Positions 1 to 64,000 of a stretch of DNA of 64,000 nt are shown one piece after another; position 1 is the stretch's first letter; each line of letters opens with the position of its first letter. The notes beneath the pieces were generated by a model. The model did no database searches and had not been told where the DNA came from. It saw only the letters and a program-made list of their open reading frames with translations. Where the stretch lies: contig JAGCDE010000058.1 of NCBI GenBank assembly GCA_017651315.1, positions 31,716 to 95,715 on the forward strand. Direction: 5' to 3'. Source of the stretch: Bacteroidaceae bacterium (GTDB lineage Bacteria > Bacteroidota > Bacteroidia > Bacteroidales > Bacteroidaceae). The position numbers were made by a program, and so were the translations under genes.

Positions 1-1
1 A

Positions 2-3000
2 TTAGGATTCGACATCAACAGGATAGAGAACCCCGCCCTCTCCGTAGAAAACCGTAAGAACGGCGGATTCGACTTTGACGAACAGATAAACCTCAACATG
101 AACGCCCGTGTAGGTGACAAGGTCTCGATGGACCTGAACTACAACACGGAAACCACATTCGACATCGACACCAAGAAGATAAAACTGCGCTATGAGGGCA
201 AGGAGGATGAGATAATCAGGCTGCTTGAAGCCGGCAACGTGAGCTTCCCCACCAACTCCTCACTCATCCAGGGCGCGTCATCGCTCTTCGGCATCAGGAC
301 AGACCTCCAGTTCGGCAAGCTCAAGCTTCAGATGGTACTCTCGCAGAAAGAGTCATCCTCCTCGTCGGTAAGCTCGCAGGGAGGCGAGCAGCTGAACGGT
401 TTCGAGATCGATGCAAGCAGCTACGACGAGAACCGGCACTTCTTCCTCTCCCATTTCTTCCGCGACAACTATGACAGGAACATGTCCATGCTGCCGAACA
501 TCGTGTCAGGGGTCAAGATTACCAGGATAGAGGTCTGGGTGACCAACAAGCGCAGCAACTATGACAATCCGCGCAACATAGTGGCATTCACCGACCTCGG
601 CGAGACAAGCCACATAAGCAATGGTATCTGGAACGCCGTCTCGGGACCTGCTCCGGCCAACAATGCCAACGACCTGTATGCAAGGCTTAACTCGGACTAC
701 ACTGATATCCGGGACATAGACAAGGTGGCTGTAACAATTGGCAACTTCCTGAACGGCAGCAACGACTACGAGAAAATCTCCAATGCCCGCAAGCTAAACA
801 GTTCTGAATATACCCTGAACAGTGCCCTGGGCTATATCTCACTCAGGAACGCCCTGGCATCGGACGAGGTGCTTGCCGTCGCCTACGAATACACCTACGC
901 AGGTCAGAGCTACCAGGTGGGCGAGTTCTCGTCCGATGTGACTGACACCGGCAAGGCCCTCTTCGTGAAACTCATCAAATCCAACTCCAACGCTCCGGGA
1001 ACAGGCACATGGGACCTGATGATGAAGAACATCTACTCCATAACCACCGGAACACTCAACAAATCCGGTTTCAAGCTGGCTGTGACCTACCAGAGCGACA
1101 GCACGGGAAGCCGGATGACATATCTGCCGGAACAGGGACTCAAGGAGACTCCGCTGCTGCGCATGATGAATCTTGACAGGCTTGACGAGAACCAGGCGAC
1201 ACATCCCAACGGAAAATTCGATTTCATAGAGGGTTATACAGTCATTGCATCCTCCGGAAAGATCATTTTCCCGGTGGTGGAGCCTTTCGGAAGTCATCTG
1301 CGGAAGGCTATAGGCAATGACCGCACCGCTGAGAAATATGTATTCCAGGAACTCTATGACTCCACAAAAGTGGTGGCCAAGCGTATCGCCGACAAGGACA
1401 AGTTCATACTCACCGGAGAATATTCAGGCTCATCGGGCAATGTGATACAGCTTGGCTCAGGCAACATACCGCGCGGCTCGGTCATCGTCACCGCAGGAGG
1501 GGTTACTCTTACCGAGAATACTGACTACACCGTGAACTACAACATGGGCACGGTGACCATCATCAACCAGAGCATCATCGATGCCGGCACCAACATCAAT
1601 GTCCAGCTGGAGAGCAACACCTATTACAGTATGCAGCGGAAGACCATGGTGGGCATGAACTGGATGTATGATTTCAGCAAAGACCTTCAGATTGGCGGAA
1701 CCTACATGCACCTGAACGAGAAGCCTCTCACGAGCAAGGTGACCATGGGCGATGAACCCCTCGTGAACACCATGTACGGGCTGAACATCAGCTGGAAGCA
1801 CGAGAGTCAGGCTCTGACCAACCTTATAGACCTGATCCCGTTCGTGAATGCCACCACGCCCTCCTCCATCAATTTCCAGGCTGAGATGGCCGCACTCCAG
1901 TCCAATGTATCCGACAAGGTTCAGGGCAAGTCCTCCTACATCGACGATTTCGAGTCAGCAGAGAGCGGGATACCCCTGCTCCAGCCGTCGGCATGGTCAT
2001 TATCGGCCGTACCGACCGGCATGAAGGGATTCGGCAAGACAGGCAGCGTGGAGGCGGGATATTACAGGGCACTGCTGAACTGGTTCACCATCGACCCGCT
2101 GTTCACGCGCCGCAACTCCTCACTGACCCCGTCCCACCTCAAGGGCGACAACGAGCAGCTGTCCAACCACTACGTGCGTGAGGTCTATGAGAGGGAACTC
2201 TACCCTAACAAGGAATCGACATCCAGCGAATCGACCACACTCCAGATACTCAATCTGGCCTACTATCCTGATGAACGCGGTCCCTATAACCTCAATCCCG
2301 ACCTCGATGTGAACGGACACCTGGGAAATCCGGCACAGAACTGGGGCGGAATCATGAGGAACATCACCACAACCGATTTCGAGAGTGCCAATATAGAATA
2401 CATAGAGTTCTGGATGCTGGACCCGTTCATCTACAATCCGGCATCACAGGGCGGTGACCTCTACATAAATTTAGGCGAAGTGTCGGAGGACGTGCTTACC
2501 GACGGCAAGAAATTCTTCGAAAACGGTATTCCAGTGGATGACGACACCACTAAATACGAGTCAACGGTCTGGGGCAAGGTGCCCAACGTCAAGAGTCTGG
2601 TGTATGCATTCGACAACAACAATGCCGACAGCCGCATCCGCCAGGATGTGGGTCTGAACGGACTTACCTCCGAGGAGGAGCGCACATGGCCGGCCTACGC
2701 CTCTTTCCTCAACGAAATAAGGCCGAAGGTGTCACCCGAGGTTTATGATGCCATTTATGAGGACCCGGCAGCCGACAACTACCACTACTATCGGGGCGGT
2801 GACTATGATGCCGCAGGGATGCCGGTACTGGACCGCTACCGTCTCTACAACGGAACTGAGGGCAACTCGCCCAATTCCGGCACCAGCGGGAGCGCGTACG
2901 ACCAGTCCTCCCGCACCACCCCTGATTACGAGGATGCCAACGCCGACTTTACACTCGATGAATACGAGAAATACTTCCAGTACAGGATATCCCTCCGTCC

Positions 3001-6000
3001 CCAGGATCTTCAGACAGGCAGGAACTACATAGCCGACAGGCGGGAGGTAAAGGTAAAGCTCAGGAACGGGAACAGCGAGACAGTCAACTGGTACTGTTTC
3101 AGGGTGCCAGTAAAGGAGTATGAGAAGGCCGTAGGTTCAATACGCGATTTCAGTTCAATACGCTTCATGCGCATCTATCTGACAGGTTTCACCGAAGAGG
3201 TACACGTCAGGTTCGGCTCTCTCGAACTGATGCGCAGCCAGTGGAGGAACTATGAGCAGCCCATTGCCAGCGCAGTGAACCGCACCCCCACTCTTTCGGG
3301 TACATTCTCCGCAGCATCGGTCAATATAGAGGAGAACGGCGACCGTTCCCCCGTGAACTACGTCGTACCGCCCGGGGTGACCAGGATACTGGACCCGAAC
3401 CAGGTGCAGCTCGTACAGGACAACGAACAGGCTATGAGCCTCAAGGTCAAGGACCTGGGAGCAGGAGAGGCACGCGGCATATACAAGAAGACCTCGCTCG
3501 ACCTCAGACGCTACAACCGCATACAGATGTTCACCCATTTAGAGGCAACAGTACCTGACGTGTCAGGCCTTCAGGACGGGGACATGTCCGTATTCATCCG
3601 CCTCGGTTCCGACTATTCCGGCAATTTCTACGAATACGAGATACCGCTCAAGGTTACACAGCCCGGATTCTACAGCGGAAGCAGTGAGCAGGACCGCCGT
3701 CTGGTATGGCCTGAGGACAATATGCTTGACATACCGTTCGACGTGCTCACAAAAGTCAAGAACAACCGCAACCTGCAGAGGAACCTGGGCGCCATAAGCG
3801 CGAACGGGATATACAGTGAATATGACCCCGACAGACCAGAGAACAGGGTCAGCATAGCGGGTAACCCCTCCATCGGCAATGTCAGGGCCATTATGATAGG
3901 TATAAGGAACAACTCACTCGGCAGCAAGTCGGCCGAGGTATGGGTAAACGAGCTGCGACTGCAGGGCTATGAGAGCAAGGGAGGTATGGCGGCCCGGAGC
4001 AAGTTCTCGCTAAAGCTGTCCGACCTGGCCTCCCTGGATCTGTCAGGTCAGGTCACTACTGCCGGTTACGGTGGTATTGAACAGGGAATCCAGCAGCGGA
4101 GAACCGATGACCTTTACAAATACTCGTTCACCACAAGCCTTAACCTGGGACGTTTCCTGCCTGAGGTAACGGGAATATCTGTCCCCATATATTATTCGTA
4201 CTCACAGGAGAAAGTGTCACCGCAGTACAGTCCGTTCGACACAGACCTCTATCTTGACGATGTGATAGAATCCTATCCCCAAGCCGATGCAAAGGACTCC
4301 ATACGCAACATCACCCAGGAGTTGAGCGTGAACAGGAACTTCAGCATTTCCAACGCCACGATAGATATCAGCAGCGAGAAACCCATGCCATACGACCCCG
4401 CAAACTTCTCGTTCAGCTATTCAAGGTCCGAGAGGGACAACAGCGGAAGCACCATAGAGTACGAGCATGACAGGAACTGGAAGGCGGATGTGGATTACAG
4501 CTACTCGCCCTCCATGAAGGGTCTGCAGCCGTTCAAGTTCATCAAATACCAGTCACCGTGGCTTAAGATACTGAAGGAGACCACCGTCAGCGTCCTGCCG
4601 CAGCAGTTCAGCTTCAACACAGGCATCCAGCGAAACTACCACGAGCTTCAGGAACGGGATCTGGAGGGGGAGCAGACCGGCATTCCCGTAATCTTTTCAC
4701 AGCAGTTCTGGTGGGACAGGGACCTCTCTCTCACATGGAACCCGCTCAAGGAGCTCAAGCTGTCATTCACGGCCCGTACAAAAGCCGAGATAGAGGAGCC
4801 TTACACGGTGGTCAACAAGGACCTGTATCCTGACCGGTACCAGTTGTGGAAGGATTCCGTCAAGACAAGCATCATGAACATGGGCCGTCCGTTAGACTAC
4901 AACCAGTCATTCCAGGCATCCTACAACATTCCTCTGAGCAAACTGCCTGTTCTCGACTGGACAAGTGTGGACATAGGTTTCAACTCCCGCTATACCTGGG
5001 ACAGGGGCACCACATACGCCGACGGTTCATCATACGGCAACATCATATCCTCCGACAGGAACATTTCGGTCAACGCCCGCCTGAACATGACCAACCTCTA
5101 CAACAAGGTGGCATACCTCAAGCAGGTCAACGACCGGTTCTCAGGTTCAGGAAGGAACAAGTCCAGGAGCGGGCAGAGCGCGGCTTCGACCAAGAACAAG
5201 TATCTGAACAAGGAATTCACCTTCCTGCCCGATTCCACATACACGGTAAATCACAATCTGGGCACGCTGACAATCAAGGTCACAGCCACCGCGAAGGACG
5301 GTTCCAAGGTCAAGCTGAAGTACAGGCGCATCGATGCCGACAACATCAGCGTAAAGGTCAAGGACACCCTGAACGTAGTGGTACGGGTCATCCAGGATCC
5401 GGACAAGGCAGCGAGGGAGGAGAAGATAACATTCAGGGACGGACTGGATTTCGGTCTGCACACCGTCATGATGCTCCGCAACGTCTCCGTATCCTACAGG
5501 AACACCTACAACATGTCCCTGCCCGGATTCATGCCCTCATCGGGTTTCCTCGGACAATCCAGGTCATCGGGACTTATGGCTCCCGGCCTCGATTTCGCAT
5601 TCGGTTTCACCGGTGATGAATATCTGCACAAGGCCATGAACCGAGGATGGCTGCTCAACAATGACAGCGTGGCCCATTCGGCGGCATCGACAGCAAGCCA
5701 GGACCTTCAGGTGAAAGCCACCCTGGAGCCCTTCCCGGATTTCAAGGTGGATCTCAGTTCGAGCTGGACCAGAAACGGCTCCAAGCAGATACAGTACATG
5801 TACGCCGGTATGCCAAGCACCCGAAGCGGCTCCTTCAACATGACCGTGATCACATTCGGAAGCGCATTCGAACGGCACACTTCAAAGAACGACTACCGCT
5901 CATCGAGGTTCAACAAGCTGCTTGACAATATCGCGACCGTCCGTACCCGTATGGAATCGGTCTATGACGGTACGCCCTTCCCCGCCCAGAGCTCAAGGGC

Positions 6001-6847
6001 GGGAGAGACCTACAGCAGTGCCACGGACGGCATGGACCCCTACTCCGCAGATGTGATGATACCCGCTTTCCTGGCCACCTACACCGGAAAGAACGCCTCA
6101 AGAAGCAGCCTTAACCTCTTCCCCTCAATGTTGTCCATGCTTCCCAACTGGAGCCTCACATACGGCGGGTTGAGTAAACTGCCCTTCTTCGAGAGCCATT
6201 TCAAGAGCTTCAATCTGCGGCACGCCTACAAAAGCGTATATGCCATAGGAAACTACAACACATACAACAGCTATATGGAGTTCATGAACGGCCGGGGCTT
6301 CATCCAGGACGTGACTACCGGTGCTCCCGTCCCGAGCAGCATGTACAATATAGGCTCTGTATCCATAAACGAGTCATTCGCCCCACTTGCCGGTGTTGAC
6401 ATGACATTCAAGAACAACATCACTGCAAGACTCGAGTTCCGCAAGACGCGCGTCCTCACACTCAGCACCACTTCGGTCCAGCTCGTGGAAACGAACTCCG
6501 ACGACATCACTGCAGGCGGCGGATACAAGATCACGGGACTGCAGATTCTCGGGGCACGTCCCGGAACCGGCAGGAACCGCGTAAGCAACGACCTTAACAT
6601 GAGTGCGGATTTCTCATACCGTAACCAGAACGCCCTCTGCCGCAACATCACCGACGGCAGTACCCAGGCGACAAACGGTAACAGGGCCCTGAAGCTCTCC
6701 TTCCAGGCCGATTATACCTACAGCCGCATGCTCACGCTGAATTTCTACTACGACTACCAGAGCAACTTCCCGTTAGTGTCAACATCGGCCTACCCCACAT
6801 CCACTCATGACTGCGGGTTCACTCTGAAATTCACGCTTACAAGATAG
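2..6847 (+). CDS. sprA: SprA, T9SS outer-membrane translocon, 5' truncated by window edge
   Basis: The reading frame is open from the first bases of the window, so the true start lies upstream; 2,281 codons are visible against roughly 2,400-2,500 residues usual for the family. SprA is the giant outer-membrane beta-barrel that forms the protein-conducting channel of the type IX secretion system in Bacteroidota. The visible protein is rich in alternating aromatic and polar beta strands, Tyr, Asn and Ser, without predicted cytoplasmic domains, and ends in a typical barrel strand (TLKFTLTR). PorV and PorU of the same system are encoded about 24 kb downstream. The 3' end converges on cca with a 19-bp gap and no obvious terminator. 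Identification rests on size, composition and recognised sequence character. Confidence 0.9.
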   Translation, partial: LGFDINRIENPALSVENRKNGGFDFDEQINLNMNARVGDKVSMDLNYNTETTFDIDTKKIKLRYEGKEDEIIRLLEAGNVSFPTNSSLIQGASSLFGIRTDLQFGKLKLQMVLSQKESSSSSVSSQGGEQLNGFEIDASSYDENRHFFLSHFFRDNYDRNMSMLPNIVSGVKITRIEVWVTNKRSNYDNPRNIVAFTDLGETSHISNGIWNAVSGPAPANNANDLYARLNSDYTDIRDIDKVAVTIGNFLNGSNDYEKISNARKLNSSEYTLNSALGYISLRNALASDEVLAVAYEYTYAGQSYQVGEFSSDVTDTGKALFVKLIKSNSNAPGTGTWDLMMKNIYSITTGTLNKSGFKLAVTYQSDSTGSRMTYLPEQGLKETPLLRMMNLDRLDENQATHPNGKFDFIEGYTVIASSGKIIFPVVEPFGSHLRKAIGNDRTAEKYVFQELYDSTKVVAKRIADKDKFILTGEYSGSSGNVIQLGSGNIPRGSVIVTAGGVTLTENTDYTVNYNMGTVTIINQSIIDAGTNINVQLESNTYYSMQRKTMVGMNWMYDFSKDLQIGGTYMHLNEKPLTSKVTMGDEPLVNTMYGLNISWKHESQALTNLIDLIPFVNATTPSSINFQAEMAALQSNVSDKVQGKSSYIDDFESAESGIPLLQPSAWSLSAVPTGMKGFGKTGSVEAGYYRALLNWFTIDPLFTRRNSSLTPSHLKGDNEQLSNHYVREVYERELYPNKESTSSESTTLQILNLAYYPDERGPYNLNPDLDVNGHLGNPAQNWGGIMRNITTTDFESANIEYIEFWMLDPFIYNPASQGGDLYINLGEVSEDVLTDGKKFFENGIPVDDDTTKYESTVWGKVPNVKSLVYAFDNNNADSRIRQDVGLNGLTSEEERTWPAYASFLNEIRPKVSPEVYDAIYEDPAADNYHYYRGGDYDAAGMPVLDRYRLYNGTEGNSPNSGTSGSAYDQSSRTTPDYEDANADFTLDEYEKYFQYRISLRPQDLQTGRNYIADRREVKVKLRNGNSETVNWYCFRVPVKEYEKAVGSIRDFSSIRFMRIYLTGFTEEVHVRFGSLELMRSQWRNYEQPIASAVNRTPTLSGTFSAASVNIEENGDRSPVNYVVPPGVTRILDPNQVQLVQDNEQAMSLKVKDLGAGEARGIYKKTSLDLRRYNRIQMFTHLEATVPDVSGLQDGDMSVFIRLGSDYSGNFYEYEIPLKVTQPGFYSGSSEQDRRLVWPEDNMLDIPFDVLTKVKNNRNLQRNLGAISANGIYSEYDPDRPENRVSIAGNPSIGNVRAIMIGIRNNSLGSKSAEVWVNELRLQGYESKGGMAARSKFSLKLSDLASLDLSGQVTTAGYGGIEQGIQQRRTDDLYKYSFTTSLNLGRFLPEVTGISVPIYYSYSQEKVSPQYSPFDTDLYLDDVIESYPQADAKDSIRNITQELSVNRNFSISNATIDISSEKPMPYDPANFSFSYSRSERDNSGSTIEYEHDRNWKADVDYSYSPSMKGLQPFKFIKYQSPWLKILKETTVSVLPQQFSFNTGIQRNYHELQERDLEGEQTGIPVIFSQQFWWDRDLSLTWNPLKELKLSFTARTKAEIEEPYTVVNKDLYPDRYQLWKDSVKTSIMNMGRPLDYNQSFQASYNIPLSKLPVLDWTSVDIGFNSRYTWDRGTTYADGSSYGNIISSDRNISVNARLNMTNLYNKVAYLKQVNDRFSGSGRNKSRSGQSAASTKNKYLNKEFTFLPDSTYTVNHNLGTLTIKVTATAKDGSKVKLKYRRIDADNISVKVKDTLNVVVRVIQDPDKAAREEKITFRDGLDFGLHTVMMLRNVSVSYRNTYNMSLPGFMPSSGFLGQSRSSGLMAPGLDFAFGFTGDEYLHKAMNRGWLLNNDSVAHSAASTASQDLQVKATLEPFPDFKVDLSSSWTRNGSKQIQYMYAGMPSTRSGSFNMTVITFGSAFERHTSKNDYRSSRFNKLLDNIATVRTRMESVYDGTPFPAQSSRAGETYSSATDGMDPYSADVMIPAFLATYTGKNASRSSLNLFPSMLSMLPNWSLTYGGLSKLPFFESHFKSFNLRHAYKSVYAIGNYNTYNSYMEFMNGRGFIQDVTTGAPVPSSMYNIGSVSINESFAPLAGVDMTFKNNITARLEFRKTRVLTLSTTSVQLVETNSDDITAGGGYKITGLQILGARPGTGRNRVSNDLNMSADFSYRNQNALCRNITDGSTQATNGNRALKLSFQADYTYSRMLTLNFYYDYQSNFPLVSTSAYPTSTHDCGFTLKFTLTR

Positions 6848-6866
6848 GATTCCGCCAGGCAATCGC

Positions 6867-8309
6867 TCAATCCCGGCCTTTCAGGGGAGTCAGACCGTGT
6901 TTACAAGCCTCCCTGATGACAAACTCCAGAGCCTCGTCATGGTCATTGGAAATCACACCGTCCAGAATGGCATCCTTGACTGCACTCTTGAGCTGTCCCA
7001 CTATGGCCGACGGTTCCAGTCCGAACACCTCCATTATCTCCATTCCGTCAACAGGAGGCTGAAAGTTGCGTATCCGGTCACTCTCCTCCAGATCCTTCAG
7101 TTTCTGGCGCACCACCTTGAAGTTCTCGAGCAGACGGTGTTTCTTCTGTTCATTCCTGGAGGTTATGTCGGCTTCACAGAGTGCCATCAGGTCCTCTATG
7201 TCATCCCCTGCATCGAAGAGTAGGCGGCGTACGGCGGAATCGGTCACCTCATCATCCACAATGGCTATCGGGCGCATGTGCAGATCCACAAGTTTCTGCA
7301 CATATTTCATCTTCTCGTTCTTGGGCAGCTTCATCCTGTCAAATATACCCGGAATCATTTTCTGTCCCACATAGTTGTGGTTGTAGAATGTCCAGCCGTG
7401 CTGCGGATCCCACCTCTTTGTGCGGGGCTTGCCTATGTCATGCAACAAGGCCGCCCAACGCAGCCACAGGTCATCGCTCACACGGGCCACGTTATCCAGC
7501 ACCTCAAGCGTGTGCAGGAAAACATCCTTGTGGCCCCGGCCGTTCACCGTCTCCACCCCCTGAAGGGCGGACAGTTCCGGGAACACAAGCTCCAGCAAGC
7601 CGCACCGGTCCAGGTCGATGATGCCCTTGGACGGAACAGGAGCGAGCAGTATCTTGTTCAGTTCGTCCGATATCCGTTCCTTGGATATTATCCCTATACG
7701 CTCGCGGTTTTTCACAAGCGAGCTGAATGTTCTGTCTTCGATATAGAAATTGAGCTGTGTGGCAAACCTTATGCAACGCATCATGCGCAGCGGATCATCG
7801 CTGAAGGTGATGTCGGGATCCAGAGGCGTGCGTATTATCCGGTCCTCCAGGTCATAAATGCCGTCGAAAGGGTCAACCAGCTCTCCGAACCGGTCAGCAT
7901 TAAGGCATATAGCCATGGCGTTTATCGTGAAGTCACGTCGGTTCTGGTCATCCTCGAGAGTGCCGTCCTCCACAATGGGATTACGTGATTCCCTGTGGTA
8001 GGACTCCTTGCGGGCCCCCACAAACTCCACCTCCAGGTCACCCTTCCTGACCTGAGCCGTGCCGAAATTCCTGAAAAGGCTCACATGTGCTCCTTTACCC
8101 AATGCCTTTCCGTAAGCATTGGCCATCTCCAAGCCGCTGCCCACCACAACCACATCTATATCCTTGCACGGGCGCTCAAGGAACAGGTCCCGGACATATC
8201 CCCCCACCACATAGCACTCCAATCCCAGACTGTCGGCAGTCCGGGACAGAAGCCTGAACTCCTCCCTGTCAAGCAGCTCAGCCAGCTCCAAGTCACTGTA
8301 TAGTTTCAT
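6867..8309 (-). CDS. cca: CCA tRNA nucleotidyltransferase with HD domain
   Basis: Adds or repairs the 3' CCA end of tRNAs. The N-terminal pol-beta-type nucleotidyltransferase head shows the GGYVRD motif followed by the metal-binding DIDVVVVG. An RRDFTINAMA motif follows, then an RMMRCIRFATQL segment typical of the poly(A) polymerase/CCA family. A C-terminal HD phosphohydrolase domain carries LLHDIGK. I start the protein at MKLYSD (480 residues). An in-frame ATG 45 bp upstream exists, but it would add an atypical hydrophobic leader, and a TATCTTTG promoter element sits just 5 nt before the chosen start. Confidence 0.93.
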   Translation of the reverse strand: MKLYSDLELAELLDREEFRLLSRTADSLGLECYVVGGYVRDLFLERPCKDIDVVVVGSGLEMANAYGKALGKGAHVSLFRNFGTAQVRKGDLEVEFVGARKESYHRESRNPIVEDGTLEDDQNRRDFTINAMAICLNADRFGELVDPFDGIYDLEDRIIRTPLDPDITFSDDPLRMMRCIRFATQLNFYIEDRTFSSLVKNRERIGIISKERISDELNKILLAPVPSKGIIDLDRCGLLELVFPELSALQGVETVNGRGHKDVFLHTLEVLDNVARVSDDLWLRWAALLHDIGKPRTKRWDPQHGWTFYNHNYVGQKMIPGIFDRMKLPKNEKMKYVQKLVDLHMRPIAIVDDEVTDSAVRRLLFDAGDDIEDLMALCEADITSRNEQKKHRLLENFKVVRQKLKDLEESDRIRNFQPPVDGMEIMEVFGLEPSAIVGQLKSAVKDAILDGVISNDHDEALEFVIREACKHGLTPLKGRD

Positions 8310-8314
8310 GGGTG

Positions 8315-8322
8315 CAAAGATA
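8315..8322 (-). promoter_or_regulatory. -7 element of the cca promoter, predicted leaderless start
   Basis: TATCTTTG on the minus strand matches the Bacteroidetes -7 consensus TAnnTTTG. Only five bases separate it from the cca ATG, so transcription would begin at or within a base or two of the start codon. No convincing -33 TTTG is found at 19-20 bp. The element lies inside one copy of a 16-bp direct repeat. Confidence 0.5.
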
Positions 8323-8413
8323 GTGCAAGCCGAGAGGAGAAAAAACAAATTCATTTGGTTTTTATCCCGAGGCGCAGCCTATCTTCAAACGGAGTTTAAA
8401 GATAGTGCAAGCC
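8316..8413. repeat. 16-bp direct repeat in the cca upstream region
   Basis: The sequence AAAGATAGTGCAAGCC occurs at 8316-8331 and again at 8398-8413. On the minus strand both copies contain TATCTTT; the proximal copy completes a consensus -7 (TATCTTTG) and the distal copy ends in A (TATCTTTA). The distal copy could drive a longer transcript that includes the upstream in-frame ATG at 8354. Confidence 0.6.
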
Positions 8414-8449
8414 CTATCCTACAGATAACAGCTTTTTGGCAAGGCATAC

Positions 8450-8479
8450 TTGACGGAAACCGCCAAAAGAGTATTTTTG
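8450..8479 (+). promoter_or_regulatory. Promoter of the lipoprotein gene
   Basis: TTG at 8450-8452, a 19-bp spacer, and TATTTTTG at 8472-8479 fit the Bacteroidetes -33/-7 pattern. Transcription would start near 8485, about 25 nt before the ATG. Confidence 0.6.
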
Positions 8480-8509
8480 CAGATGCAAAGACAAATCATA
8501 CGTATAAAA

Positions 8510-9376
8510 ATGAAAAAGACACTGATATTCGCCATAGTGGCACTATTATCGGCAAACGGCTGCAAGGAGAATGTGGAGAAATCCGCTTCAAGACACTTAG
8601 ACAACGCTAAGGAGGCCTTCAGCAAGTCGGATTACAGTCTGGCCAAACAGGAGATTGACAGCATACGTATCCTCTATCCCAAGGCATTCGGGGCCCGCAG
8701 GCAGGCATTGGCACTCATGCAGGAGGTGGAGGTGGCCGAACAGCAACGGACCATTGAATTTGAGGACAGCATGATCGCAGTCTTCAGTGCCGCATTCGAG
8801 AGCGTAAGGGAGGAGTACATGTTCGGAAAGGATGCACAATATCAGGACATCGGACTGTACACCATCAGAAGCCAGGACCCCATCCGCAACACAGGGCGCA
8901 ATTACATACGCGGACAGGTCGATGAACTGGGACGCATGACACTGGTTTCGCACTACAGGGGCAGTTCATACATTCATCATGACCAGATACGTCTGAACGT
9001 GGGAGATATATACGTGGAGACCCCTGTGTCCGATGACCGCCATGAGTTCACCGACCTCGGGATATGCTACGAACGGCTCTCCTTCATGAACGGGAATGAC
9101 GGGGGTGCCGCAGCTTTCATAAACGCCAACCCCGACAAGGATATAACATACACTCTCTACCGCAAGACAGGACCCGACAGCAGAAAAGCCGTATCAGGCA
9201 ACCTGAGTATGAGCAGGGAGGACCGCATCGCCATAGCCCGGCTATATGACCTCTCTCAGATTCTCCTCTCCCTGGACGCACACAGGAAAGCACGTGAGGA
9301 AGCGGAACGTCACCTCAGTTTCATCCGCTCCAGGATGAAGGAGGGTTCAGCTCAGGATGCAGTTCAGGAAGATTAG
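8510..9376 (+). CDS. Predicted lipoprotein of unknown function
   Basis: The chosen start (MKKTLIFAIV) gives a classical hydrophobic signal ending in a lipobox-like ANGC with Cys18; an upstream in-frame ATG would place 20 charged residues before the signal and overlaps the promoter. After the Cys there is a helical, TPR-like stretch (residues about 25-90) and then a more beta-rich region without motifs I recognise. The last 30 bp overlap convergently with the NSS transporter gene. It is likely anchored in a membrane facing the periplasm. No function is assigned. Confidence 0.75.
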   Translation: MKKTLIFAIVALLSANGCKENVEKSASRHLDNAKEAFSKSDYSLAKQEIDSIRILYPKAFGARRQALALMQEVEVAEQQRTIEFEDSMIAVFSAAFESVREEYMFGKDAQYQDIGLYTIRSQDPIRNTGRNYIRGQVDELGRMTLVSHYRGSSYIHHDQIRLNVGDIYVETPVSDDRHEFTDLGICYERLSFMNGNDGGAAAFINANPDKDITYTLYRKTGPDSRKAVSGNLSMSREDRIAIARLYDLSQILLSLDAHRKAREEAERHLSFIRSRMKEGSAQDAVQED

Positions 9377-10714
9377 TGAGATGGCCAGCGGAGCCACAAG
9401 CTTTACCAGATAGTAGATAGTGAGAGCCAGCCAGCGCGGGAGTTTAAGCGATCCGCCATTGGTGAGCTCATCCAGATAGTTGGCACGTCTGAGTCTCCAT
9501 CCTGCAAATATAGCGAGCAGCAGGCCGCCCACCGGCAGCATGATGTTGGAGGTTATGTAATCAAAGAAATCGAACACACTCAGTCCGAACAGTCTGAACC
9601 CCTCAAGAGGTCCGAAAGAGAGCGAACAGAACACCCCTACTCCGCCACACAGCACGAAACTAAGCAGCACCGCCCGCATACGCGAACGATGCAGTTCCTC
9701 AATGATGAAAGCCACCACCACCTCCATGAGCGATATGGCCGATGTTATGGCCGCCAGCAGCAGAGCCAGGAAGAACAGGACCGCAGCCACTCCGCCGAGA
9801 GGCATGGACTGGAAAACACCAGGCAGGGTAATGAATACCAGTCCCGGGCCGGCACTGACATCAGGATCGGTGCCATTCATGAGAGCTATGGCATAGACGG
9901 CAGGGATAATGGCCAGACCGGCTATCACGGCAAAAGCCGTGTCAAAGAATGCTATCCAGGCCGATGAGGCTGCTATATTCTCGTCCTTATGGACATAAGA
10001 TGCGTATGTCAGGATTGTTCCGCACCCTATGCTCAGCGAGAAGAAGGCCTGTCCCATGGCGGCTATGCAGGTATCGGCCGTGACCTTGCTGAAATCAGGC
10101 ACGAACATGTAACGGACACCCTCAACCGCACCGGGAAGAGAGAGCGAACGTATTACCACAAGAACTATGATCACGAAGAGTACCGAAATCATGATTTTGG
10201 ACATGCGTTCTATACCTTTCCGCACTCCGAACGCAATAATCAGTCCGGTCATGCCGAGGAACAGCAGGGTATAGGCCAGCGGCTTCCATGGACTGCTTAT
10301 GAAAGAGCCGAAGAACTGTGCATAATCCCCCTCGTAGCCCATCAGCCTGCCGGAACATGCATCATCCAGATACTTGACTGACCAGCCTCCGACAACACAG
10401 TAGAACGATAGTATGCATGCAGACGCCAGTACAGCTATGAATCCCATCCAGCGCCACCTGGAACCCGGGGCCAGACGGTCAAAAGTCCTGAAAGGGTTGG
10501 AACCGCCTCTGCGGCCTATCAGATATTCGGAAATCATGACCGGCAGGCATATAAACAGCAGCATGATGACATAGATGAGCAGAAATGCCGCACCGCCGTT
10601 CTTGCCCAGCGTATATGGAAAACGCCAGATATTCCCCAGACCAATGGCGGAACCGGCCATGGCCAGAAGCATACCCATACGGCTGCCGAATGTCTCCCGG
10701 GGTTTACGTGCCAT
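9347..10714 (-). CDS. Sodium-dependent transporter, NSS/SNF family
   Basis: An inner-membrane symporter of the neurotransmitter:sodium symporter family, probably importing amino acids with Na+. The N-terminus carries the family signature around the first two helices (GSAIGLGNIWRFPY, then GGAAF) that forms the sodium and substrate site. About 11 to 12 hydrophobic segments are visible over 455 residues, short for the family but usual for bacterial members. The ATG shares one base with the rseP stop (TGATG), so it is the last gene of the tsaB operon and is translationally coupled. The substrate cannot be read from the sequence. Confidence 0.9.
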   Translation of the reverse strand: MARKPRETFGSRMGMLLAMAGSAIGLGNIWRFPYTLGKNGGAAFLLIYVIMLLFICLPVMISEYLIGRRGGSNPFRTFDRLAPGSRWRWMGFIAVLASACILSFYCVVGGWSVKYLDDACSGRLMGYEGDYAQFFGSFISSPWKPLAYTLLFLGMTGLIIAFGVRKGIERMSKIMISVLFVIIVLVVIRSLSLPGAVEGVRYMFVPDFSKVTADTCIAAMGQAFFSLSIGCGTILTYASYVHKDENIAASSAWIAFFDTAFAVIAGLAIIPAVYAIALMNGTDPDVSAGPGLVFITLPGVFQSMPLGGVAAVLFFLALLLAAITSAISLMEVVVAFIIEELHRSRMRAVLLSFVLCGGVGVFCSLSFGPLEGFRLFGLSVFDFFDYITSNIMLPVGGLLLAIFAGWRLRRANYLDELTNGGSLKLPRWLALTIYYLVKLVAPLAISLIFLNCILS

Positions 10715-12195
10715 CAGAACAGACGCAGTATATCGTTGAGATTGGCGAAAATGAGCAAGCCGAAGAGAATTATCATACCTATGGTATTGGCCACCTCAAG
10801 GAACTTGTCACCGGGTTTCTTACCTGTCACCACCTCGACCAGCAGGAACAGCACATAGCCGCCGTCGAGCGCCGGAATAGGCAGTATGTTCATGAACGCC
10901 AGGATGATGGAGAGGAATGCCGTCATGAGCCAGAAAGCATGCCAGTTCCATTTCTCGGGGAAGATACTGCCTATGGTGCCGAACCCGCCGAGACTCTTGG
11001 CCCCCTCCTTAGTGAAGACATAGCGGAAATCACCGACATAGCCCTTGAGTGTATTCCAGCCGTAACGGATGCCGGCAGGGATGGAAGCCAGGAACCCGTA
11101 CTCCAGATTCACGGGTATGTATTCATCGGTCTTGTGAATTATTCCTATCTTGAAACCGGCATCGGCCGTCACTGTCAGAGTGTCACGTCCTGCTCCGGGA
11201 CGGCCTATAACCATCCTCAGGTCACGGTCCACATGTTTCTCTTCGGCACGGCTGCGCAGTTCAGCGAGGATAGTCTGGAACGATGTCCAGGTGGATGCAT
11301 TCTCCCCGTTCACGGTCAGGATGGTGTCACCGGCCATGATACCGGCAGCGGCGGCTCCACCCTCAACCACGCTATCGACAGTCATCGGACTGAGTATGGA
11401 GACAAAGGGGACAGTGCGGGTGAAGTCAAAGAGCGAGAGGTCCTCAGGCATGTCAAGCACCATCTCCCTGCCGTCACGGAGGACAGTCACCTGACTGGCC
11501 TTGGCAATGGCACGATACAGGTCTCCGTCAAACTCCCGGGTAGGACGGCCGTCGGTTGCCATGATGATGTCCCCGTCACGGAAGCCTATCGATTCGGCCT
11601 GGGCGTTGAACTCCATACCATATTTCAGCTCCCGGGCAGGGATATAGCTGTCCCCCCACTTGAACAGCACCATGGAGTAGATGAAGAATGCCAGTATAAG
11701 GTTGAACAGCACACCGCCCACCATGATGAACAGACGTTGCCAGGAGGGTTTGGAGCGGAACTCCCAGGACTTGGGCTCCTGCTGCATGGCCGCTATGTCC
11801 ATGGACTCGTCGATCATGCCGGCAATCTTGCAGTAACCGCCGAAAGGTACCCAGCCCACTCCGAACTCGGTGTTCTCCGGTGACCGGCGCCAGTCACCCT
11901 CAGGCAGAGACTCAAGGTCTATAGGTTTGTAGGTCGTCTCCTCCTTGCCCTCGAAATTGAAGCGCTTCTCCTCCTCGTAGCTGTCAGGCACATTGGGGCT
12001 GAAGAACCTGACCCTGAGCTTGCCATCCACCCTCTTTATGCGGAACAGGGAGAATCTCGGATTGAAGAAAGCATAGAATTTCTCCACCCTCACACCGAAA
12101 AGGCGTGAGAACAGGTAATGGCCGAACTCATGGAACACCACAAGAATGGTAAGGGAGAGCACTAACTGAAAAAAACGGATCCAGAATGTTGACAT
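10714..12195 (-). CDS. rseP: RIP metalloprotease RseP (site-2 protease)
   Basis: Intramembrane zinc protease that cleaves anti-sigma factors or signal-peptide remnants. The HEFGH zinc motif is at residues 22-26 in the first membrane helix, and the third ligand motif LDGG lies near the C-terminus before the last helices. Between them are periplasmic PDZ-type segments, including a VVEGGAAAAGIMAGD carboxylate-binding loop. At 493 residues it is typical of Bacteroidetes members. It follows dxr by 11 nt and is coupled to the transporter gene; the dxr-rseP pairing is common across bacteria. Confidence 0.95.
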   Translation of the reverse strand: MSTFWIRFFQLVLSLTILVVFHEFGHYLFSRLFGVRVEKFYAFFNPRFSLFRIKRVDGKLRVRFFSPNVPDSYEEEKRFNFEGKEETTYKPIDLESLPEGDWRRSPENTEFGVGWVPFGGYCKIAGMIDESMDIAAMQQEPKSWEFRSKPSWQRLFIMVGGVLFNLILAFFIYSMVLFKWGDSYIPARELKYGMEFNAQAESIGFRDGDIIMATDGRPTREFDGDLYRAIAKASQVTVLRDGREMVLDMPEDLSLFDFTRTVPFVSILSPMTVDSVVEGGAAAAGIMAGDTILTVNGENASTWTSFQTILAELRSRAEEKHVDRDLRMVIGRPGAGRDTLTVTADAGFKIGIIHKTDEYIPVNLEYGFLASIPAGIRYGWNTLKGYVGDFRYVFTKEGAKSLGGFGTIGSIFPEKWNWHAFWLMTAFLSIILAFMNILPIPALDGGYVLFLLVEVVTGKKPGDKFLEVANTIGMIILFGLLIFANLNDILRLF

Positions 12196-12206
12196 GATTA
12201 AAGTTT

Positions 12207-13361
12207 TTATCTCGGGTTTATCAATGATGCCGCCACACGGCGTGACTCGGCATCGGTTTCAATATAATCTTCAAGCGAAGACTCCTTGCGGAAGGGTACG
12301 CGGGCCATTGTTCCGGCTATCACATCACTCATCTGAAGGAAACCTATCTCGTCATGAAGGAACGCCGCCACGCAAACCTCATTGGCCGCATTCAGGATAC
12401 AGGGCATGTTACCGCCACGCTCAAGCGCCTCGTAAGCCAGGGCAAGGTTACGGAAACGCCCGGTATCCGGCTCCTCGAAAGAAAGTACACCCAGTCTGGT
12501 GAAATCAACCCTCGGGAAATCGGCTTCCAGGCGGCGCGGATAGGAGAATGCATACTGGATGGGCAGACGCATATCGGGTGCACCGAGCTGCGCCTTAATC
12601 GCACCGTCGGCAAACTGCACCATGGAGTGGATGACTGACTGGGGATGCACCACCACCTGTATCTTGCTGTAAGGCACGCCAAAAAGCCACTTGGCTTCAA
12701 TGACCTCAAAACCCTTGTTCATCATGGAAGCGGAATCGATGGTTATCTTGGCACCCATATCCCAGTTGGGATGCTTCAGGGCCTGCGCCTTGGTCACAAT
12801 GGCAAGCTGGTCTCTTCCAAGAGTCCGGAACGGGCCTCCGCTTGCCGTAAGAAGTATCTTCTCCACAGGATTCATGGACTCGCCGCTCAGGCACTGGAAA
12901 ATGGCCGAATGCTCGGAATCCACAGGCAATACCGGTGTCTTGTACTTGACGGCAAGCGAAGTGACGAGCTCTCCGGCAACGACCATCGTCTCCTTGTTGG
13001 CCAGGGCGATTATCTTGCCTGCCTTGATGGCCTCCATCGTCGGGCACAAGCCGGCAAACCCCACCATCGCCGCCAGCACGATGTCGATGGGGTCAGCCTT
13101 GACAATCTGGTTGATGGCGTCGCTACCGGCATAGACCTTCACCGGAAGGTCGGCCAGATCATCCCTAAGCCGTGAATAATGCTCCTCATTGGCAATGACA
13201 ACCGCCTCAGGCCTGAACCTTCTGGCCTGCCCGATGAGCTTGTCAACGTTATTGTTGGCCGTAAGGGCATATACCTCGTACTCCTCGGGATGAGATGCTA
13301 TCACATCAAGTGCCTGCGAACCTATCGAGCCTGTGGAGCCTAAAATAGCTATCTGTTTCAC
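12207..13361 (-). CDS. dxr: 1-deoxy-D-xylulose 5-phosphate reductoisomerase
   Basis: Second step of the MEP isoprenoid pathway, converting DXP to MEP with NADPH. The NADPH-binding GSTGSIGSQALDVI opens the protein. ALANKETMV and PVDSEHSAIFQCL follow; the latter contains the metal and substrate residues. The length of 384 is standard. The start codon is GTG and overlaps the stop of the M23 peptidase gene as GTGA, implying coupling. ispF of the same pathway lies 16 kb away. Confidence 0.96.
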   Translation of the reverse strand: MKQIAILGSTGSIGSQALDVIASHPEEYEVYALTANNNVDKLIGQARRFRPEAVVIANEEHYSRLRDDLADLPVKVYAGSDAINQIVKADPIDIVLAAMVGFAGLCPTMEAIKAGKIIALANKETMVVAGELVTSLAVKYKTPVLPVDSEHSAIFQCLSGESMNPVEKILLTASGGPFRTLGRDQLAIVTKAQALKHPNWDMGAKITIDSASMMNKGFEVIEAKWLFGVPYSKIQVVVHPQSVIHSMVQFADGAIKAQLGAPDMRLPIQYAFSYPRRLEADFPRVDFTRLGVLSFEEPDTGRFRNLALAYEALERGGNMPCILNAANEVCVAAFLHDEIGFLQMSDVIAGTMARVPFRKESSLEDYIETDAESRRVAASLINPR

Positions 13362-14242
13362 TGGAACAAAATATATTTTTCCGGGTCAAGAGGCTGACCC
13401 TGATACCACAATTCAAAATGCAGGTGTGAGCCTGGTGTCTCCCCCCCGTCGGAATTCCGGCCCACAAGGGCTATCACGTCACCCTGACGGACTTTGTCTC
13501 CTGACTTGTGGAGCAATGACTCGCAATGTCTGTAAACCGACACGAGCTCCCCGGGATGAACCACACAGATAGTATATCCCGAATCGGCGGTGAAGGAGCT
13601 GATAAGCACCGTACCGTCAAGGACGGAGACCACGCTCTGGTTAGGACTGGCGGCTATATCCACACCGAAATGGGACTCAAGCGGGTTGAAACTCGAGGCC
13701 ACAAGTCCCTGGGTCGGCCTGAACAGGCTCAAGGAACGTATATCCTGCATGGGTACCGACTGTGAGGTGATATTGTAACGTTCGGCCTCCTCAAACTGGC
13801 GCACGAACTCCTCCTCACGGCTTGAAGGCTCCATAAGACTCACGCTTTTCTGCAATGAGACGGAATCAATCGGCATTACAGTGTCCGGACTGACACGTCC
13901 GGCTATTATATCCTGGATATTTGAAATATATCTGTTGCGGATCTCTATCACATTCATAAGGGAATCAACCCTCAGGGCATCGTCAATCACAGTCTGACGG
14001 AGCTTGTAATCGCTGTCAACGGAATAGGGCTGAGGGGAGCGTCTTGAAATCATGTCGCCTGCGATAGCGCCGAGAAAACCTGTCAGGAGTATAGCCAGAC
14101 CAATGTGAACCCTGGACACCCTGGTTCCCAAGACCTCCTTCTGTTCATCCTCGTTCACCACGGATACGCGGTAACGGTATGTGAGTCTTCGCAACAGACT
14201 CAGGCGACCTATGGATTTCCTTCTTTTCTTAAGGCTCTTCAT
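13358..14242 (-). CDS. M23 family metallopeptidase (LytM domain), membrane anchored
   Basis: A probable peptidoglycan endopeptidase. Its N-terminus is basic, one transmembrane helix follows (around residues 45-65, LAILLTGFLGAIAGD), then a coiled linker and a C-terminal LytM domain. The domain keeps HFGVD (HxxxD) and HLHFEL, so zinc ligands appear intact. I start at MKSLKKRRKS, 10 nt after the rimM stop and next to AGGAG; a longer frame would overlap rimM. Position between rimM and dxr matches other Bacteroidales. Confidence 0.9.
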   Translation of the reverse strand: MKSLKKRRKSIGRLSLLRRLTYRYRVSVVNEDEQKEVLGTRVSRVHIGLAILLTGFLGAIAGDMISRRSPQPYSVDSDYKLRQTVIDDALRVDSLMNVIEIRNRYISNIQDIIAGRVSPDTVMPIDSVSLQKSVSLMEPSSREEEFVRQFEEAERYNITSQSVPMQDIRSLSLFRPTQGLVASSFNPLESHFGVDIAASPNQSVVSVLDGTVLISSFTADSGYTICVVHPGELVSVYRHCESLLHKSGDKVRQGDVIALVGRNSDGGETPGSHLHFELWYQGQPLDPEKYILFQ

Positions 14243-14252
14243 TCTCCTGGAT

Positions 14253-14771
14253 TCAAAGCTCCGCCAGACCCTCCGGCAAGTCGTATTCCAATATCCTTCC
14301 GTCCCTGTCAATTCCCTTTATCCAGTCAGGATTGGCAGGTATTATACGCTCTCTCGTGCCGTCATCGGCAAGGAACAGTATGTTCGGCGTGGAATCATCC
14401 ACTGCCTTGACAACACCCAACGGACCTGCCGAGGAATCCTCGATCTTCCAGCCGATGAAAGATTCCCACTGCAGTTCACCGGAATCCTGCTCCACCACGA
14501 ACCGGGCCGGCATATACACCTCAACCCCCATGAAACGGCCTATCTCATCCACGCTGTCATACCCTTCGAACCTGACAAGTATGACTGTACTGCTCTTGTC
14601 CCTTAACGATTCTATGAAGAACGGCACCGGAATGCCGTCCATCATGCAGACAAGGCAGTCAAGTCCGTCAGTCCAGTCAAGCCAGGACGGAACGGAAACC
14701 GCCATTTCCCCGTTCACCCCGTGGGACTTCAGCACCTTTCCCACCCTGACAAGCCCTTCCATGTCAATCAT
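14253..14771 (-). CDS. rimM: 16S rRNA processing protein RimM
   Basis: Ribosome assembly factor for the 30S head, binding S19. The N-terminal barrel shows VGKVLKSHGVNGEM, matching the family signature, and the C-terminal PRC-barrel contains the VLFLADDGTRERIIP-like segment. I start at ATG 14771 (MIDMEG), one base after the murA stop; a TTG nine bases upstream would overlap murA. Length 172 is normal. Confidence 0.93.
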   Translation of the reverse strand: MIDMEGLVRVGKVLKSHGVNGEMAVSVPSWLDWTDGLDCLVCMMDGIPVPFFIESLRDKSSTVILVRFEGYDSVDEIGRFMGVEVYMPARFVVEQDSGELQWESFIGWKIEDSSAGPLGVVKAVDDSTPNILFLADDGTRERIIPANPDWIKGIDRDGRILEYDLPEGLAEL

Positions 14772-14772
14772 C

Positions 14773-16080
14773 TCACTCAATCCTCTCTATATGTGCGCCC
14801 AACGCGTTGAGGCGTATGTCAATGTTCTGATAACCCCGGTCTATCTGCCCTATGTTGTCAATCCGGCTTGTCCCTTCAGCACTCATGGCTGCTATTAGCA
14901 GGGCTATTCCGGCACGGATATCGGGCGATGTCATGCGCCTTGCCTGAAGCGGGAAACGGCGGTCATGGCCTATCACCACCACGCGGTGCGGGTCGCACAG
15001 TATCACCTGGGCTCCCATGTCGATGAGATTGTCCACAAAGAAAAGACGGCTCTCAAACATCTTCTGATGTATCAGCACGCTGCCGTTGGCCTGTGTGGCC
15101 GTGACAAGAAGGACGCTGAGCAGGTCCGGTGTCAGTCCCGGCCAGGGGGCATCGGCTATGGTCATGATGGAACCGTCTATGAACGAGTCAATCTGGTAAT
15201 GTTCCTGAGCCGGGATATACAGGTCCTCGCCCCGCTGCTCCATCTGAATCCCTAAACGGGCGAAACTCCCGGGAATTATGCCGAGGTTATGGAACGAGAC
15301 ATCCTTGATGGTAATCTCACTCGAGGTCATGGCAGCCATCCCTATGAAACTGCCTATCTCTATCATGTCGGGAAGTACGTTATGGGAAGCCCCGTGCAGT
15401 TTATCCACCCCACGGATGGTAAGCAGGTTGCTGCCTATCCCGGTAATGCTGGCGCCCATCCTGACAAGCAGACGGCACAGCTGCTGCACGTATGGCTCAC
15501 AGGCCGCATTGTAAATGGTGGTGGTACCCTCCGCCAATACCGCCGCCATCACGATGTTGGCGGTACCGGTCACGGAAGCTTCGTCAAGCAGCATGAAACA
15601 CCCCCTGAGCTGTTCCGCCTCCAGTTCGTAGTAACCTCTTTCCCCATTGAGCCTGAATGTGGCGCCGAGCGCCTCGAACCCCCTTATGTGCGTATCAACA
15701 CGGCGACGGCCTATCTTGTCACCTCCGGGTTTGCTCACCACGGCATGGCCGAAACGGGCCAGCAACGGGCCAAGCAGCATGACCGACCCCCTCAAACCTG
15801 CGCTGCGGGTCACGAAATCCATGCTCTCGGCGTATGAGGAGTCAATGTCATCGGCCCGGAAGGACCATTCGCCCGGAGCGGTGTTCCTGGCCTTGACACC
15901 AAGCTTTACGAGCATTTCGATGAGGTTCCTCACATCCAGTATGTCAGGGACATTGGAAACTGTAACCTCCTCCGGAGTCAGGAGCACGGCACAGAGAATC
16001 TGGAGCACCTCGTTCTTGGCGCCCTGCGGACAGATGGTCCCTTTAAGCCTGCGTCCTCCCTCAATGACAAATGACGGCAT
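14773..16080 (-). CDS. murA: UDP-GlcNAc 1-carboxyvinyltransferase MurA, Cys-to-Asp active site
   Basis: First committed step of peptidoglycan synthesis: transfers enolpyruvate from PEP to UDP-GlcNAc. The N-terminal GAKNEVLQ holds the conserved Lys-Asn pair. In the catalytic loop, the Cys found in E. coli MurA (residue 115) is replaced by Asp (about residue 121, GGDKIGRRRVD). Fosfomycin alkylates that Cys, so this enzyme should be insensitive, as established for Asp-type MurA of mycobacteria. Length 435 is standard. It sits 12 nt after DUF4290 in the operon. Confidence 0.95.
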   Translation of the reverse strand: MPSFVIEGGRRLKGTICPQGAKNEVLQILCAVLLTPEEVTVSNVPDILDVRNLIEMLVKLGVKARNTAPGEWSFRADDIDSSYAESMDFVTRSAGLRGSVMLLGPLLARFGHAVVSKPGGDKIGRRRVDTHIRGFEALGATFRLNGERGYYELEAEQLRGCFMLLDEASVTGTANIVMAAVLAEGTTTIYNAACEPYVQQLCRLLVRMGASITGIGSNLLTIRGVDKLHGASHNVLPDMIEIGSFIGMAAMTSSEITIKDVSFHNLGIIPGSFARLGIQMEQRGEDLYIPAQEHYQIDSFIDGSIMTIADAPWPGLTPDLLSVLLVTATQANGSVLIHQKMFESRLFFVDNLIDMGAQVILCDPHRVVVIGHDRRFPLQARRMTSPDIRAGIALLIAAMSAEGTSRIDNIGQIDRGYQNIDIRLNALGAHIERIE

Positions 16081-16092
16081 ATATACTACGGT

Positions 16093-16698
16093 TCAATACC
16101 TGCGTTTGTTCTTTTTCTTGTTATACTGCTGCTGGCGCTGCGGCTGGTGTGGTGCCGATGAGAAGGTAATGTCCAGTTCACCCTCCTGAAGCCTGAGCCG
16201 GCCCTTGGAATACCACTCGATATCAGCCATTATACGCGCATCGTCAACCATCTCCTTGTTCCAGAGCATGAGGTCTTTCTTCATCTGTACGGCAGTCAGG
16301 TGCAGAAGCTGGCTGCGCTCCGGCCCCTCCGGCATGGAGGCTGCCACATCCAGCATCTCGGGAATCATACGGCCGTAATGACGGAACCTGATGTCGCCGG
16401 CCGGATACCCAATCCTTTCCGGGACCTGCCTGCCCTTCTCTAACCTGGTGATCGGATAGGGATAGTCAATGTCCAACCTGTAGTCCGACATGAAGGCAAG
16501 ATGATCCCACAGCTTGCCCTGGAAATCGGGTACGTCGCGCAATGCGGGGAACATGCTGCCCATGATAGCTATTATGCTTCTGGCACAACTCTCACGTTCG
16601 TTCCTGTCTTCAATGGTTACGGCATAGTCAACCATGTCCTGTACGGCGCGTCCGTACTCGGGCATGGGCAGTCTCTCTCGTTGTGTATTGTAGTTCAT
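16093..16698 (-). CDS. DUF4290 family protein
   Basis: A conserved Bacteroidota protein of unknown function, consistently found before murA. It is largely helical, 201 residues, with the family start YNTQRERLPMPEYGR and a C-terminus that ends in a lysine/glutamine-rich basic tail. The ATG overlaps the tsaB stop as TGATG; a TTG one codon upstream is less likely. No catalytic motif is visible. Confidence 0.9.
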   Translation of the reverse strand: MNYNTQRERLPMPEYGRAVQDMVDYAVTIEDRNERESCARSIIAIMGSMFPALRDVPDFQGKLWDHLAFMSDYRLDIDYPYPITRLEKGRQVPERIGYPAGDIRFRHYGRMIPEMLDVAASMPEGPERSQLLHLTAVQMKKDLMLWNKEMVDDARIMADIEWYSKGRLRLQEGELDITFSSAPHQPQRQQQYNKKKNKRRY

Positions 16699-17387
16699 CA
16701 AACCAGTCTTTTAGGTTTAACAGCTATGAAATCCTTCAGATAGTATGGCTCAAAGTAAGCCACGTCACGGAACTCCTCACGGTTCAATGACTGTTCCGCA
16801 AGCGGGAACATCCAGCGGGCCTCCGGAACAACGTCATCTAAGAAATGAGCGTTGGGGTGACTGATGGTCCCGCGACACTTGGCCGCTCCGTTACCCATGA
16901 ACCATACAGGGTGCCTGTCCAAATATTCCCGATATGTGCTGCCGTCCACAATGTCTGCACGTATCTCGCGTATCTCATTCAAGGCACGGTCATAGACAGC
17001 CGAATAGACCTCCATACGGCGGGCGTCGATCATGGGACAAAGCAGTGCGTCATCAGGCAGTTCAAGTGAAAGCAACGGCTGCACGCACAGCAGCTTGAGG
17101 GTGGAGACCGATATCAGCTTGAGTCCGCGGCCGTAACATACTCCCTTGGCCATCGACACGCCTATGCGCAGGCCGGTGTATGAACCGGGGCCCTCACTCA
17201 CCGCCACGGCATCTATCCTGAGACCGCGGCTATCGACCAGCGAAAGCGCCTCATCGACCAACACGCCAAGCGATACGGCATTGTTGTGGCCCTCACGGTC
17301 AGCCTTGTCAAACACAAGCTGCCCCTCGTCACTCACAGCAACAGAACAGCCGTCAGTCGCAGACTCTATGTGCAGGATCACACTCAT
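16698..17387 (-). CDS. tsaB: tRNA threonylcarbamoyladenosine biosynthesis protein TsaB
   Basis: Non-catalytic partner of TsaD in forming t6A at position 37 of ANN-decoding tRNAs. The ASKHA-type N-terminal fold shows ILHIESATDGCSVAV and the hallmark EGPGSYTGLRIG at residues about 65-80. Length 229 matches the family. It is the first gene of the eight-gene operon, with an AGGAAGG ribosome-binding site directly upstream of ATG. Confidence 0.94.
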   Translation of the reverse strand: MSVILHIESATDGCSVAVSDEGQLVFDKADREGHNNAVSLGVLVDEALSLVDSRGLRIDAVAVSEGPGSYTGLRIGVSMAKGVCYGRGLKLISVSTLKLLCVQPLLSLELPDDALLCPMIDARRMEVYSAVYDRALNEIREIRADIVDGSTYREYLDRHPVWFMGNGAAKCRGTISHPNAHFLDDVVPEARWMFPLAEQSLNREEFRDVAYFEPYYLKDFIAVKPKRLV

Positions 17388-17406
17388 TCCTTCCTGTTTT
17401 AATCTG

Positions 17407-17414
17407 CAAAAATA
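17407..17414 (-). promoter_or_regulatory. -7 element of the tsaB operon promoter
   Basis: TATTTTTG on the minus strand, 20 bp before the tsaB ATG. No clear -33 TTTG at the usual distance. Transcription would start close to 17400. Confidence 0.45.
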
Positions 17415-17432
17415 AGGATTTTTTCAGAAAGG

Positions 17433-17475
17433 AAAGGCCGTATCGGGACCTAATTGCCGCCCCGATACGGCCTTT
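17433..17475. terminator. Stem-loop between rubrerythrin and tsaB
   Basis: A perfect 15-bp stem (AAAGGCCGTATCGGG with its complement) and a 13-nt loop lie 28 nt downstream of the rubrerythrin stop. It is followed on the minus strand by a loosely T-rich stretch rather than a clean T run. It probably ends rubrerythrin transcription just before the tsaB promoter. Confidence 0.7.
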
Positions 17476-17503
17476 AAGCCGTTTTAACGTAATCCTGCAG
17501 ATA

Positions 17504-18058
17504 TTACTTGCCGAAATAACGCTTGTAGAGAGCCTCGAACCCCTTACCGTGACGCGCCTCGTCCTTGGCCATCTCATGAACAGTGTCGTGTATGGCGTCC
17601 CAGTTCTGAGCCTTCGCGGTCTTGGCTATCTCCAGTTTGCCGGCACATGCACCGTGCTCAGCCTTCATGCGTTTCTCCAGGTTCGTCCTGGTGTCCCATA
17701 CTACCTCGCCCAGAAGCTCAGCGAACTTGGCGGCATGCTCTGCCTCCTCAAAGGCATAGCGCTTGAAAGCCTCGGCCACCTCGGGATAGCCCTCGCGGTC
17801 AGCCTGACGGCTCATGGCCAGATACATGCCCACCTCGGAGCATTCACCGTTGAACTGCATGCGCAGGTCATTCACCATCTCAGCAGAGCCTACCTGGCCG
17901 TCACCAAGAATATGCTCGCAGGCAAACTGCAGGGACTCACCGTCCTCTACCACCTCCTTGAATTTCTCTCTGGGTGCCCTGCACTGCGGGCAGCGCTCGG
18001 GTGCCTCGTCTCCCTCATGTACGTATCCGCATACGGTGCAGATGAATTTCTTCTTCAT
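17504..18058 (-). CDS. rbr: Rubrerythrin, N-terminal rubredoxin type
   Basis: Non-haem di-iron peroxidase protecting anaerobes from hydrogen peroxide. The order is reversed relative to classical rubrerythrin: a rubredoxin-like domain with two CxxC pairs comes first (residues 8-11 and 23-26), then a four-helix ferritin-like domain with EEAEHAAKF and DEARHG metal-binding motifs. Length 184. It has its own promoter and terminator. Oxidative-stress control is likely but no operator is obvious. Confidence 0.94.
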
Positions 18059-18110
18059 AATCCTTCTATATTAATTGGTTTGTTAATGGTCGTTTATTGC
18101 GGTTGGAATG

Positions 18111-18140
18111 CAAATATAACTCAAAACATATATAATCAAA
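18111..18140 (-). promoter_or_regulatory. Rubrerythrin promoter
   Basis: On the minus strand, TTTG (18137-18140), 18 bp, and TATATTTG (18111-18118) match the Bacteroidetes sigma-70 pattern. The leader is about 45 nt. Confidence 0.65.
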
Positions 18141-18187
18141 GTAAATTGCGACAAAAAACTAATCTATGAGAGAGAATATTAGAGACT

Positions 18188-18223
18188 GTAAGAAATTCAT
18201 GGAAACAAATCAAAACAGATTCT
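18188..18223. repeat. 36-bp dispersed repeat, copy 1
   Basis: A 36-base sequence (GTAAGAAATTCATGGAAACA, then AATCAAAACAGATTCT) recurs without mismatch and in the same orientation at 62774-62809. Here it lies four bases beyond the stop of the broken CpsB-type gene. Neighbouring bases differ between the copies. Confidence 0.85.
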
Positions 18224-18226
18224 GAA

Positions 18227-18873
18227 TCAACGCTTAGAGAATACATGGTTCTCAAAGAAATCTGCATAACGGTAGTTGTGCAGGTCGGTACCAACCCAAT
18301 CAAACATTCCTGCAGAATCCATTTCACGGGCACGAATGCTTACCCTTTCACCATACAAGCCCTCAAGTGAGCCAAGATTGCGCTGGAATTCCGCACCTGC
18401 ATCCTTAAGGGTACGGATATCATCCATCCCAAGAAATGTGTATCGTTCCGGATGAGCCACAACAGGCTGGTATCCATCCTCAATCAGGTATCTTATTTCA
18501 TTGGCTGGAACTAATCCGCCCATCTGTGCCGGCTCATGCATCGGAAGCTCAACCAGTATATGGTTACCCTCCCAAGGCATAAGCCAGTTCTTGAGGCGTA
18601 CCGTGGGCCAGGTAGATTCAATTAACCTATATTCTCCATGGACGGAACCAGATCCAGCCTTATACCCTGACGCTCCAACTCCTCACGCAAAAGGTCACAG
18701 GCATCGGTAACGGTCTTAGGGGTGTTATGGAACAGAAATGAGCAATGCGACGTGCATACGGCACGCTCATAGCCGAACTTGACAAGACGGCCAGCCAGAT
18801 AGACAGCCTCCTCAAGGTCTGCAGCACCATCATCAATACCAGGCAAAATGTGACAATGACAGTCAATCTTCAT
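18227..18873 (-). pseudogene. CpsB/YwqE-type tyrosine-protein phosphatase, frameshifted
   Basis: PHP-fold manganese-dependent phosphatases of this family act on capsule-assembly kinases. The N-terminal part begins MKIDCHCHILPGIDDGA, with the metal-binding HxH. It runs into a stop after SMENIG at 18622. A second frame resumes immediately with EYRLIESTWP and continues through VAHPERY and GTDLHNYR to the natural end, so all family motifs are present but split. The shift lies around 18622-18640: two extra bases or one missing. At about 215 codons it is slightly short. It could be a decayed capsule-locus remnant or a sequencing error. Confidence 0.8.
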
Positions 18874-18938
18874 AGAACAGCCAGATTATCAGAAAACATC
18901 TATATACACAAACAGGCCATTTCACATTATACTTTTAT

Positions 18939-21900
18939 CTAAACTTGAAAACCGCACGAAAATGCGGCCTTTATCCATTCTTCCCTGGAATATTCTGGCA
19001 CTAACCCTTCTTTTAAGTATCCTTCAAAGAAATTATGATATCCAATCCAGGAGGGATATTTTTTAAAATCTTTAATGAAACGATCTTCATTTATTTTTAC
19101 AATATTTTTTAGTTGTTTTCCCGTTATATTAGCCGATTCTATAGCTTGTAAAATAATGTCAATGCTGTCACTAACATTACATGGTTCAGACACTTTGTTA
19201 TTAATGTATGGGAAAAGCAAACGATTGAGATAATAGAGCTCCTGTGAGATAAAACCCTCAAACTCAAATTGACTGCAGTGTGCGACACCATTATCATCCA
19301 CTCTGTTGAAAAAGGAGTTCCTACGCATTTCTATATCATCTGATTCCAACGGAATACGGGTAAATTCTTTTCGCTTATATTTTTCCCTAAGCGGAGCATC
19401 AATGGGATTCTTTATTTTTTTAAAAATGAAGTCTTTATTAGTGTTGGAATAGTCAACAGAATCCATTTTATATATTAAATCCTGTATCTCTTCTGCATAT
19501 TTCAACAAAACTTCCTTATTCCCATCAACATTCTCCGGAGCCTCATTTAAACGAGCTTCTTCGTATGAGAACTTTTTAACTATCTCAAGAATCGTATCCA
19601 ATGATATAACAGATGTTTTAACATATCGACACCTTTTATTATCTATAACAAATTTGACAATTTCTAAAGCTTGTTGAAAACTAATATTATCTAATCCGAT
19701 AACCATACATAAAAGATCTGCCCTTTCGGGAATCCGTAACGGAGAATGGTCAAACAGAAGATTATCCCAAGCTTCAGTCAATCTATCTTTAATCTCATCT
19801 ATATTTAATTCTTTCGTCATCAAATCAAATGCGAGGAAATGATTGTACTCAAATACTGAGAGCTTTATAGAATCACTTGATTCATCAACGAGTCTTCGAA
19901 GAATTCCTTCCAATTTTTCGTCATAAGAGAAACGGTCACAAAAAGCACTCAACAAATGATTGATGATATCCAAGAGAAATACCTCCTTCTTTGTAGCCAA
20001 GTCAAGACAGACCTCTCCTATCTTTTCTAATATATCCTTATTATCAGTTAAACGTATTACTTGGGCCCATAATATTCTATCTTGTTGTAAGGACACTGGA
20101 TTAATCTTGTAAATTTCTTCATCAAATCCTATTAGTTTTCTAACATCATCCGTGTTTATTTCGCCCTTCTCATCAAGATACTTAATATCCTCAATGATTT
20201 GGAATAAGGACAGTTTATATTGGTTATCACTTGTCATGTGGGCGTTTTCACGTATTTCATCAACACTTTTGGCCAAATCAATAAGTTCACGGCAATGTTT
20301 GATTATATCTTTATCGTTAGCATGCCTGTAAGCTTCTATTGCATTTTGAAGGATGCATTTTAGATTGTCAAGATTCCTTGTAGCTACGGACAAATGTTCA
20401 TCAAAAAACAAATTCTTAAGATTCGCTGTAACTTTGCTAATAGGTTTATGTGGTTGATTATAAAAAATTACATTCAACAATTTTTCAGCAGCACCATAAT
20501 CTTCATATCTATAAGTCTCCTTGAGTCTCTCTGACAAAATAGACTGTATTTGATTATACAATTCATCCTCATATGACAGGGATGTCATTTTTTTAGCTAA
20601 TGTCACAGTTAAAATATTGAGCCACTTTCTTTTTTTCTGTTTTTCCATTAATGTAACAACTTTTATCTCCTCATCCTCAATCTTCGGGCATAAATTATTG
20701 TAAATCTCCAAGCAAACTGTAGAATCGGGACAATTCTGTATGATATAATTGATGCCAATATTGCGGACTTCTTCTCTCACTTTAAGAGGTGTATTGTCTA
20801 TTAATTTGTTTGATAACAACAAAAAAAGAGGTGAAGAGGCAGAACCGCTTTTTTCCTTTATATGAGAGATTAGCTGTTTCAAGGCAGAATTATTAAGATA
20901 TAACTCTTTGTACTTTGAAAGATAAGAAAAATATGTTTCAATTTTGTCTCTAGAATCAGCCTTAAGGACTAACCTATAACAGAAATTGTTGAAAATCGCG
21001 TCACGGTTTTCTCTCTCATCTTCTGTGAGGTCAACAGACTGATTGTATATACGTATGGCTTTTTCTATCCTTTTTTCATCGTATAACGATTCCGAAAACT
21101 CCATCATATCCAAAAATGACAAATCATCCTCTATATTGTATTTACTTTTGAGTTCCAGAGCATAGTCTATAATCCTTTTTTTATCTTTAGCAGTTCTAGA
21201 TGTCTGAGATGAACGTATCAATTCTGATATCAAATGATTTTTCGGCGTAATACCTGCCTCAAGAAATATACGACATGCCTCTATTGGATTGGCATCTCGT
21301 CCGACAATAACACCAACAACATGTAGAATAGTGGGCAATTCTGAGCTTTGTTTCCACTTTTCTTTGATATTAATGGGAATATATTTCCAGTTGTTATCGT
21401 CCGATTTTTTATAATCAAAGAAATCCTCGATAAACCAATTAATAACTTTGTCTCCATGTCCAGGGTATAAAGATCTAGTTATCATTCTTGAATAAACTGC
21501 GGGATCCTTTTCTTTGCCGACATTTCTAAGGCATGTCATTTGATTTAATTCAGAGGAACGGGTTCCAGACAAAAATGTTCGTATAATAGTGTTTGAATTA
21601 TGATGATTTGTACAATAATCTAAAAAAGATTCATATAGCTGTTCGTCATCTACCACAATCTCCTCCGTCTTGTTCAATAATCTAAGCATACCCTGCTTAA
21701 ATAATGTTTTTTTTATTTTGTCAATGTTTAGTGTTTCCGGAATTTCCGTATCACCATTTTGCGCAATAGTATTCCTAATAGCTTCATACATAGGATAAAT
21801 ACGCTCCAACATAACCCTCTTTTTGTTTCTATACTTCTTTAGTATGACAAAAGCTGTTAGAAAAACTACAACTTCATTGTCTTTATTTATTTCCTCAAAA

Positions 21901-22667
21901 TAAGCAACTGTATGTTCTGTAAGAAGTTTTATATATCCCCCTATAACTTTCGAATATGTATTATTTGACAAATTAGACGTACACCAATTGAATATCTCAT
22001 CATCCTTCTGAATATCATCAATTTTCACTATTACTATTCTTTTATTCCTATTTTGTCCTAACGAATAGTCGGTATTAAATAAATAAGCGATATCATTATA
22101 ATTAGTGATATCATTAGACACTGTTATCAAACATGCTAGTCCTCTATTATTTATTTCAGAAAGAATACTAATAAAATGACTTTTAAAATCTGAAGCAACA
22201 TGTTGATACCAGAATCCATCTATATCATCAAAAAATATCAAAGTGGACAATGGGAGTTTAGATATTCTCGCTTTTAAATGATCAAGATCAGAAGAAACAT
22301 TGGGAATAAATACATTTTTAAAGAGCTTGTCTCCATAATATCGAAGGAATTGCCATACAGCACGCGATTTACCACTTAAACGTCTTCCCGTAATAACAAC
22401 AATATTATGATCTCTATCATAGTCTGTTTTATATATTTCATTTAGGTACATATCAACTTCTCTAGGACAATATACGTTTTCTTGAAATCCATATTCTTTC
22501 CTACCACGATCTTTCATGACAACAACAGGTTCTTTAATAATCTCAGATAAAGAATACCTAACTCCACAGCCTGTTTTATTAGCAAATTTTCGATACAAAA
22601 GCTTTATTGGTTCATATATTACATTACTCAAAAGACTCAATAAAAAAGCAATAATAGTTGTCATCAT
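18939..22667 (-). CDS. Large membrane-anchored P-loop NTPase, STAND-like, unknown function
   Basis: 1,242 residues. A hydrophobic helix at residues 3-20 suggests anchoring to the inner membrane. A P-loop domain follows, with Walker A GRRLSGKS near residue 95 and Walker B LIFFDDID near 143. The rest is long, helical and repeat-like, as expected of a STAND-type sensor with TPR-like repeats. The gene is markedly AT-rich compared with its core-genome neighbours, which suggests horizontal acquisition. It follows the triple-AAA gene by 56 nt. STAND NTPases often act in phage defence, but no effector domain is visible, so any role is inference. Confidence 0.75.
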   Translation of the reverse strand: MMTTIIAFLLSLLSNVIYEPIKLLYRKFANKTGCGVRYSLSEIIKEPVVVMKDRGRKEYGFQENVYCPREVDMYLNEIYKTDYDRDHNIVVITGRRLSGKSRAVWQFLRYYGDKLFKNVFIPNVSSDLDHLKARISKLPLSTLIFFDDIDGFWYQHVASDFKSHFISILSEINNRGLACLITVSNDITNYNDIAYLFNTDYSLGQNRNKRIVIVKIDDIQKDDEIFNWCTSNLSNNTYSKVIGGYIKLLTEHTVAYFEEINKDNEVVVFLTAFVILKKYRNKKRVMLERIYPMYEAIRNTIAQNGDTEIPETLNIDKIKKTLFKQGMLRLLNKTEEIVVDDEQLYESFLDYCTNHHNSNTIIRTFLSGTRSSELNQMTCLRNVGKEKDPAVYSRMITRSLYPGHGDKVINWFIEDFFDYKKSDDNNWKYIPINIKEKWKQSSELPTILHVVGVIVGRDANPIEACRIFLEAGITPKNHLISELIRSSQTSRTAKDKKRIIDYALELKSKYNIEDDLSFLDMMEFSESLYDEKRIEKAIRIYNQSVDLTEDERENRDAIFNNFCYRLVLKADSRDKIETYFSYLSKYKELYLNNSALKQLISHIKEKSGSASSPLFLLLSNKLIDNTPLKVREEVRNIGINYIIQNCPDSTVCLEIYNNLCPKIEDEEIKVVTLMEKQKKRKWLNILTVTLAKKMTSLSYEDELYNQIQSILSERLKETYRYEDYGAAEKLLNVIFYNQPHKPISKVTANLKNLFFDEHLSVATRNLDNLKCILQNAIEAYRHANDKDIIKHCRELIDLAKSVDEIRENAHMTSDNQYKLSLFQIIEDIKYLDEKGEINTDDVRKLIGFDEEIYKINPVSLQQDRILWAQVIRLTDNKDILEKIGEVCLDLATKKEVFLLDIINHLLSAFCDRFSYDEKLEGILRRLVDESSDSIKLSVFEYNHFLAFDLMTKELNIDEIKDRLTEAWDNLLFDHSPLRIPERADLLCMVIGLDNISFQQALEIVKFVIDNKRCRYVKTSVISLDTILEIVKKFSYEEARLNEAPENVDGNKEVLLKYAEEIQDLIYKMDSVDYSNTNKDFIFKKIKNPIDAPLREKYKRKEFTRIPLESDDIEMRRNSFFNRVDDNGVAHCSQFEFEGFISQELYYLNRLLFPYINNKVSEPCNVSDSIDIILQAIESANITGKQLKNIVKINEDRFIKDFKKYPSWIGYHNFFEGYLKEGLVPEYSREEWIKAAFSCGFQV

Positions 22668-22723
22668 AAAGGTTCCTTATTAAAAAAACATAATGTATCA
22701 AAAGCATAACATCAAAGACGAAA

Positions 22724-25700
22724 TTAATACCCCACCCGTCCTTTGCGGCTGTTCCACTTGAAGGTCTCAATGTCGGCCAACTGGACCTGATGCACCTTGG
22801 GGTGGCGCGTGAGGCCGGACTCACGCAATATTACCTGCTGGTGGATGGTGCGTGACATGAGCTTCATTGTACGGGCGTTAGCCTCATAGTTGGATCTGAG
22901 CGTAGCGATATACTTCTTGATATGAGTCTCTGCAGCAGGAGTGAAGGTTATCTTGAACTTAAGTAAGCAGTTGCAGAGTATGTCATAGAGTTCATCGGGG
23001 GTAAAGTCCTTAAACACTACCGTATGGTCAAACTCATAGATGCCGGAATCTGTCATCTGCTCGGCCACAGTCTTGTTGGGTGCATCAAGCTCAGCCAGGA
23101 TAAGGGCACACTCGCCCCCCACCTCAACAGTCAGTTCCTCAAGCTTGAGGCGAATGCGTTCCACAAAGTTGGCGTATTCATTCTTGTAGATGCCCAGTTG
23201 TGACTCATCGGCGTCAATGAATATCAGGCCGTTGCAGGATTTCTTGACTACATCCTGAAGCATGTTGTTAAAGTCCATATCCGATACCCGTAGCAGGCGC
23301 TCGGCCTTGAACTGGGTTATGTTGCTGTTGGCTATAAGGTGCATGCCCTTGAGTATAGCGGCCATAATCTCGGCCACAGTGCTCTTGCCGGTTCCGGACT
23401 TGCCTATAAAACGCCATGAAAGCAGGCCCTTGCCCACAAAGGGCTCGCCAATGGAATGCAGATAACGGGCCGACTGCACAAAGTTGCGGATGGCCTGCTT
23501 TACATTATCCAGACCCGACAGTCTATCAAGACGTTCCAAAGCCCTGTCTATAGCCACATCATCAAATTCCACATCCTTATGGGCCTTACCTATAACCACA
23601 TCCTCGGGAAGGATTGTGATAAGTTCCTCTTTTGTGGGGTTGGGTATGGCGGCAAGACGTGAGCCCATTGTGGCCAGGATCTGGTTCTGTAGCAGGTTAG
23701 CAACGAAACGGCCGTTTCCAAAACGTGGTGACGGTTTCTTGGCCTCCTCATCTATGATGGCACGCAGATTGTTTTCTGCTCCAGGTGCAAGAGTAAGACC
23801 TTGCTCCTTTATCATGATGTGGGCTATGGACAGAAGCTCATCGGTGGTATAATCCTCAAAGTTGAAGACGTTTGGGAAACGGCTCTCTATACCCTCATTG
23901 CTCTCCAAGAGTTGTTTCATGGGGGCGGTATAGCCGGCCAGGATAACCACCATATCTGATTCATCATTACCCAGTTCTGTAAGCAGAGAGTTCATGACTA
24001 TGCGGCCGAAATCCTTCTCGTTATCCTTAACCATAAGCTGGTAAGCCTCATCTATGAACAGCACATTACCGCGGGCACGGGCCAATAGATTACGCATCTT
24101 AAATTCTGTCTCACCTATATACTGGCCTACCATTTGACTTTTCTCTGTACGGATAACGTGACCGGTAGAGAGGATGCCCCATGATGCGAATATCTTACCT
24201 ATGATTTGGGCCACTGTGGTCTTACCGGTACCGGGATTGCCCAGGAACGCCATGTGCAGGCGAGGCATCTTAGTGGGAAGGCCGTGTTCCATACGCAAAT
24301 TGACCAGACGGATTACATTCAGATAGTCCCTAATCTTTTTCTTGAGGCTGCCTAAACCGATGAGTGAATCAAGTTCTGTCATGGAATCACCGGCATTACC
24401 GTTCAGCTCGGGGATATCATCTATCTCTATAAGCTCCAGCTGGCTTGCAGTTGGCTTGCTTATGGAGTCAACACGGCGGAACATGGCAGGAATGATCTGC
24501 TCATCAAAAATGCGGCTCACAATATCCAAATTCTCATACCCAACGCTGCTGTGTTTCTGACGGTACTGAATATACATCTCCAGCTTGCGGCGGGCATCAT
24601 CAGTAATCTTAAGCTTCAGTTCACTGCATACAGGGTCTATGAGCCTGAACAGTTCGGTTGATTTGTAATTCTCAATATATATGGGGGCCGTAAAGAAGCA
24701 TTTAAGTTCCGGATTGGCGGCAAAGAGGTTTTCAAGACCTTCCTCATAACCGGACAGGACCATCATCCATCCGGACTCTTTTGTGGTTTCACGAAGGGTA
24801 TCTATGAGAGCACGGATTATCTGAGGCTCTGTGTCCATAGACTTATATTCGGGCTTATAGAGCTCATGGGCATTCTCAAACAACAGGGCACCGGCATGGC
24901 TATCTTTAAGTTTTTGTACCAGATTATCTACACCTCCGTTAATGGAGTCTGACAGCAGGTTTGACACATTGAATGACTTGACCTCACTGCTCAACATGAG
25001 GCCGAGCGACTTATAGACATCGGCCAAGATGGAAACACAGGATGAAAGGCCTGTACCTATGCCACCTATAATTATTGTGTGAAGACATGGCGGGATTACC
25101 GGAAGACCTGCATCCTGACGGAGCTTGTTGACACGGCAGCGCACTGCCATCTCATCAATACGTTGTTTTAGGTTATCAAGACCCGGCATGTTATGGATTC
25201 TCTCCAGCTTATCCTGAAGAGCTGTGCCACTCTGATAGAATAAATCGGATGGTGGCCACGGGCCTATAATTGAAACCTTACTCATCTTTATCTTATGGCC
25301 ATCCTTATACAATGTCATGAAAAGTGCGTCTGTCTGGCCCGGCTCTAATTCATAATCCTCATATATGATGTCCGAGTAACGGAACGGGGTAAAATGTAGA
25401 TGATTGCCGTCGCGGAACATTGCTATTGACTTGTTGTCCCATGAGCATTCCAGTTCCTTCTGTTTACTGGCGGTTGTAACCACTATGCGCAGGTCATTCT
25501 CCTCATGAGGATACGGGACTTCAAGGTCTATATGGATATATGTGTTGTCAAGCGGGCGTATGGTTTCAGCCATACCTTCAACCGGATACTCGGCAGGAGT
25601 GTCATCGGTCTGGCAGTGGAAACGGTAGGTGTAATACTTTACGCTCCTGCCAAACATTTTCTGGAGTTCTTCATCATTCAGGTCAACATCATCGTCATCA

Positions 25701-25843
25701 TCATCCGTTTTCTCCACGTCATCCTCTGTTATGTTATTCTCTATAGAGTTGATTTCATTAAGATATGCATCCAGAATATGATCAAATATCTCAGCATTTT
25801 TCTTATCCTTATCGTCCTTTTTCAACGCTTCCGTCCGTTTCAT
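22724..25843 (-). CDS. Triple AAA+ ATPase, CbbX/SpoVK type, with degenerate first module
   Basis: 1,039 residues from ATG 25843. The N-terminus has a run of aspartates (about residues 45-60) and a beta-rich domain to about 200. Three CbbX/SpoVK-like AAA modules follow. The first (Walker A region near 262) reads GGIGTGLSS, lacking the catalytic Lys, with FENAH in place of Walker B. The second is canonical, with GNPGTGKTT near 540 and LFIDEAY near 598. The third has GKSGTGKST near 819 and LIFIDADES near 879. The mix of inactive and active modules suggests a structural ring or remodeller. The adjacent TPR protein may supply substrates or act as adaptor. Confidence 0.85.
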   Translation of the reverse strand: MKRTEALKKDDKDKKNAEIFDHILDAYLNEINSIENNITEDDVEKTDDDDDDVDLNDEELQKMFGRSVKYYTYRFHCQTDDTPAEYPVEGMAETIRPLDNTYIHIDLEVPYPHEENDLRIVVTTASKQKELECSWDNKSIAMFRDGNHLHFTPFRYSDIIYEDYELEPGQTDALFMTLYKDGHKIKMSKVSIIGPWPPSDLFYQSGTALQDKLERIHNMPGLDNLKQRIDEMAVRCRVNKLRQDAGLPVIPPCLHTIIIGGIGTGLSSCVSILADVYKSLGLMLSSEVKSFNVSNLLSDSINGGVDNLVQKLKDSHAGALLFENAHELYKPEYKSMDTEPQIIRALIDTLRETTKESGWMMVLSGYEEGLENLFAANPELKCFFTAPIYIENYKSTELFRLIDPVCSELKLKITDDARRKLEMYIQYRQKHSSVGYENLDIVSRIFDEQIIPAMFRRVDSISKPTASQLELIEIDDIPELNGNAGDSMTELDSLIGLGSLKKKIRDYLNVIRLVNLRMEHGLPTKMPRLHMAFLGNPGTGKTTVAQIIGKIFASWGILSTGHVIRTEKSQMVGQYIGETEFKMRNLLARARGNVLFIDEAYQLMVKDNEKDFGRIVMNSLLTELGNDESDMVVILAGYTAPMKQLLESNEGIESRFPNVFNFEDYTTDELLSIAHIMIKEQGLTLAPGAENNLRAIIDEEAKKPSPRFGNGRFVANLLQNQILATMGSRLAAIPNPTKEELITILPEDVVIGKAHKDVEFDDVAIDRALERLDRLSGLDNVKQAIRNFVQSARYLHSIGEPFVGKGLLSWRFIGKSGTGKSTVAEIMAAILKGMHLIANSNITQFKAERLLRVSDMDFNNMLQDVVKKSCNGLIFIDADESQLGIYKNEYANFVERIRLKLEELTVEVGGECALILAELDAPNKTVAEQMTDSGIYEFDHTVVFKDFTPDELYDILCNCLLKFKITFTPAAETHIKKYIATLRSNYEANARTMKLMSRTIHQQVILRESGLTRHPKVHQVQLADIETFKWNSRKGRVGY

Positions 25844-25895
25844 AATCAAGTCATTAACTGGTTAAGTCATACAAAAATACACATTATGTCCAATC

Positions 25896-27023
25896 TCAGA
25901 AAGGCGAGTCTGAATTGTGGTCAGGATCATTGTCACCTGCCAGATTGTGATAGTAGTCCGCCTTTTCCTGATTTCCAATCTCTTCATATATATCGGCAAG
26001 ACTGCTATATGCGCTCTCCATGCGGTTTTTGCGGTGTTGGGCCCAGTCATCCAGAAATGAGAGGTCATCAAGATACTCAAGTGCCTTGTTAAAAGATTCT
26101 ATGGCATTATCATAGTATTTAAGACCGCGGTAACATGAGCCCATCATACTATAGAAACGGGATATGGCATCATCGCGGTCGGTTTCCTGAGGCTCATCTA
26201 TGACCAGGTCCAATGCCGTCTTGTATTTTTCCAGTGCCCTGGTATTGAGACCTTTCAGGTAAAAAAGATCCCCATATTCTCCATACGAAACGGCTAACTC
26301 CAGGGGAGTTGCATCACATATCTGACTGTAATAAATCAGACGGTCAAAGACATGCCCGGCATATTCAATGCTCAAATGAAAACGGATTATCCCGGTCTCC
26401 ATTATGGAGCAATAGGAATAATACAACTCTTTACAGACTGTCACACAGCAATCATGCCGCTGCGCATAACGGGCAGCCTCTTCATATAAATGAATTGCCT
26501 CTTTATAATATTGGGTCCTGGTCAATTTGCCTAAATCAGAAACGGGAAATGCCTGCTTTATGGACTCTAATTTACGGTTCAGGATCTCATCAAAGTTTTC
26601 ACGCTCCCGGTCTATGCTTTCTATACACAGCTTATATGTGTATTCCGGCCAGCTACACAAGTGCAGATTGTTGTCGGCAAGAAAACTGATAACAAGCTGA
26701 AGCTCCTGCTTGTCTGTGAAAACCAGGTCAAGTTCATCTATGGTCATTTGCATCAAGTCTGCCAGGCAAAGGATGTAGTGATAGTTCAGGATGTCACGTG
26801 TATGTTCAGGTAAAGGCATCTCACTGCGTGGCATAAGAAAGACTGGATTCTCACTGGCATAATCGTTAAGGGCTGTACGTCCCACATAGTCAGCCCAGGA
26901 ATATTTTGTGGAGCCGCCCCTGATATAATCCCTGTAACCCCTGCGCAACTCATCATCAGGATGGTTGCGGCGGTATTCCAGTATGAGCTGACCTAACCAG
27001 GGATTGACAGGGTTATTATCCAT
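25896..27023 (-). CDS. Tetratricopeptide-repeat protein
   Basis: 375 residues without signal peptide or membrane helix. The C-terminal half shows TPR helices, for example the SCYRGLKYYDNAIESFNKAL and SSLADIYEEIGNQEKADYY segments. The N-terminal half (residues 1-150) has no motif I recognise. It is first in a minus-strand set with the triple-AAA and STAND-like genes, 52 nt ahead of the AAA start, suggesting a soluble partner of the AAA protein. Confidence 0.85.
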   Translation of the reverse strand: MDNNPVNPWLGQLILEYRRNHPDDELRRGYRDYIRGGSTKYSWADYVGRTALNDYASENPVFLMPRSEMPLPEHTRDILNYHYILCLADLMQMTIDELDLVFTDKQELQLVISFLADNNLHLCSWPEYTYKLCIESIDRERENFDEILNRKLESIKQAFPVSDLGKLTRTQYYKEAIHLYEEAARYAQRHDCCVTVCKELYYSYCSIMETGIIRFHLSIEYAGHVFDRLIYYSQICDATPLELAVSYGEYGDLFYLKGLNTRALEKYKTALDLVIDEPQETDRDDAISRFYSMMGSCYRGLKYYDNAIESFNKALEYLDDLSFLDDWAQHRKNRMESAYSSLADIYEEIGNQEKADYYHNLAGDNDPDHNSDSPF

Positions 27024-27051
27024 GAAAGTCCTTTTTTGCTGACATTAATGA

Positions 27052-27059
27052 CAAAAATA
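27052..27059 (-). promoter_or_regulatory. -7 element upstream of the TPR/AAA genes
   Basis: TATTTTTG on the minus strand, 28 bp before the TPR-gene ATG. No good -33 at 19 bp. Confidence 0.4.
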
Positions 27060-27116
27060 TGACATTTTTTGCAATTTAGCGGAACTCTAACCTATTATTG
27101 CTTTGACAAAAAAGAG

Positions 27117-27124
27117 TAATTTTG
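27117..27124 (+). promoter_or_regulatory. -7 element of the yicC-gmk-nadD promoter
   Basis: TAATTTTG, 25 bp before the yicC ATG. TTTG and TTG triplets lie upstream at shorter than usual spacing. Confidence 0.45.
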
Positions 27125-27149
27125 CGGAGCGAAACCAAAAGGAATACAG

Positions 27150-28025
27150 ATGATTCAGTCAATGACAGGTTACGGCAAGGCTACGGCCGAGACCGCGAAC
27201 CGCAAGGTGATAGTTGAAATAAAGTCGCTCAACAGCAAGGCCATGGATATATCGGCCAGGATTATCCCAGCTTTCCGCGACAAGGAACTAGACATACGGT
27301 CGCGCATTACCGCCGCCCTGGAACGCGGCAAGGTGGATTTCGCGCTCTACATAGACACCTCCGCCGCAACGGGAGCTCAGGCAATAGACACAGCTGTGTT
27401 CAACAGCTATCTCAAGCAGATTGAAGCCATTGCCCTTAGTACTGGATACAAGGTACCTGATGATATCATATCCACCATTCTGCGCATGCCTGAGGTGCTC
27501 AGCACAAGCCAGCAGGACGAGGTAAGCGATGAGGAGTGGCAGGCTGTATCAAGAGCCTTGGACAGCGCCATTGCCGCACTTGTGGAATACCGCAAGGCCG
27601 AGGGCGTGGCACTGGAGAAGAAGTTCCGTGAGAAAATCAGTAACATATCGGCCCTCCTGGCATCGGTAGAGCCGTACGAGAAGGAGCGTGTGGCGAGGAT
27701 AAAGGAGCGAATGCGCACTTCCATGCTTGATGCGGTGGGCAAGAGCTATGACGAGAACCGCTTTGAGCAGGAGATGATATTCTACATTGAGAAGCTTGAC
27801 ATAAGTGAGGAGAAGCAGCGTCTGACCAACCACCTGGACTATTTCATCAAGACCCTTGAGGAGGGTCACGGACAGGGCAAGAAGCTGGGATTCATCGCTC
27901 AGGAGATGGGCCGTGAGATAAACACCCTCGGCAGCAAGAGCAACCAGGCCGAAATGCAGAACATCGTGGTCCGCATGAAGGACGAGCTGGAGCAGATTAA
28001 GGAACAGGTACTGAATGTCATGTGA
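27150..28025 (+). CDS. yicC: YicC/YloC family endoribonuclease
   Basis: YicC-family proteins are RNases that cleave small RNAs and mRNAs. The start MIQSMTGYGKA is diagnostic, and the C-terminus keeps GFIAQEMGREINTLGSK, which holds conserved acidic residues. Length 291 is normal. It is first of a plus-strand operon with gmk and nadD; yicC-gmk adjacency is widespread. Confidence 0.93.
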   Translation: MIQSMTGYGKATAETANRKVIVEIKSLNSKAMDISARIIPAFRDKELDIRSRITAALERGKVDFALYIDTSAATGAQAIDTAVFNSYLKQIEAIALSTGYKVPDDIISTILRMPEVLSTSQQDEVSDEEWQAVSRALDSAIAALVEYRKAEGVALEKKFREKISNISALLASVEPYEKERVARIKERMRTSMLDAVGKSYDENRFEQEMIFYIEKLDISEEKQRLTNHLDYFIKTLEEGHGQGKKLGFIAQEMGREINTLGSKSNQAEMQNIVVRMKDELEQIKEQVLNVM

Positions 28026-28068
28026 CTTCAGAAATGTTCATCACCGTATATTGTTAACCTGAAATATT

Positions 28069-28644
28069 ATGGCTATGCAAGGCAAATGTCTGGTTTTCTC
28101 GGCACCGTCGGGTTCCGGCAAATCCACTATAGTTAACCGGCTGCTCGAACATCCCGAGCTCAGGATGGTATTCTCAATATCGGCCACAAGCCGTGCCCCG
28201 AGAGGCAGCGAGCAGGATGGAGTGGAGTACTATTTCCTCTCAGCCGACGAGTTCCGCCGCCGTATCGCCGCCGATGAGTTCCTTGAATATGAGGAGGTCT
28301 ATCCCGACTGTTTCTACGGCACGCTCAAGAAGCAGGTGGAGCAACGTCTCGACGAGGGAATGAATGTGGTGTTCGATGTGGATGTGAAGGGCGGATGCAA
28401 TATCAAGGAGTATTTCGGGGAAAGGGCCCTCTCCATCTTCATTCAGCCGCCCTCCATAGCCGAGCTGGAGCGCAGGCTTGTCAACAGAGGAACCGATGCT
28501 CCGGAGATGATTGCAAAAAGAGTGGCCAAGGCGGCCTACGAGCTTGACTTCGCACCGTTTTTCGACACCGTCATCGTAAATGACGACCTTGAAACGGCCG
28601 TGGAGGAGACACTAAACCGCGTAAAGGAGTTCCTCAATGTCTGA
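28069..28644 (+). CDS. gmk: Guanylate kinase
   Basis: Phosphorylates GMP to GDP. The P-loop APSGSGKST occurs near residue 12, followed by TSRAPRGSEQDG-type GMP-binding residues and DVDVKGG. Length 191. It overlaps nadD by 8 bp, so the two are coupled. Confidence 0.96.
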   Translation: MAMQGKCLVFSAPSGSGKSTIVNRLLEHPELRMVFSISATSRAPRGSEQDGVEYYFLSADEFRRRIAADEFLEYEEVYPDCFYGTLKKQVEQRLDEGMNVVFDVDVKGGCNIKEYFGERALSIFIQPPSIAELERRLVNRGTDAPEMIAKRVAKAAYELDFAPFFDTVIVNDDLETAVEETLNRVKEFLNV

Positions 28645-29215
28645 ACCTGTCAGGACAGCCCTGTTCGGAGGCACCTTCAACCCCATCCACAACGGACACA
28701 TAGCCATAGCGAGGAGCGTGATTGAACAGGGACTGGCCGATGAGCTCTGGCTTATGGTAACCCCCTGCAACCCCTGGAAGAAGGGCAAGCAGCTTCTCGA
28801 TGACCGGCTCAGGTACAGGATGGCCTGCGATGCCGTGGAAGGGTTGGATGGCATCAAGGCCTCGGACTATGAGTTCAGACTGCCCATCCCCTCATACTCC
28901 GCAGACACCCTCAGACATATCACCGCCGACTATCCGGACCGTCGCTTCATACTGACTATCGGAGCCGACAACTGGGAGAAGTTCGACCGCTGGTATGACA
29001 ACGGCTACATACTTGAGAATTTTCCCATAATCATCTATCCCCGGACAGGTTCCCAGGTCGGAGAGCTTCCGGACAGCGTCAGGCTGCTGGACTGCCCGCT
29101 CATTGACATCAGCTCCACTCAGATAGTGAACCTTGTCAGGCAGGGGAAATCAATAAGGAAACTGGTCCCGGCTACGGTTGCCGCGACCATCAGGGAATTG
29201 AAACTCTATCGTTAG
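28637..29215 (+). CDS. nadD: Nicotinate-nucleotide adenylyltransferase
   Basis: NAD biosynthesis: converts NaMN plus ATP to deamido-NAD. [11 protein letters not shown] near the start is the nucleotidyltransferase motif, and ISSTQI near the C-terminus is the second ATP-binding motif. Length 192. Its 3' end overlaps convergently with ispF by 4 bp. Confidence 0.95.
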
Positions 29216-29688
29216 GGCTTTTCAATCAGAGCTACGGCATGGGCCGATATCCCCTCCATCCTGCCGGTGAATCCCAGTCCCTCGGTAGTGGTGGCCTTAA
29301 CTGAAACCCTGTCCGGCTCCAGCCCCATCAGTCCGGCAAGGACCTGCTGCATACGTGGGATATGGGGATTCAGCTTGGGTTTCTCGGCACATACTGTGGC
29401 ATCGACATTGCATATACCGTATCCGTGCTCCTTGAGTATCCCGACTGTCCTGGAAAGCAATATCCGGCTGTCTATACCTTTATAGCGAGGATCTGTGTCA
29501 GGGAAATGATAGCCTATGTCACGCAAGGCTGCCGCCCCAAGCAGTGCATCGCAGATGGCATGGATGAGCACATCGGCATCGGAATGGCCCAGCAACCCCA
29601 GCTCAAAATCAATCTTCACGCCTCCTATTATCAGGTCACGGCCCTCAACGAGCCTGTGAACATCGTAACCGTATCCTACCCTGATCAT
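29212..29688 (-). CDS. ispF: 2-C-methyl-D-erythritol 2,4-cyclodiphosphate synthase
   Basis: Cyclises CDP-ME 2-phosphate in the MEP pathway. GYGYDVHRL carries the metal-binding Asp and His, and [14 protein letters not shown] continues the active site. I use ATG 29688 (158 residues). A GTG at 29694 would overlap the porV stop as GTGA and add two residues, so coupling to porV is likely either way. Confidence 0.95.
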
Positions 29689-29690
29689 AC

Positions 29691-30926
29691 TCACCGTCCC
29701 AAAATGGCCTTCAGACCGTCCATATCGAATGACAAAGTAAAACGCAGCGTCTGGTCAAGAGGATTGCTCTGGGCCGTGGATATGAGATATGCGGCATCGA
29801 GCGAAAAGACATTCATCCTGAAACCGGCACCGATCGTGAAGTACTTGCGGTTCCCTTTGAACTCGTTCTCGTAATGGTAACCGCCGCGCAACAGGAACTG
29901 GTCGTTGTAGTTGTACTCTATACCGGCTCCCCAGTATATCTCCCTGAGTTCCTCCTCTATTCCGCCCGGAGCATCCTTGAAGGACTTGAATATCCCGGCA
30001 ATCGGAGAGAGCTCGTTGTAGCCTGTAGCCGCTAACCAGGTGGCATAGTCCGAGGTGTAACTCAGGTCCTTCTCATCCTCACCCGGATGCTCCTCGCTCA
30101 TGAACTGGCTGTAGGTGGGACGCGTGGGAACCATCAGTTTGTTGACATCGGCATTGAATGAGAATGAGTTGTATTCGTCAATCGGCACGCTCAGAGACAG
30201 CCCCAGCCTGAGATTGGTGGGTATGAACTCGTTGGTCTGGCCACCGTCGTACGATATCTTGCTGCCTATGTTCGATGCATTCAGCCCGAAGCCGAACAGG
30301 CAGTCCCTGCGGCCTAACCCTATGTAGTTGTTATAGTACATGGATATGTCGGCCGAGAAAGCCTTGCCGGGAGTAAGCTCGTCATCATAATGGTACTGGA
30401 GGTCAGAGTAGATGAACCTGAGACCCACTGCAGCGGAGAAAAGCTCGGACAGTTTTCTGGAATAGTCGAAATCGAACGCGAATTCGTATGGCCGTATTAT
30501 TGCCTGGGGACCTTCTGAGATAGATGCGCCTCCACTCAGCACAATCACCTCGCCAAGTGAGAAATATGTGAGCGAGCCGCTCAATGCCGAATAGTCGTCG
30601 AGCTTGTAGTAGCCCACCAGGTTGGCCAGGTCAATGTCCGAAACAAGCTGCCGGAGCCATGGGGTATAACAGAGTGAAAGACCTGCCTGGCTGTTGGCGA
30701 ACGGATATTTTGACGGATTCCAGTACTGGCTGTTGTTGTCATTGTAAGGGTCAGTGGCACACCCCACATCACCCATTGCGCCCGCCCTTGCGTCAGGGGC
30801 AATGGAGAGCGATGTGACACCCGTATAGACCGGGTTGAACTGCTCCTTCTGGGCCGATACCGCCTGTGCGGAAAGCACGAGCAGAACGGCCAAAACCGTT
30901 TTTCCTATTTTATTCTTCATCATCAT
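29691..30926 (-). CDS. porV: PorV, T9SS outer-membrane shuttle protein
   Basis: Outer-membrane beta-barrel of the FadL-like PorV/LptO family. It collects cargo from the SprA channel and delivers it to PorU. A signal peptide ([20 protein letters not shown]) ends before AQKEQF, and the family motif [13 protein letters not shown] follows. Length is about 411. Several start codons are possible (ATG at 30950, 30926, 30923 and 30920); only the later three put the signal peptide at the terminus. It follows porU by about 46 nt. Confidence 0.92.
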
Positions 30927-30972
30927 ATACAATAACTCAAAAATGGTCATGATATTGTGCCGGAGTACATTC

Positions 30973-33900
30973 TCATGGACCTGCTATGACCAGTTTGCCG
31001 TTGACAACGCCCCTGCCGTCAGTCTCATCCGGTGTCCTGACTTCGGCGCTTATCAGATATAGACCAGGCTGGAGCCGCTGTCCGGAGCTGCTGCAGAGAT
31101 TCCATTGTATCATGCTGACTCCGGAGTCCGATGACTGTGTGGTGCTGCCTGTCCAGACCATCACCCCCGCCGTGCTGTAAACTCTCACGGTAATCTCTGC
31201 ATTCTGGCCAGGCCGGTCGTGGCTTACCACGAAGGTGGTACTCTCACGGGCAGGATTCGATGTCGCCTCAACTGTAAACTCAGGCTTGAGCCCATTCTCA
31301 ACCTTGAACTCCAGCTGTCTCACCGAAGAGTTGTTCATCACGTCCCATACCCGGAACATGAGCCGGTGCTTCCCGTCGGGAAGCGGGGGCAGGCTGAACA
31401 CGACCCTGCCGCCGGTATATCCGCCGTCATTTGAAGAGAAATAGCTGTTCAGGACCCATGTATAGTTGGGGTTGTTGTCAATAACGAGCAGTATGTCATG
31501 CCCCAGTCCATTGCCAGAGGTGTTCAGGCCGCTCTCGTCAAAGAGGTCGGCCACGAACAGAGGCGTTGAATTCACGTATCCGCCGTAACGGAACGAAGGC
31601 GTGTTCAGATAGAGGCTGACCGATGGGCCCGCCGTATCAGTCCTGAGCGAGGGGTCCGTTCCACCCACCCTGAAATTCTCGAAGAAACCCGCTGCGGAGA
31701 CCTTTCTGTCGCTACGGTCAGCATAGAGGCTTATCCTGCCGGGATCCCACGAATAGTTTATGTCCAAAGGTACCGGAAATGTGAACCTGAACTCCCCGTG
31801 GCGGACCGAATCAGTGCCGGAGAACAGGATACGGTCACGGTTGTAGAAAGTAAAAGGCTCATCGGCCGTCTTGGCATTGTCAAGACAGACCACCTTGCGC
31901 TCACTGTCAAAGACCGAAACGAAAAGCTTTCCGTCAAAACCGGTGTCGCGGACCGTACCTGCCCCGATATGTCCGCAGACCTCAATCACCGAACCGGCCA
32001 TGGCGGTGAGACTGTCCGAGAAAGCAGGCTTATGGGAGAACGAATCTATGACTGCCGTCATACCGGCCATCCCGAGACGGAGGGCGGGGTCACCTAACAG
32101 GACATAATGTATCTTGTTCTCGGAGTAATCGGTATATTCACCTCCGCTGGTGACCAGCTCGTTCTTGGCAAGACGCAGGGCACGTCCAAGCGTATTTGAC
32201 CTGCCATTGTCGCCGACTGAGAACAGATACTTAGTGAAACTGTTATTCATCAGCCTGTTGTAACTTGAATACACTGTCCTTGTAGTGGACAGGAGTCCTA
32301 TCGCCCCGCCCTTGTCATTGTTCATCAGGTTCATACCGAAACTCTCCAAAGGGGAGTCAAAGGGAGCTATGTCGCATGAAGCCGTTATCCAGAAAGGCAG
32401 TCTGGGCGAAGTGAGGGCGGCTGCATCGGCCTTGTTCAAAACCAGTTCATGTGACAGTACGTCGGTACTGCCGTGACCCGTATAGTTCACCACCAGGGCA
32501 CCTCTTTCCAACTCTTCGAGAATGAGTTTGCGGACTGAAGGATAGCCGTTGTAGGAGGCGTTGACCTCCATCTTGAACGCATCCCAGTATATCTTGGTCT
32601 GGTCAAGCACCGGATAGAGTTCGCGGTAGAGCGAAGCCACTGCGTCGGCATCGCGCATGTGGGTGTTGTTGTCACCGTCATCGCCAAGTATAAGCACCCT
32701 GTTACGCCATGCACCGGAGTTTCTACCCTCCATATAGCCTATTATCCTGTCAACCATTTTTTCCGCATCGGAAGCGGTTTGCACAGGCAGACGCCCCACC
32801 CCGATGTCCACCTTCTCCCTGAGCGGCAAATAACCCTCGGAGTCATCCAGGAGACCGAAATAGTCCTCCATCACGTACGATGCGGTATGACTCGTGGAGT
32901 TGTACGATTCATAGCAAAGCAGGTAGTCGTCAGGGGACTTCCCCTTCCAGTCCGGTACAAGCATACGGTTGTCCCAGGCCCCGTCGCCCATCAGGAGCAG
33001 ATATTCGGGGGCCCTGCCCGTCTCGCCGGCCCTGTCATAGAGCATCTTCATGAAACGCCGTATAGCCGTGGCATCGGGTGTGCCTGACGAGAACTCGTTG
33101 TATATCATGTCGGCCCTGACCACCTCCACGCTGAGACTGTCCATCTGTCTGTGAGCTTCGGCAAGACGGCCGGCCTGAGCGGTGAGTTTGCCCGATGCAG
33201 GCACGACTATCACCATATCGGCCTGCCTAATCCCGTGCAGGTTCTGGTTCGCCACGTTTCCCACCACCTCCGGTTCGGGCAGGGAAGCCGTCACATCCAC
33301 GGCCACAAACTCGTCATCGCCTGCGAAATCGGATGCAAGGGTGACAGTCCGTCCGCCGTCATGAAGTGAAGGCAGTACACTCACCGTCCCATCGGACGAG
33401 ACTCTCCACACCCTGACACCGGAACCGGAACCGCTGATGCTGAAACTGACACCCTTCATACCCGCTCCTGTCCTGAACAGCGTGCAACCGCCATCCATCG
33501 AGAGCCTGCGGATGAAATTAAGGCGGATGAAGTCAAGATGTCCTGCCGGATTGCCCTCACGCTCATGCACCAGTTTCACACTGCTTCGGTCCGCGAAAAG
33601 GCCACGGACAGTGAAAGAGTGTTCCGTTACGGCTGCCACCTCATTTCCACCCTTTATTCCGACGGGCATGGTGCCAACCTGAGTGTTGTTGACGGAAGCG
33701 GAGACTCGGGAAGAGTTGTCGCTGTCGGAGGAGAAAGCGACTGTCATCAGCACACTGTCCGCCACAATGCCGTCAAGCCGGAAGGAGTAAGAGCGGGAAC
33801 TGCCGGCGGAATAGTCGTATGACTCGAAGAGACGACGTCCGGAACGGTACCAGCTGAATTCGTCAGGGTCATAGAGCATACGGTCAGGAAAAGTGTCCAC

Positions 33901-34731
33901 AATAGTCCCCGGAACGGAATCTGTCTGCGCCTCCATGAACTGCAGAGCCTCACCCGGAGCGTCATCGGTCAGGAAATAGTATCCCCAATCGGAATATGTG
34001 TTCCGCTCGTGGATATACTCACCCCTGCTGTTCCTCTTCCAGCTTACCGGCCCCTGTCCATAAAACAGCAATGCGTTTCCCGTGTGCCATAACGGCTGCT
34101 CCGGAAGGTCATCGGCAATATCCTGAAGCCTTGTCTCAGGCAGCACCGCTCCACCGTAACCGAACAGCCTGACTTTATCCGGCTCACTGAATCCCATGGA
34201 ACGCAGTGCGCTGAATGTAAGCCTATAGACACCTGTCTCGGGAATGCGTATCTTGACCCATCGGCCCTGCGAGAGCTTCGAACCGGCGGCATAACGTTCC
34301 GCAGTCCCCCTTATCAGGGCCTCCCTCTTCACTATGGCCTCACGTTTCACCACAGGCTTGAAAGAGTTCACGGCCATAAGCCGGCCGTCACGTTTCATAA
34401 CAGGAATAAAACCTATATCCAGCATGGCAGTCCCCCTTGAGACGCCTATGAAGCTCTCCACTTCAGGCCATTCGCGGACATCATCAGCCTTCAGCCCCCA
34501 TCCGGCGGCCGTCCCGTCAGGAACCGGCACCAGCTCCGGAAACTCTATGCCGGCGGAATAGAGAGTATCGGCCCAACTGCCCGAAAGAGGGATGCTCAGG
34601 CCTGTCCACGGGGGCACAGAGTCATTCATGGAGAGCCGCCATCCGGTCTCCATGACAGGAAATTCCTGCGCCACCACTCTCTCGGCTGTGAACAGGACCA
34701 GCAGGATATATGTCAGTAATCCTCTTCTCAA
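30973..34731 (-). CDS. porU: PorU, T9SS C-terminal signal peptidase/sortase
   Basis: Gingipain-like (C25) cysteine protease. It removes the C-terminal T9SS signal from cargo and attaches cargo to A-LPS at the cell surface. The catalytic His lies in NYTGHGSTD (about residue 752) and the catalytic Cys in ITASCDIAPFD (about 784). The N-terminal LRRGLLTYILLVLF segment is a signal peptide. The start codon is TTG: no in-frame ATG exists upstream before a stop, and the next internal Met would remove the signal. Length 1,252. It forms a minus-strand set with the FAH gene, porV and ispF. Confidence 0.93.
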   Translation of the reverse strand: MRRGLLTYILLVLFTAERVVAQEFPVMETGWRLSMNDSVPPWTGLSIPLSGSWADTLYSAGIEFPELVPVPDGTAAGWGLKADDVREWPEVESFIGVSRGTAMLDIGFIPVMKRDGRLMAVNSFKPVVKREAIVKREALIRGTAERYAAGSKLSQGRWVKIRIPETGVYRLTFSALRSMGFSEPDKVRLFGYGGAVLPETRLQDIADDLPEQPLWHTGNALLFYGQGPVSWKRNSRGEYIHERNTYSDWGYYFLTDDAPGEALQFMEAQTDSVPGTIVDTFPDRMLYDPDEFSWYRSGRRLFESYDYSAGSSRSYSFRLDGIVADSVLMTVAFSSDSDNSSRVSASVNNTQVGTMPVGIKGGNEVAAVTEHSFTVRGLFADRSSVKLVHEREGNPAGHLDFIRLNFIRRLSMDGGCTLFRTGAGMKGVSFSISGSGSGVRVWRVSSDGTVSVLPSLHDGGRTVTLASDFAGDDEFVAVDVTASLPEPEVVGNVANQNLHGIRQADMVIVVPASGKLTAQAGRLAEAHRQMDSLSVEVVRADMIYNEFSSGTPDATAIRRFMKMLYDRAGETGRAPEYLLLMGDGAWDNRMLVPDWKGKSPDDYLLCYESYNSTSHTASYVMEDYFGLLDDSEGYLPLREKVDIGVGRLPVQTASDAEKMVDRIIGYMEGRNSGAWRNRVLILGDDGDNNTHMRDADAVASLYRELYPVLDQTKIYWDAFKMEVNASYNGYPSVRKLILEELERGALVVNYTGHGSTDVLSHELVLNKADAAALTSPRLPFWITASCDIAPFDSPLESFGMNLMNNDKGGAIGLLSTTRTVYSSYNRLMNNSFTKYLFSVGDNGRSNTLGRALRLAKNELVTSGGEYTDYSENKIHYVLLGDPALRLGMAGMTAVIDSFSHKPAFSDSLTAMAGSVIEVCGHIGAGTVRDTGFDGKLFVSVFDSERKVVCLDNAKTADEPFTFYNRDRILFSGTDSVRHGEFRFTFPVPLDINYSWDPGRISLYADRSDRKVSAAGFFENFRVGGTDPSLRTDTAGPSVSLYLNTPSFRYGGYVNSTPLFVADLFDESGLNTSGNGLGHDILLVIDNNPNYTWVLNSYFSSNDGGYTGGRVVFSLPPLPDGKHRLMFRVWDVMNNSSVRQLEFKVENGLKPEFTVEATSNPARESTTFVVSHDRPGQNAEITVRVYSTAGVMVWTGSTTQSSDSGVSMIQWNLCSSSGQRLQPGLYLISAEVRTPDETDGRGVVNGKLVIAGP

Positions 34732-34732
34732 A

Positions 34733-34756
34733 TCTACCTTATATTCTACCTTATAT
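34733..34756. repeat. 12-bp tandem duplication covering the FAH stop and porU ribosome-binding site
   Basis: Two perfect adjacent copies of TCTACCTTATAT (plus strand). On the minus strand each supplies an AAGGTAGA ribosome-binding-like sequence, and the distal copy contains the stop codon of the FAH gene. The proximal copy lies directly before the TTG start of porU. Confidence 0.8.
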
Positions 34757-35363
34757 GAAAATCAAGAACGTTCTCCCCCTCAAGAAATCCCTGCAGATGC
34801 TGTCCTATGCTGACCGGTCCTACGCCGGCCGGAGTTCCGGTAAATATCAGATCACCTGTCTTGAGTGTACAGAAACCGCTCACATACTCGATTATCCGCC
34901 CCACAGGAAATATCATATCGGCAGTATGCCCCTCCTGAACCCTATTCCCGTCTATGTCAAGACTGAAATGCAGGTCCTGCAGGTCAACAATCCGCTCCTT
35001 AGGGACCCAGTCGCCAATCACGGCCGACTGGTCAAAACCCTTGCACAGCTCCCACGGCAGCCCCTTCCTGCGAAAATCATTCTGCATGTCGCGGGCCGTG
35101 AAATCTATGCCTAAGGTCACAGCATCCCAATATCGGTCTGCATAGCGTGCGCTTATGCTCTTTCCCAAACGGTTTATCCTCACCACTACCTCCGTCTCAT
35201 AGTCAACCCGGCCAAGATGGTCCGGCAGGAAAAAGGGACGGCGGTTCCTCAGGACAGAGGAATCCGGTTTCATGAAAATGACCGGACTCTCCGGCTTTAA
35301 TAACGTCTCCCCCAGTTCTTTATTGTGCCTGGAGTAGTTCATTCCCACACAGATGATCTTCAT
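34746..35363 (-). CDS. Fumarylacetoacetate hydrolase family protein
   Basis: FAH-fold enzyme acting on beta-dicarbonyl compounds (hydrolase, isomerase or oxaloacetate decarboxylase-like). The short single-domain form (205 residues) shows the metal-binding pattern VDYETEVVV and the FTARDMQ and FTGTPAGVGP motifs. The substrate cannot be inferred. It has its own promoter with a repeat-bearing leader and is first in the set with porU. Confidence 0.9.
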   Translation of the reverse strand: MKIICVGMNYSRHNKELGETLLKPESPVIFMKPDSSVLRNRRPFFLPDHLGRVDYETEVVVRINRLGKSISARYADRYWDAVTLGIDFTARDMQNDFRRKGLPWELCKGFDQSAVIGDWVPKERIVDLQDLHFSLDIDGNRVQEGHTADMIFPVGRIIEYVSGFCTLKTGDLIFTGTPAGVGPVSIGQHLQGFLEGENVLDFHIR

Positions 35364-35372
35364 TTTTTTGAC

Positions 35373-35402
35373 GTTGGCGTTGGCCTTGGCGTTGGCTTTG
35401 GC
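35373..35402. repeat. Hexanucleotide repeat in the FAH leader
   Basis: Five consecutive units of NTTGGC on the plus strand (GTTGGC, GTTGGC, CTTGGC, GTTGGC, TTTGGC), read as GCCAAN on the coding strand. The array ends 10 bp before the FAH start codon. Confidence 0.75.
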
Positions 35403-35410
35403 CGGTTCGG

Positions 35411-35441
35411 TTTGATATTATGAACAAAGTTAGTACTTTTG
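35411..35441 (+). promoter_or_regulatory. Promoter of the SUI1/YciH gene
   Basis: TTTG (35411-35414), 19 bp, TACTTTTG (35434-35441): an excellent match to the Bacteroidetes pattern, 19 bp before the ATG. Confidence 0.7.
35425..35432 (-). promoter_or_regulatory. -7 element of the FAH-porU promoter
   Basis: TAACTTTG on the minus strand, interleaved with the divergent promoter of the SUI1 gene, so the two promoters probably compete. The transcript would carry the hexamer repeat in its leader. Confidence 0.45.
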
Positions 35442-35460
35442 CCACAAATCCGTTTATTAC

Positions 35461-35805
35461 ATGGGAAAGAAAGATAATGATTGGAAAGACAGGCTCGGAG
35501 TAATGTATTCCACCAATCCGGATTTCAACTATCAGACCGATGGGGAGCCGGAGCAGGAACTCCTTCCGCCCGCGCAGCAGAAACTGCGCCTCCGCATGGA
35601 GAAAAACGGCCGCGGCGGCAAGACAGTGACAGTGATAAGCGGCTTCCAGGGCCCCCGGTCGGATATGGAGTCCCTTGCCCGCACCCTGAAGACATTCTGC
35701 GGCTGCGGCGGATCCGCCAAGGACGGCGAGATAATCATCCAGGGTGATTTCCGCGACAAGCTCAAAGCCAAGCTGCTCCAGTTGGGCTACACCGGCACAA
35801 AATAA
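35461..35805 (+). CDS. SUI1/YciH family translation initiation factor
   Basis: Bacterial homologue of eukaryotic eIF1, thought to influence start-codon fidelity. The C-terminal SUI1 domain is recognisable: KNGRGGKTVTVISGF, then LKTFCGCGGSAKDGEI and IQGD. Length 114. It is monocistronic by spacing, with 107 bp before the next gene. Confidence 0.93.
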   Translation: MGKKDNDWKDRLGVMYSTNPDFNYQTDGEPEQELLPPAQQKLRLRMEKNGRGGKTVTVISGFQGPRSDMESLARTLKTFCGCGGSAKDGEIIIQGDFRDKLKAKLLQLGYTGTK

Positions 35806-35912
35806 TACATGAAGAGAAATACTGCCACCTGTCAAGACAAGAGCGTGACGCTGTTGTGGAATTCATCAATTCCATATAACTTAGCGGGCATGATTCTGGG
35901 GCATAAGTCAGC

Positions 35913-38039
35913 ATGAAAAGGGAGAAGCTATTTAAATATCTGGCATTCGGTACGACAGCTGTCATCATAATCATGATGGCGGCTGCCACCGTTATTGAGA
36001 AGCTGTACGGTACAGGGCAGGCTTTCCGTTCCGTGTATCACAACCCTCTTTTCATCGCGCTCTGGGCTGTCGCGGCAATATCGGGTGTCATCTACCTCAT
36101 AAGGCGCAAGGCCATCAGGAAACCGTCCGTTTTCCTCCTGCACATAGCTCTGGTGCTGATTCTGGCCGGCGCACTGGTTACGATGCTGACCGGCAGACAG
36201 GGGCGGATGCACCTCAGACAGGGAGAAACCACCACCGAGTGGGCGTCGGACGAAGGATTCCGTCAGCAGCTCCCTTTCAGTCTCACTCTCCGGGAGTTCA
36301 GCATTGAGTACTATGAAGGCTCACGTGCTCCATCGGACTACAGCAGCACGGTCCTGCTTGATGATGCCGATGCCGGGTTCCACGCCACACGTACCATCTC
36401 CATGAACAACATCCTCAAGTATCGCGGCTACCGTTTCTATCAGTCCAGCTATGACGAGGACGGTCAAGGCAGCCTGCTCTCGGTAAGCCATGACCCATGG
36501 GGCGTGAGCCTTACATATACCGGATATATCCTGCTGCTTATCTCAATGACCGGCTTTTTCTTTCAGAAGAATTCAGGATTCCGTACGGCTTTGGGGAATC
36601 TCAGGAAACAGGTATCTGTCATCACTGTCCTGTTGATCGCCGCCACAGGAAGCGCCAAGGCCGCCGATGCGGACTTTGACCTTCCGGTGCTTCCCGACAC
36701 CGTTTCGGCACGTTTTGACCGGCTTCATATCTACTACAATGACCGTATCGCCCCACTCCGGACAATGACCCGCGACTTCTGCCTGAAAGCATACGGCAAG
36801 AACGGTTATCAGGGCTTCACCTCCACACAGGTGGTCACAGGATGGCTTTTCTGGTATGACTGGTGGAACGTTGTCCCTTTCAAGCTCAAGAGCAGGGAGC
36901 GCGGCACCGATGTCGAGACCGAGAAGGAATCCATACGCATGCTTGCAGCCTCAGGAAAAGCATTCAGGATATTCCCGCTAAGGATTGATCCGAACACCGG
37001 ACTTGCCGTCCGCCAGGGAGGACAAGTGGAATGGTTCTCCCCCAATGACCCTCTGCCTGAAAACCTTGATTACGACACATGGGTATTCATACGCCGTTCC
37101 TTCGACCTTATTCATGACGAGATACGGAATGAGGAGTGGGATGAGGTCAGCCTGATTGCGCACAAGATAGCCAAATACCAGCAAAAGGTTGCCGGCGATA
37201 TACTCCCCTCTACCGCTCATTTCCGTGCTGAGATGCTCTACAACAGGATTTCAAGGCCAATGATTCCGTTTATGGCATCCATAACGCTGGGACTGGCCAT
37301 GTTTGTAATAACCGGCATCATGATGGGGCGCGGCCGTAAGAATCCGATATGGCTCAGGACATCGCTTCTGTTCCTGTCGATAGCTTTGCTGGCTTACCTC
37401 ACGCTTGTACTGGGCTTGCGCTGGTATATTTCAGGCCATGCTCCGTTTGCAGGCAGCTACTCGGTCATGATGCTTATGGCGTGGCTCGTTTCCATAGCAA
37501 TGACAGCTCTGCACCGCAGTATTCCCATCATCCAGCCAATAGGCTTCATCCTTGCCGGATTCACCATGCTGGTGGCATCGCTTGCCGGCTCAAACCCGCA
37601 GGTGACACACCTTATGCCTGTATTGCAGTCGCCGCTGCTCAGCATCCATGTCCTATGCATGATGGTCTCCTATACGCTGTTCGGGCTGGTGGCACTTATC
37701 GGGATAATGGGATTGATTATGCCCGCGGAGTCATCGGCCATGTTGCGTGACATCAGCCTTGTGATTCTCTATCCCGCCGTATTCATCCTGACCACAGGAA
37801 CGTTTATCGGAGCCGTTTGGGCAAATATCTCATGGGGTAACTACTGGAGTTGGGACCCCAAGGAGACATGGGCGCTGATAACCATGCTGATATACGCCGC
37901 CATGCTTCACAGCAGTACATTGTCCAGGTTCAGCCGTCCCAGGTTCTTCCATATCTACTCTATTGCAGCCATCATAGCTGTCCTGATAACATACTTCGGA
38001 GTCAACCTCATCCTGGGAGGCATGCACGCATACGCCTGA
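35913..38039 (+). CDS. Fused ResB/CcsA-type cytochrome c biogenesis protein
   Basis: System II cytochrome c maturation: moves haem across the inner membrane and ligates it to apocytochromes. The N-terminal half is ResB-like (membrane helices, then a large periplasmic domain, about residues 75-420). The C-terminal half is CcsA/ResC-like, with multiple helices and the haem-binding tryptophan-rich WGNYWSWDPKETW near residue 640. Natural ResBC fusion, 708 residues, common in Bacteroidota. It ends before a strong stem-loop. Confidence 0.92.
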   Translation: MKREKLFKYLAFGTTAVIIIMMAAATVIEKLYGTGQAFRSVYHNPLFIALWAVAAISGVIYLIRRKAIRKPSVFLLHIALVLILAGALVTMLTGRQGRMHLRQGETTTEWASDEGFRQQLPFSLTLREFSIEYYEGSRAPSDYSSTVLLDDADAGFHATRTISMNNILKYRGYRFYQSSYDEDGQGSLLSVSHDPWGVSLTYTGYILLLISMTGFFFQKNSGFRTALGNLRKQVSVITVLLIAATGSAKAADADFDLPVLPDTVSARFDRLHIYYNDRIAPLRTMTRDFCLKAYGKNGYQGFTSTQVVTGWLFWYDWWNVVPFKLKSRERGTDVETEKESIRMLAASGKAFRIFPLRIDPNTGLAVRQGGQVEWFSPNDPLPENLDYDTWVFIRRSFDLIHDEIRNEEWDEVSLIAHKIAKYQQKVAGDILPSTAHFRAEMLYNRISRPMIPFMASITLGLAMFVITGIMMGRGRKNPIWLRTSLLFLSIALLAYLTLVLGLRWYISGHAPFAGSYSVMMLMAWLVSIAMTALHRSIPIIQPIGFILAGFTMLVASLAGSNPQVTHLMPVLQSPLLSIHVLCMMVSYTLFGLVALIGIMGLIMPAESSAMLRDISLVILYPAVFILTTGTFIGAVWANISWGNYWSWDPKETWALITMLIYAAMLHSSTLSRFSRPRFFHIYSIAAIIAVLITYFGVNLILGGMHAYA

Positions 38040-38072
38040 CATACCCTTACTCTCAGGTATCAAACTGCAATA

Positions 38073-38116
38073 AGATGTAAGAGAGGCTCCCCGTTCAGGA
38101 AGCCTCTCTTACATCT
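38073..38116 (+). terminator. Strong stem-loop downstream of the ResBC gene
   Basis: A perfect 16-bp inverted repeat (AGATGTAAGAGAGGCT and its complement) with a 12-nt loop begins 34 nt after the stop. The following bases are A/T-rich but lack an uninterrupted T run. Confidence 0.7.
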
Positions 38117-38130
38117 ATAGAATAATCTGT

Positions 38131-38313
38131 TTTATTCAGATTTCCGCGGACCCGAAGGGCCGCCCCGTTTACAAAGTAAACTAAAAAAGGTCAGGTTTAC
38201 CTGGAATCTGAATTTATTCAGATTTCCGCGGTCTCGAAGGGCCGCCCCGTTTACAAAGTAAACTAAAAAAAGGTCAGGTTTACCTGAAATCCGGATTTAT
38301 TCGGATTTCAAGG
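38131..38313 (-). terminator. Tandemly duplicated tsf terminator region
   Basis: Two near-identical units of 82 and 83 bp (38131-38212, 38213-38295) and the start of a third lie downstream of tsf. Read on the minus strand, each has an AGGTAAACCT hairpin followed by a run of 6-7 T, then a GTTTAC-AAA-GTAAAC palindrome. Each unit also ends in a copy of the last tsf codons (Lys-Ser-Glu-stop), so the duplicated block included the gene's 3' tip. The effect is serial termination facing the convergent ResBC gene. Confidence 0.75.
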
Positions 38314-39124
38314 TAAAGCGGCGGAAAGCAGTAACGGTGAGGTCCTTGTCCAAAGCCTTGAGGTACTCGGCAACGGTCTTCTTCTCGTCAACGATGTACT
38401 TCTGGTTCAGGAGGCAGCTCTCATCGTAGAACTTCTTCATACGACCCTCGGCAATGCGCTCGATCATGTTCTCGGGTTTGCCCTCCTGACGTGCCTTGTC
38501 GGCAGCGATCTCCTTCTCACGGGCCACGATGTCGGCGGGAACCTCCTCGGGCTTCACTGCGATAGGATTCTGGGCGGCAACCTGCAGGGCTATCTCATGG
38601 ACATAATCCTTGTCGGAAGCCTCCTTGTTGAAGGCAACCAGGCAGCACAGGAAGTTCTTACCCTGGTGATTGTATGAAGCAATCTCGGGAGCCTCAAGGA
38701 AGTTATAACCATCGAGCTCGAGCTTCTCACCTACAATACCGGTGCGCTCCAGAACGATGTCAGCTACGGTCTTGCCGTCAAAAGGCAGAGCCTTGACCTC
38801 ATCAAGCGACTTGGCCTTTGCGGCAACAGCGGCATCCAGGATGCTCTGGGTGAGAGCAATGAAATCCTTGTTGTTGGCCACAAAGTCGGTCTCGCACTTA
38901 AGGGCGATGATGGCACCGAAGTTACCGTCAACCTTAACCAGTACGCAACCCTCGGAAGCCTCACGGTCAGAACGCTTTGCAGCGACCGCCAGACCCTTCT
39001 TGCGGATAATCTCGATAGCCTTTTCAAAATCGCCTTCAGCCTCAGTCAGGGCCTTCTTGCAATCTGACATACCGGCACCTGTCTTGGTGCGCAGGGCTTT
39101 AATATCATCAAGTGTTACAGCCAT
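38297..39124 (-). CDS. tsf: Elongation factor Ts
   Basis: Guanine-nucleotide exchange factor for EF-Tu. The N-terminal UBA-like domain reads IKALRTKTGAGMSDCKKAL, and CETDFVANN is the signature that contacts EF-Tu. Length 275. It follows rpsB by 29 nt, the classic pairing. Confidence 0.97.
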   Translation of the reverse strand: MAVTLDDIKALRTKTGAGMSDCKKALTEAEGDFEKAIEIIRKKGLAVAAKRSDREASEGCVLVKVDGNFGAIIALKCETDFVANNKDFIALTQSILDAAVAAKAKSLDEVKALPFDGKTVADIVLERTGIVGEKLELDGYNFLEAPEIASYNHQGKNFLCCLVAFNKEASDKDYVHEIALQVAAQNPIAVKPEEVPADIVAREKEIAADKARQEGKPENMIERIAEGRMKKFYDESCLLNQKYIVDEKKTVAEYLKALDKDLTVTAFRRFTLKSE

Positions 39125-39153
39125 TTCTTTAATTGTTTTTGCAGTTAATAAAA

Positions 39154-40104
39154 TCAGGCCTCAGCCTCCTCCTTGGTCTCATCATCATCGGAAGCGGCAG
39201 CCTTACGGGTACGCTTGGGCTTGGCGGGAGCCTCCTCTGCAGGAGCTTCGGCGGCAGCGGGAGCCTCCTCTGCAGGAGCCTCGGCTACGGGTGCCTCAGC
39301 AGCCTTGGGAGCCTCTTCAATTGCCTCCTCCCTCCTGGGTGCCTTACGGATGCGCTCGCGGCGGGGCTTCTCAGACTTTTCATCATCGGAAGCGGCAGCC
39401 TCCTCACCCTTCTCAGCCTTGCGCTCCTCCAGACCTTCGGCGATAGCAGCGCAGCAAGCGGTCAGAATCACATCGACTGACTTGGTGGCATCGTCATTGG
39501 CAGGAATAATGTAGTCAATGGGAGTAGGATCACTGTTGGTATCGACGATAGCGAATACGGGAATACCCAGACGGTTGGCCTCACGTACGGCGATGTTCTC
39601 CTTGAGAACGTCAATCACGAACAGGGCAGCCGGCAGACGTGACAGGTCAGCTATGGAACCGAGGTTCTTCTCTAACTTGGCGCGCTGACGTGTAATCTGG
39701 AGAATCTCACGCTTTGAGAGGTTTGAATATGTACCGTCGCTTGTCAGCTTGTCGATGGTAGCCATCTTCTTGACAGCCTTGCGGATTGTGGGGAAATTGG
39801 TCAGCATGCCACCGGGCCAGCGCTCGATGACGTAAGGCATACCTACTGCCGAAACCTTCTCGGCAACTATATCCTTGAGCTGTTTCTTGGTACCCACGAA
39901 AAGGATTTTCTTACCGTCGCGGGCCATCCTCTTGAGAACCTCGGCAGCCTGGTCAATAGCGGCCACGGTCTTATTCAGGTCGATGATGTGAATGCCATTG
40001 CGCTCCATGAAGATGTAAGGAGCCATAGCGGGATTCCATTTGCGGCGCAGGTGGCCGAAGTGGCAACCAGCTTCGAGAAGCTGATCAAAATTTGTTCTTG
40101 ACAT
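39154..40104 (-). CDS. rpsB: 30S ribosomal protein S2 with long Ala/Glu-rich tail
   Basis: Core S2 fold (residues 1 to about 230) starts MSRTNFDQLLEAGCHFGH and contains FVGTKKQ and RLGIPVFAIVDTNSDP. After it comes a low-complexity C-terminal tail of about 85 residues. The tail alternates EAP/AEA repeats with basic patches (RRERIRKAPRR, KPKRTRKAA). S2 tails occur in Bacteroidota, but this one is long and repeat-like. Total 316 residues. Confidence 0.96.
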   Translation of the reverse strand: MSRTNFDQLLEAGCHFGHLRRKWNPAMAPYIFMERNGIHIIDLNKTVAAIDQAAEVLKRMARDGKKILFVGTKKQLKDIVAEKVSAVGMPYVIERWPGGMLTNFPTIRKAVKKMATIDKLTSDGTYSNLSKREILQITRQRAKLEKNLGSIADLSRLPAALFVIDVLKENIAVREANRLGIPVFAIVDTNSDPTPIDYIIPANDDATKSVDVILTACCAAIAEGLEERKAEKGEEAAASDDEKSEKPRRERIRKAPRREEAIEEAPKAAEAPVAEAPAEEAPAAAEAPAEEAPAKPKRTRKAAASDDDETKEEAEA

Positions 40105-40220
40105 AGATAATTGTTGTTTTGTTTACATTCCTTTTAATCAACCGTCAGGTAGCTGACCCTCTTCAGGCAGATCCCGACAGTTTAGATACTAAACACCGAT
40201 CCCGTAGGCCTGCAAATATA
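40105..40220 (-). promoter_or_regulatory. rpsB promoter and structured leader
   Basis: A TATATTTG -7 element at 40213-40220 (minus strand) is followed by a leader of about 100 nt. The leader contains a GTTTAG-TAT-CTAAAC hairpin within an extended imperfect stem (GGGATCGG to GTCGGGATC) and a second small stem (TCAG-GTAG-CTGA). This layout suggests autogenous control by S2, but no leader class is confirmed. Confidence 0.4.
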
Positions 40221-40259
40221 ATAAGGTATATAAGGCAGGCATGGGAATATATCCAGAGC

Positions 40260-40646
40260 TTAACGCTTGCTGAACTGGAATCTGCGGCGTGCCTTGGGCT
40301 GACCGGGCTTCTTACGCTCAACAGAGCGGGCATCGCGGGTCAGGAAACCTTCCGAGCGGAGGGTCTTCTTGTCATCAGGATTAATCTTTACGAGAGCGCG
40401 TGCTATAGCAAGACGCAGGGCATTGGCCTGGCCATTGTAACCGCCGCCGTCCAGATTCACCTTAATATCATACTTCTCGGCCACCTCAAGTTTCTTAAGA
40501 GGCTGGAGAACTACGTACTGAAGCAGTGATGACGGGAAATAGACTGCAAGGTCTCTCTTGTTGATGGTAATCTTACCTGTTCCTTCAGTGACGAAGACAC
40601 GTGCCACGGCGCGTTTTCTACGGCCTATTGCATTGATTACTTCCAT
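40260..40646 (-). CDS. rpsI: 30S ribosomal protein S9
   Basis: Small-subunit protein whose C-terminal tail reaches the P-site tRNA. Starts MEVINAIGRRKRAVARVF and ends with the expected basic tail KARRRFQFSKR. 128 residues. It follows rplM by 11 nt, the universal L13-S9 pair. Confidence 0.97.
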   Translation of the reverse strand: MEVINAIGRRKRAVARVFVTEGTGKITINKRDLAVYFPSSLLQYVVLQPLKKLEVAEKYDIKVNLDGGGYNGQANALRLAIARALVKINPDDKKTLRSEGFLTRDARSVERKKPGQPKARRRFQFSKR

Positions 40647-40657
40647 TCTCTTTCAAA

Positions 40658-41119
40658 TTAACTAAGTGAATTGATATCTATTGTCTTAGGCTGCTGTGCC
40701 TCATGCTTGTGCTCTGTACCGGCATAAACATAAAGGTTATCTAAAAGTTTGTCGCCAAGCTTGGTCTTGGGCAGCATACCCTTGACAACTTTTCTCATAA
40801 GTCTCTCAGCGCCGTTGGGCTTAGCCATCAGCTGTGCAGGTGTCATCTCACGCTGACCGCCGGGATAACCGGTGTAACGCAGATATACCCTGTCAGTCCA
40901 CTTCTTGCCGGTCAGGACAACCTTGTCGGCATTGAGGACGATGACGTTGTCACCGCAGTCCACGTGCGGAGTGAAATTGGTCTTGTACTTACCGCGCAGC
41001 AGCTTGGCAACCTTCACGGCGAAGCGGCCCAGGACCTGGTCCTTGGCATCCACCACGACCCATTCCTTGTTAACGGTAGCCTTGTTGGCCGAAACAGTCT
41101 TGTAACTTAAAGTATCCAT
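40658..41119 (-). CDS. rplM: 50S ribosomal protein L13
   Basis: Large-subunit assembly protein. Start chosen at MDTLSYKTVSANK (153 residues), which matches homologues; the frame is open further upstream, but that segment is leader sequence without ribosomal similarity. VVVDAKDQVLGRFA and YRHTGYPGG-like YTGYPGG motifs are present. Confidence 0.96.
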   Translation of the reverse strand: MDTLSYKTVSANKATVNKEWVVVDAKDQVLGRFAVKVAKLLRGKYKTNFTPHVDCGDNVIVLNADKVVLTGKKWTDRVYLRYTGYPGGQREMTPAQLMAKPNGAERLMRKVVKGMLPKTKLGDKLLDNLYVYAGTEHKHEAQQPKTIDINSLS

Positions 41120-41307
41120 TCTAAACTTTAAATCAATAATTAAACATTCATTTCTACGCAACCCCTCCGTCATCCCGACGTCACGGAAACTCCCTAAACG
41201 CTTGTTTTCAGCGGTTACGCTATACCGCAGAACCCGTACTCGGGGGTTTAACACGCTAATAACTAACCTTTTACCCAAAGGTTGATAATAATCGGCTCGC
41301 AAAGTTA
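41120..41307 (-). promoter_or_regulatory. rplM-rpsI promoter and long leader
   Basis: TAACTTTG at 41300-41307 (minus strand) is the likely -7; a TTTG lies 23 bp upstream, longer than ideal. The leader of about 175 nt has several short complementary segments (for example CCGTGACGTCGG and GGTATAGCG with TAACCGC). This fits an L13-type ribosomal leader in Bacteroidia; I could not test the match. Confidence 0.4.
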
Positions 41308-41437
41308 CAATTTTTCAGTGAAATAGCGCACAAATCGCCATGTTTTTTTATTGAATTTTGAACTGTCCCGCTGCCACGCTTGTCCCGGGTTTCGGGTTCC
41401 CCTGATTGTTGGTTTCCCTGTTTTTTCCATATATCCA

Positions 41438-41467
41438 TTGCAAAGCCGGAAACAACGATTATCTTTG
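41438..41467 (+). promoter_or_regulatory. Promoter of the Rpn/PD-(D/E)XK gene
   Basis: TTG (41438-41440), 19 bp, TATCTTTG (41460-41467) is a full match to the Bacteroidetes pattern. Transcription would start near 41473, just before a hairpin. Confidence 0.65.
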
Positions 41468-41475
41468 CAGCGACT

Positions 41476-41525
41476 AAAGGGGGTATTCTTCATAGGCCGG
41501 TAGGTCAGAAAGGAATTCCCCCTTT
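41476..41525 (+). promoter_or_regulatory. Leader hairpin, possible attenuator of the Rpn gene
   Basis: AAAGGGGG (41476-41483) pairs with CCCCCTTT (41518-41525), extended by TATTC/GAAT. T-rich sequence (TTTTCATTTTTGTTT) follows, so the leader has the form of an intrinsic terminator between promoter and start codon. Confidence 0.5.
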
Positions 41526-41561
41526 TCATTTTTGTTTAATGCCTAATAATACCAGGTTATC

Positions 41562-42497
41562 ATGAAAAAAGAAAAAACCATAAGAGAGAAGGAATTGCGG
41601 CATGAACTGAATGCCGCGGAGTTCAACGTAACGTTCATAGACCTCAAGCGTGACTTCGCTTTCAAGTGGGCCTTCGGTACGGAAGGCCATGAGGATCTCC
41701 TGCTCATGCTCGTGGACAGCCTCCTGCCAGAGAAGCACATCAGGAGCGTCTCGCTGGGGCCTCAGGAGCAGGAGCCCGACCGCGAGGATGCGCAGACGGG
41801 GATATACGACATCCACTGTGAGACTGACGACGGATCGTCGCTAACCATAGAGATGCAGGTGTGCCCGCAGACGGACTTCAATGACCGCATGGTGTTCTAC
41901 TCCAGCTTCCCCATTCGCAACAGGGTGGGAAAAGGGACGGTCGAAAAACGCTTCTCTAAGATGCGTTACAAGCTGCCGCCCATCTACATCATCGGGATTC
42001 TGGACTTCGAACTGGCAGGAATAACAGATAGAGGTGAGACAATACGTCACTTCAGCATCCGTGAGGATGACGGTGACAACGAGCCTTTCACAGACAGCGT
42101 ACACTATGTGACGGTGGAGTTGCCCAAGTTCCTTAAGAGCAGCTCAGAGCTTGAGAGCAGGCAGGACTACATGCTTTACGCCATAAAGAACTTTGGCGAA
42201 ATGAAGGAGATTCCGGAAGAATTTTCGGGAAAAGGTTTTGATAAGTTGTTTGAAGTGTGTAGCTTTGCCAACATGACGGAGGAGATGCAGATGAGATACG
42301 TTCGCAAGGTGATGGCCGAGTGGGACCGCGAGGGCCAGCTCGCCACAGCCATCATGACCGGCGAGGCCCGCGGTCGTGCTGAAGGCCGTGAGGAAGGCAT
42401 AGCGAAAACCGCTAAGGCAATGAAGGTTGAGGGAATTTCAACAGTTGTCATTTCAAAATGTACAGGTCTCACTCCGGAGCAGATAGAAGCCTTGTAA
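41562..42497 (+). CDS. Rpn family recombination-promoting nuclease / PD-(D/E)XK transposase-like protein
   Basis: 311 residues. The N-terminal nuclease core reads FIDLKRDFAFKWAFG (family start), then GIYDIHC and LTIEMQV, giving the D...ExQ form of the PD-(D/E)XK site. The C-terminus has a helical tail with GEARGRAEGREEG repeats followed by a small HTH-like end (ISKCTGLTPEQIEAL). Such genes are multicopy in Bacteroidales and were once called transposases. Rpn proteins promote RecA-independent recombination, and some act in phage defence. Confidence 0.85.
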   Translation: MKKEKTIREKELRHELNAAEFNVTFIDLKRDFAFKWAFGTEGHEDLLLMLVDSLLPEKHIRSVSLGPQEQEPDREDAQTGIYDIHCETDDGSSLTIEMQVCPQTDFNDRMVFYSSFPIRNRVGKGTVEKRFSKMRYKLPPIYIIGILDFELAGITDRGETIRHFSIREDDGDNEPFTDSVHYVTVELPKFLKSSSELESRQDYMLYAIKNFGEMKEIPEEFSGKGFDKLFEVCSFANMTEEMQMRYVRKVMAEWDREGQLATAIMTGEARGRAEGREEGIAKTAKAMKVEGISTVVISKCTGLTPEQIEAL

Positions 42498-42603
42498 ACG
42501 ACACTGAAACAAAAGTCAAAAAAATAATAATATGCCGGTGAGTATCAAAATTGAGCTCATCGTGTTGAAAGACCAGCGTGCTAACGCCAATATCCGTAAA
42601 CGA

Positions 42604-42630
42604 GATTGTGCACTCACCGCGTGCACAATC
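42604..42630. terminator. Hairpin between convergent Rpn and SprT-like genes
   Basis: GATTGTGCAC and GTGCACAATC form a perfect 10-bp stem with a 7-nt loop, about 107 nt after the Rpn stop and 63 nt after the SprT-like stop. There is no T run on either side; it may be a weak bidirectional terminator or the left edge of the defence island. Confidence 0.45.
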
Positions 42631-42692
42631 CTTAGGTTTGAGAATTTGCACGCATTAAGCTCTACCCTTTGGGAGCCGCTTTTGTTATCAGG

Positions 42693-43367
42693 TTACCTCT
42701 TAACCTTAATAGTATTCCCAGCCTTAACCAAAGGTTTAGCACCTTCCAAATGACTTTCCAACTCCTCAGGAGCTATCGGGTAAATCTTCAGTGACTGTAC
42801 GCGCGGGTATCTATTAAAGAAAGGATCTGTCGATACATACCAACTGCATTCCGCAACACTTGGAATCCGGGGTATCTCATCCCATAGTTGGAATATACGA
42901 CTCCTGGCAGCAATAGCAACACCTCTTTGATTGTTGCGTAAACGCACTACACATACAAGATGCTGTCTTACCCGAGTATCGTTATCCTGTTCCTCCTTAG
43001 TTACCTTATGGGAAACAGTAATGTGTCTATTGTATTTGGCATTGATTTCCTTCATCATGCTGGTAAAGACTACGCCATGAATACTTGTATCCTGTATCTG
43101 GTTAGACAGGATATAATAGTGAATCATTTCATGTATGATAACATCCTCGACCTCCTGTTCCGACAAGTCAATCAATGTGTTGATACGGAAAATGAAACCA
43201 AAGTAATGCCACGTGCCATCAGGATTCTTTTCTCTCCTATAAGAAACCTGCCCCAGGAATGTGCGAGCCGAACTAAGTCTTATAGGAAGCGGTTTAAGTT
43301 TCCCCTCAAAACACAAGTCATTGTACTCTTGGAACTTCTGTTTTACGTATTCAACAGTAGCTTTCAT
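42693..43367 (-). CDS. SprT-like zinc protease, last gene of the Zorya operon
   Basis: 224 residues. HEMIHYY (HExxH) near residue 79, with further His downstream (SIHGVVF), matches SprT/Spartan-type metalloproteases, which in eukaryotes degrade DNA-protein crosslinks. The N-terminal segment KLKPLPIRLSSARTFLGQV fits the family. The zinc-ribbon cysteines of classical SprT are absent; the C-terminus is instead basic and variable. Its ATG overlaps the 39-residue peptide gene as ATGA, and that gene follows zorD by 16 nt, so it is co-transcribed with Zorya. Role in the system is unknown. Confidence 0.8.
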   Translation of the reverse strand: MKATVEYVKQKFQEYNDLCFEGKLKPLPIRLSSARTFLGQVSYRREKNPDGTWHYFGFIFRINTLIDLSEQEVEDVIIHEMIHYYILSNQIQDTSIHGVVFTSMMKEINAKYNRHITVSHKVTKEEQDNDTRVRQHLVCVVRLRNNQRGVAIAARSRIFQLWDEIPRIPSVAECSWYVSTDPFFNRYPRVQSLKIYPIAPEELESHLEGAKPLVKAGNTIKVKR

Positions 43368-43483
43368 GCCAGCCCCTCGTTTTGCTGTTCTCTTTCACGT
43401 TGCAGCCGTTCCTGCCTAATCTGATCCTCTTCCTCGTTAAATTCCTGGAAGTCAAAATCCTGAAAGTCGTCCCAATCTAACAT
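43364..43483 (-). CDS. Small acidic/charged peptide between zorD and sprT
   Basis: 39 codons, MLDWDDFQDFDFQEFNEEED then a charged helix rich in Arg, Gln and Glu. It begins 16 nt after zorD and its stop overlaps the SprT-like start (ATGA), which argues that it is translated. The first half repeats a D/F/Q pattern and is strongly acidic, as in DNA mimics or short interaction peptides. No homologue is known to me. Confidence 0.6.
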   Translation of the reverse strand: MLDWDDFQDFDFQEFNEEEDQIRQERLQREREQQNEGLA

Positions 43484-43499
43484 AATAAAAGCGCTTTAA

Positions 43500-46259
43500 T
43501 TAGTTATACTCGTTTACTCCAAACAACAACTGTCCCAATTCTTCCTGATTCACTTCAATTCGTTCTGTAGGGAATATCGTGGATGTAGCCAAAGTCGTTT
43601 TTCGTAAAAGCAATTCATCAAGCGTTTCATCAAATGATTTGAAATCTTTACATACCGCCATTGGATAATAAACAAACACATCCTTATCTTGCCCAATACG
43701 ATATGCTCGGTCCGTTGCTTGACTTTCTTTTGCAGGATTCCAGTGCCTACTATAATGAATAACATGATTGGCTGCAGTAACATTCAATCCCATACCAGCT
43801 GCAATAGGTGACATGATGATGACATTGAAACCTAGCTTTGATTGAAATTCATCTATGCTGGCTTGTCGAGATAGCTTTCCATTATATTGTCTCACGACAA
43901 GAGATGGTGTATCGCCATTAATGATTTTGGTTATTAAGCCATATCGTTCGTAACAGATTCTTTGTAGCATCTTTTGGATATCTTTACGTTCAGCAAAAAT
44001 GATTACTTTTTCTCTTTTGTTTTTTATGTCATCCAAGAAAGTTATTGTGGCCTGTAATCGTGCCGCCGTATCAATCAATTCATCTGTTTCATGGTCGGCT
44101 AACGTTGAATTGAAAAGATATGGATGCTCTGACACTTCTCTCATGTCCATAATGGTTAAAAGCATGTTGGGTTGTTGTCCAGTTACATAGCTATTTATTA
44201 TGGACCTATACATATCCTTTTGAGTGGGGGGCATTTCGACTTGTTGCTTAAGTTCAATTTTCTCCGGCAAGTCTTTTGCTGCATCCTTCTTCAAACGCCT
44301 CATAAAGAAGATTCCCAATTTGTCGTGTACCTCATTACCAAGCTCAACAATATCGATATCCTTATTTTTAAGGGGACTCTGATATCTTGCAGCAAAAGAT
44401 TTAGCATTTCCCAGCAATCCAGGAACGCAATAATCCATAATACACCACAGATCAAGTAACGAGTTTTCTACTGGTGTACCAGTCATCGCTATTTTGAAAT
44501 TACTTTTCAATGCTTTTGCTGCATTTGTAACCATTGTGCCTGGTGTCTTTACCTTTTGTGCTTCATCCAAAGCCACCACATCAAACTCTACAGCACAGAA
44601 ATTTAGCTGTGATATACGCAAAGACTCATAATTAGTCAGGATAATATCCATATGTTGCATCTGCTCCACAACATCTTTGTCGTATTGCCTGGGTATTTCC
44701 TGTGTTGTTAGTCTATTTATGTATAAGCGTGGTGCTTTGAAGAATCGATTATACTCGTTTTCCCAGTTTTCAAGTAATGAAACTGGAGCTACAATTAGAT
44801 AGGGTTTATGATTGGGGTTCTTTCTTGAATGCCAATCTATAAAATACAGGATCTGGAGAGTCTTACCTAAACCCATATCATCTGCCATTAAACATCCACT
44901 GGCCTTGTTGGAATACAAATACTGGAGCCAGGCAACACCTTCTTCTTGATGCTTTTTTAATGAGTAATCAGGGTTTAGATATGGATCCTTGTAAAGTGTA
45001 TAATTGCCATCATTGGTTATATCATAATTGTTGACAGTGAAACCGACCTCTTCAGTATTCTCTTTAATGATAAGTACTTTTCGCTTTATTTCATCAGTAT
45101 TAATTGGAGCCTTAGGGCACTTAAGTTGTTTTTCGGCAATTTCTACTAAGAATCTAGCATCATCAATATCTATCTGAGTGTCATTATAATCAACTATCGT
45201 ACTTTTGTTTTCCTCTGCAATACTGATACTCTGTTTAAGATTATCAAGGTCTTCTTCATTGTCTATGGTAACCCTTGCTGTACCGTTCTGGGGCGTTTCT
45301 ACTGTTGCGCCAGCTATCCAGCATGACTTGTAAGGACAAATGAAGGGATAAAATTTGGGCTTATAAATACCTATCTCAATTACTCTATCACTATATAATT
45401 CAGATAGATCAAAAGCGTCTGGATCAAAATACTCAGTAGGATGGTCTGTTAATTCCTTTATTTGTTCACGGGTTTTATGCTTTCCTCCTGTTGATTTTAA
45501 CTGCTCAAGATTACTTTTTTGAACAGGATTTAGAACAACACGTACTCTTTCGCCATTTTCTCTCTGTAAGGGGTACTGGCCCTGTACTTTTCTTCCTCTC
45601 TCAAAATAATCCTGGAACTTTTTGTTTTCGTCAATGTTGATAGATGGTTCTACAGTAAACCCCTGCTCATCAAATCCAACTTCAATCTTGATTTTCTCTG
45701 GAACGTAAACATTCTCATTACCCAGATAACTGTCAAGTGTACATTCCGCTTGCAATGCGAGTTCTTTTATAGAGGCGAAAGTCCTCAGATTATAATCTGT
45801 GCTTTTAACGGATTCATCATCATTATTAAACCTTTCAACTTGTCTTAATAGTTCATATTGGCTTTCTGATAAGAGATAGCTGTTATTTCCCGTTTCAACA
45901 ATATTGCCGTTAATGTTACCGTTAATCAAGTCACCATCTGGGGCAGATTTCAAAAACTCTAGCTTATATTTGAAAGAAGGGGTGTTGAGCATGCCCTCAC
46001 CACGTAATCGTATTGCTTTATCATATATCTGAGGTACTCCAAGAAGATATCTATCTTCATCATCAATAAGATAAATATTCTCGTATGGCACCAGACAACC
46101 ATCTTCTGTAACCGTGGCGTAACCATTGTCTACTAAAGTAGCCAATGGGAAATAGAAGATGCAATCGTCAGTTGATTGCCATACATGGAAGCCAATAACA
46201 GCACCATTACAACTAGCTGAAAATAAAAGCCCTTTATCTGTTTTGTTTTGACTAAGCAT
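43500..46259 (-). CDS. zorD: ZorD-like SNF2 family helicase
   Basis: 919 residues. The C-terminal half is a SNF2 motor: DDMGLGKT (Walker A, about residue 465), ALDEAQ (motif II, about 563), MTGTPVENS (motif III), MGLNVT and QATDRAYRIGQ (motif VI, about 853). The N-terminal 430 residues are family specific. In type I Zorya, ZorD is the helicase-nuclease that acts on invading DNA after the ZorAB motor is triggered. I see no clear nuclease motif in the N-terminal part. It starts 8 nt after zorC. Confidence 0.88.
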   Translation of the reverse strand: MLSQNKTDKGLLFSASCNGAVIGFHVWQSTDDCIFYFPLATLVDNGYATVTEDGCLVPYENIYLIDDEDRYLLGVPQIYDKAIRLRGEGMLNTPSFKYKLEFLKSAPDGDLINGNINGNIVETGNNSYLLSESQYELLRQVERFNNDDESVKSTDYNLRTFASIKELALQAECTLDSYLGNENVYVPEKIKIEVGFDEQGFTVEPSINIDENKKFQDYFERGRKVQGQYPLQRENGERVRVVLNPVQKSNLEQLKSTGGKHKTREQIKELTDHPTEYFDPDAFDLSELYSDRVIEIGIYKPKFYPFICPYKSCWIAGATVETPQNGTARVTIDNEEDLDNLKQSISIAEENKSTIVDYNDTQIDIDDARFLVEIAEKQLKCPKAPINTDEIKRKVLIIKENTEEVGFTVNNYDITNDGNYTLYKDPYLNPDYSLKKHQEEGVAWLQYLYSNKASGCLMADDMGLGKTLQILYFIDWHSRKNPNHKPYLIVAPVSLLENWENEYNRFFKAPRLYINRLTTQEIPRQYDKDVVEQMQHMDIILTNYESLRISQLNFCAVEFDVVALDEAQKVKTPGTMVTNAAKALKSNFKIAMTGTPVENSLLDLWCIMDYCVPGLLGNAKSFAARYQSPLKNKDIDIVELGNEVHDKLGIFFMRRLKKDAAKDLPEKIELKQQVEMPPTQKDMYRSIINSYVTGQQPNMLLTIMDMREVSEHPYLFNSTLADHETDELIDTAARLQATITFLDDIKNKREKVIIFAERKDIQKMLQRICYERYGLITKIINGDTPSLVVRQYNGKLSRQASIDEFQSKLGFNVIIMSPIAAGMGLNVTAANHVIHYSRHWNPAKESQATDRAYRIGQDKDVFVYYPMAVCKDFKSFDETLDELLLRKTTLATSTIFPTERIEVNQEELGQLLFGVNEYN

Positions 46260-46267
46260 AATGTATA

Positions 46268-48289
46268 TTACATTTCAATGACTAATTGTTCACCAAGGTC
46301 TAAATCCTCCATATAAATTAGTTTGCCTTTTTCTATCTTGACATAACCAACTGATAGTTCTTGACCTAATACATAATGGACTATCTCAATCCATCCTTCT
46401 TTGTTGGGCTTTTTAATCCAGAGGCTGCCCATTGGTCGTGCCTTACCAATCAGGCTTTGGAGATAATAATAACGTTTTCCTTTAATTAGATATATATAAT
46501 AGCCATTAATATTGCAGACAAATCTGCACGCATTATTAAACTCCCATCTGCTGGCAATTACATATTTTACGTTAGTCTCAAACTTAGCCTGTTTTTGTTT
46601 GTTTTGAATAGTAGGAGATAATGGCGCTATATGCTCAGATTCATGATTGTCGAATAAAGATGTCTGTGAATAGTTCTTATAAGTAGGCTTATCAGAGTAA
46701 GTAGACATCATAGAAGAACTAATTGTAGACTTTGGAACTTCAGTCGGTTTTACAACCGCATTTTTATAGAAGTTAAGCACATCATCGTTTCCACTTCGTA
46801 TATCGGGTCTTTTAATAGGATCTTGCTTAGGGAGTTCTCGAGCCTTAAAAATGGATTCATCTGGGGCTTCAAAAAATTGGCTATATGGTGTGTCATTATT
46901 TTTAAATACAATAGTCCTGAACCAACTATTTAAACGGTTCTGCCAATAACCTTGATGTGTCATTCTGCCTTCATTGTGGTGGTAAAGGTAATCGCCATCG
47001 GTTTCTATTAACGTAATCATACTGGTGTTCTTGAGGTCATTGGTAGAATTAATGTACCTAACTCCAGTTTTCAAAAATTTAATAAAACCGTTATCTTGAT
47101 TATAGACATAAAGAGCTCCGGTATCGGAAAATTCTACAAATACTTTATTCCTGATAGACAACACAAGTGCTGCTGTTACAGAATATTTTGAATTAGTCTC
47201 GATAAAATGCTTTGCAAAAATATTTCCAGTTCTCGGGTCACTTTGTAGTGAGTATTTGGTCAAACTTGAGCCAACAATCTTAAAACCACTAATATGCTGC
47301 ACATATTTGAGCCAAAAGTTTTTTCTATCTCTATCTTGTACGCACACTTCAAAGAATGTCTCAATGATTCTTCTTGTAAACCACTGTTTTACAAGTTGCA
47401 TAGCGTGCTTCAATCTTTGTGCTTCCTCTTCAGAAGCACCTGGGAAGGGAGCCCACGTAGCCGGCAGTGTAACATCCCCAAGGGTCCTATTAATAAAGTT
47501 ACTCAATTGGGCTTGTTTATAGGAATCACCTGTTCTGTCTGCCTGTTCTACCAAGTTAGCAAAAACCAGTTTCTGAGTTCGGTTCAGTTTGTGTTTTTCA
47601 AATATCTCAGCTAGATAATCAAGACTAACATCATTTTTCTCAACATATTTGACAATAACATCAGAATAATATGATTGGGCAAGAGATAATTTCTTGTTTC
47701 CTAATATTAGTGGTGCTTCTCTTACATCTTGTTGTTTGCTGGTAAGAAGGGTTGCCATACGTATAGGGCCCGCCTCTTCAAATAAGTTGGCATGATTTTT
47801 ATACAACAAGAATTTCCGGTTTGAATCATTATAACCACGCAGTTTGTTTATGATCAATTGGCATGTGCTTTTTCTTAAATCAGGTTTGATCATATTCCAT
47901 GAATTCAAGACATAGAACACAAGTCCATTGAAATATAAGTTTTTCCATTTAAGATCCAGGAGTGTCAATGCATATTTGTACAAATCGTCGTCATCCTGAA
48001 ATCTCATTAAATAATAGGAAAGAATGCGTAAATCCCGTGTGGTCCATTTATCGATATCTGTGTCATTGTGTCTAGCAGATAAAGATATTTTATAAAGTAC
48101 TTCATCTACAGAGTACTTAGGTATATTAAGGCTTTCATTAGCTAGAGAACAGGTTTCAATCTCCTCAAGTTTTCTTATGTTTTGACGCACAATCCTCTCT
48201 GTCTGAGAATCATCAATACGATTTGCTTGTATTGGGAACTCTCTCAGATAGTTGCGGTCTAACTCGAGAAGATTGAAAGCATCCATCAT
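46268..48289 (-). CDS. zorC: ZorC-like EH-signature protein
   Basis: 673 residues, soluble. An EH-signature-type segment near the middle is recognisable from NFWLKYVQH and VFVEFSDTGALYVY. The N-terminal half is helical; the C-terminal 150 residues are beta-rich. In type I Zorya, ZorC is the DNA-binding partner of ZorD. The ATG overlaps the zorB stop (ATGA). Assignment uses order, size and this domain. Confidence 0.82.
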   Translation of the reverse strand: MMDAFNLLELDRNYLREFPIQANRIDDSQTERIVRQNIRKLEEIETCSLANESLNIPKYSVDEVLYKISLSARHNDTDIDKWTTRDLRILSYYLMRFQDDDDLYKYALTLLDLKWKNLYFNGLVFYVLNSWNMIKPDLRKSTCQLIINKLRGYNDSNRKFLLYKNHANLFEEAGPIRMATLLTSKQQDVREAPLILGNKKLSLAQSYYSDVIVKYVEKNDVSLDYLAEIFEKHKLNRTQKLVFANLVEQADRTGDSYKQAQLSNFINRTLGDVTLPATWAPFPGASEEEAQRLKHAMQLVKQWFTRRIIETFFEVCVQDRDRKNFWLKYVQHISGFKIVGSSLTKYSLQSDPRTGNIFAKHFIETNSKYSVTAALVLSIRNKVFVEFSDTGALYVYNQDNGFIKFLKTGVRYINSTNDLKNTSMITLIETDGDYLYHHNEGRMTHQGYWQNRLNSWFRTIVFKNNDTPYSQFFEAPDESIFKARELPKQDPIKRPDIRSGNDDVLNFYKNAVVKPTEVPKSTISSSMMSTYSDKPTYKNYSQTSLFDNHESEHIAPLSPTIQNKQKQAKFETNVKYVIASRWEFNNACRFVCNINGYYIYLIKGKRYYYLQSLIGKARPMGSLWIKKPNKEGWIEIVHYVLGQELSVGYVKIEKGKLIYMEDLDLGEQLVIEM

Positions 48290-48984
48290 TTCCTACTACT
48301 ATTAAATCTTTTTTCGGCAATCTCTTCCAACTGCTTTTCAGCATTAGTCCTTACTCTGAATTCTACACGGCGAGACAATTCTTTATTTTCTTCTCCATAG
48401 TTGGTAAGTATTGGGTGGCTAGAAGATAATCCGTTTGCCGTAACGAGTCCTTTAAGCCACATCACATCCTCGTCTGTCATCAAGCTAAAACAATACTGCA
48501 GTACAGAACGTGTTCTATCTTGCGATAGTTCCATATTTGAATAGTAACCACCATTGCTATTAGTGTGACCTTCTATTCGTATCTCTTCAATATTGTCTCT
48601 ATATTGTGGCCTATTTAGAACAGCTATATATCTTGGAAAGAAGTCGTCAAGTATTTCTTGAAATTTGGGCTTTAAGACATCCTTTCCTTCATCAAACAAC
48701 ATTGAAGGCTCTTGAAATCGAATGCAGAGTGTGGAATCTATAATAGCCCTCCACACAACAAGATCTTCTTTGAATTCCTCTTGTAAATCTATGTAAAGCT
48801 GGGTCTTGATTTCGTCATAGCGCTTTACTATCTCCTCATCTTGTTCAGCTTTCTCCTGGACTTGGAGGAGTGCACCCATCAAAAGGAGTATAAAAATGAA
48901 CAGCAAGCCTGCCATCAGGTCTCCTGTTGAAAGGGAAAAAACATTTTCCTCATCACCCTGGTTTACAGTCTTGGTTTTCTTCAT
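48286..48984 (-). CDS. zorB: ZorB-like MotB/OmpA-domain protein
   Basis: 232 residues. One transmembrane helix near the N-terminus (STGDLMAGLLFIFILLL) contains the membrane Asp typical of MotB and ZorB stators. It is followed by a periplasmic linker and a C-terminal OmpA-like peptidoglycan-binding domain (IEGHTNSNGG, then NKELSRRVEFRV). It forms the ion-driven motor with ZorA. It shares one base with the zorA stop (TAATG). Confidence 0.92.
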   Translation of the reverse strand: MKKTKTVNQGDEENVFSLSTGDLMAGLLFIFILLLMGALLQVQEKAEQDEEIVKRYDEIKTQLYIDLQEEFKEDLVVWRAIIDSTLCIRFQEPSMLFDEGKDVLKPKFQEILDDFFPRYIAVLNRPQYRDNIEEIRIEGHTNSNGGYYSNMELSQDRTRSVLQYCFSLMTDEDVMWLKGLVTANGLSSSHPILTNYGEENKELSRRVEFRVRTNAEKQLEEIAEKRFNSSRK

Positions 48985-50873
48985 TATCTCTTATGTGTTA
49001 GAATCTCATTAAGCATTTCAACTACATCATTCTGCTGTTGAATAGTGCTAGACAAAGCATCGGTAGTCTGGGTCAAATTGGTAGTATATTGATCAAGATA
49101 TTTTTGGGTTGTAGCCTGTACAGTTCGACTGTATTCTGTCAAACCATTCTGTAACTGGCTGAATATGCTTGTCAATCCCTGTTTTATGACATCAAACTTT
49201 TGAGCATACTCTTCTGACATTTGACCAGAGTTAACCAACAACTCTTCAACCTTTTCAATGCCTCTCTGACTGGATGTTTGTAATTGATTAATTCTTTCAG
49301 CGTATTCAAGTTGACCCTTATTGAAAGTTTCTGTAGCAGTCCTCATATCATTGCTGATGGTCCTCAGGTTACCGGTACTGAGTGTAATCTCACCTTGGGC
49401 TTGCCTAAATCCGTTCATCACATCAATAATGTAATCACTCATCTTTTCTAAGCGCGCCAACCCATCATTAAATGAATCGAGTAGTTTCTTTGTTTGGGAT
49501 GTTGTGTCTTCTTGCAATGCTATCAAATCAGCCTGTTTGTTGCTAACATCTTCAGTGATAGATTTCATTGAATCTTGAACAGATGTAGAAAGATTGGTGA
49601 TTGTGCTATTAAGGAATGTACCCATCTTATCCGTTGCCTCAGCAAGTTTGTCAACTATCTGATTGCTTTGTTCCTGCATCTGCTGCATCGTTGCAGAATT
49701 AGCATTAGCCGTATTGTTACTAATATCGGTAATGGCAGTTCTTACATCTTCAATCGTATTTTGAAGTGTATTAGAGATGAGTTCCATATTTCTTGGGAAT
49801 TCGCCAATAGATTGTGAAGCGGCACCAAGTTGCATGGCTAGCGCTTCCATTTGTGATGTAGCAGAGCCTGAAATATTGGATCTAAACTCCTCAATAATTG
49901 TAACCATACTCTTTTTCAACTCATCAACAACATTTTGCATCATACTTGATGCTGGTGATGATACGGTAGATGCCATCTGGTCAATATGTTCTATAACAGC
50001 CTTTGTAGTAGCATCAACGCTTTCCATAAGAGGTAATATCTTTGCCTGCATTTGTCGTGACAAAACTTCATCAAAACCGTTGTTTAGCTCCATGGCAAGG
50101 TCTGTGGAGAATGATTTGAGCGCTTTAGATTGCTCATAGCTTTCTTTTAGAATCTCCCTTACGGCATTTCCAATAGGTACATTTTCGCCTTCATCGTTGT
50201 TGTATGATAGTTTTGAGTTCAACTCAGTCTGTACAGCCTTTATCATTCTGTCAATTAGGGCCGACTGGTTTAAATCTTGTAACTCATTATCATCAATAAA
50301 ATAAATGGTATCAAGTTTTTCAGTGAAGCTATTTAAACATTTGTGTAGCTTATCTCTTTTAGCTTTATAGATAGCTGTAAAGATGAGTGAACAGAGCATT
50401 CCTAATAAAGATGTAGAGAATGCTGTACCCATACCTTCAAGGAGGTTTTGTATACTTTGTTGTATGTTGCTTGAATCTGAACTGTCAAATCCTATAATGC
50501 CTATGGTTAATCCAAGGAAGGTTCCCAATAAACCTAATCCTACCAATGTGCTCGAAGCCGAGTCAAGCTTAATAAGATTAAGGTTATAGGCGTTTGTGAC
50601 ATTTTCTGTATTAAAATAATATGACGCAGGCGTGTTCGTCTTTTTCCCGGTTTGTGTTATTGTTGTAATGTCACGTTTATATAAATTACCTAGCCCTTCC
50701 AGTTTTGTTTTATTGAATGCTCCAAGAATATCATCACTTTTAAGTGATTTGATGATAAGTTTCTTAGGTAAAGTGATCTTTCTAAGTGGTATCAAAAAAC
50801 GGATGAATACGAAGACAATAAAAGCTAAAAAAGAATATGTCAAAGTGGTTGAATAGGATAATATGGTTGCCAT
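48984..50873 (-). CDS. zorA: ZorA-like MotA/TolQ/ExbB protein with long coiled-coil tail
   Basis: 629 residues. Membrane helices near residues 10-30, 105-130 and 145-170 include LVGLGLLGTFLGLTIGI, the MotA/ExbB signature. The remaining C-terminal portion is a long Gln/Ser/Thr-rich coiled coil. In Zorya this tail projects into the cytoplasm and relays rotation of the ZorA-ZorB motor to the effectors. It is first in the operon, with a -7 element 44 bp upstream. Confidence 0.92.
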   Translation of the reverse strand: MATILSYSTTLTYSFLAFIVFVFIRFLIPLRKITLPKKLIIKSLKSDDILGAFNKTKLEGLGNLYKRDITTITQTGKKTNTPASYYFNTENVTNAYNLNLIKLDSASSTLVGLGLLGTFLGLTIGIIGFDSSDSSNIQQSIQNLLEGMGTAFSTSLLGMLCSLIFTAIYKAKRDKLHKCLNSFTEKLDTIYFIDDNELQDLNQSALIDRMIKAVQTELNSKLSYNNDEGENVPIGNAVREILKESYEQSKALKSFSTDLAMELNNGFDEVLSRQMQAKILPLMESVDATTKAVIEHIDQMASTVSSPASSMMQNVVDELKKSMVTIIEEFRSNISGSATSQMEALAMQLGAASQSIGEFPRNMELISNTLQNTIEDVRTAITDISNNTANANSATMQQMQEQSNQIVDKLAEATDKMGTFLNSTITNLSTSVQDSMKSITEDVSNKQADLIALQEDTTSQTKKLLDSFNDGLARLEKMSDYIIDVMNGFRQAQGEITLSTGNLRTISNDMRTATETFNKGQLEYAERINQLQTSSQRGIEKVEELLVNSGQMSEEYAQKFDVIKQGLTSIFSQLQNGLTEYSRTVQATTQKYLDQYTTNLTQTTDALSSTIQQQNDVVEMLNEILTHKR

Positions 50874-50916
50874 AATTGTTAAATGGTTAGGCCTTGTTGT
50901 TTTGTAATTAGTAATG

Positions 50917-50924
50917 CAAATATA
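50917..50924 (-). promoter_or_regulatory. -7 element of the Zorya operon promoter
   Basis: TATATTTG on the minus strand in the 198-bp gap between the GIY-YIG gene and zorA. A -33 at normal spacing is not obvious. The remainder of the gap holds nothing else recognisable. Confidence 0.45.
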
Positions 50925-51071
50925 AATAATAAAAGCAATAACATCCCTAATTAGTGGAGATTCCCGAACTTACAATGAGAGAGTTATTCATATTGATGCG
51001 TATCGTCTGTATACCCTTTACTTACCAGACAAGGACAATTTGTATCCAATCAAATGCTCATATTAACGGTC

Positions 51072-51701
51072 TTATTCCTCAAACGGATAAGTTTCGTCAT
51101 AAATGTCACTCAGTAGCTTTTCGTTGTAAAGCCAATGTGCACCAGGGGCAATATGTTTCGTATTATAGCCCTTCAGTTTAGCGGATAGGGCACTGATTGA
51201 GGTTTCCTCCTCTTGGAACAATACTCTACGTTCAGATAATATGGTAACATAAATTGACGGATCATCTTTCCAAACCAGCACGTCACCTTTATGTAACCCC
51301 ATCTCGAAAAAGTTGAGCATTGGACGCTTTGCCTGTGCTTTTGTGCTTGCGGCCTTATCCTCTTCTGTCAGGTCATTCTGAATCTCTTCGGTCACATCCT
51401 CAGTCACATCCTCATGATGGAATAACTCCAGAATAGCCTGTGCCTGCTCAACATTGATACGGAAAAACTCACGGTTTTGATTTATGCGTTGTGGGTCAAA
51501 GGCCTTGTGTAAGGCTTTCTCAATTTTGAGACAGTCACTTTTCTTGACCTTGCATGCAAACTTGCATTCAAATGGTACCGGAACTCCTGTCGTGTAGAGT
51601 TCCCTCATCCTTTTGTCAATATCTTCCTGCGTGGTCATTCCAATCTTTACCAGGCCAGGCATTACAGGGTTAGTAAGCAGGTAAACTATTCCGTATTCCA
51701 T
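51072..51701 (-). CDS. GIY-YIG (T5orf172-like) protein with C-terminal RAMA-like domain
   Basis: 209 residues. The N-terminal domain shows GIVYLLTN...VKIGMT (the GIY-YIG pair), then an Arg in the RMRELYTTG helix, and Glu in KIEKALHKAF, as in Mug113/T5orf172 nucleases. An acidic linker (about 100-125) precedes a C-terminal domain (HKGDVLVW to HWLYNEKLLSDIY) that resembles RAMA modified-DNA-reading domains; that part is tentative. It follows hsdR by 32 nt and is likely part of the restriction operon. Confidence 0.75.
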   Translation of the reverse strand: MEYGIVYLLTNPVMPGLVKIGMTTQEDIDKRMRELYTTGVPVPFECKFACKVKKSDCLKIEKALHKAFDPQRINQNREFFRINVEQAQAILELFHHEDVTEDVTEEIQNDLTEEDKAASTKAQAKRPMLNFFEMGLHKGDVLVWKDDPSIYVTILSERRVLFQEEETSISALSAKLKGYNTKHIAPGAHWLYNEKLLSDIYDETYPFEE

Positions 51702-51733
51702 ATTAAATGTTAGGTTAGTTATTGCAATAGTTA

Positions 51734-54700
51734 TTATTTATTCCCAGGTTCAGCCGCCATATGATAAACCGGCTCCATAATATATTCCTTCACCTCACCT
51801 CCGTTCTCGTAATCATTATACTCGTCCGGATTAACGTCAGCCCACTGCTCGCACTGGTGAATCACTGTCTCAAGTGCTGATTGCTCTTCTTCTGGTGGGT
51901 ACTTGTACTTCTTGAGCAGTCGCTTTACTTTGGAACGCATACCGGCACGTGCAGATTCTTTCTTTTGCCAATCAATGGTGCGGTTCTTGCGAAGCTCCTC
52001 TGTTAGTTCCTTTGTCAGGCTTACCAATTGCTCGTTGGAGTAGAAGTCTCTAACAGCTTGTGGGCGCGTTAATGCATCATAGAAAGCCTTCTCCTCAGCA
52101 TTCAATCCCAGACTATCAGCTACTTTCTCACTCTTAGCAATCTCCTGAGCAAGTTCAAGCAGCTCCTTAATTACCTCCTCATTGGTAAGCAATCCCTTCA
52201 GGTAGTTGGATAGAGCCATATTGATAAGGTCCGAGAACTTCTGCGCCTGTACCAGGTTGGTCCTCTCATACAGGTGTACACGCTCCTTTAGCAGGCGCTT
52301 CAACAGCTCAATGGCAATGTGCTTCTCCTTCATCTTGGATATCTCGTCCAGGAATGCAGGATCAAACAGTGAGAACTCCTCCTTGATGTCCGAGAACAGG
52401 TTTATCACGCCCTCGCTCTTGATGCTCTGCTTGAGCAGCTCACCAATGCGCTCGTTGATTTCCTTCTTTGATACCTTAGTCTTTATGTTCTTGAGTCTGC
52501 CTATAGATGTCCTTACGGTCTCAAAGAAAGCAGACTCATAACGCTGTTCCTCATTCAACAAGCTACGGCATAGGCTAACGGCATTCTTAAGGAGTAGGGC
52601 CTCTTTCAGGAATGACTCGCATTTCTCTTCCATAGCCGGAGCCAGCATATAGTTCACAGCACCCTTAATGATTTCGGCACGGTCAGCATCAGTACCGGTA
52701 CGGAACTTGGAGTATTCGAATCCATGGAACAAGTCTCTGCAAACCTCAATCTTCTCCTTGAACTTAACCAGAGCGGTATCCTTGATATTGGTATTGCCGT
52801 AGTTCTCCTGGTCTTGCTTGGTATAATCACGCATAGCCTCCTTCAGGGCCTTGGCAATACCTATATAATCAACCACCAGACCGCCTGCCTTGCCTGAGAA
52901 CACACGGTTTACACGGGCTATAGCCTGCATCAGGTTGTGTCCGGACATAGGCTTATACACATACATGGTGGCCAATGACGGCACATCAAATCCGGTAAGC
53001 CACATATCCACCACAATGGCAATCTTCATAGGATCATTGTCATCCTTGAACTTCTTGGCCAGCTCTTTCTTGTATTGCTTGTTGCCAATAATATCGTGCC
53101 ATTCTTCAGGATCATTGTTTGAGCCTGTAACAACCACCTTAACCTTCTCAGTCCAATCCGGACGTAGCTCAAGAATGCGCTTGTAGATTCGTATAGCAAT
53201 GGGGCGGGAGAATGCCACTATCATTGCCTTACCGGTAAGTTCATACTGGCGGTTCTCCTCGTAGTGCTTCAGTATGTCACACACCAGCGAGTCAATAGTT
53301 TCCGGAGCACCCAGAATCTCTTCCAGGTGTGACATCTCATGCATACTTGCATCAATCTGTTGTGTTGTAGCACCTTCTTCAGCCAGTTTCTCATATTCGG
53401 CATCAATCTGCTTGATTGTTGCCTCATCCAGCTTCAGGTTTACTACACGTGACTCATAGAAAACAGGGCAGGTGGCACCGTCCTTTACAGCTTGAGTCAT
53501 GTCATAGATGTCTATGTAGTCACCAAACACCTCCTGGGTGTCGCGGTCTTTCTGTGAGATAGGGGTCCCGGTAAATCCTATAAAAGAAGCATTGGGTAGG
53601 GAGTCATGAATGATTCTGGCCAAGCCCACGCTTATCTTACCTTGGGCGTTCACCTTCTCCTCAAAGCCATACTGTCCGCGGTGGGCCTCATCGGTCATCA
53701 CCACAATGTTACGGCGCTCTGACAGCGGACCGTCAGACTCCTCAAACTTCTGCATTGTGGTAAATATTATACCGTTAGCCTCGCGGCCCATCAGCAGCTC
53801 TCTCAGGTTCTCACGGCTTGCAGCCTGCACAGGCTTCTGCCGTAGGAATCTCTCACACTTTGAGAACTGTCCGTAAAGCTGGTCATCAAGGTCGTTGCGG
53901 TCAGTAATCACCACTATTGTGGGCTTATTAAGTACCGTCTGGATAAGATGCGCATAGAACACCATTGACAGCGATTTGCCGCTTCCCTGAGTGTGCCAGA
54001 ATACGCCAATCTTACCATCGCTGTTTGTCGCTCTTACAGTCCTGTCAATGGCTTTCTTTACGGCAAAATACTGATGGTATCCGGCCAGTATCTTGGCAGA
54101 TCCTGCCTCATCAATGCTAAAACAGGTAAAGTTCTTAACCAGATCCAGGAACCTGTCTCTCTTGAACATTCCCACAAAGAACGTATCATAGTCAATAAAG
54201 TCCTTCGTTTCCTCCAGTCCGTCCTTAGATTTCCATTCCATGTAACGGTCCTCCTTACTGGTAATAGTACCGGCCTTGGAGAGCGTCATATCACTCATCA
54301 CACAGAATACATTGTAAATGAAAAGTGATGGAATTTCCTGAATGTAGTTTCTAATCTGACGGTATGCGGCCGATGCATCGGTCTCCTCGCGTGACGGTGA
54401 TTTGAGTTCAATCAACACCAATGGCAGACCGTTCACAAATATCATTATATCAGCACGTTTCTCTGATTTCTCTACAAAAGTCCATTGGTTGATTGCCTGG
54501 AACGTATTGCGGTCCGGATGCTCGTAGTCTATCAGATAGACTATGTCGTGAATAGTATCTCCCTTCTCTATATAAGACACTTCAACACCGTTCTGCAGAT
54601 ACTCCATGAACTTTTCATTCTTCTGCGTCAAAGGGCCGGTATCAATATCGCGCAGCTTGCGCTTAGCCTCCCCAATAGCCTCTATAGGCTTAGTAGGGTT

Positions 54701-54844
54701 CACCATCCTTAGGCTATGGGTCAGCTGCACATCATAGTACGGAACCTTATAGTCACGCTCTATATCCGGACCATACAGATGCTCATACCCCAAATTCTCC
54801 AGTAGGGTAATCAGCGCATTCTCGTAGCTTTCCTCAGTAAACAT
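51734..54844 (-). CDS. hsdR: Type I restriction enzyme R subunit
   Basis: 1,036 residues. The N-terminal PD-(D/E)XK nuclease reads ADIMIFVNGLPLVLIELKSP (about residues 132-151). The SF2 translocase has TQGSGKSLSM (Walker A, about 285), TDEAHRGQYG (about 385), FTGTPI and ARVNRVF. A helical C-terminal region contacts the methylase core. It is separated by about 50 nt from the half-hsdS gene upstream and should be functional. Confidence 0.96.
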   Translation of the reverse strand: MFTEESYENALITLLENLGYEHLYGPDIERDYKVPYYDVQLTHSLRMVNPTKPIEAIGEAKRKLRDIDTGPLTQKNEKFMEYLQNGVEVSYIEKGDTIHDIVYLIDYEHPDRNTFQAINQWTFVEKSEKRADIMIFVNGLPLVLIELKSPSREETDASAAYRQIRNYIQEIPSLFIYNVFCVMSDMTLSKAGTITSKEDRYMEWKSKDGLEETKDFIDYDTFFVGMFKRDRFLDLVKNFTCFSIDEAGSAKILAGYHQYFAVKKAIDRTVRATNSDGKIGVFWHTQGSGKSLSMVFYAHLIQTVLNKPTIVVITDRNDLDDQLYGQFSKCERFLRQKPVQAASRENLRELLMGREANGIIFTTMQKFEESDGPLSERRNIVVMTDEAHRGQYGFEEKVNAQGKISVGLARIIHDSLPNASFIGFTGTPISQKDRDTQEVFGDYIDIYDMTQAVKDGATCPVFYESRVVNLKLDEATIKQIDAEYEKLAEEGATTQQIDASMHEMSHLEEILGAPETIDSLVCDILKHYEENRQYELTGKAMIVAFSRPIAIRIYKRILELRPDWTEKVKVVVTGSNNDPEEWHDIIGNKQYKKELAKKFKDDNDPMKIAIVVDMWLTGFDVPSLATMYVYKPMSGHNLMQAIARVNRVFSGKAGGLVVDYIGIAKALKEAMRDYTKQDQENYGNTNIKDTALVKFKEKIEVCRDLFHGFEYSKFRTGTDADRAEIIKGAVNYMLAPAMEEKCESFLKEALLLKNAVSLCRSLLNEEQRYESAFFETVRTSIGRLKNIKTKVSKKEINERIGELLKQSIKSEGVINLFSDIKEEFSLFDPAFLDEISKMKEKHIAIELLKRLLKERVHLYERTNLVQAQKFSDLINMALSNYLKGLLTNEEVIKELLELAQEIAKSEKVADSLGLNAEEKAFYDALTRPQAVRDFYSNEQLVSLTKELTEELRKNRTIDWQKKESARAGMRSKVKRLLKKYKYPPEEEQSALETVIHQCEQWADVNPDEYNDYENGGEVKEYIMEPVYHMAAEPGNK

Positions 54845-54897
54845 ATTCTATAGTAATTCTTTGTTTATCAGTTTAATGTCCTTATTCTAAATAACGT

Positions 54898-55452
54898 TCA
54901 CGCCACCAAATTATGATTTATGTGATTGTTGAACTCTATTTTTGATTGTATACTTTTTAAAACAGATACTATCCTTTTTTGCTCTCGTATAGAAGGAAGT
55001 GGTATTTCAATGTTTTCAATCATACCTTTGGTCAAGGCATTTCTCGTAGCACCACCTTGAGATAATGAAAGCAACTGTGATTTAATGAATTGAATATAAT
55101 ATAATAGATACTCATTCAGTACAAGTGAGCTGTTACCTCTTATGATGGCAACATGTTGATTCACCCTTGCAGGTAATATATCATCAGGAACCATACATGC
55201 CCTTGCAACAGAGTCTCCGGTTATGTTTAATAAGACATCATTTTTCTCAACAATAACATTATCCAACGCTGTGGCTTGCTCGTTGTTGATGTAGGCAAGC
55301 CCTGTATTAGAAAAAGAGAAATCCAATACATTTTGACTACGTATTAAAGTTGTCTCTCCTCCTAAATAAGCCTCTTTTCCACCTTTAGGAGTAGCTCCAC
55401 TCCCAATTTTGGAACAAATATCTTTCAACTTATATGTTGTAGCCATTTTCAT
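54898..55452 (-). CDS. hsdS: N-terminal half HsdS (single target-recognition domain)
   Basis: 184 residues: one target-recognition domain followed by the first central helix (PSIREQKRIVSVLKSIQSKI), ending NNHINHNLVA-stop. Full HsdS continues from NHNL into EEQAQALYKSWF, so this gene stops exactly at the 12-bp core site. Joined to the C-half at 59.0-59.7 kb, the frame would be restored. It may serve as a silent donor cassette; a half subunit that dimerises is also possible. Confidence 0.85.
   Translation of the reverse strand: MKMATTYKLKDICSKIGSGATPKGGKEAYLGGETTLIRSQNVLDFSFSNTGLAYINNEQATALDNVIVEKNDVLLNITGDSVARACMVPDDILPARVNQHVAIIRGNSSLVLNEYLLYYIQFIKSQLLSLSQGGATRNALTKGMIENIEIPLPSIREQKRIVSVLKSIQSKIEFNNHINHNLVA
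54908..54919. other. Recombination core site 3 (predicted right junction)
   Basis: AAATTATGATTT on the plus strand (AAATCATAATTT on the coding strand). The upstream coding arm (CAT) matches the site inside the complete hsdS; the downstream arm (GGTGGCGTGA) does not, as expected of an element-chromosome junction. Confidence 0.6.
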
Positions 55453-55462
55453 AAATGAGAAT

Positions 55463-56599
55463 TTACTTAATATTTTGCAATCTGAAGAATTCTTTCTGTT
55501 GCTCTATCTCACGACGTAATTCCTCCTTAGTCGGCAAGTAAGTTAGATACTTGGCTGCATATAGTTGCTTGTTTCCGTTCAATATAGAGTAGTGGGCCAC
55601 ATCTTCATCTGTATCTGCGCACAACAACAGTCCTATGGTGGGATTATGCCCTTGCGGAATCATCAACTCATCATACATTTTTACGTACATATCCATCTGT
55701 CCAATATCTTGATGGCATAGTTTTGTAGTCTTTAAATCAACAAGCACAAAACAACGAAGATTATAATTGTAAAACACAAGGTCAATATAATAATCTTCCT
55801 TCTCTGTATGAATGTGCTTCTGACGGTGTGCCAACGTAAATCCCTTTCCCAGCTCCATCAGAAATGGAATTAGGTGGTCTATAATGCTTTGTTCCAGATC
55901 ACTTTCTGTATAGCTTGTTTTGTTTCTGAAACCTAAAAACTCGGCCACTACAGGATTCTTAAGATATTCCAAGTTGTCTTGCAAAGGTGCAGTAAGCTTT
56001 TGCATCTCACTGTGTACTAATTCTTTATTTTGCGACTGGAGCAGACGGTGATAATACTGGCTGCTGACATTTCGCTGCAAAGTACGAGTACTCCACATTT
56101 CACGAGCGGCTTCTTGTTCATACCATTCACGGGCTTCCTTGCTGTTCTCTTGGAGCATGATGCGGTAGTGTGTCCATGAAAGACGGATTGGAGATTTTGC
56201 ACGCAGTGCGTTCACTATGTTTTCATTTTTTCCACTCACTGCGTGGAAAAAATCTTCATTTTCATTAATAGATTTTCCACTCACTGCGTGGAAAAAGTCT
56301 GGCCATGATTGATAAAACCCAATATAGTTGTAAAGATTAGTTTTTGTAAAACCCTCACCATATTTTTCTGACAGTTCCTTTGCTAAAGAGTTTACTATCA
56401 GCTCGCCATATTCAGCCCGCGTGTTGTTCAGCACTTCATGTCGGATGCGTAACCCCAGCAGCCAATTACGCTTTATCAGTACTTCGTTAACTGAACGATA
56501 GGCTGCAACTTGAGCTTGGTCAATAATTGTACATGCATCTTGAAACAGCGAGTTGTTCTTCTGTCCTATCTCTACTATTGTTTTTTTGATATCATCCAT
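55463..56599 (-). CDS. DUF1016/YhcG-type PD-(D/E)XK nuclease, copy B
   Basis: 378 residues. The N-terminal DUF1016 helical domain reads LLGLRIRHEV and ends near residue 100 (YNYIGFYQSWP). A linker holds a duplicated DFFHAVSGK. The C-terminal YhcG-like nuclease shows DYYIDLVFYN and VLVDLKTTK (D...DxK) near residues 270-295. Such proteins accompany type I systems in Bacteroidales, but their role is not settled. Divergent from its neighbour copy A. The start follows a TAAATTCTCATT junction. Confidence 0.88.
   Translation of the reverse strand: MDDIKKTIVEIGQKNNSLFQDACTIIDQAQVAAYRSVNEVLIKRNWLLGLRIRHEVLNNTRAEYGELIVNSLAKELSEKYGEGFTKTNLYNYIGFYQSWPDFFHAVSGKSINENEDFFHAVSGKNENIVNALRAKSPIRLSWTHYRIMLQENSKEAREWYEQEAAREMWSTRTLQRNVSSQYYHRLLQSQNKELVHSEMQKLTAPLQDNLEYLKNPVVAEFLGFRNKTSYTESDLEQSIIDHLIPFLMELGKGFTLAHRQKHIHTEKEDYYIDLVFYNYNLRCFVLVDLKTTKLCHQDIGQMDMYVKMYDELMIPQGHNPTIGLLLCADTDEDVAHYSILNGNKQLYAAKYLTYLPTKEELRREIEQQKEFFRLQNIK
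56225..56296. repeat. Duplicated palindrome within DUF1016 copy B
   Basis: TTTTCCAC-TCACTGC-GTGGAAAA occurs twice, 45 bp apart and in frame (cores 56228-56251 and 56273-56296). Each is a hairpin of 8-11 bp with a 7-nt loop. They encode the FFHAVSGK repeat between the N-terminal and nuclease domains. Confidence 0.85.
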
Positions 56600-56610
56600 A
56601 TAATGAGAAT

Positions 56611-57771
56611 TTACACGTTTGATTTCATTTCAATTTCTGCAATGGTGCGTTCAACAACTTCCTGTAACTGATAGGAAGCAATACCTAAAGGCTTCTGAAT
56701 ATCTTGCAATGACCATTCTACTATTGTCTTGTCTGTAGACTTGCAAATAAGAAGTCCTACGGATTGATTATCTCCTTCACCACGCAGTAGTTTGTCGGCA
56801 GCCGTTACATAGAAGTTGAGTTTACCTACAAATTCCGGAAGGAACTTAACAGCTTTCAGTTCAATAATAACATATCTGTGCTGAGGAATATGGTAGAATA
56901 CTAAGTCCGGAAAAAAAGTTTGTCCTCCGGGCGTCTGTAATTCCATTTGACGACCAACATAAGAGAACCCCTTGCCTAATTCCAAAAGGAACCGAGTAAT
57001 ATTATTAGCTAAGGCGTTTTCCAGGTCTCTTTCCTTCTTTACCTCATCTGCTGTAATGAAACTCAGATCATACTCATTCTTTAGTAATTCTTTTGCAGAT
57101 TTGCTTTGTGATACTGGTAATGCCTGATCAAAATTTGTGATAGCCGAACCTTTTGCCTCAAATAGGTGGGTATCTATGTTGTGTTCCAATAGTGAACGAC
57201 TCCAGCCTTCTGCTATTACTCTGTTTGTATAGAAGATTGCTTCATCAAGAGATTTACAATTTGAAATGATTTGTATATGATGCCCCCATGGTATAAGTCC
57301 AAAAATCTCTGGCATCTCCAATTGGCCAACAGGTTGTTGGCTTTTTATGGAGCTGTTTATGGATTGGTTAATTTGAGGCTTTTTCTCGGTAGTTCTAAAA
57401 AGGCCAACAGGTTGTTGGCTTTTTGTAAAATGCTCACAATAAAACGAATACCATTGTTTCATGTATTTTACATTCGTAAGAGAAAAGCCTTTAGCATCTG
57501 GAAATGCCTGATGCAAATCAAGAGCAAACTGTTTTACGACTCCAGCTCCCCATCGTTCTTCGGCACGCAATGCAACCAAGTCCCGACCAATACTCCAGTA
57601 GAACTCAAGCATAGCTGTGTTTACATGGACTGATGTTTTAAATTGGCATTGGTTGAATCTTGTTTTTACATCTTCCAGCCAAACCAAATAATCTTTGTCT
57701 GCAATCATTCTGTCACGATATACAAACGATGGCATCTCTTCAATCTTTTTTTTCATATGGCTATCTTTCAT
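56611..57771 (-). CDS. DUF1016/YhcG-type PD-(D/E)XK nuclease, copy A
   Basis: 386 residues. The N-terminal DUF1016 domain has AMLEFYWSIGRDLVALRAEERWG and NVKYMKQWYSFY. A linker at about residues 115-150 holds a duplicated KSQQPVG. The nuclease domain has FFPDLVFYHIP and VIIELKAVKF (D...ExK) and ends with family-typical LLICKSTDKTIVEWSL. Sequence is well diverged from copy B, so this is not a recent duplication. Confidence 0.88.
   Translation of the reverse strand: MKDSHMKKKIEEMPSFVYRDRMIADKDYLVWLEDVKTRFNQCQFKTSVHVNTAMLEFYWSIGRDLVALRAEERWGAGVVKQFALDLHQAFPDAKGFSLTNVKYMKQWYSFYCEHFTKSQQPVGLFRTTEKKPQINQSINSSIKSQQPVGQLEMPEIFGLIPWGHHIQIISNCKSLDEAIFYTNRVIAEGWSRSLLEHNIDTHLFEAKGSAITNFDQALPVSQSKSAKELLKNEYDLSFITADEVKKERDLENALANNITRFLLELGKGFSYVGRQMELQTPGGQTFFPDLVFYHIPQHRYVIIELKAVKFLPEFVGKLNFYVTAADKLLRGEGDNQSVGLLICKSTDKTIVEWSLQDIQKPLGIASYQLQEVVERTIAEIEMKSNV
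57324..57424. repeat. Duplicated palindrome within DUF1016 copy A
   Basis: GCCAAC-AGGTT-GTTGGC occurs at 57325-57341 and 57403-57419, 78 bp apart and in frame, with the flanking GG...TTTTT also conserved. They encode the KSQQPVG repeat at the same interdomain site as the palindromes of copy B, although the sequences are unrelated. Confidence 0.85.
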
Positions 57772-57782
57772 AGATATGAGAA

Positions 57783-59009
57783 TTAATTATTTGAATCAAG
57801 AATGGATAATTCGCCAGACATAAGTAATGGCAACAGAGTATCTCTCTGCTCTGACAATGTATTTATTTGAGCTCGATTGTGTTTTTGTATATCAAGTAAG
57901 CTCTTATAAATAGAATTAAAAGATTCTATTACACACTTTGGTGGATAAACCAAACTAATAAGAGCAAAATCTTTATAGCCAAGAGTTTGTCTTACTCCTC
58001 CATTAGATCTAGCTAGGACTTCTTCTTTAAACGGTTCTGTCTTTCTGTATAAATCAAAGAAATAATTATATCCGTTTTCACATCTGAATACAACATATAC
58101 AGGGCTAACACATCCATCAAATGGAAAATCGTTAACTCCTAAAGAACCAATATTAACTCTCGCTGGATTATATGCAAAATCCCCAGGTTTAACAATTAGG
58201 TATTTCGCGATACTTTCACTATAAACTTGTTTGGTGAAAAAATCTTCAGAAAGGACCAACTGCCCAGTGTTGATAGGGGAAAGGACTTTAGTAACTTTAT
58301 TATTGCCTACCTTGTCTCGCATCTCGTTGGTAACTTCACCTAACTGTTTAACCGCCCATCCTTCAGGAATCAAACCCATCTCAGTTTTTACGAAATTTCC
58401 ATCTTTAAATGGTTCAAAATCAACAAACCACGACTTATACAGAGCCTGTGCCTGCTCCTCTAAATTATGATTTATGCGATTATTGAGTTCTATTTTGTCA
58501 TCAATTGAAGATAGAATACTGGCAATTTCTTGTTGCCTTTTAAGTGAAGGCAGGTTTATTGTGATATTCTGAATATTTTTTATCGGTAATTTGGGTTGAA
58601 CAGCACCAACAATTCCTTTTGATATTTCGGACTGTCCAACAGGTGATGAAAGGAAGTAGTATAAGTATTTATAATCTAAGCCTTTAAGGTTTACTATCTT
58701 AACGCAATTCTCAGTTAGATTCGCTTTATTGAGTGAAGTGCCAACTATACCAGTTAAGCCAATGGTTCCAACAATAGACAGAAGTATATCACCTTCATCC
58801 ACAATATATCTAGAAATCTGTTTTTGAGTTTCATCATCAACATATTCATAAGATGAATCTAATTCAAGTATTCTTGAAACACCTAAATCTCTAATTCTAA
58901 TATATGGATGACTATTGGGGCTTGTTATCAAACCAATTCCCTTGGGTAATCTTTTACCTCCTTTTATTTCGGATATATCGCCCAGTTTATATGATTTCCA
59001 CTCTTCCAT
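57783..59009 (-). CDS. hsdS: Complete type I specificity subunit HsdS
   Basis: 408 residues with the usual TRD1 (1-150), central conserved helices (LNNRINHNLEEQAQALYKSWF, about 173-195), TRD2 (about 215-365) and distal helices (INTLSEQRDTLLPLLMSGEL). It sets the DNA target of the HsdM/HsdR enzyme. The core recombination site lies within the central region. It is the only intact hsdS and is preceded by the shared TAAATTCTCATT junction. Confidence 0.95.
   Translation of the reverse strand: MEEWKSYKLGDISEIKGGKRLPKGIGLITSPNSHPYIRIRDLGVSRILELDSSYEYVDDETQKQISRYIVDEGDILLSIVGTIGLTGIVGTSLNKANLTENCVKIVNLKGLDYKYLYYFLSSPVGQSEISKGIVGAVQPKLPIKNIQNITINLPSLKRQQEIASILSSIDDKIELNNRINHNLEEQAQALYKSWFVDFEPFKDGNFVKTEMGLIPEGWAVKQLGEVTNEMRDKVGNNKVTKVLSPINTGQLVLSEDFFTKQVYSESIAKYLIVKPGDFAYNPARVNIGSLGVNDFPFDGCVSPVYVVFRCENGYNYFFDLYRKTEPFKEEVLARSNGGVRQTLGYKDFALISLVYPPKCVIESFNSIYKSLLDIQKHNRAQINTLSEQRDTLLPLLMSGELSILDSNN
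58462..58473. other. Recombination core site 2 (inside complete hsdS)
   Basis: The same 12-bp core as at 54908 and 59699. Its upstream arm matches site 3 and its downstream arm (AGAGGA) matches site 1, i.e. it has both arms expected of the unintegrated circular form. Confidence 0.6.
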
Positions 59010-59010
59010 A

Positions 59011-59022
59011 AATGAGAATTTA
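59011..59022 (-). promoter_or_regulatory. Shared junction element TAAATTCTCATT (one of four)
   Basis: Close copies stand before the starts of four consecutive genes: 55454-55465, 56602-56613, 57776-57785 (shorter) and 59011-59022. In each, the TAA is the stop of the preceding gene and the next ATG follows within a few bases. It may act in translation initiation or mark cassette boundaries. Confidence 0.6.
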
Positions 59023-59775
59023 GTTATTAATTGTCATTTTGCCATTCATTAAATGAGGCAATAGCAAATCTCTTTCATTTTTCAAAACACGTATCTCTGC
59101 TTCATTTTTAATCACGCTTTCAAGCATAGGTTTAATAAGGGCAGAGAATGATTGTATGGCTGTTCTATTGTATGGAATACAAATATCCAAGGTTTCTTCG
59201 GCATGGAAACGTTGGTGGCTACCAGTAGCTCCGTTGACGGATGACATGATTTTATCATAAAACATATCACTATTCAGGTAGCACCAACAATATGGGTATG
59301 AATTCCTGTCTAAAGCCTTGTATGCTATAAATTCTGTGGAGCATATAGAATTGAATGGAATGTTATCAATATACCATATCCTCTTAATTCTTGGATTGAG
59401 TTTTGAAAAAAGGATCATATTATTCTCTATAACAAACTTGTTGCTCATTATTTCATGGCCTTTTTGTACTTCTGGCTCTTTTGAATTATCGTAAGCTGGT
59501 AAACTATAGTGAGTAAATATTGTTTCTGGATATTTTTGAGGGTTTATGCTCTTTTTTGAGTATTGTAAAATGGTTCTCAGGGGCTGAACATCCCATCCTT
59601 CAGGTATTACACCTATCTCAGTATTCACAAATTTTTCATCTTTAAACGGCTCAAAATCAACAAACCAAGACTTATACAGAGCCTTCGCCTGGTCCTCTAA
59701 ATTATGATTTCTCGGCTTCTTTCTGGCTGAGATAACATGCCGCTTAGGCCTTGATATGTTGAATGTAGTATTCAT
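59020..59775 (-). CDS. hsdS: C-terminal half HsdS fused to a short leader
   Basis: 251 residues from ATG 59775. The first 23 residues (MNTTFNISRPKRHVISARKK) are unrelated to HsdS; from NHNLEDQAKALYKSWF onward it is the central helix, one target-recognition domain and the distal helices (NERDLLLPHLMNGKM). The switch occurs exactly at the 12-bp core. The ATG overlaps the recombinase stop (TGATG), so a half subunit may be translated. It complements the N-half 4 kb away. Confidence 0.85.
   Translation of the reverse strand: MNTTFNISRPKRHVISARKKPRNHNLEDQAKALYKSWFVDFEPFKDEKFVNTEIGVIPEGWDVQPLRTILQYSKKSINPQKYPETIFTHYSLPAYDNSKEPEVQKGHEIMSNKFVIENNMILFSKLNPRIKRIWYIDNIPFNSICSTEFIAYKALDRNSYPYCWCYLNSDMFYDKIMSSVNGATGSHQRFHAEETLDICIPYNRTAIQSFSALIKPMLESVIKNEAEIRVLKNERDLLLPHLMNGKMTINN
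59699..59710. other. Recombination core site 1 (predicted left junction)
   Basis: Coding-strand AAATCATAATTT, 65 bp downstream of the recombinase stop. The upstream arm (GCCGAG) is unique; the downstream arm AGAGGA matches site 2. Confidence 0.6.
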
Positions 59776-60767
59776 CAAGCCAAGAATTTGCGGTGTGATA
59801 GTTTTACATTTGTTTGATTCACCATGGCGTAGCGCATGGTGGTATCAATCTTTACGTGTCCCAGGAGTTTCTGCACTTGCTCTACTGGCATTCCCTTATC
59901 TATGGCCATAGTGGCCAGTGTCCGGCGGAACTTGTGTGGATGTATTCGTGGCACCTTAAGGCTGCGGCCAAGCTGACGCAAACGCACCTCAACACCTGAT
60001 ATCTGTAGTCTCTCGTGCGGTTTGTCAAGCGTTACAAACAGCGCCTGGTTCTTATCCTTGCGGCTCTTCAGGTACTGCTGCAGGTGTATCTTGGCTCTGG
60101 CATTAAAATACACCATACGTTCCTTGTTACCCTTACCAAATACTATGCATTCGCGTTCCTGGAAGTTTACGTCTGCACGGTTCAACTTTACCAGTTCACC
60201 CACGCGCATACCGGTAGAGGAGAGCAGGTCTATTATGGCCAGGTCACGTATGTTCTTGCAGTTGTCACGCAGTATCTCCATATTCTCATCAGATATGGTC
60301 TCTTTTACCTGCTCGCCGGTCTTTACCTTGTGAATCCTGCGTACGGGACTCTTAAGGATGAAATCCTCATCCTCCAACCAGGAGAAGAATGATGAGAATA
60401 TCCTACGTATGTTATCTATCGTTACCTTGCTGGACTTGTGCTTTTTCTGGAATACTGCCAAATATGCTCTCAGGTCATCGGTTGTATATTCCTTTACGGC
60501 TTTAGGCATATAACGGAACAGTTGCCTGATGGTTGTCTCGTAATACTTGATGGTTTTCTGTGAGCATCCTTCCACAAGCTTTGCTGACAGGAATATCTCC
60601 AGTAGGCGGTTGTTGGAGATAATATCCTCCTGGACCTTATCTCCATCAGCAATGAGCGTATAGCTGGACAGTGTCTGCAGTAAGACGCTGCTCAACTGGG
60701 TCATTTGATCTACTGTTAGTGTTCCGGACATCGCTTCGGTAATCTGGGTGATAAAAGTTTCTTTCAT
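59775..60767 (-). CDS. Tyrosine recombinase
   Basis: 330 residues. N-terminal SAM-like core-binding domain, then a catalytic domain with Arg in STGMRVGEL (about residue 187), Lys in GKGNKERMV, HPHKFRRT (about 275), LLGHVKIDTT and the nucleophile Tyr in MRYAMVN (about 312). A GAGG sequence precedes the ATG. Lying between hsdM and the hsdS cassettes, it is the likely agent of recombination at the core sites; such recombinases drive hsdS shuffling in Bacteroidales. Confidence 0.93.
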   Translation of the reverse strand: MKETFITQITEAMSGTLTVDQMTQLSSVLLQTLSSYTLIADGDKVQEDIISNNRLLEIFLSAKLVEGCSQKTIKYYETTIRQLFRYMPKAVKEYTTDDLRAYLAVFQKKHKSSKVTIDNIRRIFSSFFSWLEDEDFILKSPVRRIHKVKTGEQVKETISDENMEILRDNCKNIRDLAIIDLLSSTGMRVGELVKLNRADVNFQERECIVFGKGNKERMVYFNARAKIHLQQYLKSRKDKNQALFVTLDKPHERLQISGVEVRLRQLGRSLKVPRIHPHKFRRTLATMAIDKGMPVEQVQKLLGHVKIDTTMRYAMVNQTNVKLSHRKFLA

Positions 60768-60806
60768 ATCCTCATTGTTTTAAGTTTAACAAAGAGGACC
60801 AAAATA

Positions 60807-62312
60807 CTACTTTAGTTCAAATCCAATGGAGGCAAGCTGCTTGCGAATCTCATCCTCCAGCTCGTGTGACTGTTTGAACAAGTCAGACAGCTCGCTGGTC
60901 AGTCTGGTCATCTTCTCCTCAAACGGCTCACCGTCATCCTCTGTCTCAGCAATGCCTACATATCGTCCGGGGGTGAGGATATAATCCTGCTTGGCAATGT
61001 CATCAAGTGTGGCCACTGCGCAGAATCCCTTCTCATCTTCCAGATCTCCGGCTACATACTTATCGTATGTGCCGGCTATCTTCATTATGTCATCCTCAGT
61101 AAGTTCACGCAGGCGGCGTGTAACCATTGTGCCAAGGTTACGTGCATCAATAAACAGAGTCTTACCAGGCTGCTTCTTTGCTCGGTTCAGGAACCACAAC
61201 GATACCGGTATGCCGGTAGAGTAGAACAGCTGGCTGGGCAGAGCCACAATGCACTCCACAAGGTCAGCCTTCAGGATGTTCTCTCTAATGGTTCCTTCAC
61301 CGCCACTCTGTGATGATAGTGAACCATTGGCCAGCACCATACCAATCTTACCAACTGGCGAAAGGTGGTGTATCATGTGCTGCAGCCAGGCAAAGTTTGC
61401 ATTACCGGCAGGCGGAATACCATACTTCCAGCGTACATCTTCCTGCAGCTTATCTGCTCCCCAGTCGCTCATATTGAACGGGGGATTGGCCATAACAAAG
61501 TCAGCCTTAAGGGTGGGGTGCTGGTCGTGCAGGAAAGAGTCCTCATTGGCTTCGCCCAAATCTGCATCGATACCGCGTATAGCCAGATTCATGTGAGCCA
61601 TCTTCCAAGTGGTAGGATTGCTCTCCTGACCAAACACAGATATGTCATTTATCCTTCCGTGATGGCGGTCTATAAACTTAGCGCTCTGTACAAACATGCC
61701 TCCGGAACCGCAGGCAGGGTCAAACACACGGCCGTGATAAGGCTTCAGTACTTCAACCAGAGTACGTACTATGCAAGAGGGGGTATAGAATTCACCGGCA
61801 TTCTTGCCTTCCTGTGAAGCGAACATTGACAGGCAGTACTCATACGTACGTCCCAGGATATCCTTACTGTCGCCGTGTTCCTTCATGTTGATGTTGGTGA
61901 ACAGGTCCACCACATCACCCAAGCGCTGCTTATTGAGCTCGGGACGTGCAAAGTTCTTAGGCAGGATTCCCTTCAGGCGCACGTTCTCGCTCTCAATCAG
62001 ACGCATGGCATTGTCAATCTTAATACCAACTTCCGGAGTGTGGGCTGCGTTTGCAATCACTTCCCAACGGGCATCCTGCGGAACCCAGAATATATTAGCA
62101 CTGGTATATTCGTCCTTGTCTTCCTCCATGCCGTAGCCCTCGGCTACAAGCTCATCATACTTCTGCTCAAATCGGTCAGATATATACTTTAGGAAAATCA
62201 ATCCAAGCACCACATGCTTGTACTCGGACGCATCCATACTTCCTCTCAAAACGTCTGCTGCATTCCAGATCTGTTTCTCAAAACCTACATCCGCTGTATT
62301 AGTCTTTGCCAT
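60807..62312 (-). CDS. hsdM: Type I methyltransferase HsdM
   Basis: 501 residues from ATG 62312; a TTG two codons upstream is less likely. N-terminal HsdM_N helices, then the methylase fold with FDPACGSGGMFV (SAM binding) and NPPF (about residue 278), indicating N6-adenine methylation. First gene of the restriction operon. HsdS supplies target specificity and HsdR cleavage. Confidence 0.96.
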   Translation of the reverse strand: MAKTNTADVGFEKQIWNAADVLRGSMDASEYKHVVLGLIFLKYISDRFEQKYDELVAEGYGMEEDKDEYTSANIFWVPQDARWEVIANAAHTPEVGIKIDNAMRLIESENVRLKGILPKNFARPELNKQRLGDVVDLFTNINMKEHGDSKDILGRTYEYCLSMFASQEGKNAGEFYTPSCIVRTLVEVLKPYHGRVFDPACGSGGMFVQSAKFIDRHHGRINDISVFGQESNPTTWKMAHMNLAIRGIDADLGEANEDSFLHDQHPTLKADFVMANPPFNMSDWGADKLQEDVRWKYGIPPAGNANFAWLQHMIHHLSPVGKIGMVLANGSLSSQSGGEGTIRENILKADLVECIVALPSQLFYSTGIPVSLWFLNRAKKQPGKTLFIDARNLGTMVTRRLRELTEDDIMKIAGTYDKYVAGDLEDEKGFCAVATLDDIAKQDYILTPGRYVGIAETEDDGEPFEEKMTRLTSELSDLFKQSHELEDEIRKQLASIGFELK

Positions 62313-62332
62313 ACTCAATTAGTGCTATTCTA

Positions 62333-62340
62333 CAAAAGTA
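62333..62340 (-). promoter_or_regulatory. -7 element of the hsdM operon promoter
   Basis: TACTTTTG on the minus strand, 20 bp before the ATG. The upstream spacer is T-rich without a clear -33. Confidence 0.45.
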
Positions 62341-62773
62341 TGTAAAAAATAAAAATATGTAGGGCGTTATCTAAATACATTTTTTGAGACTACTCAAAAA
62401 AGGCACACATTCCAGTGTTGAAGCTTTCTAAATCCTTACGGATTCCAATCCTTTTCCAATATTATAAAACAACATCTACTATTGTTAAAAAGTGGTTCTC
62501 AGTGGTAAAAAAGCGAAGCCCACGTGCAGAAATATGGGTTAGTCCTTCACACAAACAACATTTCTTATCTTTTAGAATCTGTTTTTTTCCGTGAAAATTA
62601 TTATGGTCTGTTTTTTTCATCTGTCTTCGCCGGTTTGAGGGCGTAATGGAGGTCCATTATAACCGAAAGTTTTCTTTAAGCCAGACGAACAGAGGGAACT
62701 TGTTCACTCTGTCGTGGCGAGAAAACTTCGAATAATAATTCAAAAGCGGTGGAAACAGAGGGAAAAAGAGGCC

Positions 62774-62809
62774 GTAAGAAATTCATGGAAACAAATCAAA
62801 ACAGATTCT
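62774..62809. repeat. 36-bp dispersed repeat, copy 2
   Basis: Identical to 18188-18223 over 36 bases in direct orientation. It lies downstream of the smalltalk-type gene and its terminator. Confidence 0.85.
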
Positions 62810-62851
62810 TAGTCTATGAAAATGACATTGACTGTAAGTTTCAATAAGAAA

Positions 62852-62884
62852 GAGGCCGGCTAATACAGTATCTTAGCCGGTCTC
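62852..62884 (-). terminator. Terminator of the HU-smalltalk genes
   Basis: GAGGCCGGCTAA pairs with TTAGCCGGTCTC (12 bp with one G-U) around a 9-nt loop, followed on the minus strand by TTTCTTATT. Confidence 0.7.
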
Positions 62885-62922
62885 CTTCTCCTGTCGGGCC
62901 TTCAGTTTAAAGGCCGGTGTGT

Positions 62923-63039
62923 TCAAAACGTAAAGGGTCCGTAACCCATGCAGCTGGTAGTGGTCAGTGCCGTGACAAAGGCTGTCAGGGCTGCAACCAG
63001 AACCTTCACTACAATCTCAACCACTCGTTTCTTGTCCAT
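62923..63039 (-). CDS. Smalltalk-type small protein
   Basis: 38 codons starting MDKKRVVEIVVKVLVAALTA and ending around TSCMGYGPF. The basic start, single hydrophobic helix and terminal SCM match the Bacteroidetes smalltalk family. These peptides usually sit between an HU-like gene and an N-acetylmuramoyl-L-alanine amidase. Here the HU-like gene is present but no amidase follows. Function unknown. Confidence 0.8.
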   Translation of the reverse strand: MDKKRVVEIVVKVLVAALTAFVTALTTTSCMGYGPFTF

Positions 63040-63070
63040 GATATCAGATTTTTAAAGGTGAGTATTGGAA

Positions 63071-63710
63071 TCAGTCGCCTTCACCGTTGCCGGAGCCGCC
63101 GTTTGAGTCAGAGTCTCCTCCGCCGTTCTCGCCGCTGCCTTCGTTGGTGTCACCTCCGCCGTTCTCGCTGCCGCCGTTTGCATTTTCATCGCCGCCGTTG
63201 GTATCACCGCCTCCGTTGGTGTTCTCGTCCTCATCGGAGCCGCCGTTCACATCCTGTTCCGGATCCTCCACGGTGCCGGGGTCGGTGCTTGTCACGCGCC
63301 TGACCTCATTGCCGTTGCGGTCGTAGCAGGTTATCTGAATGGTGGTGCCGGCCAGCTCGTCCTTGAGGTCGGTCGTGGGGGGTGAAAATGATCCGTCGGC
63401 TGGAGATAAGGCTTGTCTTTACCTCATTCACGCTGGCGCAGCTCTTGGCTTTGAGGCCGAACCTCATGGTTCCGAGTCCGGGCAGAGCCACGCTGTGGCC
63501 TTCGGTGGCCCAGGCCTTGATGACCTCGCCTGCGGCATCCCAGCAGGCCTGCATCACTCCGCGGCTCACCCCTGAGCGCAGGGCCGCCTCCCTGATGACC
63601 TTGTCCTGGGACAGAGGCGTGTAGAGCTCGGGAATCATCACATAGCGATAGGAATCGGCATACTTGCCAATCTTGATCAGCTGTTCTCTTGCTTTTACTT
63701 TAAGTGCCAT
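63071..63710 (-). pseudogene. HU-like DNA-binding protein, frameshifted in a C tract
   Basis: The first frame gives an HU-type DNA-binding domain (MALKVKAREQLIKIGKYADS; LPGLGTMRFGL) up to SRRIIFTP. A run of six C on the coding strand (63377-63382) then throws translation into an early stop at 63306. With five C the frame continues TTDLKDELAGT, QITCYDRNGNEVRRVTS and a C-terminal tail of Gly-Gly-Asn-Asp/Glu repeats to 63071, giving about 213 residues. It may be phase-variable, decayed, or a homopolymer sequencing error. Confidence 0.8.
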
Positions 63711-64000
63711 AATCGGTGTTTTAAATGGTTAATTGTTAAAAAATGTTTTTCGCTTATCAGGCCAAGTGCCGGAATGCGCGCCGTTCCCTCTCCCTGGTTG
63801 ACGTGACAAAGATATGCAGGGGCCTTTGCGGTTTTCGAATAAAAGCGCACTTTTTTACGCGCTAACTAGAAAAATTTTTTTCTCTAACTAGGGAGTAAAT
63901 TTTTCCAGGCTAAGGCGCGGTTTTTTTGTTGCGTTGCAGTTGTTGCAGTTCAAAACCGAGCATCAAATAGTCCAAAACGAAATATTATATTTATATATAA
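63711..64000. other. Upstream region of the HU-like gene
   Basis: Contains a TATCTTTG -7 element on the minus strand at 63807-63814, giving a leader of about 95 nt. Further out are two CTAACTAG copies, each next to A/T runs, and a GTTGCAGTT repeat near 63935. No gene is seen before the window end. Confidence 0.5.

Follow-up and report, generated by a model that had tools for sequence, protein, structure and literature searches.

Shuffling of the specificity gene hsdS through direct repeats is described for tvr (SpnIV) of Streptococcus pneumoniae, for which two accounts report the recombinase TvrR, direct repeats of two types, circles and an exchange of TRDs (PMC6265443; PMC4263131). According to PMC6265443, excision at tvr takes along the recombinase and a Phd-Doc-like pair, and a core of ~11 bp is common to both repeat types. 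Other hsdS loci are rearranged by inversion: the respective papers describe this for the pneumococcal cod/ivr locus with PsrA (PMC7096588) and for Prevotella intermedia (PMC5608340), name Bacteroides fragilis (PMC6265443) and treat inversions further (PMC5903667). A REBASE survey of switching hsdS loci sought inverted repeats only (PMC7394358), so that direct arrays would be missed by it. Searches of the open PMC literature, outside which subscription papers and preprints lie, turned up no account of direct hsdS arrays with two classes of core in Bacteroidales. Integrons have been used as a further comparison system (PMC3053210).

The locus considered here lies in the window, that is, the whole stretch of 64,000 nucleotides of Bacteroidaceae DNA that was analysed; the source bacterium is a relative of Bacteroidales from gut and rumen. 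Genes hsdM, hsdS and hsdR occur within one locus, as in a type I restriction-modification system. Read along the coding strand, which is the minus strand, the locus consists of hsdM, tyrosine recombinase, leader, A, C1, B, N2, A, C2, yhcG, yhcG, B, N1, A, stop and hsdR. In the reading that we favor, at a probability of roughly 85% judged from sequence comparison, the specificity gene of this system would be held as an array of half-gene cassettes bounded by direct repeats, and excision and reintegration would swap its TRD halves. The parts of the locus are as follows.

60807..62318, minus strand: hsdM, DNA methylase subunit (Pfam N6_Mtase, HsdM_N)
59775..60767, minus strand: tyrosine recombinase of 330 aa, outside the array (Pfam Phage_integrase, Phage_int_SAM_4; NCBIfam recomb_XerA_Arch)
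59711..59775, minus strand: leader ORF, its ATG overlapping the recombinase stop, in frame into the first A (sequence reading)
59699..59710, minus strand: site A, entry copy (site 3; motif count)
59020..59710, minus strand: C1, C-terminal hsdS half fused to the leader (ORF and junction)
59010..59021, minus strand: site B (motif count)
57783..59009, minus strand: intact hsdS (N2-A-C2), 408 aa (Pfam Methylase_S; PADLOC Specificity_I)
58462..58473, minus strand: site A within the intact hsdS (site 2; motif count)
57774..57785, minus strand: B-like motif with 2 mismatches ahead of yhcG 1, common to the related locus L011 (read from sequence)
56611..57771, minus strand: yhcG nuclease gene 1 (DUF1016), also in L011 (Pfam YhcG_C, DUF1016_N)
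56601..56612, minus strand: B-like motif with 1 mismatch ahead of yhcG 2 (read from sequence)
55463..56599, minus strand: yhcG nuclease gene 2, missing in L011 (Pfam YhcG_C, DUF1016_N)
55453..55464, minus strand: site B (motif count)
54898..55452, minus strand: N1, N-terminal hsdS half, ending NHNL-VA-stop (Pfam Methylase_S)
54908..54919, minus strand: site A, terminal copy (site 1; motif count)
51734..54844, minus strand: hsdR, restriction subunit (Pfam HSDR_N, SWI2_SNF2, T1RH-like_C)

The half C1 alone has no Pfam match at E 0.001. The A core, AAATTATGATTT, is found at 54908-54919, 58462-58473 and 59699-59710, on a single strand for all three; this window count of 3 compares with 0.04 expected, and 0 of 100 shuffles reached it. 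In the whole source assembly (2,692,862 bases or 2.69 Mb, 59 contigs, 83% complete), three forward and no reverse copies occur, all at the locus. The second direct core, B (AAATGAGAATTT), is found at 55453-55464 and 59010-59021 (2 in the window against 0.01 expected); these two copies, identical in orientation, are the only ones in the assembly, and they mark the starts of N2 and N1. The A and B cores have 8 of 12 positions in common (AAAT....ATTT) and differ in the central 4 bp, here CATA versus TCTC. Degenerate copies of B, read from the sequence, precede both yhcG genes. Sites 3 and 1 are 4791 bp apart, sites 3 and 2 are 1237 bp apart, and sites 2 and 1 are 3554 bp apart. The arms around A are mixed: on the C-half side, a block of 135 nt is common to sites 2 and 3 (58462, 59699) at 84%; on the N-half side, 40 nt are common to sites 1 and 2 (54908, 58462) at 85%; and the remaining arms of sites 3 and 1 bear no likeness to the shared blocks. 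Three direct 12-bp cores with arms mixed in this manner had been proposed in the original prediction, and both points are borne out; its labels of the two halves were swapped, since site 1 closes the N half and site 3 opens the C half.

The junction NNHINHNL+EDQAK anticipated there is indeed in frame, N1+C1 giving 407 aa without a stop, and the open join agrees with the proposal that excision would rebuild an intact hsdS. The further TRD pairings that had been envisaged are possible as well, for all four combinations are open (N1+C2, 407 aa; N2+C1, 408 aa; the existing N2+C2, 408 aa). What had to be given up is the picture of one integrated circle: the locus is a half-gene cassette array bounded alternately by A and B, the latter class having gone unnoticed in the prediction.

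In the proposed mechanism, the tyrosine recombinase encoded just outside the array would recombine the A and B sites, of which A lies midway in hsdS and B just ahead of its start. Pieces running from A to B carry a C-terminal TRD and sometimes cargo, and those running from B to A an N-terminal TRD, sometimes with a gene ahead of the TRD. Recombination of A with A or of B with B, but presumably not of A with B, would excise a circle, and the pieces would be reordered when the circle re-enters at a different site of that class; the recognition sequence would probably change upon a TRD swap. The first A sits in a short leader ORF reading into the first C half, and the tail after the last A usually stops the N half; a pad free of cassettes is a mini-ORF of 26-29 codons, leaving the locus without an hsdS of its own. 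In a label model, two units give exactly 4 states, each with one intact hsdS and each with a different N x C pair, and with three units the number of states rises to 36, every one of them holding two intact genes, while 9 distinct pairs arise overall.

A recombinase scan of 84,980 species genomes yielded 438 relatives, the best 80 of which were analysed. The tree of these 80 with the window (81 rows) contains clades of 56, including the window, and 25, both at 100/100. Within 7 kb downstream of the recombinase, the 56-row clade, drawn from the best 80 of 438, has 113 A and 79 B exact sites, and 192 of 192 are direct; 53 of its 56 loci have at least one exact site, and exact A or B sites in direct orientation upstream of the recombinase were found in none of these 56 rows. 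A and B alternate in 131 of 135 segments (at least 200 bp, in 41 loci with at least two sites, among the best 80 of 438), with the spacers scored as A or B chosen post hoc, after core variants had been looked at. The four non-alternating segments belong to L040, which has a run of N in the record, to L051, whose B is one base off, and to L059 and L060, whose A core has AAC. In one subclade of the 56, the array opens with B directly after the recombinase, with no leader-A. The sister clade of 25 comprises 17 loci labelled inverted (L079 doubtful) and 8 without clear sites, again among the best 80 of 438; the “inverted” labels of L025 and L079 were taken as false, there being a single GGCA match far upstream. 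Several sister-clade loci have the same AAAT-GATA/CATA-ATTT core in inverted copies. The original distinction between direct sites adjoining a recombinase and inverted hsdS loci holds, with the inverted ones in the sister clade. Of 295 sampled genomes of the order, 5, the window's included, match the recombinase at E 1e-60 or better, and at least two of those are inverted types, so that direct arrays are uncommon. The recombinase itself is Xer-like (recomb_XerA_Arch, 240.5 bits, cut-off 220). Judged by these comparisons, the locus is a conserved array family, not a single cassette.

The core itself is conserved at the DNA level, not merely in the protein, as judged from codon use. In 67 of 67 HsdS ORFs its Leu is encoded by TTA, a codon that makes up 26% of the 1952 other Leu codons of these ORFs. 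Its second Asn is encoded by AAT in 67 of 67, against 70% of 1265 other Asn codons; codons past the core vary synonymously. Codon use elsewhere in the same ORFs was taken as the control because an outside scan, for which 30 hsdS loci were fetched and which was meant for all but L118 and L128, found one motif. The central codon of the core is constant per locus and variable across loci (CAT, GAT, GAC, GGC, CGC). Agreement within a locus is seen in 97 of 101 pairs, against a shuffled mean of 39 and a maximum of 55 (2000 shuffles, with relatedness ignored), and all 4 disagreeing pairs trace to one doubtful CAG site in L026. The changes are either synonymous (GAT/GAC) or protein-altering (His, Asp, Gly, Arg), and the within-locus agreement holds either way. 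Such a pattern would be that expected of a strand-exchange region obliged to match its partner.

Rearranged arrays are found among the relatives. For example, L041 (labelled Phocaeicola faecium) and L047 (labelled Bacteroides sp. ET71) have two A-to-A units in common but in swapped order, which matches an A x A step out and in of the label model. The pieces are 99.4% (1111 bp), 99.7% (1838 bp) and 99.1% (543 bp) identical and the flanks 93.7% and 89.2%, so that the likeness of the cassettes exceeds that of the sequence around them. Segment 2 of L041 and segment 4 of L047 have a common fic (98.8%, 909 bp), followed by a change of N-TRD at the fic/hsdS junction; no B core was seen at this junction, and that switch is off any core. 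Another model step, the exchange of N1 and N2, is matched by L110 and L116 in comparison with L048. L110 (flank 99.88%) has the new junctions yhcG-B-N2 and N2-A-C1, the crossover of the latter lying within 13 bp, and L116 has the junctions C2'-B-N1 and N1-A-tail-hsdR. Both are metagenome scaffolds from Mexican faecal samples, and their junctions share 24-35 bp with the reference junctions, so that they could be chimeras if the assembly words were short. By its sequence, the N2-A-C1 junction of L110 is as expected from a circle or another arrangement. L110 lacks 131 bp of C1, and a check for an excised circle reported no terminal repeats of 15-200 bp in it; L116 begins with a different hsdM (~72% over 169 bp), and an N half of it differs as well. 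The C half at the leader position in L031 has a 94.7% match (644/644 bp) in the intact hsdS of L033. Between the window and L011, the recombinase is 100% identical and the flanks are at 92-94%, and the corresponding TRD halves have no match beyond conserved stretches; the match runs ~70-80 nt beyond the entry A, carried by HsdS homology. The second yhcG, present in the window and not in L011, adjoins the B motif with one mismatch. On the excision-reintegration reading, cassettes reordered or missing in related genomes show movement in nature, and the bacterium can probably change which invading DNA is attacked.

Both ends of the array are also conserved. Where A is at most 120 bp from the recombinase, the leader ATG lies at or just after the recombinase stop and shares the reading frame of the core in 40 of 40 loci; 58 loci were examined, and L033, whose first A reads AATAAT, was included via a variant pattern. 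L015 is without a leader A, and a DUF3644 gene follows its recombinase; in L042, the first C half breaks off after 40 codons. Past the last A, a stop comes mostly within a few codons (16 codons in L013), and L014 and L055 have none in the 20 codons past it. The arrays of L014 and L029 consist of one C half and one N half, without an intact hsdS. Empty-site alleles, which had been anticipated, were looked for in relatives and found in L038 and L043, where the array-free pads are mini-ORFs of 26 and 29 codons, respectively, and the recombinase gene is kept. Compared with L039, L038 has the leader-A joined to the right flank of the terminal A, 3301 bp between the two A sites being absent; the flanks are 93.8% and 95.8% identical, and the breakpoint lies within 24 bp containing the core. 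L043 lacks the Abi_C gene and has a tail unlike those of its relatives. The pattern AAATNNNNATTTAGAGCAGCA gives 0 matches in both empty-pad genomes, which is a weak test for cassettes elsewhere because it also gives 0 in the array-bearing genomes of L014 and L029. The empty-pad genomes have 1 and 3 other Methylase_S matches, and the specificity subunit may come from elsewhere in the genome.

TRDs might instead be shuffled by homologous recombination within the conserved central stretch of hsdS, free of site-specific action, the 12-bp matches being nothing but protein homology. The core does lie in the conserved central region of HsdS, where sites 2 and 3 share their 135-nt block, and the N-TRD switch between L041 and L047 is away from any core. 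We regard this as extremely improbable, since the leader and tail arms have no hsdS homology past the core, codons are frozen at the core, the breakpoints are confined to 24 bp at the array-free site and 13 bp at the A junction of L110, and the same core is direct or inverted according to the recombinase clade. HsdS homology alone, which the original prediction had itself raised as a counter-explanation, thus failed when tested; the cores behave as DNA recombination sites. Very improbable, too, is a static remnant, in which tandem duplication and decay left the hsdS halves immobile in this strain: a single arrangement is known for the source genome and a C half is broken in L042, but in the window the recombinase, halves and cores are open or intact and all four pairings are open, the leader frame is kept in all 40 loci with A at most 120 bp from the recombinase, and the closest relative has other TRDs.

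The role of B can be questioned separately, because ATG directly follows 69 of the 79 exact B sites, and B might be a conserved translation-start signal with A alone recombining. This is unlikely, given that the core is kept in 9 B sites without a following ATG (1 more is cut by a contig end), that B is limited to this locus in the assembly and directly follows the recombinase in one subclade, and that L110 and L116 (scaffolds, possible chimeras) show an exchange of B junctions. A reading compatible with the cassette array takes leader-C1 and N1 as translated products that form a split HsdS, adding a specificity. Half-length and circularly permuted HsdS can be functional in some type I systems, and the in-frame leader as well as the L014 and L029 arrays would fit; the leader may, however, merely keep the operon translated, and we consider a split HsdS possible, though doubtful.

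Besides yhcG, array genes include Fic of two families and AbiJ_NTD4 (Pfam, in representatives), and three small array genes have no Pfam match. Some loci have an Abi_C gene in the interval from the last A to hsdR. Kin of the recombinase are found in 17 plasmid records, 7 phage records and 17 loci on viral contigs. When carrier records were checked for sites, L093, L110 and L116 had direct arrays, L111 had inverted sites, and L112 and L113 none of the searched cores; of two core patterns run against viral contigs, one gave the contig of L093 alone and the other nothing. MT839915 and MT836838 are filed as phage, yet hsdM/hsdR flanks are present. An array riding on a phage or plasmid is unsupported among the six carrier records checked (L093, L110-L113, L116).

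If the cassette-array reading is true, Bacteroidales can alter their restriction specificity by exchanging cassettes, both inside a strain and from one species to another, which would help explain near relatives restricting different DNA. A and B look like two natural classes of site that serve one recombinase without cross-reacting, the coding frame being kept through shuffles, and such sites would be useful to genome engineers. Since direct and inverted arrays lie on opposite sides of the recombinase tree, the origin of one from the other can be tested. There is perhaps an even chance that the locus goes further and forms an integron-like platform, in which a fixed recombinase, with a tiny ORF (start, A, stop) as its landing pad, takes up half-gene cassettes as well as accessory genes (fic, yhcG, AbiJ-like) out of a cross-species pool. 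On such a platform, the differing central 4 bp of the two site classes would keep the N/C phase, so that every reshuffle would leave one intact specificity gene fewer than there are units, and losing all cassettes would turn the system's own specificity off.

Inverting hsdS loci likewise combine a type I hsdS with an adjacent tyrosine recombinase, and several sister-clade loci share the core; here, 0 of 192 clade sites are inverted (best 80 of 438), and the assembly has no reverse copy. The direct layout had been offered in the original prediction as a departure from the inverting shufflons; this stands, although an hsdS undergoing direct-repeat excision and reintegration was already known from tvr (PMC6265443). 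Integrons have a fixed recombinase by a fixed entry site, direct cassettes, extra cargo and folded attC sites. The entry site beside the recombinase, the direct cassettes and the extra cargo recur here, as do near-identical cassettes in two species with changed order (L041/L047); unlike in integrons, the cassettes are half-genes that alternate strictly, the sites are of two classes with short cores, and the integrase is not of the IntI type (65 bits to TIGR02249, far under the cut-off of 265). The earlier comparison with an integron platform is thus good as an analogy and does not extend to the enzyme. With tvr, the locus shares type I, a tyrosine recombinase in the locus and all-direct repeats of two types at the N/C TRD borders, one of them midway in hsdS. 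Shuffling of the N and C TRD pieces would proceed by excision and reintegration in both, through circles that are reported for tvr and expected here. It differs in that the recombinase lies outside the excisable segment and is retained at array-free sites, and in that A and B lack a common core, their central 4 bp being different. Unlike in tvr, a leader start and a tail frame the array, accessory genes are in the cassettes and array-free sites occur. By analogy, then, the locus would work like tvr while departing from it in the two tested features of recombinase position and shared core, and it would be integron-like by analogy only.

On its minus strand, the restriction locus adjoins four genes with PADLOC matches to ZorD, ZorC, ZorB and ZorA, which together are a predicted Zorya defence operon. 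ZorA-like and ZorB-like ORFs occupy the same position in L011, a relative of the window locus with an identical recombinase and other TRD halves, when the two are compared. A further gene lies between hsdR and this operon, and the genome of the window (G000) carries another hsdS-like gene elsewhere:

43500-50873, minus strand: ZorD, ZorC, ZorB and ZorA genes
51072-51701, minus strand: T5orf172/MUG113 gene, matching PADLOC candidate PDC-S57
48978-50078 of G000 contig C10, outside the window locus: hsdS-like gene (Methylase_S match, 393-aa frame)

Further observations concern related loci with kin of the tyrosine recombinase. In the subclade with B-first arrays, where the core site B just before the hsdS start leads, L051, L052, L056 and L061 each have a single hsdS with two in-frame copies of the mid-gene core site (A), 63–66 bp apart, an arrangement that looks like a leader retained within the last gene. 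The accessory gene fic is shared among L034, L035, L037, L039–L042 and L047, the N-TRDs of hsdS switch beside it, and an exact B core is absent at the fic/hsdS junction of these loci. L048, which pairs with the faecal metagenome scaffolds L110 and L116, is labeled Clostridia in its record; its recombinase groups among Bacteroidota rows in the recombinase tree, and the bin label may be wrong. In L066, the array is broken about 2.0–4.6 kb past the recombinase by three ORFs that resemble an IS66-type transposon.
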